From NCBI RefSeq assembly GCF_002198675.1, contig NZ_MWLL01000073.1, positions 1 to 32,012 on the forward strand: DNA of 32,012 nucleotides, given 5' to 3'. The translations under genes and the position numbers were made by a program. Positions 1 through 32,012 of this stretch are shown here, piece by piece. The number at the start of each line of letters is the position of its first letter. Within the stretch, counting starts at the first letter, position 1. The DNA comes from Kineosporia sp. R_H_3 (GTDB taxonomy: Bacteria > Actinomycetota > Actinomycetes > Actinomycetales > Kineosporiaceae). The notes under the pieces were generated by a model that was not told where the DNA came from, did no database searches, and saw only the letters and a program-made list of their open reading frames with translations.

Positions 1-168
1 CCCAAACGACCCCCACCCGACCCTGAACGCGACTCGGGGTCACCCTGACCGTGCCTCGGCGCGATCACGAGCCACGAGCCGTCATGGGGCCTCGTCGGCT
101 TGCTGCCAGAACAGTTCAGGCCCCGGGCTCCCGGGGGAGCCACAGGGCCTGTGACCTGCACTTTCTTC
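1..168. other. Left flank outside the tRNA-fragment repeat
   Basis: No gene is visible here. If the bracketed segment is an integrated element, this is either the original chromosome downstream of the tRNA-Lys gene or the end of another element. It holds two small inverted repeats: GGCTCC/GGAGCC with a 4-nt loop (126-141) and CACAGG/CCTGTG (141-153). Read on the minus strand, they sit just beyond the tRNA fragment, where a tRNA terminator would be expected. There is no T tract, so the terminator idea is weak. Confidence 0.4.
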
Positions 169-212
169 GGTGCGCCGTCAGGGACTCGAACCCCGAACCC
201 GCTGATTAAGAG
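169..212 (-). repeat. att-type direct repeat: 3' fragment of tRNA-Lys (left copy)
   Basis: These 44 bp are identical to 23130-23173, which covers the tRNA-Lys gene from its anticodon loop to the CC of its 3' end. No 5' half of a tRNA is present here, so this copy is a non-functional fragment. The base beyond the CC is G rather than the A of CCA. An identity block running from anticodon loop to 3' end is the known footprint of tyrosine recombinases that integrate into tRNA genes, which makes this the distal att site of an island filling 213-23129. Confidence 0.85.
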
Positions 213-251
213 GACGGAACCCGTCGTCCGTGAGCGTGCGGGGCTGGACCA

Positions 252-1844
252 GTGGTAGGCGTTTCCGCAGGCCAGAGGCAGTTTCACCGTGCTGCTGATG
301 TCGGGGTGTCCGACGTGTTGCCAGCAGTCGCGTTATCACCAGGTTTGCAGTCGGCCTCCCCGGACGTGGGCGGCGCGAGTGTTGAGGCGCCTGCGTTCGA
401 CGGTAGCCCGGACGTCCCTGGTGGTCGAGAGTCCGGCGGGCAGTTGGTCCTGGAGGAGCGGTTCTCGATCGTCCCGGAGTGGGTGCTGGACGCGGACGTC
501 TCGGACGCGGCGGTTCGGCTGTATGCGGTGCTGTTGCGGTTCGGGTCGTCGTCGGGTCAGCGGATGCCGTCGCGGCGGACGTTGGCGGAGCGGCTGCGGA
601 AGAAGTCGGTCGACTCGGTGGACCGGGCGTTGAAGGAACTCGTCGCGATCGGCGCGGTGGAGGTGACCCGGCGGGTGCGGGACGGGGTGAACCTGACCAA
701 CCGGTACCTGGTGCGGAGCACCAGGCCCGGTCGGCCGGACCGGCCGGATCGTGCGGGGCGGGGGAGAGGTGGCCGCACGGATGAGGCCACCCCTGGCCAG
801 AGCGAGTCGGGTCGCGGTGCGCTCGCTGCTGACCGGGTGGTCCGCGGGTCGTGCCGGCGGGGCCGGGGTGGCCGCATGGTTGCGGCTACCCGTGGCCGCA
901 CCGGTGCGGCGGGGGTGGCCGCAGGCGTGCGGCTCGACCGAGAGTTCTCTACCGAGATCTCTCCTCCTCCCGGGCCCTCCTCCGGCGACGAGCGGGCGCC
1001 GGCCGAGGAGGTGCGTGCTGCCCGCCGCACGCAGGTCCTGGCCCTGATCGGCGTCGAGGACCTGGCGGACGTCGCCGCCGAGTGTGTCCGGTTGCGGCTC
1101 GAGCGGGGCCGCTCGGGAGCGCTGTGGACGGCAGACCGGCTCACCGACGTCCTGGCCGCTGCGGTCCTGGACGGCGGCTGGCCGGCCGCGGCAGCGGTCC
1201 CGGCCCTGCTCGCTGTTGCCGCGGACCCAGCGACCCGCAGCCCGGCGCGACTGTCCTGCCCGGGTCCCTGGTGGGACACCCAGGCGTCAGCCTCCACGCG
1301 GTCGGCGTCGGCGTGCGACGCACTGAGCCTGCTGGAGGCACGGTTGGCCGAGACCGACGGCCGGCGGGTGGCCCTGCAGTGCCGCGCCCGGGACGAGCTC
1401 ACCGCCGAAGGCACACCCGTGACCAGGGCCTCGGTCCTGCGACGCGCCGTGCAGATCCTCGACATGGAGATCCTCGATCGAGCCGCGGCCGGACACGGCT
1501 CGCCAGGAAGGGCGCGACAGGCTGTGGATGACGAACCGCGCCTGTCGCCGCTGCGGCGTAGCCTCGTGTCAGGCGAGGCGACGATCGCGAGGACGGAGGA
1601 CCTGGTGGACGCAGCACGGGACCTGTTCGGTCGCCCGGTCGTGACCGCGGCCGACCTGGAGGCGATGTCTGCGGAGCAGCGGCAGGTGTCGTTCGACGCC
1701 GCGGTCGTCACCGACCTGGACGCGCTACCGGCCGAGTTCGTCGACCAGGCCCGCCGCGACGCCCAGACCGCCCTGGCCCGCCGTGCCACCGATGGTGGGG
1801 CTGGGCAGGACACCGGTGGTGGTGGCGCGGCCCGGGCCTCGTGA
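252..1844 (+). CDS. Helix-turn-helix protein of integrative elements (replication-type)
   Basis: This 530-residue protein has a winged-helix region at about residues 70-155. Its recognition stretch contains PSRRTLAERL followed by SVDRALKEL and an NRYLV end, the pattern of the HTH_36-like proteins near the integrase end of actinobacterial integrative elements. A second conserved-looking block near residues 290-350 (VLDGGWPAAAAVPALLAVA, then GPWWDT) is also familiar from those elements. A Gly/Arg-rich linker joins the two. The start is uncertain: GTG 252 has no ribosome binding site, the first 65 residues are low-complexity, and in-frame GTG codons at 306 and 315 are alternatives. It begins 40 bp inside the left att copy and overlaps the next gene by 4 nt. 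DNA binding or replication initiation is inferred from family resemblance. Confidence 0.7.
   Translation: MVGVSAGQRQFHRAADVGVSDVLPAVALSPGLQSASPDVGGASVEAPAFDGSPDVPGGRESGGQLVLEERFSIVPEWVLDADVSDAAVRLYAVLLRFGSSSGQRMPSRRTLAERLRKKSVDSVDRALKELVAIGAVEVTRRVRDGVNLTNRYLVRSTRPGRPDRPDRAGRGRGGRTDEATPGQSESGRGALAADRVVRGSCRRGRGGRMVAATRGRTGAAGVAAGVRLDREFSTEISPPPGPSSGDERAPAEEVRAARRTQVLALIGVEDLADVAAECVRLRLERGRSGALWTADRLTDVLAAAVLDGGWPAAAAVPALLAVAADPATRSPARLSCPGPWWDTQASASTRSASACDALSLLEARLAETDGRRVALQCRARDELTAEGTPVTRASVLRRAVQILDMEILDRAAAGHGSPGRARQAVDDEPRLSPLRRSLVSGEATIARTEDLVDAARDLFGRPVVTAADLEAMSAEQRQVSFDAAVVTDLDALPAEFVDQARRDAQTALARRATDGGAGQDTGGGGAARAS
332..353 (+). repeat. 22-bp subterminal repeat, left copy
   Basis: This 22-mer matches 23044-23065 at 19 of 22 positions in the same orientation. 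Both copies lie inside the bracketed segment, about 120 bp from the left att copy and 65 bp from the right one. Such a position suits integrase arm sites, though it lies within the longest reading of the first gene. The similarity is seen directly; the role is inferred. Confidence 0.4.
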
Positions 1845-2167
1845 CCGCTCGGCGTGACGTCCGCCCGACCAGCGACTTCTTCGACGACCTGCACCGTCAA
1901 CTCCCCGCCGAGCGCGGTGAGGACGGCACCCCGTCGCGGACGGACTTCGAGCTGTACGAGCTGCTGGCGATCCTCGACCGGTTCGCCACCGGCTGGGAAG
2001 ATCTGCCGCCCCTGATCCCCGGCCGTGACGACTACCGGGTCCTGATCGCCACCGGTCGCCTTGTCCGCGCGTACGCAGTGCACGGGCAACTCGCCGCCGA
2101 CGGTGTCGTCGAGCTGGTGTTCCTGCGCATCGACGTCGGCTCGCAGCTCGGCCGACACGACCTGTAG
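1841..2167 (+). CDS. Hypothetical protein of integrative elements
   Basis: This 108-residue acidic protein starts at a GTG that overlaps the stop codon of the preceding gene by 4 nt, so the two are probably translationally coupled. I do not recognise a named domain. The second half contains PGRDDYRVLIATG followed by VELVFLRID, a beta-rich pattern that vaguely recalls RelE/ParE-like folds. That is too weak to call it a toxin, and no antitoxin-like partner is present. Its tight linkage to the HTH protein marks it as part of the same mobile-element module. The gene is followed by about 260 bp without coding capacity. Confidence 0.6.
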   Translation: MTARRDVRPTSDFFDDLHRQLPAERGEDGTPSRTDFELYELLAILDRFATGWEDLPPLIPGRDDYRVLIATGRLVRAYAVHGQLAADGVVELVFLRIDVGSQLGRHDL

Positions 2168-2361
2168 GTAGCCAGGGGTTGCTCCCGCGACGCGACGACG
2201 GGACCGGCGGCAGCCGCGCAGTGAACTGCGGCACGTGACGCAGGACGAGCACTCGCCGGGTCGTCGTTCACCACCGAGCGCTGCGTCCTCGGACGCTTGA
2301 TCCGTCGAATCGGGTACACGGTGGTGGCGGGGCCGGCGTCTGTGTCCCTCAGTTCGGGATC

Positions 2362-2420
2362 TTGACGACCTCAAGGGCTCCTGATTAAGTCATCACTTGA
2401 TTAAGTGAATGCTTGATAAG
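2362..2420 (+). promoter_or_regulatory. Probable ArsR operator and promoter for the 2431-4245 operon
   Basis: A perfect palindrome, TCACTT-GATT-AAGTGA, occupies 2393-2408. Related half-sites flank it: CTGATTAAGT at 2381-2390 and GCTTGATAAG at 2411-2420, giving three copies of a TGATTAAG-like word about 15 nt apart. A TTGACG hexamer at 2362-2367 could be a -35 box, with its -10 falling on the first repeat. Palindromes of this form are typical ArsR-family sites, and the operon encodes an ArsR protein, so autorepression is a reasonable inference. Confidence 0.55.
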
Positions 2421-2430
2421 GGGAGGTCTG

Positions 2431-2955
2431 ATGGATCCGGTGGCGTTCTTCGAGGCGGCCGCGACGCGTGCGGTGGTCCTGGCCGACGCGGTGACCGATG
2501 ACCAGCTGTCGGCTCAGACGCCGTGCAGCGAGTGGGACGTGCGCGCGCTGCTGGATCATATGCGCGGCGGCGCGCACTACCTCCTTGCTGCGACCGGGCA
2601 TCCCGGCGAGGGCCTCGCGTCGTACCGGGACGCCGTGGAGCAGTGCCTCGAGGCGCTGCGTGAGCCTGGTGTGCTCGCTCGGACGTGCACCTCCCCGTTG
2701 GGCTTCGAGTGGTCCGTCGCCGAGGCTGTGGCCGGGACGTTCATGGACCAGCTGGTGCACAGCTGGGACCTGGCCGTAGCGACCGGTCAGGACCGCAGGC
2801 TCGACGTCGGTCTGGTCGACGCGTGCGTGGCGATGTTCCTGCCCGACATGCCCGAGCATGGCCGCGCTGCGGGTCTGGTCGGCCCCGCGGTGCCTGTCGC
2901 CGTCGATGCCCCCGCCCAGGACCGGCTGCTGGCTGCGATGGGCCGCACTCCGTGA
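2431..2955 (+). CDS. DinB-like metal-binding protein (TIGR03086 / mycothiol-dependent type)
   Basis: This 174-residue protein belongs to the DinB-like superfamily that includes mycothiol-dependent maleylpyruvate isomerase. Visible signatures are TPCSEWDVRALLDHM near residues 30-45 and VHSWDLA near residue 110. Their histidines are expected metal ligands in this four-helix-bundle family. Many members act in thiol transfer or isomerisation, but the substrate is unknown here. I chose ATG 2431 because GGGGAGG lies 4-5 nt upstream; an upstream TTG at 2413 would place the ribosome binding site inside the gene. It is the first gene of a four-gene operon and its stop overlaps the next start (GTGA). 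Confidence 0.8.
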   Translation: MDPVAFFEAAATRAVVLADAVTDDQLSAQTPCSEWDVRALLDHMRGGAHYLLAATGHPGEGLASYRDAVEQCLEALREPGVLARTCTSPLGFEWSVAEAVAGTFMDQLVHSWDLAVATGQDRRLDVGLVDACVAMFLPDMPEHGRAAGLVGPAVPVAVDAPAQDRLLAAMGRTP

Positions 2956-3377
2956 CGCCAGGGGCCGTGCCGCCAGAGTCAGCGACACCGGAACCGTCGG
3001 ACGCCGTGGGTGAGCCGGACGGTGTGCTGGAGGAGGCGGTGCGCGCGATGGGCCATCCCGGCCGGCGGGCGATGCTCGCCCTGGCGCGCCAGGGGGAGCG
3101 GACCGCGACCGAGCTGGCACAGGCCGCAGGGCTGTCCGCTGCCGCGGCCAGTCCCCACCTGAAGCTGCTGCGCCAGACCGGCCTGCTGCACGTCCGGGTC
3201 GACGCGCAGCGCCGGCTCTACCGGGCGGACTTCGCCCGGCTCGCGCAGGTCCGCGCCGTCCTCGACGAGGTCTGGGGCGACGCCCTCGACCGCCTCCGAA
3301 CGGTCGCCGAGCACGACGAGGCAGAAGCCACGCAGCCGCGCGCCGGCGCCCGCGGCCGGCGAGCGGGCGGGGCGTGA
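2952..3377 (+). CDS. ArsR-family winged-helix repressor
   Basis: This 141-residue protein carries an ArsR-type winged helix at about residues 25-105, with the recognition helix in ATELAQAAGLSAAAASPHLKLL and a wing in VRVDAQRRLYRAD. No metal-binding CVC motif is present, so the inducer is unlikely to be a classic heavy metal. It follows the DinB-like gene with a GTGA overlap and is coupled to the next gene by ATGA. ArsR-SRPBCC pairs are a recurrent actinobacterial arrangement in which the regulator controls its SRPBCC neighbour. The palindrome at 2393-2408 is the obvious candidate operator. The tail is Arg/Ala-rich and probably disordered. Confidence 0.85.
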   Translation: MTPGAVPPESATPEPSDAVGEPDGVLEEAVRAMGHPGRRAMLALARQGERTATELAQAAGLSAAAASPHLKLLRQTGLLHVRVDAQRRLYRADFARLAQVRAVLDEVWGDALDRLRTVAEHDEAEATQPRAGARGRRAGGA

Positions 3378-3898
3378 TGAGCGGACCGGACGACGGCGAC
3401 GCACCTGCGGGCCTGGGGGTGCGTCTCGTCGACCGCACCGTCGTCGTCGCAGCCCCACCGGAGCGGGTCTACGCACTCCTCACACATGCTGACGGGATCG
3501 TGCGCTGGATGGCGCCGCAGGCCCAGGTCGAGGCCGTCGTCGACGGGGTCATCGCCTGGCGGCACGCCAACGGCGACCGGGTCGAGGGCCGGTTCGTGGA
3601 GCTCGTCCCGGCCCGACGGGTCGTCTTCACCTACGGCTGGGACCGGCAGGACGTCGGGATCCCCGTCGGGTCGACCCTCGTCGAGATCACCCTGACGCCG
3701 CTGCCGTCCGCCGACGGAACCGGCACCGAGCTGCACCTCGTGCACCGCGGCCTGTCCGAGCCGATGGCCAGAGCCCACCACGGCGGCTGGGCCAACTACC
3801 TCGCACGCCTCACCGCCGTCGCCGAGGGCCGCGACCCCGGACCCGACCCGCTGGCCGCCGAACGCGTCCCCGCTGCAGGACAACGGGTCGAGCCGTGA
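3374..3898 (+). CDS. SRPBCC / AHSA1-domain protein
   Basis: This 174-residue protein has the START-like (SRPBCC) fold of the Aha1 C-terminal-like group. It has the N-terminal strand VRLVDRTVVVAAPPERVYALLTHA, followed by W-rich segments (RWMAPQA, AWRHANGD) and the strand RVVFTYGWD. Such proteins bind hydrophobic small molecules in a deep cavity, and their ligands are rarely known. The start ATG overlaps the ArsR stop (ATGA), and the next gene overlaps its own stop, so all four genes must share a transcript. It is encoded next to its presumed regulator, which fits a small-molecule response operon. Confidence 0.85.
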   Translation: MMSGPDDGDAPAGLGVRLVDRTVVVAAPPERVYALLTHADGIVRWMAPQAQVEAVVDGVIAWRHANGDRVEGRFVELVPARRVVFTYGWDRQDVGIPVGSTLVEITLTPLPSADGTGTELHLVHRGLSEPMARAHHGGWANYLARLTAVAEGRDPGPDPLAAERVPAAGQRVEP

Positions 3899-4245
3899 CC
3901 GCCGACGACGCGAGGGCGCTCTGGGACGACGTCAGCGGCTCGCAGCGCCAGGATCCCGACGTCGCGGGCTCGACGATGATGGGTCTGCCCTGCCTGCGCG
4001 TCGCCGGCGCGTTCTTCGCCGCCTGGGGTCCACGCACCGGCGACCTGCTCGTCAAGCTGTCCGCCCTCCCGGTGGATGCCCTCGTCGACTCCGGCCACGC
4101 CCACTCCTTCGCACCGGCCGGCCGCCGGTTCCGCGCCTGGGCCGCGATCCCCGCCACCCGAGCAGCCAGTTGGCCCGGGCTGGTGGATGAGGCCCTGCGC
4201 CACGTCCGCGACAGCACCGGACCCGCATCTGACGGCGCGCGCTGA
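3895..4245 (+). CDS. MmcQ/YjbR-like small protein
   Basis: This 116-residue protein resembles the MmcQ/YjbR (CyaY-like fold) family. Recognisable parts are STMMGLPCLRVAGAFFAAW near residues 25-43, a LLVKLS strand, and the FAPAGRRFRAWAAIP segment near residues 70-85. Members are often found beside ArsR/SRPBCC genes and have no established biochemical function. GTG at 3895 overlaps the stop of the SRPBCC gene. It ends the first ArsR operon and is followed by about 120 bp leading to the second. The family call is from memory of the pattern and is moderately secure. Confidence 0.65.
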   Translation: MTADDARALWDDVSGSQRQDPDVAGSTMMGLPCLRVAGAFFAAWGPRTGDLLVKLSALPVDALVDSGHAHSFAPAGRRFRAWAAIPATRAASWPGLVDEALRHVRDSTGPASDGAR

Positions 4246-4332
4246 CACACCTGTCGAGCCGGCTGGCTCTGCCAGGGGATTGCCAGGTCCGATAGCTGCA
4301 GACCGTCGACAACGCTTCACCGATCCATTAAC

Positions 4333-4350
4333 GTTCACCGCAAGGTGAAC
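4333..4350 (+). promoter_or_regulatory. Palindromic operator upstream of second ArsR gene
   Basis: A perfect 7-bp inverted repeat, GTTCACC-GCAA-GGTGAAC, sits immediately before the ribosome binding site (AAGGAGG, 4352-4358) of the ArsR gene at 4367. Its position would let a bound repressor block transcription or initiation. It differs completely from the operator at 2393-2408, so the two ArsR proteins should not cross-regulate. Binding is inferred. Confidence 0.6.
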
Positions 4351-4366
4351 CAAGGAGGTCGGCGGC

Positions 4367-4792
4367 GTGCGCGACGGTCCGGCCCAGGACGACGTGTCGG
4401 ACGACGTCCTGGACGGCGTCCTCGTGGCCCTGGCCAACCCGCACCGCCGCGACATCGTCTACCTCGTCGGCCTGCAGCCCAGGGCGGTCAGCGAGCTCGC
4501 CCGGCACCGCGGGCTGTCGCTGCCCGCGATCCACAAGCACATCAGCATCCTCGTCGACGCCGGGCTGGTCGTCCGGCACAAGCGCGGGCGCACCACCTAC
4601 CTCACGCTCAACCGTCGACCCCTGGCACAGCTGCAGGACTGGGTCGGCCAGTTCCACACCTACTGGGGCGCCGACCGCGCCACCTACGACAACTACGCCC
4701 GACACCTCGGCATCGACGCCCCGGACCCCGACCCGGACCCCGGCGGGGACGCCGGGGCCGGGACCGACACCCCATCAGGGAGCCAGCCATGA
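4367..4792 (+). CDS. ArsR-family winged-helix repressor
   Basis: This 141-residue protein contains an ArsR-type helix-turn-helix at about residues 15-95: LANPHRRDIVYLVG, then VSELARHRGLSLPAIHKHISIL as the recognition region, and the wing VVRHKRGRTTYLTL. No metal-binding cysteines are present. GTG 4367 is selected because AAGGAGG lies 8 nt upstream. The C-terminus is an Asp/Pro/Gly-rich tail. Its stop overlaps the following YCII-like gene by 4 nt, so that gene is its likely target. The two ArsR proteins of this region are not close copies of each other. Confidence 0.85.
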   Translation: MRDGPAQDDVSDDVLDGVLVALANPHRRDIVYLVGLQPRAVSELARHRGLSLPAIHKHISILVDAGLVVRHKRGRTTYLTLNRRPLAQLQDWVGQFHTYWGADRATYDNYARHLGIDAPDPDPDPGGDAGAGTDTPSGSQP

Positions 4793-5082
4793 AGAAGTTC
4801 CTCGTCCTCACCTACGGTTTCACCACCCCGACCCCCGAGGTCCAGACCGCCTGGGGCGCATGGTTCGCCGCCGCCGGGCCGCACCTCGTCGACCCCGGAA
4901 GCCCTTTCGGGCGCGGCGTCGAGCTCACCCCGTCCGGCCGCACCGACCTCACCCTGGACTCGCCCGAACCCCTGGTCGGCTACTGCATCCTCAACGCCGA
5001 CAGCCTCGCCGACGCCGAGAAGCTCGTCGCCACGATGCCGATCATCGACAGCGTCCGGGTCTACGAGGCGCACTCGATGTAG
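4789..5082 (+). CDS. YCII-related domain protein
   Basis: This 97-residue single-domain protein has the ferredoxin-like pattern of YCII-related proteins: an N-terminal strand MKKFLVLTYGF, a helix around VQTAWGAWFAAAG, and a closing strand with DSLADAEKLVATMP and VRVYEAHSM. The family is common in actinobacteria beside ArsR/SRPBCC genes or ECF sigma factors, and its function is mostly unknown. The ATG overlaps the ArsR stop (ATGA), so it is co-transcribed with its probable repressor. About 100 bp separate it from the convergent methyltransferase gene. Confidence 0.75.
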   Translation: MKKFLVLTYGFTTPTPEVQTAWGAWFAAAGPHLVDPGSPFGRGVELTPSGRTDLTLDSPEPLVGYCILNADSLADAEKLVATMPIIDSVRVYEAHSM

Positions 5083-5183
5083 CCTCGGCGCCGACCGGTC
5101 AGCGCCGACCTCGACCAGTTGACCGGTGCGGGGTGGACTTGGCCGGTCCCGGGCGTCTCCAGGTCCAGTCCTGTAGGCGAACG

Positions 5184-5981
5184 TCATGGCCGCATGGTGA
5201 CCACTCGCGCCCGGTCGGCGCGTTCGGCGACGAGGCGCAGGAGCGGCAGGCCCAGTTCGGCCCGGTCGGTGACGTACCGCGCGAGCCGTTCCTCGGCCTT
5301 GCGTAGCTGCCGGGCGGTGCGTCCGGGGGTGTAGAGCGCGGAGACGGCCAGGCGGACGTCGTCCGGCGACGTCAGCGGGAAGGGGAACCGGTGTCGGTGC
5401 ATGGCCTGGACGGTGAGGCCGGCGTGGCCGAGCGCTGCCTTCAGTCGGCGTCCGCCGAGCCGCTGCGGCATCGAGCCGGGGCCGCGCAGGGCTGCCGCGA
5501 GGGCGGCGGTCGGGCGGACGTCGCGCGGCGCGATCGGGCCGAGGGCCGGCAGCAGCAGCGCGAACCGGCCGCCGGGGCGGAGCACCCGCGCGACCTCGCG
5601 GACCGCGTCGTCCACCGGTTGCACGAGCATGAGGCCCATCGAGCACACGACGGTGTCGACGCAGGAGTCCGGCAGCGGCAGCCATCGGGCGTCGGCCAGA
5701 CCGACGGGGCCCCGTCCGCGTGCCCGGGCGAGGGCGAGCTCGGCGGTGCTCAGGTCGAGCCCGAGGTAGCTGTCGTGCTGGAGCCGGTCGAACATCGGGG
5801 CGCTGCCGCAGGCTAGGTCGAGCACGGCGCCGACCGGGCCGGGCAGGGCGGCGGCCAGCCAGTCGTGCGGCGTCCCGAGGGCGCCGTCGCGGGCGTGCTC
5901 GAACGCGGTCTCGGTGATCCCGGGGTTGCCGGCGTGGTACCGCGCGACGTAGGCCGCCCACCGGTCGTGGGCGCGGCTCAC
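5184..5981 (-). CDS. Class I SAM-dependent methyltransferase
   Basis: This protein of about 265 residues has a Rossmann methyltransferase core. Motif I is VLDLACGSAPMFDRL near residue 50, the acidic residue after strand 2 lies in YLGLDLS, motif II is in SCVDTVVCSMGLMLV, and ARVLRPGGRFALLLP forms motif III. The pattern resembles the UbiE/methyltransferase-11 group, but the acceptor is unknown. I chose GTG 5981 because AAGGA lies 4 nt upstream. The reading frame extends further to 6098, but that part is Arg/Cys-rich and looks non-coding. It stands alone on this strand, divergent from the ECF-controlled block. Confidence 0.8.
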   Translation of the reverse strand: MSRAHDRWAAYVARYHAGNPGITETAFEHARDGALGTPHDWLAAALPGPVGAVLDLACGSAPMFDRLQHDSYLGLDLSTAELALARARGRGPVGLADARWLPLPDSCVDTVVCSMGLMLVQPVDDAVREVARVLRPGGRFALLLPALGPIAPRDVRPTAALAAALRGPGSMPQRLGGRRLKAALGHAGLTVQAMHRHRFPFPLTSPDDVRLAVSALYTPGRTARQLRKAEERLARYVTDRAELGLPLLRLVAERADRARVVTMRP

Positions 5982-6043
5982 TGAGTCCTTGCCCGCCCGC
6001 TGCACGCCACAGCAACCCCGGCCGCGGCGGCACGTATTCCGCC

Positions 6044-6074
6044 CCGGGAAGGACACGCGGCCGGCGTGGGTTCC
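6044..6074 (+). promoter_or_regulatory. ECF-type promoter (CCGGGAA-N17-GGGTTCC)
   Basis: The -35 element CCGGGAA (6044-6050) and -10 element GGGTTCC (6068-6074) are separated by 17 nt. The same pair at the same spacing occurs at 7444-7474, with close relatives at 16132-16163 (minus) and 16232-16263. GGAA at -35 and GTT at -10 are usual for ECF sigma factors. The predicted transcription start is at 6081, giving a leader of about 110 nt before the membrane-protein gene at 6193. Confidence 0.7.
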
Positions 6075-6192
6075 ACACGCATGACCCGACGGCGTCACCC
6101 GCGAACGTGTGCCAGCACACAGAACTCGCCGGGTGCGGCTCCTAGCGTCGCGGTGAGGCGTCCGTCGGGGATGCCGGTGAGGAGTGCGTGCG

Positions 6193-6639
6193 ATGTCGAC
6201 GACCGCTCAGCGTCCGACGACGATGATGGGGATCTCCGTGCCGCAGGTCGGTGCGGGGGTCGCCGGGGGCCTGGCCGGGGGCCTGGTCTTCGGTCTCATG
6301 ATGCAGATGATGGGCATGATGGCGATGGTCGCCCAGCTCGTGGGGTCGACGGCGGTCGCGGTCGGCTGGGTGGCGCACCTGGCGATCTCGGCGTTCATCG
6401 GGGCGTCGTTCACTGTGCTGGGGGCGCGGTTCCTCGGTGGCCTGGTGACGGGGCTGGTGGCGGGCGCGGTGTACGGGATGGTGTGGTGGGTCCTGGGGCC
6501 GTTGCTGCTCATGCCGGCCAGGCTGGGGATGCCGCTGTTCACGATCGACGCGATGGCGTGGAAGAGCCTCATGGGTCACGTGGTGTTCGGCATGGTCCTC
6601 GGGGCTGTCGCCGCGGTCGCGGTGCGCCGCACCCGATGA
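6193..6639 (+). CDS. Methionine-rich small membrane protein
   Basis: This 148-residue protein has about four hydrophobic segments, near residues 18-45, 47-72, 78-100 and 122-143. The first transmembrane stretch has glycine-zipper spacing (GAGVAGGLAGG), then a methionine cluster (LMMQMMGMMAMV). Met clusters in membranes can bind soft metals such as Cu(I), but nothing else here shows metal binding. I do not recognise a named family with confidence; a YagU/DUF6789-like protein is possible. ATG 6193 is preceded by GAGGAG at 8 nt. It lies downstream of the ECF-type promoter at 6044-6074 and 22 nt before the Crp/Fnr gene. Confidence 0.75.
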   Translation: MSTTAQRPTTMMGISVPQVGAGVAGGLAGGLVFGLMMQMMGMMAMVAQLVGSTAVAVGWVAHLAISAFIGASFTVLGARFLGGLVTGLVAGAVYGMVWWVLGPLLLMPARLGMPLFTIDAMAWKSLMGHVVFGMVLGAVAAVAVRRTR

Positions 6640-6661
6640 CGTCGGCCGTGCGGAAGGCTCG

Positions 6662-7381
6662 ATGATGCCGGGCTCCGAGGACAGCCGCGCGCGCGACGTC
6701 GTCGACGTCGCGCGCGCGTGGCGGCTGTCGGAGATGGACCTGTTCGCCGACCTCTCGGACGCCGAGATGCAGGCGATCGCCGAGGCGGCACCGATGCGTG
6801 AGGTGCCGCGGGGGGCGCTGCTCTACGCACCGCACCGGCCGGTCGACGTGCTGTTCATCGTCAAGGCAGGTCGGGTCAGGGTCTACCGGACGGCGGTCGA
6901 CGGCCGCAGCCTGACCACGGCCATCGTCACCCCTGGGCAGCTGTTCGGGCAGATGCCCGCACTCGGGCAGCGGATGGACGACGCGTACGCGGAGATGCTC
7001 GAGGCCGGCGTCTTGTGCGTGATGAACCGGTCCGACGTGCAGCGGCTGCTCTTCGCCGACGCCCGGATCGTCGCTCGCGTCACCGCCCTGCTCGGGTCGC
7101 GGATCGCCGAGCTCGAGACCCGGCTCACCGACACGGCCCTGAAGACGGTGCCGGCCAGGATCTGCTCGGCGCTGGCCACCATCGCCGGATCACCGCCTAC
7201 GCCCGTCCGGTTGACGCACGACCAGATCGCCGACCTCGTCGGCACCACCCGCGAGACGACGACCAAGGTGCTCGGGGACCTGCGGGACAGGCACTACATC
7301 CGGCTGCGCCGGGGGCGGATCGACGTCCTCGACCCGCTCGCCGTCCTCGAGCTCGCGGACCGCCTCGACACCCGGACCTGA
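6662..7381 (+). CDS. Crp/Fnr-family transcriptional regulator
   Basis: This 239-residue protein has an N-terminal cyclic-nucleotide-binding beta barrel (about residues 25-140, with VDVLFIVKAGRVRVYR and the PGQLFGQMPALG turn). A dimerisation helix follows, then a Crp-type helix-turn-helix near residues 180-225 (LTHDQIADLVGTTRETTTKVLGDL). The cysteine cluster of FNR is missing, and the barrel lacks a clear cAMP-binding RSAA-like motif, so the effector is unknown. It sits 22 nt after the membrane-protein gene and is probably co-transcribed with it from the ECF promoter. Its first codons form a large palindrome (6686-6718). Confidence 0.9.
   Translation: MMPGSEDSRARDVVDVARAWRLSEMDLFADLSDAEMQAIAEAAPMREVPRGALLYAPHRPVDVLFIVKAGRVRVYRTAVDGRSLTTAIVTPGQLFGQMPALGQRMDDAYAEMLEAGVLCVMNRSDVQRLLFADARIVARVTALLGSRIAELETRLTDTALKTVPARICSALATIAGSPPTPVRLTHDQIADLVGTTRETTTKVLGDLRDRHYIRLRRGRIDVLDPLAVLELADRLDTRT
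6686..6718 (+). repeat. Near-perfect GC palindrome inside the start of the Crp/Fnr gene
   Basis: Arms of 15 bp (6686-6700 and 6704-6718) flank a 3-nt loop and are built from alternating CG plus GACGTC. The start codon is only about 24 nt upstream. Translation gives a near-palindromic peptide, RARDVVDVARA (residues 9-19). The hairpin could hinder early elongation or re-initiation, or serve as a protein-binding site. No function is established. Confidence 0.6.
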
Positions 7382-7443
7382 CCGCTGACGCCGTGACGAC
7401 GACGCGACGAACCCGGGTGCCGGGCGGTCCGTCGCCTGCCGGT

Positions 7444-7474
7444 CCGGGAAGGGGACGGCGGCGGGCCGGGTTCC
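7444..7474 (+). promoter_or_regulatory. ECF-type promoter with start codon at predicted +1
   Basis: CCGGGAA (7444-7450), a 17-nt spacer and GGGTTCC (7468-7474) reproduce the promoter at 6044-6074. The ATG of the next gene (7481) begins 9 nt after the last T of GGGTT, where transcription should start. No ribosome binding site is present, so a leaderless mRNA is predicted. Leaderless transcripts are common in actinobacteria. Confidence 0.7.
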
Positions 7475-7480
7475 CGGTGC

Positions 7481-7768
7481 ATGGACATCGACACGCTCCG
7501 GTGGGCGCGGTGGCGGGACTGCCGGTGGGCGGCGGCCAGGATCCAGGCCGCCCTCGATGACGACCCGGACGGTCGCCTCGACCTCTGGGACCTCGAACGC
7601 CTGGTCAGCCACCTCGCGCAGTGCCGGCGCTGCCGCTCGATGACCGCGGACTACCAGCGGCTCGCCGCCTCGCTGGACCGGATCGCCGCCCGCAGCGGTC
7701 CCGACCCCGCTGTCGTGCGTCGCCTGCAGCACGTGGCTGTGGTTCATCCCCACGAGGAGACTCCGTGA
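7481..7768 (+). CDS. Small HxxxCxxC protein, anti-sigma-like
   Basis: This 95-residue protein has an N-terminal Trp/Arg-rich helix and then LERLVSHLAQCRRC near residues 42-55. That is the HxxxCxxC core of zinc-binding anti-sigma (zf-HC2) proteins. The anti-sigma gene at 16908 has the very similar KHLEHCRRC. No transmembrane segment is visible, so it would be soluble. It starts directly at the predicted transcription start of an ECF-type promoter and overlaps the oxidoreductase gene by 4 nt. It may be a second sigma-sequestering or redox-sensing protein of the same regulon. The motif is seen; the role is inferred. Confidence 0.75.
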   Translation: MDIDTLRWARWRDCRWAAARIQAALDDDPDGRLDLWDLERLVSHLAQCRRCRSMTADYQRLAASLDRIAARSGPDPAVVRRLQHVAVVHPHEETP

Positions 7769-9252
7769 CCGCGTCCGACCCCGCCGCCCTCCCCGCGCCG
7801 CCTCCGGGCGGCTGGGACCTCCTGGTCGTCGGCGGCGGCACCGCCGGCATCGTCGCGGCGAAGACCGCCGCCGGGTTCGGGGCTTCGGTGCTGCTCGTCG
7901 AGCGGGAGCGGATGGGCGGAGACTGCCTGTGGACCGGGTGCGTCCCCAGCAAGGCGCTCCTCTCCGCGGCCGCGACCGCGGCATCAGCACGCCGCTCCGG
8001 CACGCACGGGGTGCACACCGGTGTCGTGGAGGTCGACTTCCCGGCGGTGATGAAGCATGTTCGGGCCGCGGTGGCGACGATCGAGCCGGCCGACTCCGTC
8101 GAGACGATGGAGGCGGCCGGCGTGCGGGTGGTCGCAGGGGATCTGACGTTCACGGGGCGACGGACCGCCTGGGTCGGGGGCGTGGACGTCCCGTTCCGGC
8201 AGGCGGTCCTGGCGATGGGTGCCTCGCCCGCGGTGCCGCCCGTGCCGGGCCTCGCGGAGGCCGTGGCGACCGGGCACGCGCTGACGAGCGACACCGTCTG
8301 GGACCTCGCCGACCTGCCGGAGCGCCTCGTCGTGCTCGGCGGGGGCAGCATCGGCTGCGAGCTCGGCCAGGCCTTCGCCCGGCTCGGCGCCACGGTGACG
8401 GTCGTCGAGGCCGCCCCAGGGCTGCTGCCCCGTGAGGACCTCGACGCCGCCGCAGTGGTGACGGATGCCTTGCGCGAGGACGGCGTCACCGTGCTGACCG
8501 GCGCCGCGGTGCGCCAGGTGCTGCCCGACGGTCCGGCGTCGGGCCGCCTGGTGCTCGACGGTGACGTCGAGGTGGCCTACGACCGGCTCCTGGTCGCGGT
8601 CGGCCGCACCCCGCGGACCGCGGGGCTCGGCCTGGAGACGGCGGGTGTGCGCGTCGACCGCCGCGGGTTCGTCCAGTTGGACAAGGCGCTGCGGACGAAC
8701 AACCCACGGATCTGGGCCGCCGGGGACATCACCGGGCACCCGCAGTTCACCCACACGGCCGGGGTGCACGCGAGCACCGCGGCCTCGAACGCCGTGCTGG
8801 GGCTGCACCGGGCGGCGCAGACGACGGCGATCCCACGGGTGACGTTCACCGACCCCGAGGTCGCCGCGGTCGGGGTGCCCGCGACGGACGCCGACGGCCG
8901 CCCGGGGTGGCGGGTGGTGACCCGGCGCCACGACGAGGTCGACCGCGCGGTCGCCGAGGCAGACACCGCAGGCTTCGCCCGGCTCGTGCTCGACGGCAAG
9001 GGGCGCGTCCGCGGTGCCACCGTCGTGGGGCCGCGGGCGGGCGAGTCGCTCGCCGAGCTCGTGCTCGCCGTCCGGCTCGGTCTGCGCAGCCGTGACCTCG
9101 CCGGCACCGTGCACGCGTACCCGACGTACGGCGACGGGCCGTGGAACGCGGCGATCGCCGACGTCCGGGCCCAGCTCGCGACGCCGCGGGCCGCACGGGC
9201 GGTCGGGGTCCTCGTCGGGCTGCGTCGCCGCTGGCTCGGCCTGCGGGGCTGA
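7765..9252 (+). CDS. FAD-dependent pyridine nucleotide-disulfide oxidoreductase
   Basis: This 495-residue protein belongs to the class I disulfide reductases (lipoamide dehydrogenase, mercuric reductase). The FAD motif GGGTAG lies near residue 23, the redox-active disulfide is C54/C59 in GGDCLWTGCVPSK, the NAD(P) motif GGGSIGCELG is near residue 192, and AAGDITG marks the second FAD contact. The usual C-terminal His-Glu dyad (HPTxxE) is replaced by YPTYGD. The N-terminal HMA domain and the C-terminal Cys pair of mercuric reductase are absent, so it is not a classical MerA. GTG 7765 follows GAGGAGA and overlaps the upstream stop. Relatives are often encoded near TVP38/TMEM64 proteins, as here. 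The disulfide substrate is unknown. Confidence 0.88.
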   Translation: MTASDPAALPAPPPGGWDLLVVGGGTAGIVAAKTAAGFGASVLLVERERMGGDCLWTGCVPSKALLSAAATAASARRSGTHGVHTGVVEVDFPAVMKHVRAAVATIEPADSVETMEAAGVRVVAGDLTFTGRRTAWVGGVDVPFRQAVLAMGASPAVPPVPGLAEAVATGHALTSDTVWDLADLPERLVVLGGGSIGCELGQAFARLGATVTVVEAAPGLLPREDLDAAAVVTDALREDGVTVLTGAAVRQVLPDGPASGRLVLDGDVEVAYDRLLVAVGRTPRTAGLGLETAGVRVDRRGFVQLDKALRTNNPRIWAAGDITGHPQFTHTAGVHASTAASNAVLGLHRAAQTTAIPRVTFTDPEVAAVGVPATDADGRPGWRVVTRRHDEVDRAVAEADTAGFARLVLDGKGRVRGATVVGPRAGESLAELVLAVRLGLRSRDLAGTVHAYPTYGDGPWNAAIADVRAQLATPRAARAVGVLVGLRRRWLGLRG

Positions 9253-9290
9253 GCGGGCTCCGCACGTCACCGAGGCCACGCCGGCGACCG

Positions 9291-9926
9291 TCAGCGCAGC
9301 GCGCGGTACCCGGCCCAGATCCGGTGCGCCGCGCTGATCCCGACGACGACGGCCCAGACCGTGGCGACCCGGCCGGCGGCCGCAGGCACCAGGCACCACA
9401 GGGCGTGGACGGCGACCGTCTCGGTACCCTCGGCGAGGCCGCCGAGGAACGACAGGGAGCGCCCGTCGTCGATCGTCCGGCCGGTGCGCTCGGCGACCGA
9501 GGAGAACGCGAGGAACACCGACCCGTTGACGTAGTAGGCGAGCAGCACGGCGACGAACGGCCACGGGGACCCGCCCGCGCCGACGGCGACCCCGACGACG
9601 GTCGTGCCGTAGACGACGAAGTCGGCGCTGATGTCGAGGAAGCCCCCGGCCTGCGACGGCGGCCGGGCGCCGTCGCCGGACGGCGCGCGGGATGCCGCGA
9701 GGCGCCGGGCCAGCGGGCCGTCGAGACCGTCCGCCAACCGGGACGCCAGCCACAGAGCCAGGGCCACCGTCCACCACCGCTGCGCCGCCGCGGCGGCGCT
9801 CGCCAGACCGACGACGAGCCCGACGACCGTCATCCGGTCCGGGGTCATCCAGCCGACCCGGGTGAGCCCGCCGGCGACCGCGTCCAGGGGCCGCTCGAGG
9901 ACGCGGCGCGCCGTGGCGTCGAGCAT
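9291..9926 (-). CDS. CDP-alcohol phosphatidyltransferase family membrane protein
   Basis: This 211-residue integral membrane protein carries the family motif DGxxAR...GxxxDxxxD (DGPLAR near residue 66, then GGFLDISAD). The Asp residues bind metal and CDP in the known enzymes, which transfer a phosphatidyl or similar group from a CDP-activated donor to an alcohol. Between AR and the conserved Gly there are 19 residues instead of the usual 8, and the extra stretch is Gly/Pro/Ser-rich. ATG 9926 overlaps the stop of the upstream TVP38 gene. E. coli YnjF, next to the YnjBCD transporter, is a member of this family, so the association recurs. The acceptor alcohol is unknown. Confidence 0.85.
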   Translation of the reverse strand: MLDATARRVLERPLDAVAGGLTRVGWMTPDRMTVVGLVVGLASAAAAAQRWWTVALALWLASRLADGLDGPLARRLAASRAPSGDGARPPSQAGGFLDISADFVVYGTTVVGVAVGAGGSPWPFVAVLLAYYVNGSVFLAFSSVAERTGRTIDDGRSLSFLGGLAEGTETVAVHALWCLVPAAAGRVATVWAVVVGISAAHRIWAGYRALR

Positions 9927-10630
9927 CAGGCGCCGTCCGTGCCCGAGGCTGTCCCGGCGGGCGGCCCGGCGGGCGGCATGCGGTGCCGGCGCCCGGCGAC
10001 CCAGCCGCCGAGCGAGAGCGCGCCGAGGACGACGACGGACAGCGCGAACTGCCACGACCGCGGTGCCGTGCCGTAGTGCCCGAGTGCGACGAACGCGACG
10101 GTGCCGGGGACGATGCCGACGGCGGTGCCGAGCAGGTAGTCACGGAACCGGACGCCGAGCAGCCCGCTGCCGTAGTTGACGGCGGTGAACGGGAAGACAG
10201 GTACGAGCCGGACCGCGACGACCGCGAGCACACCGCGGCGCTCGAGGACCTGGTCCAGGCGGTCCAGCCGACGGCCGGTGAGACGCCGGACGCCGTCACG
10301 GCCCAGTGCCCGGCCGAGCCAGAACGCGGCGACCGCACCGAGCAGGGCGGCGACGAGCACGAGCCCGGTGCCGGCGACGATGCCGAAGACCACCCCGGCT
10401 GCCGCGCTGAGCACGTTCTTCGGCAGCGGTGCGAGGGTCGCGAGGGCGTAGACGACGACGAAGAGCACCGGCCCGGCGGTGCCGGCGTCCGCGACGAGGG
10501 CCTTCAGCGAGTCGACGTCGGGCACCCCGCGGACCGCGACCACCGCCGCCGCGCCGCCGACGATGAGCAGCAGCACCGCCAGTCGGAGCCAGACCCCGCG
10601 GGACGGGTCGCCCGCCGCATCGTCCGGCAC
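9926..10630 (-). CDS. TVP38/TMEM64 (VTT-domain) membrane protein
   Basis: This protein of about 234 residues has an N-terminal transmembrane helix (LAVLLLIVGGAAAVVAV). The VTT/DedA-like core follows, with PLPKNVLSAAAGVVFG and the conserved region VRLVPVFPFTAVNYGSGLLGV, then further helices. These proteins resemble lipid scramblases and half-transporters; E. coli YdjX and YdjZ are homologues lying near the ynj genes. The start is uncertain. GTG 10630 has GGAGG too close (2 nt), and the open frame continues upstream into the radical SAM gene. The stop (TGA) shares one base with the ATG of the phosphatidyltransferase gene, so the two are tightly coupled. Confidence 0.8.
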   Translation of the reverse strand: MPDDAAGDPSRGVWLRLAVLLLIVGGAAAVVAVRGVPDVDSLKALVADAGTAGPVLFVVVYALATLAPLPKNVLSAAAGVVFGIVAGTGLVLVAALLGAVAAFWLGRALGRDGVRRLTGRRLDRLDQVLERRGVLAVVAVRLVPVFPFTAVNYGSGLLGVRFRDYLLGTAVGIVPGTVAFVALGHYGTAPRSWQFALSVVVLGALSLGGWVAGRRHRMPPAGPPAGTASGTDGA

Positions 10631-10656
10631 GTCCTCCGGCCCGGCCTGCGGCGGGC

Positions 10657-12057
10657 TCAGCGGACCTCCACCAGCGGCAGGAGCCGGCGCAGTCCCGCGT
10701 TCTCGACCGGGTCGAGCACCGCGTGCTGGGCGCACGCCGGGACCAGCTTCCCCGTCTCCGGGTGGGCCATCGTGTACATGCACGCCCGCAGTCTCTCCTG
10801 CGTCGCGGTCACGTCCGGGTCGGCGCTCGTCTCACCACGTTCGAGGAGGTCCCAGGCCGGGGCGACCTGGGCGGCGTCCATGAACGCGTGGACGACGAAC
10901 GTCATCGGCCGCACGTGACGGCGGGTGAGGGCGGGCAGCAGTCGGCGCAGGCCGCCCGCGCGGTGCAGCAGCGACCGGCCGTAGCGCAGACCGACGACGA
11001 GGTCGGCGGGGTGCGCGGCGAGCACCCGGGCCAGCTTGGCGAGGAGCAGCACCGGTGGCGTGCCACCGAAGTTCACTCCACCGAGGTGGGCGTAGAAGCG
11101 GTCCCGCGCCACGGCGTCCAGCGGTTCCTGCTCGTCCATGAGCGGCACCCATCGTGTCCCGACGAGCAGCCCGAACGCCGTCCGGTTGCAGCGCCGGTCG
11201 CCGAGCTGGATGCCGGCCCAGGGGAGCCGGGTCCCGGCGCCGCGCTCCATCTGCGCCCAGACGGCGTCGATGTCGAGGGTGCGGTAGCCCTCCTTCCAGC
11301 GGCGGTCGTCGCCGAGGAACGCCGCGGGCTGGAACGACATCATCTGGTACCCCATGGGCAGCACCGCGGCGACGACCTCGGCGACCTGGTCGAGGTTGGC
11401 CGGGGTGACGGTCATGTTGTGCGCCAGGTAGGAGCGGACGCCGAGCTCACGACGCAGCGCCGCGAACATGTCCGCGAACCGCTGCCGGAAGAGGTGCAGC
11501 TCGGCCTCGGACCGCGGGCGGGGGATGCCCCGGCGGCCGCGCATGAGGGAGTCCATGTGCGCGGCGAACGACACCCGCCGCAGCCGGACCCGACCGGTCG
11601 CGTCGGTGACGAGACACCGCAGGTAGTCGGCGTCGAAGTCCCCGTGCGTCATGGACATCGGCTCACGACCGTGCCGGCGCATCGACAGCAGGGCGGCGGC
11701 GTGGTCGTCCGGCGCGAGTAGGCTCACCTCGCCGCCGATGAGCTGGGCGTGCGCGCGCGGCCCGCGCTGCTCACGCAGGAACGCCATCTGCCGGTCCACC
11801 TCGGCGAGGGTGTGCGCGCCGTCGACCCGCACCTTGTTCGCGTCCTTCGAGTGGTAGCACGGCGTGCACGTCAGGTCGCACCTCGGGAAGACGCCGTGCG
11901 TCCCCTCGCACCCGATCGCGTGCCTGCCGAGGGACTGCTCCGGGGTGCGCGCGTGCTCGGGGAGGTCGGCCCAGCGCCGGTCGAGCGCGGCCCGGGTCTG
12001 CGGGTGCACCGGCTGGGTCGCCTCGAGCAGGCGCCAGGCGGTCCGTCGTACTTGCAC
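10657..12057 (-). CDS. Radical SAM domain protein
   Basis: This 466-residue protein has a radical SAM cluster motif C60-x3-C64-x2-C67 in RCDLTCTPCYH. Position 7 of the motif is followed by Tyr-His, close to the usual aromatic residue. An additional C50 precedes it, and Cys residues near the C-terminus (ACMYTMAHPETG, PACAQH) could bind a second cluster or substrate. A GGE-like SAM-binding segment appears as LIGGEVSLL. It is not a recognisable peptide maturase with a SPASM domain. GTG 12057 has GAGGAG 6 nt upstream. It lies 21 nt after the ABC ATPase gene and before the TVP38 gene in the same operon. The substrate is unknown and may be what the transporter brings in. Confidence 0.83.
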   Translation of the reverse strand: MQVRRTAWRLLEATQPVHPQTRAALDRRWADLPEHARTPEQSLGRHAIGCEGTHGVFPRCDLTCTPCYHSKDANKVRVDGAHTLAEVDRQMAFLREQRGPRAHAQLIGGEVSLLAPDDHAAALLSMRRHGREPMSMTHGDFDADYLRCLVTDATGRVRLRRVSFAAHMDSLMRGRRGIPRPRSEAELHLFRQRFADMFAALRRELGVRSYLAHNMTVTPANLDQVAEVVAAVLPMGYQMMSFQPAAFLGDDRRWKEGYRTLDIDAVWAQMERGAGTRLPWAGIQLGDRRCNRTAFGLLVGTRWVPLMDEQEPLDAVARDRFYAHLGGVNFGGTPPVLLLAKLARVLAAHPADLVVGLRYGRSLLHRAGGLRRLLPALTRRHVRPMTFVVHAFMDAAQVAPAWDLLERGETSADPDVTATQERLRACMYTMAHPETGKLVPACAQHAVLDPVENAGLRRLLPLVEVR

Positions 12058-12078
12058 GTGCGGCTCCTCGGGGCAGGG

Positions 12079-13140
12079 TCAGTCGGGCAGGACGTGCCCG
12101 TGGCCGGGCGGTAGCGCGACGCGGACCAGGTCGCCGGGCGCGGCCTTGAGGGTCGGCGGGGTGACCGCGTGCAGGACGGCGTCGCCGACGTGCAGGTCGA
12201 GCTCCCACGAGGTGCCGCGGTACCTGGCGTCGGTCACGGTCGCGGCCAGCCCGGCGGCGTCCGGGTCGAGGTCGACGACGAGGGACTCCTGGCGGACGGC
12301 GAGGGTCGCGGGGCCGTCCGGGGCGCCGGTCGGGACGCGCCCGAGCGGGCCCGTCCACACGCCGTCGCGGACGACTCCGGGGACGAGGTTGGCGGTGCCG
12401 AGGAAGCGCGCGACCGGCAGCGACGCCGGCCGCTCGTAGAGCTCCTGCGGTGTCCCGTCCTGCGCGACCCGGCCGCCCAGCAGGACGGCGACCCGGTCGG
12501 AGAGGGACGCCGCCTCCTCCTGGTCGTGGGTGACGAACAGTGTCGTCAGGCGCAGCTCGCGCTGGACGGCCCGGACCAGGCCGCGCATCTCCTCGCGCAG
12601 GCCGGCGTCCAGCTGGGACAGCGGCTCGTCGAGGAGCAGGACGCGCGGCCGGACGACGAGCGCCCGGGCCAACGCCACGCGCTGCTCCTGGCCGCCGGAC
12701 AGCTGGGCCGGACGCCGTGACCCGAGCCCGGACAGGTGCACCAGGTCCAGCATGTCGGCGACCCGGCGCCTGGTCGTCGTCCGGTCGACGCCCTGCATCC
12801 GCAGCCCGAAGGCGACGTTCCCGGCGACGTCGAGGTGCGGGAACAGCAGCGGCTGCTGGAAGACCACTGCGACCTCGCGCCGGTGGGTGGGCACCGTGAG
12901 GACGGACCGGCCGGCGACGCGAACGTCCCCGCCGGTCGGGGCGAGCAGCCCTGCGAGCAGGCGCAGGGCCGTCGTCTTGCCGCAGCCGGACGGGCCGAGC
13001 AGCGACGTGAGCGTGCCCGGCTCGACGGCGAGGTCGAAGCCGTCGAGGACCGGCGGCCCGCCGCGGTCATACCGGGCGACGACGGCGTCGAAGCGCACAC
13101 CCGCGGATGGATCCTCCTGCTGCCGAACGGGTCCGGTCAC
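12079..13140 (-). CDS. ABC transporter ATP-binding protein (PotA/YnjD-like)
   Basis: This 353-residue ATPase has Walker A GPSGCGKTT near residue 50, the Q-loop FQQPLLFPH, the signature LSGGQEQR, Walker B VLLLDEP and the H-loop VTHDQEEA. The C-terminal 100 residues form a TOBE-like beta domain (LAVRQESLVVD, WELDLHVGDAVL), as in polyamine, spermidine and molybdate importers. It energises the two permeases encoded just upstream. GTG 13140 begins 3 nt after the stop of the second permease. The C-terminal TOBE domain sets it apart from the shorter E. coli YnjD. Confidence 0.9.
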   Translation of the reverse strand: MTGPVRQQEDPSAGVRFDAVVARYDRGGPPVLDGFDLAVEPGTLTSLLGPSGCGKTTALRLLAGLLAPTGGDVRVAGRSVLTVPTHRREVAVVFQQPLLFPHLDVAGNVAFGLRMQGVDRTTTRRRVADMLDLVHLSGLGSRRPAQLSGGQEQRVALARALVVRPRVLLLDEPLSQLDAGLREEMRGLVRAVQRELRLTTLFVTHDQEEAASLSDRVAVLLGGRVAQDGTPQELYERPASLPVARFLGTANLVPGVVRDGVWTGPLGRVPTGAPDGPATLAVRQESLVVDLDPDAAGLAATVTDARYRGTSWELDLHVGDAVLHAVTPPTLKAAPGDLVRVALPPGHGHVLPD

Positions 13141-13143
13141 GGG

Positions 13144-13968
13144 TCAGGCCCTCCCGAGGGCTGCGAGCGTCTCACCCGAACCGGTCGATGCTCCGGCGCC
13201 GGTGAGCGCCCGGGCGGTGACGCCGACGAGCAGCAGCGGCGGGACGCTCACGACCAGGGCGAGGGCGGCGGCGAGCGCGGTGTCCCCGGAACCGATGGCG
13301 GAGAACAGCAGCAGCGGCAGCGTCGTCACGCTGCCGCCCCCGACGAGCAGCGTCAGGACGTACTCGTTCCAGGAGATGAGGAACGTCAGCATCATCGCGA
13401 CCGTCAGCGCCGGCCGCAGCGCCGGGAGGGTGACGTGGACCAGCACCCGCAGCGGGCTGGTGCCGAGCACCCGGGCCTGGTCCTCGAACGCCGTGTCGAA
13501 CCGGGTGTACGCCGCGGCCAGCACCAGCGTCGCGTACGGGGTCGCGGGGATGAGGTGGGCCAGGACGACGCCCGGCACGGTGTCAGCGAGCCGGTAGTGG
13601 ATGAACACCACCTGGATGCCGAGGCTCACGGTGATGCCCGGGACGACGACCGGGGCCAGGAGAGCGAACCGCACGAACCCCTTGCCGGGGAACGAGTGCA
13701 GGCCGAGCGCGCGGCCCGCGGCCAGCCCGACCGCCCCGGACACCACGGCGACCGTCGCAGCGATGCCGGCGGAGGTGACGAGCCCGGAGAGGATCTGCGA
13801 GCCGGGATCGGTCACGACCCGGACTGCGCGGTCGCCGAACGACTGCGGCCACAGTGCCGGGTACCGCCACGTCCTGGTGACCGACCAGACGGCCAGCAGC
13901 ACCAGCGGTGCGAGCAGCCCGGCGAGCAGGCCCGTGACGAGCAGCGGCGCACCGACGGCCCGCCTCAC
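13144..13968 (-). CDS. ABC transporter permease (second subunit)
   Basis: This 274-residue inner-membrane protein has about six transmembrane segments. The EAA-like loop is LGTSPLRVLVHVTLPALRPALTVAM near residue 180, typical of BPD-type importer permeases. GTG 13968 overlaps the stop of the first permease (GTGA). The reading frame stays open far upstream to 14694, but that part is Arg/Pro-rich and overlaps the first permease, so it is non-coding. In E. coli the equivalent YnjC is a single fused permease; here the two halves are separate genes. Confidence 0.88.
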   Translation of the reverse strand: MRRAVGAPLLVTGLLAGLLAPLVLLAVWSVTRTWRYPALWPQSFGDRAVRVVTDPGSQILSGLVTSAGIAATVAVVSGAVGLAAGRALGLHSFPGKGFVRFALLAPVVVPGITVSLGIQVVFIHYRLADTVPGVVLAHLIPATPYATLVLAAAYTRFDTAFEDQARVLGTSPLRVLVHVTLPALRPALTVAMMLTFLISWNEYVLTLLVGGGSVTTLPLLLFSAIGSGDTALAAALALVVSVPPLLLVGVTARALTGAGASTGSGETLAALGRA

Positions 13969-14864
13969 CGGGCGGTCCCGAGCCGGTCGAGCAGCCGCAG
14001 GTACACCGCCACGAGCGCGGTGACCGCGACGGCGAGGACGACGCCGATCGCGACCGCCTGCGGGCGCACCGCGAGGTCGGTGTCGGTGAACCGCTGGTAG
14101 GCGACAACGGCCAGCGGCGCCGGGTACGGCCGCCCGAGGACCGCGGGGACCTCGTACGACCCGAACGTGAACGCGAGGACGACGACCGACGCCGCCCCGA
14201 CGGCAGGTGCGACAAGCGGCAGCACGACGTGGCGGAACCGTTGCCAGGGGCGGGCTCCGAGCGTGGCGGCGACGTCCTGGAGGGGAGCCACGCCGCGGGC
14301 CAGGGCGGTGAGCGCCACGATGGTGACGAAGGGGGTCTCCTTCCACAGGTACTCGGCGAGCACGGCCCAGCCGAACCTGTCCTGCGTCAGTGCCGGGAAG
14401 TCCGCCGGTGACGAGGTCAGCCCGGCGGCGTACGCGAGCCGGGAGAGCAGGCCGCTCTGCGAGAGCATGAGGCTCATGGCGAGGGCGCCGACGAGATGAG
14501 GGACCGGGAGCCCGACCTGCAGGACCGCGGTGAGCAGGCGGCGCCCGCGGCGCGTCGAGTGCACGAGCATGGCGATCCCCAGGGCGAGCACCGCCGAGCC
14601 GGCGGTCGCGAGGACCGACATCCGCAGCGTCAGCACGAACGAGGCCCGGACCGCGCGGTCGTCGAGAAGCCCGGTGTAGGCGTCGGTCGTCCAAGACCAG
14701 CCCGGCAGGTACGGCTGGTAGCCCAGGCTCTGGAGCAGCCCGAGCCCCAGCCCGGTCCCGAAGAGCCCGACGACGACGAGCAGCGCCGGGGCCAGGAGCA
14801 CGGCGACGCGCAGGCCCGCGCGCCGGGCGGCCCGCTGCTCGGTGTCCGGACCGGCCGCGCTCAT
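13965..14864 (-). CDS. ABC transporter permease (first subunit)
   Basis: This 299-residue inner-membrane protein has a cytoplasmic N-terminus (RAARRAGLRVAV) followed by six predicted helices. The EAA loop is VAATLGARPWQRFRHVVLPLVAPAVG near residue 200, where the ATPase docks. ATG 14864 overlaps the stop of the binding-protein gene (ATGA). With 13144-13968 it should form the heterodimeric channel of a YnjBCD-like importer. Confidence 0.88.
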   Translation of the reverse strand: MSAAGPDTEQRAARRAGLRVAVLLAPALLVVVGLFGTGLGLGLLQSLGYQPYLPGWSWTTDAYTGLLDDRAVRASFVLTLRMSVLATAGSAVLALGIAMLVHSTRRGRRLLTAVLQVGLPVPHLVGALAMSLMLSQSGLLSRLAYAAGLTSSPADFPALTQDRFGWAVLAEYLWKETPFVTIVALTALARGVAPLQDVAATLGARPWQRFRHVVLPLVAPAVGAASVVVLAFTFGSYEVPAVLGRPYPAPLAVVAYQRFTDTDLAVRPQAVAIGVVLAVAVTALVAVYLRLLDRLGTAR

Positions 14865-16099
14865 CGTTGCTGGACCTCGCTGACCCAGTCCTTCTCCAGC
14901 CGGGTCACCCAGGACGCCTGCATCTCCGGGACGGCGGCCTCGGCGAGCACGGTCGTCGGCAGCTCCGCGGCGGGCACCGGGATCGCCGCGAACCGGGCGG
15001 CGAAGTCACCGGCCTTCGTCGTGTCGATCGCCGGGTCGTACCCGGGTGGGTTGACCTTCTTCTCGTACTGGGCCGCGGGGGACTGCAGGAGGTCCGCGAG
15101 GACCATCGCCGCCGCCTGGTGCGGGCTGTTCTTCGGGATCGCGAGGAAGTTCGCGTTGCCGATGCTGCCGCCGGAGAAGACCGCCGACCGGGTCGTGGCG
15201 GGCAGCCGGCCCTGCGCCACCTGGGTGCCGAGACCACCCACCCCGTAGGTGAAGTACGCGTCGATCTCGGCGTCCGCGAAGAGCTTCGCGACCGCCTCCT
15301 GGGAGGCGGGGTAGGTGTCGCCGCCCCGCCACAGGCTCGGTCCGAGCGCAGTGAGCCGGGACCACAGGCGCGGTGCCAGCCCGTCGTACCGGGTCTGGTC
15401 GAAGCTGCCCTGCAGACCCTGGTAGCCGCCCGCCTCGTCGTACGCGAAGGTCCGCACGACCATCGAGCCGGTGAAGTCCGGGGGAGCCGGGTAGGTGAAC
15501 CGCCCGGGGTGGGCCCGCACCCACTGCTCGAAGGCCGCGAGCGACCCGACGTCCGCGGCGCTGACCTTCGCCGAGTCGTAGACGAGGGCGGACGTCGTGG
15601 TGTTCCAGGCCGCCTCGCAGTCCTCGACCGGGCGGCCGAAGTCGTTGGCGATAGCCGGGTCGGCGAGGTCGACGTAGCGGGCGTTCGGCAGCCGCGACGG
15701 CCACCCGCAGGCCCACAGGTCCGCCTGCCGGCCGGTCGCGAAGTTCTCGCCGTTGACCCAGACCAGGTCGACCGACCCGTCCGACGTCCGGCCCGCCTGA
15801 CGCTCACCGAGGATCTTGTTCACCGCGTCGACGGTGTCGGCGATCTTCACCTGGCGCACCGTCACGCCGACTTTCGCGGCCTCGCGGGACACCCAGCCGT
15901 CGACGTACCGGTTGAGGCCTTCGTCGCCGCCCCACATGTACCAGTTGACCGTCTGGCCCTTCGCCTCGGCGAGGACGTCGGCCCAGCGCGCGGGGACGGA
16001 CGCGGACGACGTCGCGGGGACCGTGGACCCCGTCGAGCAGGCGCCGAGGAGCAGCAGAGCGGCGACCGACCAGGTCGTGCGGAGCAGGCGGACAGGCAC
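14861..16099 (-). CDS. Extracellular solute-binding lipoprotein (YnjB-like)
   Basis: This 412-residue protein has a lipoprotein signal peptide (RTTWSVAALLLLGAC, predicted lipidated Cys21), so it is anchored outside the membrane. The mature part begins with VNWYMWGGDEGLNRYVDGWV and later has VDLVWVNGENF and GSIGNANFLAIPKNSPH, a pattern I associate with the YnjB family (COG4134). It would deliver a solute to the permeases encoded next. GTG 16099 is chosen because AAGGGA lies 5 nt upstream and the signal peptide then starts at residue 1. The frame is open further upstream to 16285 without protein character. It is the first gene of a seven-gene operon driven by the ECF-type promoter at 16132-16163. 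The ligand is unknown. Confidence 0.85.
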   Translation of the reverse strand: MPVRLLRTTWSVAALLLLGACSTGSTVPATSSASVPARWADVLAEAKGQTVNWYMWGGDEGLNRYVDGWVSREAAKVGVTVRQVKIADTVDAVNKILGERQAGRTSDGSVDLVWVNGENFATGRQADLWACGWPSRLPNARYVDLADPAIANDFGRPVEDCEAAWNTTTSALVYDSAKVSAADVGSLAAFEQWVRAHPGRFTYPAPPDFTGSMVVRTFAYDEAGGYQGLQGSFDQTRYDGLAPRLWSRLTALGPSLWRGGDTYPASQEAVAKLFADAEIDAYFTYGVGGLGTQVAQGRLPATTRSAVFSGGSIGNANFLAIPKNSPHQAAAMVLADLLQSPAAQYEKKVNPPGYDPAIDTTKAGDFAARFAAIPVPAAELPTTVLAEAAVPEMQASWVTRLEKDWVSEVQQR

Positions 16100-16131
16100 T
16101 GAGGTCCCTTCACGGATCGGCGGGCGGTCCG

Positions 16132-16163
16132 GGAACCCGGTCCGGGCAGGCTGCCATTCCCGG
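16132..16163 (-). promoter_or_regulatory. ECF-type promoter of the transporter operon
   Basis: Read on the minus strand, CCGGGAA (16163-16157) is followed by an 18-nt spacer and GGGTTCC (16138-16132). These are the same elements as at 6044 and 7444. The -10 sits in the inverted repeat CCGGGTTCCCGG, which also occurs at 7466-7477. The predicted start is near 16125, leaving a 26-nt leader with the ribosome binding site AAGGGA before GTG 16099. Confidence 0.68.
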
Positions 16164-16231
16164 TCGTTGCGCGCCCGTCGGGCCTGCCGTGGCCATGACG
16201 CCGACCTCGTGGACCGGGCGCGCAGGCACGG

Positions 16232-16263
16232 TGCGGAATGCGGCACGGATCGAGCCGGGTTAC
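16232..16263 (+). promoter_or_regulatory. ECF-type promoter of the sigma-factor gene (autoregulation)
   Basis: TGCGGAA (16232-16238), 18 nt, then GGGTTAC (16257-16263) matches the other three promoters at GGAA and GGGTT. The GTG of the sigma gene (16270) begins 9 nt after the last T of GGGTT, the same offset as at 7481. No ribosome binding site precedes it. This predicts a leaderless, self-activated sigma gene. Confidence 0.55.
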
Positions 16264-16269
16264 CTCCGT

Positions 16270-16911
16270 GTGAGTGATCGCCCACCGCCTGAGCCGCCGG
16301 CCGAGGATCCGTCCGGTGGGCCGGCGGCGGAGGCTGCCCGGCACCGGGTGTTCGCAGAGCACGTGCTGCCCGAGGTCGACGTTCTCCTGCGGGTGGCGCT
16401 CACCCTGACCCAGCAGGCTGTCGACGCCGAGGACCTGGTCCAGGACACCCTGATCCGGGCGTTCCGTGCCTGCGACCGGTTCGACGGCGCGCACCCGCGC
16501 GCGTGGCTGCTGACGATCCTGCGGCACACCCACCTCAACCGGGTGCGAACACGGCGCCCGGCCCTGCTCGCCGACCCCCAGACCCACGAGGAGGACCGTG
16601 TGAGCTGGCCCGGCGCACCCGCTCCCTCCACCCCCGAGGACCTCGTCCTCGGGGACGTCTTCGACCACGCCGTCGCCCGCGCCCTCGACGACCTGCCCGA
16701 GGTGTTCGGGTCCGTCGTCCGCCTCGTCGACCTCGACGGGCTCACCTACGCCGATGCCGCCCGGGTGCTCGACGTCCCGACGGGCACCGTGATGAGCCGC
16801 CTGCACCGCGGCCGCGCGCGGATCCGGGCCGCGCTGACAGCCGGCGGGGTCGCACCGGCAACCGCCCGCGCGCACCTGCGGACCGTGACCGGGAAGGAGG
16901 CCGGGGTATGA
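16270..16911 (+). CDS. ECF-subfamily RNA polymerase sigma factor
   Basis: This 213-residue protein has the two domains of group IV sigma factors. Region 2 lies at about residues 25-95 (QQAVDAEDLVQDTLIRAFRACDRFD, then PRAWLLTILRHTHLN). Region 4 lies at about 130-190 (LDDLPEVFGSVVRLVDLDGLTYADAARVLDVPTGTVMSRLHRGRARI). I chose GTG 16270 because it coincides with the predicted transcription start and gives a normal ECF length. GTG 16189, ATG 16195 and GTG 16231 are alternatives with no better ribosome binding site. It overlaps the anti-sigma gene by 4 nt. Its likely regulon is the four matching promoters in this block. Confidence 0.9.
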   Translation: MSDRPPPEPPAEDPSGGPAAEAARHRVFAEHVLPEVDVLLRVALTLTQQAVDAEDLVQDTLIRAFRACDRFDGAHPRAWLLTILRHTHLNRVRTRRPALLADPQTHEEDRVSWPGAPAPSTPEDLVLGDVFDHAVARALDDLPEVFGSVVRLVDLDGLTYADAARVLDVPTGTVMSRLHRGRARIRAALTAGGVAPATARAHLRTVTGKEAGV

Positions 16912-17243
16912 GCCGGCTGACGACGACGATGACGACGAGGCTGACGACGGCGATGATGTGGCTCATGGGCCGCGGCGACGAGGCCTCCTGCGCCGAGGTC
17001 GCCCGGCACCTGCAGTCCTACCTCGACGGACACACCGACGCGACGCAGGTCCGCCGGATCGAGAAGCACCTCGAGCACTGCCGCAGGTGCGGGCTCGAGG
17101 CCCGGACCTACCGCGAGATCAAGGGCGCGCTGTCGCGTCGCGGCGCTCCGGTCGACCCTGCGGCGGCTGCCCGGCTCACGGCCTTCGGGCAGTCGCTCCT
17201 CGCTGCCGGTGGCGACCGGCCGGACGACGAGGGGCCTGCGTGA
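16908..17243 (+). CDS. Zinc-finger anti-sigma factor (ZAS-like)
   Basis: This 111-residue protein contains LQSYLDGHTD followed by IEKHLEHCRRCG near residues 40-64. This HxxxCxxC motif is the zinc-binding core of anti-sigma factors such as RsrA and ChrR. In redox-sensing members, oxidation of the Cys pair releases the sigma factor. The protein has no transmembrane helix, so it would sense a cytoplasmic signal. The ATG overlaps the sigma stop (ATGA), the usual sigma/anti-sigma coupling. Its HLEHCRRC resembles HLAQCRRC of the small protein at 7481. Confidence 0.85.
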   Translation: MSRLTTTMTTRLTTAMMWLMGRGDEASCAEVARHLQSYLDGHTDATQVRRIEKHLEHCRRCGLEARTYREIKGALSRRGAPVDPAAAARLTAFGQSLLAAGGDRPDDEGPA

Positions 17244-17452
17244 TGCGGTACGTCTTCGGCGTGCTCATCGTCGCTGCACTGCTGGTGTTCGTCGTGGGCA
17301 CGGTCCGCGGCCGGGTCCGGGTCCGGTCCTGCTGCCCCGACCCGCGCAGTGACCTGCGGATGCGTGCCGCGTTCGCCGACGAGGGTCCGGACCCGACGGG
17401 CCGGGATGTCAGTCCGGGTCGTCCGTCCGACGGGCGAGGTACGTCCGGCTGA
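17243..17452 (+). CDS. Small membrane protein with Cys-Cys motif
   Basis: This 69-residue protein has one N-terminal transmembrane helix (YVFGVLIVAALLVFVVGTV), then a basic stretch and SCCPDPRSDLRMR, with adjacent cysteines just outside the membrane segment. The start ATG shares one base with the stop of the anti-sigma gene (TGATG), so it belongs to the sigma operon. Its last 44 bp overlap the end of the convergent AfsR-like gene. I do not recognise the family. A role as redox or metal-responsive partner of the anti-sigma factor is possible but speculative. Confidence 0.65.
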   Translation: MRYVFGVLIVAALLVFVVGTVRGRVRVRSCCPDPRSDLRMRAAFADEGPDPTGRDVSPGRPSDGRGTSG

Positions 17453-20186
17453 GGCGCTGCAACGAATCGCGTTCGGCGGCGCTACCGGCGACCGAGGCGA
17501 GCAGGTCGGCGGCGTGGCCTGCCGTGCGGAGGTCGCCGAGGGTCTGCGCCGCCTGCAACGTGGCGGTGCTGAGCGCGGCCGCGCGTTCGACGTCGCCGCG
17601 CCGGTGCGCGACGAGAGCAGTGAGAAGGTCGGCCCACCGGGCGGCGCGCGAGTCGCCGAGGGCCTCGAAGTCGGCGCGGGAGGCGTCGGCGTCCGCGGCG
17701 GCGCCGTCCAGGTCACCGGTGAGCAGCCGGACGTAGCCGCGCCGGTTGACGCCCCACGCGCGGGCCCAGCGGTTGCCGCTGCGTCGGGCGAGGCCCAGGC
17801 CGGTGTCGAGCGTCTCGAGCGCGCTGCGGGTGCCCTCGTCGGGTGCCAGGGACAGGATCGCCAGGCAGGTCGTCTCGGCGTCGAGGTCGCGGGCGCGACG
17901 GGCAGCGGCGAGGCCCTCCTCGGCCCACCGGGCACCGGTGTCGGGGTCGCCGCGCTCGATGGCGGCGAACCCGCGCCAGGCGGCGACGCTGCCGTAGCCG
18001 GGCACCTCGCCGATGCCGGGGGAGGCGGCCATGGCGTCCATCACCGTCGTGGTCCACCGGTCTGCGTCACGCAGCCGGCTGCGCCAGTCCCAGTAGCGGC
18101 CCAGGGCGGCGACGACCCGGACGGCGTCGGCGAGCCGGCCCCTGGCCACGGCGTGGGCGAGGGCGTTCTCGATGTCGGCGCGCGCGGTGTCCAGCCGGGC
18201 GAGCCACTGGAGCTGGTCGGGGCCGCGGATCCCGTCGTCGGCGCGGGCGGTGAGGTCGACCACCCAGTCCAGGAGCCGGTCGCGGGTCGGGTCGGCGCCT
18301 CCGCTGCCGTCGAGGCGGCGTGCGGCGTGGACGCGCAGCGGGCGCAGCAGGCAGAAGCGTGGCGCGGTGTCCTCTCCGGCACCGACGTGGTCGGCGGACC
18401 CCGGGCGTCGGGCAGGCGCGGCGACCACGTGGACGACGCTGCGGTCGGCCAGGTCGAGCAGCGTCGACAGGCTCGCCTCGGGGGACGTGCCGGTGACCGC
18501 CGCAGCGAGGTCTGCGTCGAAGACCCCCGCCAGGACGCTGCAGCGGGTGAACACGTCGAGGTGCTCCGGGGAGAGCAGGCTGAGGCTCCAGTCGACGGCG
18601 TCGACGAGGCGGCGGTGCCGGGCGGTGACGCGCAGGGTGTCGCGGTCGAGCAGGTCGAGGGAGCCGGCAAGCGAGTCCGCGAGCTGGGGCAGGGTCAGGT
18701 GCCGGGCCTGCGCCGCTGCGAGCTCGATGGCCAGAGGCACGCCGTCGAGCAGGGTCGCGATCCGGGTGGCCGCGCGGGCGTCGTCATCCGTCGGGGTCGC
18801 GAGGGCCGGCCGGACCTGCGCCGCGCGGTCGAGGAGCAGCAGTGCTCCGAGGTCGTCCGCGTCGGGGCCGGTCAGCGGTTCCAGCCGGAGCTGGTGCTCG
18901 CCCGACAGGCCGAGCGGCCACTGGCTCGTGACGACGACGGCCAGGTCCGGCGCCTGCGCGAGGAGCGCCGCGACGAGCGTCGCGACCCGGCCCAGGACGT
19001 GCTCGGCGTTGTCGAGCACCAGGGTGGTCCCGGCAGGCAGCGAGCGGGCCAGGACATCGGTCATGTCCCGGGTGCCGACCTCGCGCAGCCGGACGGCGGC
19101 CGCGACGGCGGCGGTCACGTCGCTGTCCGCGGCGAGGCTGTCGAGCAGGACGACGGCGACCGGGCCGTCGGTCCGGTAGGCGTTCTCCATCGCGAGCCGC
19201 GTCTTGCCGATCCCGGCCGGACCGACGAGGGTCACCAGCCGGACGCCGTCCGCCCGCCAGCGGCCCAGCTGGGCCAGGTCGACCTCGCGGCCCACGAGCC
19301 GGGACAGCGGCAGCGGGGGCAGCGGGCCGAGCCGCAGAGCGTCCACCCGGTCGCCGTGCCGCGGGCCGTCGGCCGCGGGCGCCCCGACCTGTGTCTGCAC
19401 CTGGCTCTGCCCGATCCGTGGGGTGCCGATGAGGTCGGCGTGCAAGGACTGCAGGCCGGCGCTCGGGTCGACCCCCAGTTCGTCGGCGAGCGTGCGGCGC
19501 ACCGTCTCGTAGACCGTCAACGCCTCCGCAGGCCGGCCGACGGCCGCGAGCACGGCGATCCGGCGCTCCCACAACGGTTCGTCGAGCGGGCGCCGGACGG
19601 TCGCGGTCGCGAGCCGTACCGCCGCCGCGTCGAGGGATGGTCGGTCCGCGGCGGCGAGGGCGCAATCGGCCGCGGCCACCTCGAGCCGTCCGCGCAACTC
19701 CTCCAGCCGCTCGGCCTCGACGTGCAGCGGGCCGTCTGCGACGCCGTCGAGGGGCTGCCCCCGCCAGGTGCCCAGGGCCGTCTCGACCACCGTCCTTGCG
19801 TCGCCCGCCGCACCGGCCACGAGCAGCGCGCTTGCCCGGGCCGCAGCCGCAACGGCGCGGCCGACGTCCGTCCTCTCCGGCACCAGGTCGAGGCGGTACC
19901 CGGACGGCACGGTCCTCAGGAGCCCCCGGGCCGGGCCGAGGCACCGACGGACCGCCGACACGAGCTGCTGCAGCGCGTTCTCAGGATCCTCCGGAAGACC
20001 GCCCGGCCAGAGCTCCTCGACGAGCCGGGACGCGGGGACCGTCTCGCCCGCCCGCAGCGCGAGCGCGGCCAGCAGGAGCTGCTGGCGGCCGCGACGCAGC
20101 AGCACGGCCCGACCGTCGACGACGGCCTCGACCGGGCCGAGCAGCCGCACCTCGAGGCGCACCGGTGGAGCAGCGTCCGCTGTCAC
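17409..20186 (-). CDS. AfsR/SARP-type STAND regulator
   Basis: This 925-residue regulator has an OmpR-like winged helix at its N-terminus (about residues 8-95, VRLLGPVEAVVDGR and SRLVEELWPGGLPEDPENALQQLVSAVRRCLG). A bacterial transcriptional activation domain follows (about 100-255, ending LADELGVDPSAGLQSLHADLIG). A STAND-type ATPase begins near residue 290, with Walker A VGPAGIGKTRLA and sensor LVLDNAEHVL. The C-terminal third is helical, TPR-like repeat. AfsR-family proteins are ATP-dependent activators of specialised metabolism or stress genes, switched by a ligand at the C-terminus. It is divergent from three SRPBCC genes, which are the natural targets. Its 3' end overlaps 17243-17452 on the opposite strand. 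Confidence 0.9.
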   Translation of the reverse strand: MTADAAPPVRLEVRLLGPVEAVVDGRAVLLRRGRQQLLLAALALRAGETVPASRLVEELWPGGLPEDPENALQQLVSAVRRCLGPARGLLRTVPSGYRLDLVPERTDVGRAVAAAARASALLVAGAAGDARTVVETALGTWRGQPLDGVADGPLHVEAERLEELRGRLEVAAADCALAAADRPSLDAAAVRLATATVRRPLDEPLWERRIAVLAAVGRPAEALTVYETVRRTLADELGVDPSAGLQSLHADLIGTPRIGQSQVQTQVGAPAADGPRHGDRVDALRLGPLPPLPLSRLVGREVDLAQLGRWRADGVRLVTLVGPAGIGKTRLAMENAYRTDGPVAVVLLDSLAADSDVTAAVAAAVRLREVGTRDMTDVLARSLPAGTTLVLDNAEHVLGRVATLVAALLAQAPDLAVVVTSQWPLGLSGEHQLRLEPLTGPDADDLGALLLLDRAAQVRPALATPTDDDARAATRIATLLDGVPLAIELAAAQARHLTLPQLADSLAGSLDLLDRDTLRVTARHRRLVDAVDWSLSLLSPEHLDVFTRCSVLAGVFDADLAAAVTGTSPEASLSTLLDLADRSVVHVVAAPARRPGSADHVGAGEDTAPRFCLLRPLRVHAARRLDGSGGADPTRDRLLDWVVDLTARADDGIRGPDQLQWLARLDTARADIENALAHAVARGRLADAVRVVAALGRYWDWRSRLRDADRWTTTVMDAMAASPGIGEVPGYGSVAAWRGFAAIERGDPDTGARWAEEGLAAARRARDLDAETTCLAILSLAPDEGTRSALETLDTGLGLARRSGNRWARAWGVNRRGYVRLLTGDLDGAAADADASRADFEALGDSRAARWADLLTALVAHRRGDVERAAALSTATLQAAQTLGDLRTAGHAADLLASVAGSAAERDSLQRLSRTYLARRTDDPD

Positions 20187-20366
20187 GCGCCGGACGATAC
20201 CCCCGCACGGGGGCCGTGATCTGTCGTCGACCTGTCACGGACCTGTCCCGCCCGGAGCGCCATGGCGCACCCGTGGCACAGCCCCGCGAAAGCCGGACAC
20301 GCGACGGTCGTCCAGACCACCACCACCACATCGCCGGTGATCGACACCGGCAGTCAGGAGACGACC

Positions 20367-20756
20367 ATGGCCACCCTCGTCCGCGAGTTCACCCTCACTG
20401 CGCCGGCGCAGCAGGTCTGGGACGCCGTCGCCGACGTCGGCGGCGTCAACCGGCTCATCGACTTCCTCGGTGAGGTGACCGTCGACGGCGACATCCGGAG
20501 CTGCCAGCTCGGCGACGCCGGCGCCCTGCGCGAGCTCATCGTGAGCGTCGACCACGACCTGCGGCGGCTCGCGTACTCGATCCAGGCCTCGCCGTTCGGG
20601 TTCACCCACCACCACGCCTCGATGCAGGTCACCCCGGTGGATGACGCCACGAGCCGGTTCACCTGGATCACCGACGTCGCCCCCGACACCCTCGCCGGCG
20701 CGGTCACCGAACCCGTCGACACCGCCGTCGACTCCATCAAGCGCCACTTCGCCTGA
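20367..20756 (+). CDS. SRPBCC family protein
   Basis: This 129-residue protein has a compact START-like fold, beginning VREFTLTAPAQQVWDAVADVGGVNRLIDFL and ending with a long C-terminal helix (VTEPVDTAVDSIKRHFA). It resembles the polyketide-cyclase/MxaD-like subgroup that binds hydrophobic ligands. ATG 20367 is preceded by CAGGAG at about 7 nt; the longer frame from 20262 has no ribosome binding site. It is the first of three SRPBCC genes transcribed away from the AfsR-like regulator and lies 11 nt before the next. Confidence 0.82.
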   Translation: MATLVREFTLTAPAQQVWDAVADVGGVNRLIDFLGEVTVDGDIRSCQLGDAGALRELIVSVDHDLRRLAYSIQASPFGFTHHHASMQVTPVDDATSRFTWITDVAPDTLAGAVTEPVDTAVDSIKRHFA

Positions 20757-20767
20757 GAGGCAACGCC

Positions 20768-21301
20768 ATGAAGAAGACCAGGAAGATCAGCGTCACGAGC
20801 ACAGCCCGCGTCGACGTCCCCGCCGACCGGCTCTGGTCGGTCCTCGCCGACGAGTTCGAGAGCATCTCGCACTGGGCGAGCACCATTCCCGTCTCGGGGC
20901 ACAACGACGTCGCCGCAGCAGTCGTGGACGGCGCGCCGTCGGTCGGCCGGTCGTGCACCATCCCCGGGTTCGGCGTCACCGACGAGCGCTTCACCCACTT
21001 CGACGCCGCCCGACGGACCTTCACCTACTCCGTCGCCGCCACCAAGATGCCGTCGTTCGTCACCTCGGTCGAGAACACCTGGACGGTCCGGGACCTCGGT
21101 GGCGGTCGCAGCGAGGCCACGAGCGTCGCGACCGCCCACGTCGCCGGCCTTGTCGGTGCCCTCGCCGCACCGATGATGCGGCTCCAGCTCGCCCGCACCT
21201 TGCGGCCGACCCTCGAGGACCTGAAGGTCTACGCCGAGACGGGGCGGGTCTCCGCCCGGAAGGCACGACAGACGCAGAGGGCACGGGCCAGGGCCGCCTG
21301 A
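20768..21301 (+). CDS. SRPBCC family protein
   Basis: This 177-residue START-like protein begins ISVTSTARVDVPADRLWSVLADEFESISHWAST. Its central strands are VGRSCTIPGFGVTDERF and FTYSVAATKMPSFV, and its tail is Lys/Arg/Ala-rich. The DEFESISHW signature and the PSFVTSVENTWTV strand recur in the next gene as FADIGGW and PAFVTRAVNRWTV, so the two look like diverged paralogues. GAGAGG lies upstream of ATG 20768. A strong inverted repeat just after the gene (21318-21352) probably terminates the transcript. Confidence 0.82.
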   Translation: MKKTRKISVTSTARVDVPADRLWSVLADEFESISHWASTIPVSGHNDVAAAVVDGAPSVGRSCTIPGFGVTDERFTHFDAARRTFTYSVAATKMPSFVTSVENTWTVRDLGGGRSEATSVATAHVAGLVGALAAPMMRLQLARTLRPTLEDLKVYAETGRVSARKARQTQRARARAA

Positions 21302-21317
21302 CCCGTCCCGTCAGGCG

Positions 21318-21352
21318 TTGCCCGGGGCACGAGCCACCTCCGCCCCGGGCAA
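21318..21352 (+). terminator. Inverted repeat after second SRPBCC gene
   Basis: The 11-bp arms TTGCCCGGGGC (21318-21328) and GCCCCGGGCAA (21342-21352) flank a 13-nt loop, 16 nt after the stop codon. No T tract follows, as is common in actinobacterial terminators. Whether it separates 21435 from the operon is inferred. Confidence 0.5.
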
Positions 21353-21434
21353 CCTGCCCTGGTCGCCAGAAGATGCCGCACACACTCCCTCGCAGGGAAT
21401 CGCTGCGCTCTGAACCACTGCGCAGACTGCAGGT

Positions 21435-21971
21435 ATGGACCTGATGATGCAGCACGAGATCGGCGTCCCGGCGGACCGCGCCTGGGACGTCGTGGGCCGG
21501 CACTTCGCCGACATCGGCGGCTGGGCCGCCCCGATCCTGGGCTCGTCGCTCGACGCACCGGAACCTGCGGTCGGGGCGACCCGGACCTGCCACATCCTCG
21601 GCGTCGGCCCCTTCCCCGCCGGCGCCGTCCGGGAGCAGCTCCTGCACTACGACGACACCGCCCGATCCCTGCACTACCAGGCGGTCGACGGGATGCCGGC
21701 GTTCGTCACCCGCGCGGTGAACAGGTGGACCGTGATGCCCCTCGCGGCCGACCGCTGCGCGGTACACGTGCACGCCACCCTGACCCTGAGCCGTCCCTTC
21801 CGGATGCTCGGTCCGGTGCTCCGGATCCGGATGCGAGGAGAGTCCCGCGCCGTGCTGACCGACCTCGAACACATCCTGCTCACCGGCCGGCCGCACCCGC
21901 GCAAGCAGCCGGCGCCAGTGCCGGGCACCGGGCCGGGCGAAGGAGCGGATGCTCCTACAGTTCGAGGATGA
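21435..21971 (+). CDS. SRPBCC family protein
   Basis: This 178-residue START-like protein begins MQHEIGVPADRAWDVVGRHFADIGGWAAPI. Its strands TCHILGVGPFPAGAVREQLLHY and LHYQAVDGMPAFVTRAVNRWTV match the layout of the SRPBCC gene at 20768. It probably arose by duplication followed by divergence. Its stop overlaps the start of the XRE regulator by 4 nt, so the two are co-translated. The C-terminus is Pro/Gly-rich. The ligand is unknown. Confidence 0.8.
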   Translation: MDLMMQHEIGVPADRAWDVVGRHFADIGGWAAPILGSSLDAPEPAVGATRTCHILGVGPFPAGAVREQLLHYDDTARSLHYQAVDGMPAFVTRAVNRWTVMPLAADRCAVHVHATLTLSRPFRMLGPVLRIRMRGESRAVLTDLEHILLTGRPHPRKQPAPVPGTGPGEGADAPTVRG

Positions 21972-22864
21972 GCGACAGCACGAGCCCGGACCCAGGCGCA
22001 GACCTCCGCACGCCGAGCCCGTTCGGACGACGACTGCGCTACTGGCGCGGGCTGCGCGGCCTGTCCCAGCTCGACCTGGCCGTGGCCGCCGGGACGACGC
22101 CACGCCACGTCTCCTTCGTCGAGACCGGCCGCTCACGGCCCGGCGCTGACCTCGTCCTGCGCCTCGCCGACGTCCTCGCGGTACCCGTCCGGGAACGCAA
22201 CGACCTCCTGACCTCGGCCGGCTGCGCACCGGCCTACCCGACCCGCCACCTCGACGACCCCGCCATGGCCGCCGTCCGCGACGTCCTGGCCCGGGTCCTC
22301 GAGCGGCACGAGCCCTACCCCGGGTGGGTGATCGGCCGTGGCCTGCGGTTCCTCGCCGCGAACCGTGCCGCGCACACGCTGTTCCCCGGCCTGACCGACC
22401 TCAGCCCGGCGCAGGTCGTGGACCTGTGGTTCGGCGAGGGCCCCTACCGGGACCGGGTCGAGAACTGGCGCGACGTCGTCCGCGCCACCTTGACCACCCT
22501 GCGCAGGGAGGCGTTCCTCACCGGCGACCGGGACGTTGTCGCGCTGCTCGGACGGGCGCAGGATCTCGCCGGCAGCCTCGGGACGTCGAGCGGCACCGGG
22601 GACGGGGAAGGCTCGCACAGCACGGACGGCGACCTGCCCGTGACATGTCCCGTTCTGCTCGTCGGAGGCCGCCGGGTGCGAACCGTCTCGACCGTCATGC
22701 GGTTCGACGCCGCGGCGGAGGTCACCACGTCCGAGCTAGATGTCGAGCTCATGTTCCCCGCGGACCCGGACAGCGATGCCGCCCTCCGGGAGCTCACGGC
22801 CGCACCCCGATCGAACGGCGCGGCCCCGGTCAGGGCCAGTCACGCAGCGCCCGAAGTCTTCTGA
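21968..22864 (+). CDS. XRE-family regulator with MmyB-like ligand domain
   Basis: This 298-residue protein has an N-terminal XRE helix-turn-helix (about residues 18-75: FGRRLRYWRGLRGLSQLDLAVAAG, then HVSFVETGRSRPGADLVLRLADVL). The C-terminal PAS-like MmyB domain includes PYPGWVIGRGLRFLAANRAAHTLF and VDLWFGEGPYRDRVENW. MmyB-type regulators bind fatty acids or related ligands in that pocket. It is coupled to the upstream SRPBCC gene by ATGA, so lipid or hydrophobic ligand sensing would suit both. A perfect palindrome follows at 22881-22902. Confidence 0.9.
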   Translation: MSDSTSPDPGADLRTPSPFGRRLRYWRGLRGLSQLDLAVAAGTTPRHVSFVETGRSRPGADLVLRLADVLAVPVRERNDLLTSAGCAPAYPTRHLDDPAMAAVRDVLARVLERHEPYPGWVIGRGLRFLAANRAAHTLFPGLTDLSPAQVVDLWFGEGPYRDRVENWRDVVRATLTTLRREAFLTGDRDVVALLGRAQDLAGSLGTSSGTGDGEGSHSTDGDLPVTCPVLLVGGRRVRTVSTVMRFDAAAEVTTSELDVELMFPADPDSDAALRELTAAPRSNGAAPVRASHAAPEVF

Positions 22865-22880
22865 CGCTCCCTGACGTATC

Positions 22881-22902
22881 GCGAGGGCCGGCCGGCCCTC
22901 GC
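22881..22902 (+). terminator. Perfect 22-bp palindrome after XRE gene
   Basis: GCGAGGGCCGG (22881-22891) is followed directly by its reverse complement to 22902. It lies 16 nt after the stop codon of the XRE regulator, the expected place for a terminator. With no loop bases and no T tract it could equally be a protein-binding site near the island's right end. Confidence 0.5.
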
Positions 22903-23043
22903 TCCCGCCCAGACAGCTATCGCGCGGATGGACATTGAGCGGGCTCTCGTGACGGGCCGTGCCGACGCGTCCGGCCGACCTGCGAGGACGCCACCGGTTG
23001 TCGCCCGATCCGACGAGACTGCGAACCGACTGCTAACGCCTCG

Positions 23044-23065
23044 GTTATCACCACGTTCGCAGCCG
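23044..23065 (+). repeat. 22-bp subterminal repeat, right copy
   Basis: It matches 332-353 at 19 of 22 positions, same orientation. It lies 64 bp inside the right att copy. Its GTTCGCAG (23055-23062) is inverted relative to CTGCGAAC (23019-23026), so this end also carries a local inverted pair. Integrase arm sites often have this kind of arrangement. Confidence 0.4.
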
Positions 23066-23078
23066 TCTCACAAAGCGA

Positions 23079-23114
23079 GACCAGCGGTCCACCGTTTCGG
23101 TGAAACCGCTGGTC
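23079..23114 (-). terminator. Strong hairpin downstream of tRNA-Lys
   Basis: Outer arms GACCAGCGGT (23079-23088) and ACCGCTGGTC (23105-23114) enclose inner arms CACCG/CGGTG around a TTT loop. It lies 15 bp beyond the tRNA 3' end on the minus strand and inside the island boundary. The element may therefore supply the terminator that its insertion displaced. Confidence 0.6.
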
Positions 23115-23128
23115 AGAGTCTTGCCAGG

Positions 23129-23204
<76 letters not shown>

Positions 23205-23267
23205 GAACGCTCGACGAGGTTATCAGGGGCCGGGCCGCGGAGTGAAATCGGTTCCCCGGGGCTGCCG

Positions 23268-23501
23268 TCACCACGCTGTCTGCGGCTCCGGCTCGCCGGC
23301 GAGCAGCTCGTCGGAGTGCGGGCCGTGGGGCATCGAGAGGTCCATGACGAGGGTCAGCGGGAGGTGGCCGTCGAGCCATCGCATGGCGAGCGGGCGGAGC
23401 CGGGCCGGGTCGGGCAGCAGGAGGTCGCAGGCGCGCTCGTGGGCCAGCCACGACGCCGTGCGCACCGTCTCCACCGTCTGCGCGAAGTCGCCTCGCATCA
23501 C
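23268..23501 (-). CDS. Small hypothetical protein
   Basis: This frame of up to 77 residues has reasonable protein character: FAQTVETVRTASWLAHERACDLLLP, then RWLDGHLPLTLVMDLSMPHGP. I do not recognise a domain. It lies between the tRNA and the pyruvate phosphate dikinase gene and reads in their direction. GTG 23501 or ATG 23498 are possible starts, with AGGACGG some 12 nt upstream, a poor ribosome binding site. If it is not a gene, the stretch 23205-23754 is non-coding apart from the terminator at 23684-23732. Confidence 0.45.
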   Translation of the reverse strand: MMRGDFAQTVETVRTASWLAHERACDLLLPDPARLRPLAMRWLDGHLPLTLVMDLSMPHGPHSDELLAGEPEPQTAW

Positions 23502-23683
23502 CGGTCACCGTCCTGTCCGCCGGCACGGGCCCGAGTCCCGTGCTCGGCGTGGATGTCGACGTGTGCAGGAGGGCACTTGACGGGACCGTCACCCGAAGGG
23601 ACGTGCTCAGGGGCCGGGGTTCACCCGGGTGCGCGGTCCGGCGACGGGCTGTGACCGCGTTGCGACGGACCGGGCGCGGGCGG

Positions 23684-23732
23684 ACGGCGGCCCCGCGCAG
23701 GGACTCCACCTGCCCCCGCGCGGGGCCGCCGT
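23684..23732 (-). terminator. Terminator hairpin of pyruvate phosphate dikinase gene
   Basis: The 15-bp arms (23684-23698 and 23718-23732) are perfectly complementary and enclose a small CAGG/CCTG inner pair. The structure starts 22 nt past the stop codon at 23755. It is the strongest hairpin I saw in the window. Confidence 0.7.
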
Positions 23733-23754
23733 GCTCGTGGGCCGCCCGGCCCGC

Positions 23755-26619
23755 TCAGCGGGTGTCGCTGGCCACCTGGGTGCTGCCGAGGATGCTCGCC
23801 CGGCCGGCCTCGAGGCGGGCGACGGGCACCCGGAACGGCGAGCAGGAGACGTAGTCGATGGCGATGGACTCGAAGAAGTGGATCGAGTCCGGGTCACCGC
23901 CGTGCTCGCCGCAGACACCCACGGTGAGGTCGGGCTTGACCTCCTTGCCCTCCCAGGCCGCGATCCCGACGACCCGCCCGACGCCGGCGACGTCGATCGA
24001 CTCGAACGGGCTCACCGAGAAGATCCCGTGCTCCATGTACTGCGGGAAGAACGCGGCCTCGACGTCGTCGCGGCTGAAGCCCCACACGGTCTGGGTCATG
24101 TCGTTCGTGCCGAACGAGAAGAAGTCGGCCTCCTCGGCGATCTGCGCCGCCGTCATCGCGGCCCGCGGCAGCTCGATCATCGTGCCGATCGGGATGTGCA
24201 GGTCGACACCGGTCTCGGTGGCGACCCGGGCGAGCGTCTTCTCCGACTCGTGCCGGATGACGACGAGCTCCTCGACGGTCGCGATGAGCGGCACCATGAT
24301 CTCCGGCCGCGGGTCCTTGCCGGCCTTCTTCAGCCGCGCGGACGCCTCGGCGATCGCCTGCACCTGCAGCTGGAACAGGTCCGGGACGACGAGACCGAGC
24401 CGGACGCCGCGGGTGCCGAGCATCGGGTTCTGCTCGTGCAGGCGCTGCACCTGGCGCAGCAGCTCCTCGGCCTCCGCGTCCCGCTTCCCGAGCGCCTCGG
24501 CGACGGCGACCTTGACGGACAGGGTCGTGAAGTCGGGGAGGAACTCGTGCAGCGGCGGGTCGAGCAGCCGGATGACGACCGGCAGGCCGTCCATCGCCTC
24601 GAGGATCCCGACGAAGTCCTCGCGCTGCAGGGGGAGCAGCTCCTGGAGGGCCGCGTTCCGGGCGTCCGGCGTCCGGGCCAGGATGAGTCGCTCGACGATG
24701 CCGCGCCGGGAGCCGAGGAACATGTGCTCGGTGCGGCACAGCCCCACGCCGGAGGCGCCGAAGCCGCGCGCCTTCGCCGCGTCGTCCGGGGTGTCGGCGT
24801 TGGCCCGCACGCCCATCCGGCGCCGCGCGTCCGCGTGGTCCATGATCCGCTGGACGGCGTCGAGCAGCTCGTGCTCGTCGGCGTCGATCCGGCCGTCGAG
24901 GGTCTCGCCGCGGAGCACCTCGGCGACGGGGGAGGGGGACACCGGGACGGCGCCGAGGTAGACCTCGCCGTTCGTGCCGTCGATGGAGATGACGTCGCCC
25001 TCGGCGAAGCGCCGGCCGTCGGTCGTCGTCACCTCGTGGTGCTTCGGGTCGACGCGCAGGGCCTCGACGCCGACGACGCACGTGCGGCCCATGCCGCGCG
25101 CGACGACGGCCGCGTGGGACGTCTTGCCGCCGCGGCTGGTGAGGACGCCACGGGAGGCGACCATGCCGCCGAGGTCGTCGGGGTTGGTCTCGCGGCGCAC
25201 GAGGATGACGTCGTCGCCGTTCGCCGCCCACTCGATCGCCGTCTCGGACGTGAACGCCGCCCTGCCGACGGCGGCACCGGGGCTCGCCGCCATGCCGGTG
25301 GCGAGCAGCGTCCGGTCCGCCTTCGGGTCGAACTGGGGGAACATCAGCTTGGCGAGCTGGTGACCGTTGACCCGGGTCACCGCGGTGTCCATGTCGATGA
25401 CGCCCTCGTCGACGAGCTGGACGGCGATCCGGAAGGCCGCGGCCGCCGTCCGCTTCCCGACGCGGGTCTGGAGCATCCAGAGCCGCCCGCGCTCGATGGT
25501 GAACTCGATGTCGCACAGGTCCTTGTAGTGGCTCTCGAGCACGTGCATGATCCGCTGCAGCTCGGTGTGCGAGGCCGGGTCGATGCGCGCGAGGTCGTCG
25601 AGGCTCAGGGTGTTGCGGATGCCGGCGACGACGTCCTCGCCCTGCGCCTTCTCGAGGTAGTCGCCGTACGAGCCGGGGCGGCCGCTCGCGGGGTCGCGGG
25701 TGAAGGCGACGCCGGTGCCGGAGTTGTCGCCGAGGTTGCCGAAGACCATCGCCATGACGTTGACGGCGGTGCCGAGGTCGTCCGGGATCTTCTCCTGGCG
25801 GCGGTAGAGCCGGGCGCGGTCGGTGTTCCACGACCGGAAGACCGCGAGCACGGCCATGGACAGCTGCTCGCGCGGGTCCTGCGGGAAGTCGCGGCCGGTC
25901 TCGGCGCGGACGACGTCCTTGTACTCCGCGACGAGCGCGCGCAGGTCGTCGGCGTCCAGCGAGAGGTCGTTCGTCGAGCCGTGCGCGGCCTTCTTCGCGT
26001 CGAGGCGCTCCTCGAAGCGGGCGCCGTCGATGCCGAGGACGGTCTTGCCGAACATCTGGACGAGCCGGCGGTAGGAGTCCCACGCGAAGCGCGGGTCGCC
26101 GGAGTGGGTCGCGAGGCCCTCGACGGAGGCGTCGTTGAGCCCCACGTTGAGGACGGTCTCCATCATCCCGGGCATCGAGAACTTGGCCCCGGAGCGCACC
26201 GAGAGCAGCAGCGGGTCGTCGGCGTCGCCGAGGGTGCGGCCGAGCCGCGACTCCATCCGGGAGAGGTGCTCCTCCATCTGGACGGCGAGCTCGGTCGGCT
26301 CCTCGTCGTGGAGGAGGAACCAGCGGCAGGCGTCGGTCGTGATCGTGAACCCGGGCGGGACGGGCAGCCCGAGGTTCGTCATCTCGGCGAGGTTCGCGCC
26401 CTTGCCGCCGAGGAGGTCCTTGAGGTCCTTGTTGCCGTCGGCGAAGTCGAAGACGAACGTGCCGGAACCGGTCGGCGCGTCCGGGCGCGTGGTCACGGTC
26501 GCCGCGACGGGGGACTGCTGGGTGGTCGAGGTCTGCACCCCGAGCGTGTCGGTGGACAGGGCGTTCGGCTCGTCAGGGCCGGGCTCGGCGGCTCGGGTCT
26601 CGGGATGTGTTGTCGGCAT
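23755..26619 (-). CDS. ppdK: Pyruvate, phosphate dikinase
   Basis: This 954-residue enzyme interconverts pyruvate, ATP and phosphate with phosphoenolpyruvate, AMP and pyrophosphate in the cytoplasm. The ATP-grasp domain begins FDFADGNKDLKDLLGGKGANLAEMTNLGLPVPPG. The central phosphohistidine segment is GGKTSHAAVVARGMGRTCVVG. The C-terminal PEP-utilising barrel includes SFGTNDMTQTVWGFSRDD and the catalytic CGEHGGDP. ATG 26619 has GGAGG about 7 nt upstream and adds some 60 Thr/Pro-rich residues before the usual start of the family. The gene is monocistronic and ends at a strong hairpin. In actinomycetes the enzyme is typical of pyrophosphate-linked glycolysis or gluconeogenesis. Confidence 0.96.
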   Translation of the reverse strand: MPTTHPETRAAEPGPDEPNALSTDTLGVQTSTTQQSPVAATVTTRPDAPTGSGTFVFDFADGNKDLKDLLGGKGANLAEMTNLGLPVPPGFTITTDACRWFLLHDEEPTELAVQMEEHLSRMESRLGRTLGDADDPLLLSVRSGAKFSMPGMMETVLNVGLNDASVEGLATHSGDPRFAWDSYRRLVQMFGKTVLGIDGARFEERLDAKKAAHGSTNDLSLDADDLRALVAEYKDVVRAETGRDFPQDPREQLSMAVLAVFRSWNTDRARLYRRQEKIPDDLGTAVNVMAMVFGNLGDNSGTGVAFTRDPASGRPGSYGDYLEKAQGEDVVAGIRNTLSLDDLARIDPASHTELQRIMHVLESHYKDLCDIEFTIERGRLWMLQTRVGKRTAAAAFRIAVQLVDEGVIDMDTAVTRVNGHQLAKLMFPQFDPKADRTLLATGMAASPGAAVGRAAFTSETAIEWAANGDDVILVRRETNPDDLGGMVASRGVLTSRGGKTSHAAVVARGMGRTCVVGVEALRVDPKHHEVTTTDGRRFAEGDVISIDGTNGEVYLGAVPVSPSPVAEVLRGETLDGRIDADEHELLDAVQRIMDHADARRRMGVRANADTPDDAAKARGFGASGVGLCRTEHMFLGSRRGIVERLILARTPDARNAALQELLPLQREDFVGILEAMDGLPVVIRLLDPPLHEFLPDFTTLSVKVAVAEALGKRDAEAEELLRQVQRLHEQNPMLGTRGVRLGLVVPDLFQLQVQAIAEASARLKKAGKDPRPEIMVPLIATVEELVVIRHESEKTLARVATETGVDLHIPIGTMIELPRAAMTAAQIAEEADFFSFGTNDMTQTVWGFSRDDVEAAFFPQYMEHGIFSVSPFESIDVAGVGRVVGIAAWEGKEVKPDLTVGVCGEHGGDPDSIHFFESIAIDYVSCSPFRVPVARLEAGRASILGSTQVASDTR

Positions 26620-26728
26620 CGTTGCCTCCTCGGCGGACGTCCGGGTTTCCCGGCGCAGGTCCACCCTCGCCCTCCTCGACCGGCCCATCGTGGGACCAAG
26701 GGCTCACAGGTGCACGTCCGTGCGTATG

Positions 26729-26770
26729 CGGACGGCGGCCGGACGGCGGTCGGACGGCGGCCGGACGGGC
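26729..26770 (+). repeat. 11-bp tandem repeat, about 3.7 units
   Basis: CGGACGGCGGC / CGGACGGCGGT / CGGACGGCGGC (26729-26761) is followed by a partial fourth unit. It lies in the roughly 250-bp non-coding region between the divergent pyruvate phosphate dikinase gene and the SRPBCC gene at 26873. It may be simple slippage in GC-rich DNA or a cluster of binding sites. Confidence 0.6.
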
Positions 26771-26872
26771 CCCCGACGGCGGCTCGCCGGGCGCATGCCG
26801 GGCCGCGGCCGCGGGCAGTGGAGGCGCAGCAGCCGCGGCGAGCACGTCGCGGCGCTCCATGAGGGAGTCCCC

Positions 26873-27370
26873 ATGATCGAGGTCAGCCGCCGCGTGCACG
26901 CAGGTCCGGAGGCCGTGTGGCGCGTCCTCGCGGACGGCTGGACGTACCCGTCGTGGGTCGTCGGGGCGTCCCGGATGCGCGCCGTCGACCCGGCGTGGCC
27001 GCGCGCCGGCGCCGAGCTGCACCACTCCGCAGGGGCCTGGCCGCTGCTGCTCAGCGACACGACGTCCGTCGTCGAGGCGGTGCCGGGGCGCCGGCTCGTC
27101 CTGCAGGCCCGGGGCTGGCCCGTCGGCGAGGCCCGGGTCGACATCCGGGTCGACCCGGACGCCGCGGGGTGCGTCGTGACGATCGTCGAGGACGCCACCC
27201 ACGGCGTCGCGCGGCTCGTCCCGGCCCGTGCCCGGCAGCTCCTGATGGGCGCCCGGAACACCGAGACGCTCAAGCGGCTCGCCCTGCTCGCCGAGGCCCA
27301 CGGGCACCCGTCCGAGGACGACGACGCCGCCGGCGGCGGCCCCGAGAGGTCCGAGATCCACGAGTCGTGA
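26873..27370 (+). CDS. SRPBCC family protein
   Basis: This 165-residue START-like protein begins EVSRRVHAGPEAVWRVLADGWTYPSWVVGASRMRAVDPAWP. It continues with strands around LLLSDTTSVVEAVPGRRLVLQARGWPVGEARV, then a long helix (ARQLLMGARNTETLKRLALLAEAH). The pattern is that of SRPBCC proteins encoded beside CrtI-like oxidoreductases in actinobacteria, and such an oxidoreductase gene lies convergent to it 21 bp downstream. ATG 26873 has GAGGGA 6 nt upstream. The ligand is unknown. Confidence 0.85.
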   Translation: MIEVSRRVHAGPEAVWRVLADGWTYPSWVVGASRMRAVDPAWPRAGAELHHSAGAWPLLLSDTTSVVEAVPGRRLVLQARGWPVGEARVDIRVDPDAAGCVVTIVEDATHGVARLVPARARQLLMGARNTETLKRLALLAEAHGHPSEDDDAAGGGPERSEIHES

Positions 27371-27391
27371 CCCGCGCGCCCGGGGGCCGCG

Positions 27392-29002
27392 CTACGGGAG
27401 CGGGTGCCCGGGGGTCCGCTGGACGCGGCGCTGGGCCGCGACGAGGAGGCGGTCCCGCAGGCCGCCGAGCCCGGTCGACCGCAGAGCCGCCTGCGCCGCG
27501 ATCCAGCCCGCCGCACCGTGCACGCCGCCGCCCGGGTGCGCCGAGGCGGACGCGAGGTAGAGGTTGCGGACGACGGTCTCCGAGCGGCCCAGCCCGGGCA
27601 CCGGGCGCAGGACGAGCTGCTGGTGCAGCTGCGCCGTCCCGCCGTTGAGCGAGCCGTCGACGAGCGACGCGTCACCCTCCTGCAGGTCGGCCGGGGTCTG
27701 CACCCAGCGGTGCCGGACGACGTCCCGGAACCCGGGCGCGTGCGCCTCGAGCAGGTCGTCCATGCGCGCGGCGAGCGCGTACGCGGCCTCCCGGGTCGGG
27801 CGGCCCTTCGGCAGGTGGCTGTAGGCCCAGAGCGCCTCCCCGCCGGCCGGGGCCCGGGTCGGGTCGGCCGTGGCCATCTGCCCGACGAGCACGAACGTGT
27901 GCTCGCTCGGCCGCCCGACGGCCAGGGACGACGACCACAGGGCGAGCTCTTCGGCGTCCGCGCCGAGGTGCACCGTCCCGGCCTGGGCCGCACCCTCGGC
28001 CCGCCACGGCACCGGGCCGTCGAGCGCCCAGTTCACCTTGACCGTCGGGCTGTCGCGCTCGAAGCGCGCGAGGTCCCGCACCAGGCCGGGCGGCAGGTGG
28101 TCGGTCCCGACGAGCCCGCCGAGGAGCGTCGGCGCGTCGACGTCCGCGACGACGGCCCGCCGCGCCCGGACGGCGAGCCCGCCCGCCGTCCGGACGCCCA
28201 CCGCGCGGCCGCCGGCCACGAGGATCCGGTCGACCCGTTCGCCGGTGCGGATCTGCGCGCCGTGCGCCCGGGCGCGGGCGGCGAGGGCCTCGGCGAGCCG
28301 GCCCGCACCGCCCTCGGGGACCGGGAAGCCGACGTCCTGGCCGAGCATCGTCAGCAGCCAGCCGAAGACGCCGCTCATCGGGGCGACGGCCGGCACGTCG
28401 CTGTGCATCGCGTTGCCGGCCAGGAGCAGCCGCCCGCCCTGGCCGCCGAAGAGCTCCTCGCCGAGCCGGTGGACCGGCAGGAGCATCTGCCGGAGGGTGC
28501 GCAGCAGCTCGTCGGGTCCGAGCCGGGCGGCCAGCCGGGCGCCGGCCCGGACGGGCGGGAAGGGCGAGAAGAGCGCGTCGAGCAGCGGGTCCCGCAGCCG
28601 CTCCCACTGGTCGACCAGCCGCAGCCAGGTCTCGCCGTCACCCGGGTGCTCGGCGTCGAGGCCCTTCGCGGTGTCCTCGGCGTCCCGGTGCAGCACGTGC
28701 GCCCGCTCCGCCCCGGGACGTTCCAGGTGCGCGAGGACGGCGGGCGCGTGCGCCCAGCGCAGGCCGTGGTCCTCCAGACCCAGCCGGCGGATGACGCCCG
28801 ACCCGGCCGCGAGCGGGTAGAAGGAGCTGTAGAGGTCGTGGACGTACCCGGGGACGATCTCCGCGGACGCCACGGCGCCGCCCACCGCGGGCGCCGCCTC
28901 GAGGACGACGGTGTCCCAGCCCGCCTCGGCGAGCGCGTTCGCTGCGACGAGCCCGTTCGGTCCGGCACCGATGACCACCGCGTCGCACGTGAGCTGCTCC
29001 AT
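27392..29002 (-). CDS. NAD(P)/FAD-dependent oxidoreductase, CrtI/PYROXD2-like
   Basis: This 536-residue flavoprotein starts with the dinucleotide motif VVIGAGPNGLVAANALAEAGWDTVVLEAAPAVGG. It ends with the phytoene-desaturase-type segment LYLASASAHPGGGVHGAAGW. The middle has PSPTVKVNWALDGPV-like substrate-domain strands (DSPTVKVNWALDG). No other carotenoid gene is nearby, so phytoene desaturation is unlikely and the substrate is unknown. ATG 29002 has GAGGAC 5 nt upstream. The frame continues upstream to 29491 in Arg/Gly-rich sequence that is not protein-like. It converges with the SRPBCC gene ending at 27370, and such pairs may act together on a lipid. Confidence 0.88.
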   Translation of the reverse strand: MEQLTCDAVVIGAGPNGLVAANALAEAGWDTVVLEAAPAVGGAVASAEIVPGYVHDLYSSFYPLAAGSGVIRRLGLEDHGLRWAHAPAVLAHLERPGAERAHVLHRDAEDTAKGLDAEHPGDGETWLRLVDQWERLRDPLLDALFSPFPPVRAGARLAARLGPDELLRTLRQMLLPVHRLGEELFGGQGGRLLLAGNAMHSDVPAVAPMSGVFGWLLTMLGQDVGFPVPEGGAGRLAEALAARARAHGAQIRTGERVDRILVAGGRAVGVRTAGGLAVRARRAVVADVDAPTLLGGLVGTDHLPPGLVRDLARFERDSPTVKVNWALDGPVPWRAEGAAQAGTVHLGADAEELALWSSSLAVGRPSEHTFVLVGQMATADPTRAPAGGEALWAYSHLPKGRPTREAAYALAARMDDLLEAHAPGFRDVVRHRWVQTPADLQEGDASLVDGSLNGGTAQLHQQLVLRPVPGLGRSETVVRNLYLASASAHPGGGVHGAAGWIAAQAALRSTGLGGLRDRLLVAAQRRVQRTPGHPLP

Positions 29003-29151
29003 GCCGTCCTCGTGCCCGCGGCGGACCCCCGTCACACCTGCGACGGGCCGGCGTGACGCGGGTCGCGCCCGGCGGCGACCGAGGTCCCGCCCCCGGCCCC
29101 CGGGCGGGGGCGAGAGTCGAAGGACCTGATGTCGCACCGAAGGACGTGGCC

Positions 29152-29463
29152 ATGCCCGTCGACGAGAGCCCCGCCGCCCGACCCGACCCCGACGCAGCGC
29201 CGCCGGACCCGCTCGTGCCCGAGCACCTCGCCGCCTGGTACCCGGGCGACCTCGAGCAGGCCCGCGCCGCGCACGCCGGCCACACGCCGTCCGGGCTGCC
29301 CGCCCACCGCGACCCGGCGCCGCACCCCGCCCCGGAGCACGAGGAGACCCCGGCCGAGGGCGGGGAGTTCCTCGCGTCCTGGTACGCCGGCGACCTCGGC
29401 GCCGCGGCCCGTGCCCGGCGCGACCACGACGAGGCCGTCCGCCAGGGCCGCACCTCGGGCTGA
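29152..29463 (+). CDS. Small hypothetical protein with duplicated WY-GDL motif
   Basis: This 103-residue acidic protein contains two similar segments. EHLAAWYPGDLEQARAAHAGH lies near residues 23-43 and EFLASWYAGDLGAAARARRDH near residues 72-92. Both have the form (E)xLA(A/S)WYxGDLxxAxxAxxxH. A His/Pro-rich linker separates them. I know no named family. ATG 29152 follows AAGGACG. The gene is divergent from the CrtI-like oxidoreductase and ends just before a strong hairpin. It may be a small stress or adaptor protein, but that is a guess. Confidence 0.65.
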   Translation: MPVDESPAARPDPDAAPPDPLVPEHLAAWYPGDLEQARAAHAGHTPSGLPAHRDPAPHPAPEHEETPAEGGEFLASWYAGDLGAAARARRDHDEAVRQGRTSG

Positions 29464-29478
29464 TCCGGGCACGAAGAA

Positions 29479-29520
29479 GCCCTGTTGCCAACCGCTCGGG
29501 GGTTCGGCTGGCAACAGGGC
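29479..29520. terminator. Bidirectional terminator hairpin
   Basis: The 12-bp arms GCCCTGTTGCCA (29479-29490) and TGGCAACAGGGC (29509-29520) enclose an 18-nt loop. They lie between convergent genes ending at 29463 (+) and 29620 (-). On the minus strand the hairpin is followed by TTCTTC, a modest T-rich tail. Confidence 0.75.
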
Positions 29521-29619
29521 GTCACCGATTACATCGGTCGGCGACCCCGGGCGTTACACCTCGAAGGGATGACTTCTGCGTTCACCCGTTCGGTGGAGCC
29601 CCTCGGGCTCCCCGGCGGC

Positions 29620-30288
29620 TCAGAGCGTGGCGAGGGCCGCACGCACCTGCGCGAGGTCGTCGACGACCGCGTGCACGCCGATCGCCGCGGCGTCGTGCCC
29701 CGGCTCGTCCCGCTGCCGGTGCCGGTCCACCCAGATCGTCGGCAGGTCGAGCGCCCGGCTGGTCCGGATGTCGTGGAACCAGCTCTGGGCCACGTGCACC
29801 CACGCCCCCGGGGCGGGCGCGAAGCTCGCGCCGAACCGGCGGAAGTGGGCGACGTCCGGCTTGTAGGCGCCGACGTCCTCGGCCGTGACGACGGCGTCGA
29901 ACGGGACGACGAGGCGGCGCTGGCTCTGCGCGATGAGGTCGCGGTCGCAGTTGGTGAGGATCGCGAGGTTCCAGCCGTCGGCGCGCAGCGTCGCCAGCGC
30001 CGCCCGGACGTCGGGGAAGACCGGCCAGTACGGCAGACCCGTCCCGAGCACGCCGGCGTCGTCGGGGAGCAGGTCCACGCCGGCGTCGGCGCAGGCCCGC
30101 CGCAGCGACTCCGCGAGCACGTCGGCGTACCGGGCCGTGGGGCGCTCGGTCTGGACGTCGGGCTCGTGCCGGCTGAAGCCCGCGAGGAGCTCCTCGCCCC
30201 GGCCGGGGAACAGCAGCTCGGCCCCGGTCCGGATGCCGTGCCGCCAGTCGACGAGGGTGCCGAAGCAGTCGAACGTGAGCCATCGCAT
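29620..30288 (-). CDS. HAD-superfamily hydrolase (haloacid dehalogenase type II-like)
   Basis: This 222-residue protein has the HAD motifs: nucleophile Asp7 in TFDCFGTLVDW, motif II Thr in AILTNCDR, and motif III Lys in GAYKPD. It ends with the strand and loop VHVAQSWFHDIRTSRALDLPTIWVDR. The last segment resembles type II haloacid dehalogenases (which cleave C-halogen bonds), although many such proteins are phosphatases. ATG 30288 is chosen because motif I must lie near the N-terminus; the frame continues upstream without protein character. It is monocistronic and followed by the terminator at 29479-29520. Confidence 0.88.
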   Translation of the reverse strand: MRWLTFDCFGTLVDWRHGIRTGAELLFPGRGEELLAGFSRHEPDVQTERPTARYADVLAESLRRACADAGVDLLPDDAGVLGTGLPYWPVFPDVRAALATLRADGWNLAILTNCDRDLIAQSQRRLVVPFDAVVTAEDVGAYKPDVAHFRRFGASFAPAPGAWVHVAQSWFHDIRTSRALDLPTIWVDRHRQRDEPGHDAAAIGVHAVVDDLAQVRAALATL

Positions 30289-30338
30289 GGGCGGAGGATA
30301 GGGCCCCCGGGCCCGGTGCCGTCGTCCGCCGCGGTCGT

Positions 30339-30779
30339 TCAGTGCCGGCGTGCCGGGCGCGCCGCGAGCGCGTCCTGCGGCTCCGGGGCGATCGCGACCG
30401 GGGCGAGCGCGAGCACCTGGGCCACGCAGTCGTGGCACTCCCGGCGCCGCAGGTAGCCCCGTGAGCTCGTCGCGACGACGGTGCCGTCGGCCGCCTCGAG
30501 GACCCAGGTCCAGCGGCCGGTGCGCGCGTTGCGGACGAGGACCGTCGAGGCGCCGAGGACGGCCGTGCGGGCCCGCTCCACGGCCTCGACGCACGCCTGC
30601 GGCGACGCGTACACCGCGGGGGAGCGGGCGAGGTCGCGGTGGTTGCGGCTCAGCAGCCGCCACCCGAACCACGGGACGTCGCGCCCGTCCGTCGCGACCG
30701 GCTCGACCACGGGCCACGACGGGTCGAGGTTCGCACCGGTGCGCACGCCACCGACGATCTGGAAACGGGCCGTCTCCAT
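30339..30779 (-). CDS. DUF1508/YegP-like protein
   Basis: This 146-residue protein has the two-repeat beta-hairpin pattern of YegP-like (DUF1508) proteins. The first repeat is GWRLLSRNHRDLARSPAVYASPQACVEAVERAR, near residues 38-70. The second is WTWVLEAADGTVVATSSRGYLRRRECHDCVAQV, near residues 88-120. Both go from an aromatic strand to a Ser-x-Tyr turn and then a helix. Function in this family is unknown. ATG 30779 is preferred over the longer frame to 31019, whose N-terminus is Arg/Pro-rich. It lies 50 bp upstream of the HAD gene in the same direction. Confidence 0.75.
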   Translation of the reverse strand: METARFQIVGGVRTGANLDPSWPVVEPVATDGRDVPWFGWRLLSRNHRDLARSPAVYASPQACVEAVERARTAVLGASTVLVRNARTGRWTWVLEAADGTVVATSSRGYLRRRECHDCVAQVLALAPVAIAPEPQDALAARPARRH

Positions 30780-31033
30780 CGTCGCAGCCCTCCGCACGCC
30801 CGTCCGGGCAGCAGGTCCGCACCGGACGCCCCACGCTGTCGCGTCCGCGTCACCCGGGGGCGTCGCGAGGTTGAACGGGAGGGGAGCACTGCGTGAAGAA
30901 CGGTGTCGCCCGGCACCCGACGCCTCGCCCCAGGGGGCCCGCGGGTGGTCTTTCGCCGACCTGTCCGCGCGGCGACCGCGGTCGGGGTAACTTCTGCTTC
31001 CCCAGAAGATCGTCTTCACGAGGAGATCGCTCG

Positions 31034-31417
31034 ATGAGCTTCGCCGACGCAGTACGCACCTGCCTGTCCAAGTACGTCGACTTCAGCGGCCGGGCGCGCC
31101 GCTCGGAGTACTGGTGGTTCTACCTCGCCGCGATCATCCTGATCGTGGTCGGCATCGTCATCGACGGGGTCGTCGGGACCACGTCGGTCTTCCAGGGTCT
31201 CGCGAGCCTCGCGATCCTGCTGCCGTCCCTCGCGGCCGGGGTCCGCCGCCTGCACGACACCGACCGTTCCGGCTGGATGATCCTCCTCGGCCTCATCCCG
31301 CTCGCCGGTCCGATCATCCTGCTCGTGTTCTTCGTCCAGGACAGCAAGCCCGGCGCGAACCAGTACGGCCCCAACCCGAAGATGTCGGGCGAGGTCGCCT
31401 ACGGGGCGCCGGCCTGA
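31034..31417 (+). CDS. DUF805 family membrane protein
   Basis: This 127-residue protein shows the DUF805 layout: an amphipathic start FADAVRTCLSKYVDFSGRARRSEYWWFYL, then three hydrophobic helices (AAIILIVVGIVIDGVVG, GLASLAILLPSLAAGV, WMILLGLIPLAGPIILLVFFV). Between the second and third helix lies VRRLHDTDRSGW, the most conserved part of the family. It ends NQYGPNPK, also usual. ATG 31034 follows GAGGAGA at about 8 nt. Function is unknown; members are inner-membrane proteins sometimes linked to stress. A strong terminator follows. Confidence 0.92.
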   Translation: MSFADAVRTCLSKYVDFSGRARRSEYWWFYLAAIILIVVGIVIDGVVGTTSVFQGLASLAILLPSLAAGVRRLHDTDRSGWMILLGLIPLAGPIILLVFFVQDSKPGANQYGPNPKMSGEVAYGAPA

Positions 31418-31440
31418 CGGCTGCCCGACCCGCTCCACGC

Positions 31441-31476
31441 CGAAGGCCGGCCGCCCGCGAGGGCGACCGGCCTTCG
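31441..31476. terminator. Terminator hairpin between convergent genes
   Basis: Arms CGAAGGCCGG (31441-31450) and CCGGCCTTCG (31467-31476), with inner CGCCC/GGGCG around GCGA, lie between the DUF805 gene and the convergent DNRLRE gene. The 3' part (CCGGCCTTCGTGCTG) is repeated just downstream (31484-31498). Confidence 0.75.
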
Positions 31477-31514
31477 TGCTGCCCGGCCTTCGTGCTGGTC
31501 CGGGGCCGCCGGTG

Positions 31515-32012
31515 TCAGGTCGTCGAGACGACGAGCTGCGGCGGGTTGGCCCCCTCCCGGCTGGAGAAGATCCCCGAGTCCGTGCTGGACGTCGTGAGCC
31601 CGAGGTCGAGGGTGCCGTTCGCCGTCACCGCGGAGGTGACGTCGAGCTCCACCCACTGGCCCACGGTCGTTCGCCCCGCCGTCGACAGCGCGGCCCCGGA
31701 CGTCGCCGGCTGGGTGCTCCACGTCAGCCCGGTCTCGGTCCACGCACCGGTCGTCCGGAAGACCGACCCGCCGACGGCGCTCGCGTCGGTGACGAACAGA
31801 CGCAGCTTCGCCGAGGTCACGGTCGAGGCGATGCCGGAGACCGAGAACCGCAGGTACGTCCGGTAGTCCCCGGGCGAGGCCGTCGTCCCGGCGCGCAGCC
31901 GCACCGACGTCGCGGTGCCGTAGTTCGTCGTCGCGCTCGTCGACTTCGTCTGCGCGTCGGCGACGGGCGTGAAGGTCAGCGACGTCCCGGGCGACGGTGG
32001 CGGGGGCGGAGG
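31515..32012 (-). CDS. DNRLRE (CBM96-like) domain protein, C-terminal part
   Basis: The gene enters from the right edge and is open for 165 codons to its stop. It begins with a Pro-rich linker (PPPPPPSPGT), followed by one DNRLRE domain: FTPVADAQTKSTSATTNYGTATSVRLRAG, YRTYLRFSVSGI, AKLRLFVTDAS, then WTETGLTWSTQP, WVELDVTSAV and FSSREGANPPQLVVS at the end. This is a secreted beta-sandwich domain found at the ends of large extracellular enzymes, where it probably binds carbohydrate. A catalytic domain is expected outside the window. The frame is certain because the domain pattern continues across the in-frame GTG at 31904. Confidence 0.9.
   Translation of the reverse strand, partial: PPPPPPSPGTSLTFTPVADAQTKSTSATTNYGTATSVRLRAGTTASPGDYRTYLRFSVSGIASTVTSAKLRLFVTDASAVGGSVFRTTGAWTETGLTWSTQPATSGAALSTAGRTTVGQWVELDVTSAVTANGTLDLGLTTSSTDSGIFSSREGANPPQLVVSTT

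Follow-up and report, generated by a model that had tools for sequence, protein, structure and literature searches.

Circuits of ECF sigma factors are usually drawn with one sigma factor and one anti-sigma factor. In the SigR-RsrA system of Streptomyces, the anti-sigma factor RsrA is a zf-HC2 protein whose Cys-His-Cys-Cys (CHCC) ligands include an N-terminal Cys, and SigR acts from promoters that we take to be of the GGGAA...GTT type. This N-terminal Cys is described as required for the redox sensing of RsrA (PMC4960319). RsiW, ChrR and DdvA carry an HxxxCxxC region as well, and RsiW and ChrR are given as members of the HHCC type (PMC4960319). ZAS-type class I anti-sigma factors have HxxxCxxC and an N-terminal His or Cys as their zinc ligands, and they fold as a bundle of helices 1 to 3 with a helix 4. 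In class I anti-sigma domains, helix 1 is reported to grip region 4 of the sigma factor and helix 4 to grip region 2, and an acidic residue of helix 1, or a hydrophobic alternative, is reported to contact region 4 (PMC7406223). An anti-sigma paralogue that stands under the control of the sigma factor itself and acts in negative feedback is described in Sphingomonas melonis, where this protein, NepR2, seems to bind PhyR and not the sigma factor (PMC6599016).

We analyzed a 32,012-nt stretch of DNA from Kineosporia sp. R_H_3, hereafter the window, in which an ECF sigma factor cluster encodes two zf-HC2 proteins. One of them, P0002, is encoded next to the sigma factor and is presumed to be its cognate anti-sigma factor. 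The other, P0001, is probably, judging from its sequence and its surroundings, a second ZAS-type (CHCC) anti-sigma factor for the same sigma factor, made by the sigma factor itself in a negative feedback. Like RsrA, P0001 is a zf-HC2 protein with CHCC ligands, an N-terminal Cys among them, and goes with a sigma factor whose promoters are of the GGGAA...GTT type; unlike RsrA, it is encoded together with a reductase, about 9 kb from the sigma gene, as an additional regulon-encoded copy. It differs from RsiW and ChrR in the type of its ligands, and from the anti-sigma domains of RsiW, ChrR and DdvA in being short and having no further domain. NepR2 would be the nearest analogue that we found, although it belongs to an unrelated protein family. 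None of the open-access articles listed as matches describes this second anti-sigma arrangement in its title or in the opening of its abstract.

P0001 and the class to which it belongs

The gene of P0001 (7481-7768, forward strand) starts with ATG and encodes 95 amino acids, with a GC content of 0.78/0.53/0.89 at the three codon positions. Its product scores 26.8 bits against the zf-HC2 profile (Pfam PF13490), and P0002 (16908-17243, forward strand) scores 35.1 bits, both above the Pfam cut-off of 22.2. The earlier note had paired HLAQCRRC of P0001 (residues 44-51) with HLEHCRRC of P0002 (residues 54-61) and had counted the flanking arginines as part of the likeness. The motif itself is aligned in both proteins and is not a product of chance, since they share 32% identity over 76 amino acids (E 6e-8 in a single pairwise comparison). 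The arginines are not diagnostic, because the motif varies within the class of P0001 (HLAVCARC, HLEACGRC, HLATCETC) and because P0001 and P0002 fall into different groups.

A scan of genome contigs with the protein found no close relatives of P0001, and its relatives were reached via the sigma and reductase genes. In the two further genomes of the genus that were searched (G001 and G002), P0001 has no match at E 0.01, any reductase match is at 1e-62 or weaker, and any sigma match is at 4e-25 or weaker. The sigma factor was sought in samples from the order, the taxonomic class and the phylum, and it was present in 6 of 396 genomes (E 1e-33), 11 of 394 (E 1e-36) and 24 of 396 (E 1e-36), respectively, with the genome of the window counted in each. 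The 43 other places obtained from these samples, a Segeticoccus locus (L118), an Actinacidiphila locus (L128) and the window make up the 46 sigma loci used below.

A tree of the zf proteins (57 proteins and 96 columns, with many forks open; 3 of 60 domain matches were dropped for scoring under 45 bits) places P0001 in a group of 16 with a support of 99/99. Five of the 16 are encoded between a sigma gene and a reductase gene, seven behind a sigma gene only and four before a reductase gene only, so 12 of them lie directly behind a sigma gene. P0002 groups with the sigma-adjacent zf protein of L128 (97/83). As the two proteins sit in separate supported groups, P0001 is not a fresh copy of P0002, and the idea that P0002 was recently duplicated into the operon of the reductase is rejected. 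In six genomes (G019, G073, G085, G245, G987 and G1102) the class member is the only strong subfamily match, the next being 2.3e-6 or weaker. Because it also lies directly behind the sigma gene there, the class of P0001 appears to behave as the cognate anti-sigma factor in those six genomes.

Residues C14, H44, C48 and C51 of P0001 keep the Cys-His-Cys-Cys order of RsrA and are invariant in all 16 aligned relatives. The acidic residue of helix 1 is present as D26, and 14 of the 15 other class members have Asp at this position. A chance occurrence of HxxxCxxC is ruled out by the zf-HC2 score, the class membership in the tree and the invariant ligands. P0001 has also changed at 7 of 26 well-conserved positions of the class, is the sole one of the 16 members with neither an aromatic residue nor His at residue 24, and has a long terminal branch in the zf tree (1.05). 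The predicted monomer consists of four helices in a poor model (pLDDT 69, from an alignment of 5 rows), with which Foldseek and VIA-align returned no anti-sigma domain among the matches listed. The PDB profile matches of P0001, all of them weak, are to RsiW (0.0022), DdvA (0.0066), RsrA (0.15) and ChrR (0.16) and agree with the putative anti-sigma assignment. Against the RsrA model TIGR03988, P0001 gives no match at E 0.01, and P0002 scores 33.2, under the cut-off of 62.5.

The ECF sigma factor of the window has the domains Sigma70_r2 and Sigma70_r4_2 and is encoded on the forward strand at 16189-16911, its start being uncertain between GTG 16189 and GTG 16348 (the gene call takes 16348). The gene of P0001 lies about 8.9 kb away from it. 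This sigma factor is not among the 12 rows of the sigma group (100/99) to which the class of P0001 corresponds, and its place among the remaining sigma factors is weakly supported in the sigma tree. The window thus mixes the classes, and this is what tells most against the feedback reading; within one group, anti-sigma factors are described as mostly orthogonal (PMC7406223). It may be that P0001 comes from a class-II system whose own sigma factor was lost or replaced by the present one on the island, that it has lost its binding to this present sigma factor, and that it is drifting and kept for now by its coupling to the reductase. Such a mismatched relic would fit a sigma factor outside the class-II sigma group, the changed class positions on a long branch, and a cluster that sits on an integrated island. 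We hold it to be unlikely all the same, as P0001 retains the four ligands, D26, its promoter with the short leader, and an open frame whose GC content is of the coding type.

Promoters and the extent of the regulon

A promoter of the sigma type, GGGAA-N19-GTTCC, stands ahead of P0001 on the forward strand (7446-7474), with its GTT starting 11 nt before the ATG at 7481. Together with the zf-HC2 score and the CHCC ligands, it bears out the claim of the earlier note that the sigma regulon contains a second HxxxCxxC protein. Another motif match (6046-6074, forward strand) precedes the genes for a DUF1440-like membrane protein (6184-6639, forward strand), a regulon gene whose weak Pfam match of 17.5 bits is under the cut-off of 34.7, and for a Crp-family regulator (6662-7381, forward strand). 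Relatives of these two genes are found near the sigma gene in L078, L081, L214, L217 and L218. A third match is a near-palindromic site at 16131-16161, which presents a full GTTCC to the ABC transporter operon on the reverse strand and ATTCC in place of GTTCC to the sigma gene on the forward strand. The part ahead of the ABC operon (16132-16161) is one base longer than GGGAA-N19-GTT, and the operon behind it encodes an ATPase, two permeases and a solute-binding protein (12079-16099, reverse strand).

Near-palindromic promoters (GGGAA...TTCCC) between divergent genes were also observed in L102, L104, L128, L196, L214, L216, L218 and L221, which suggests that one ECF sigma factor may start transcription both ways from such a site. 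The genes of the window at 9291-16099 encode a CDP-alcohol phosphatidyltransferase, a VTT/DedA protein, a radical SAM protein and a YnjB-type solute-binding protein with its ABC transporter, and presumably recall the ydjXYZ-ynjABCDEF genes of E. coli.

The window has two copies of GGGAA-N19-GTT, at 6046-6072 and 7446-7472, where 0.09 would be expected. Genome-wide, the pattern GGGAAN{18,20}GTTCC has 14 matches, three of them in the cluster, and its reversed control has 8; in its own genome the regulon thus seems to be largely confined to this locus. Across the 706,152 bases of the 46 sigma loci, the strict pattern set gave 96 matches against 5 when reversed. The motif stands on 46 of 531 non-zf genes of the sigma loci and on none of 303 genes in 26 loci that have a reductase gene and no local sigma gene, a count that leaves out genes overlapping zf domains or starting within 260 nt of the end of a stretch. 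The 26 loci exclude L126, L129 and L132, whose contigs are as long as those of L107, L105 and L106, as well as the short loci L088-L101, among which the sigma-less L098 has one motif match; they include L080, which comes from a genome with the sigma factor elsewhere (G029), and L131 and L133, which hold only distant reductases of less than 45% identity, the listing threshold for a reductase. On these counts the promoter motif tracks the ECF sigma subfamily of the cluster. A chance promoter is ruled out by the excess in the window, by the 96 matches against 5 reversed and by the 46 of 531 genes against 0 of 303.

It could be argued that the promoter of P0001 is used by a SigR-like sigma factor of the genome and not by the local sigma factor, which would then receive no feedback through P0001. 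GGGAA-N18/19-GTT does resemble the SigR consensus, and C122:38859 encodes a SigR-like sigma factor followed by a weak zf match. Against this, 34 of 38 genomes have sigma matches of E 1e-20 or better, and none of the 303 genes of the 26 sigma-less reductase loci (the genomes being only partly the same) bears the motif. We regard this reading as the least probable of the alternatives considered here.

Five loci (L078, L102, L103, L215 and L221) have the order sigma-zf-reductase in one operon. The window, L214, L216 and L217 have a split layout, with one zf gene behind the sigma gene and a second zf gene directly before the reductase gene. The promoter ends just ahead of this second zf gene; its spacer is N19 in the window and N20 in the three others, and its GTT lies 11 nt (window), 11 nt (L214), 10 nt (L216) and 11 nt (L217) before the start codon. 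Because this distance is 10-11 nt in all four split loci, the P0001-reductase transcript is predicted to be leaderless, and the start at ATG 7481 is supported.

A ZAS-type protein behind a regulon promoter, in a layout and with a promoter that return in three other actinobacterial genomes (L214, L216 and L217), makes a sigma-driven negative feedback the natural reading. The feedback by a second protein that the earlier note had suggested thus gains from the ZAS type, the regulon promoter and the recurring layout, and loses from the window's sigma factor standing outside the class-matched group. In the mechanism that we envisage, P0002 would hold the sigma factor in unstressed, reducing cells, and oxidation or metal stress would expel the zinc and free the sigma factor. 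The free sigma factor would then transcribe its own cluster, P0001 and the reductase included. When reducing conditions are back, the new P0001 would bind zinc and capture the sigma factor, and the response would be capped or ended.

The feedback might also be indirect, with P0001 binding another regulator or being a decoy that soaks up the zinc or thiol signal or a partner of P0002. The binding of PhyR and not of EcfG that is indicated for NepR2, a regulon-encoded NepR paralogue, would be in line with this (PMC6599016), and a titrating decoy is a possible role of P0001. We give indirect feedback a slim chance, as the class member is the only strong subfamily zf protein in the six genomes named above and is encoded directly behind the sigma gene.

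The neighboring reductase

The coupling of P0001 to a disulfide oxidoreductase gene was correctly recognized before: the stop codon of P0001 (TGA 7766-7768) overlaps the start codon of the reductase gene (GTG 7765-7767). The gene (7765-9252, forward strand) encodes a MerA-like FAD disulfide reductase with its CxxxxC active-site pair in GGDCLWTGCVPSK. MerA has a C-terminal Cys pair, and no such pair is found in the last residues of this reductase. It shares the flavoprotein disulfide reductase family with MerA and is not a true MerA, scoring 357.5 against TIGR02053 with a cut-off of 454.45.

A close reductase is encoded in 18 genomes of the order sample, and in 14 of them no zf gene lies ahead of it. 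Five of the 18 also have the sigma factor. A zf gene precedes the reductase gene in four of these five, G029 being the exception, versus none of the 13 genomes without the sigma factor (Fisher 0.0016, relatedness ignored). Like G029, the sigma-bearing loci L118, L128 and L218 have a close reductase with no zf gene ahead, and class members behind a sigma gene with no reductase gene directly downstream are found in L104, L218, L220 and L222. Since a zf gene before the reductase follows the sigma factor, and since reductases occur without a zf gene and class members without a reductase, the gene arrangements speak for a partnership of the zf protein with the sigma factor rather than with the reductase.

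The same arrangements bear on a reading in which P0001 assists the MerA-like reductase in redox chemistry or in the handling of metal and has its Cys pair reduced by that enzyme. The overlap of the two genes in the window would suit it, as would the fact that all nine zf genes directly ahead of such a reductase gene (9/9) belong to the class of P0001. With 14 of 18 genomes having the reductase without a zf gene ahead, and with class members in four loci behind a sigma gene and apart from any reductase directly downstream, it is very improbable, and the hint of the earlier note that the reductase resets the Cys pair finds no support. We infer that the reductase is a co-produced effector and not a dedicated partner of P0001.

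The tRNA-Lys island and second zf genes across the sigma subfamily

The window carries a genomic island of 22.96 kb (169-23173), flanked by a 44-nt stretch from the 3' part of tRNA-Lys that is identical at both ends (169-212 and 23130-23173). In G002 there is a single 44-nt copy, at which both flanks of the island adjoin, and in G001 there are two copies about 5.4 kb apart with other genes between them. Mobility in the past would explain why the zf and sigma classes are mixed. Elsewhere in the island, an ArsR-type regulator gene and a small partner gene (4301-5084) have a 94% match in G001. As this match lies outside the 5.4-kb element of G001, the history of the island is layered.

Two or more zf genes are present in 14 of the 46 sigma loci. 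The promoter lies upstream of 10 of the 16 zf genes that are not directly behind a sigma gene, and in seven of these 10 (window, L214, L216, L217, L187, L189 and L199) the GTT of the -10 element stands 10-12 nt before a start codon, a geometry shared by 15 of 531 other genes of the sigma loci. The second zf genes are scattered over several separate places of the zf tree and comprise reductase-linked genes (window, L214, L216 and L217), divergent and shortened ones (L187, L189 and L199, which have the same promoter at a distance of 12 nt) and further ones (L196; L210 and L224). In L196 and L224 the non-adjacent zf gene belongs to a locus in which no full sigma-adjacent zf gene was found. Some of the divergent second zf proteins have no N-terminal Cys, and they may work differently.

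Divergent, partly shortened zf-HC2 genes near the same sigma subfamily were observed at 7352-7654 of L128, 8550-8774 of L187, 2354-2566 of L189, 9411-9608 of L195 and 7010-7291 of L199. The L196 stretch at 1262-4400 has a divergent zf gene only, with no sigma-adjacent one found. Three of the 46 sigma loci (L081, L198 and L211) have no zf gene at the 45-bit level, among them L081 with its subfamily sigma gene at 12584-13189.

We put forward a broader proposal, whose chance of being right we put a little short of even: this ECF subfamily may often be wired with a two-tier brake, in which a sigma-adjacent ZAS protein is joined by a second one under the sigma factor's own promoter. Several zf lineages would have been recruited into a general design of the subfamily, of which the window would be one case, put together on a mobile island from mixed classes. 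If this is true, a recurrent, sigma-promoted second ZAS protein would give the switch a defined off-signal and a pulse-like output. It raises the question of whether two zinc/thiol sensors that share a sigma factor respond at different redox thresholds, with the constitutive one as the trigger and the induced one as the shut-off. The window, where a mobile island holds a class-II zf protein together with a sigma factor that is not of the class-II group, would offer a clear case for cross-recognition between classes of anti-sigma factors.
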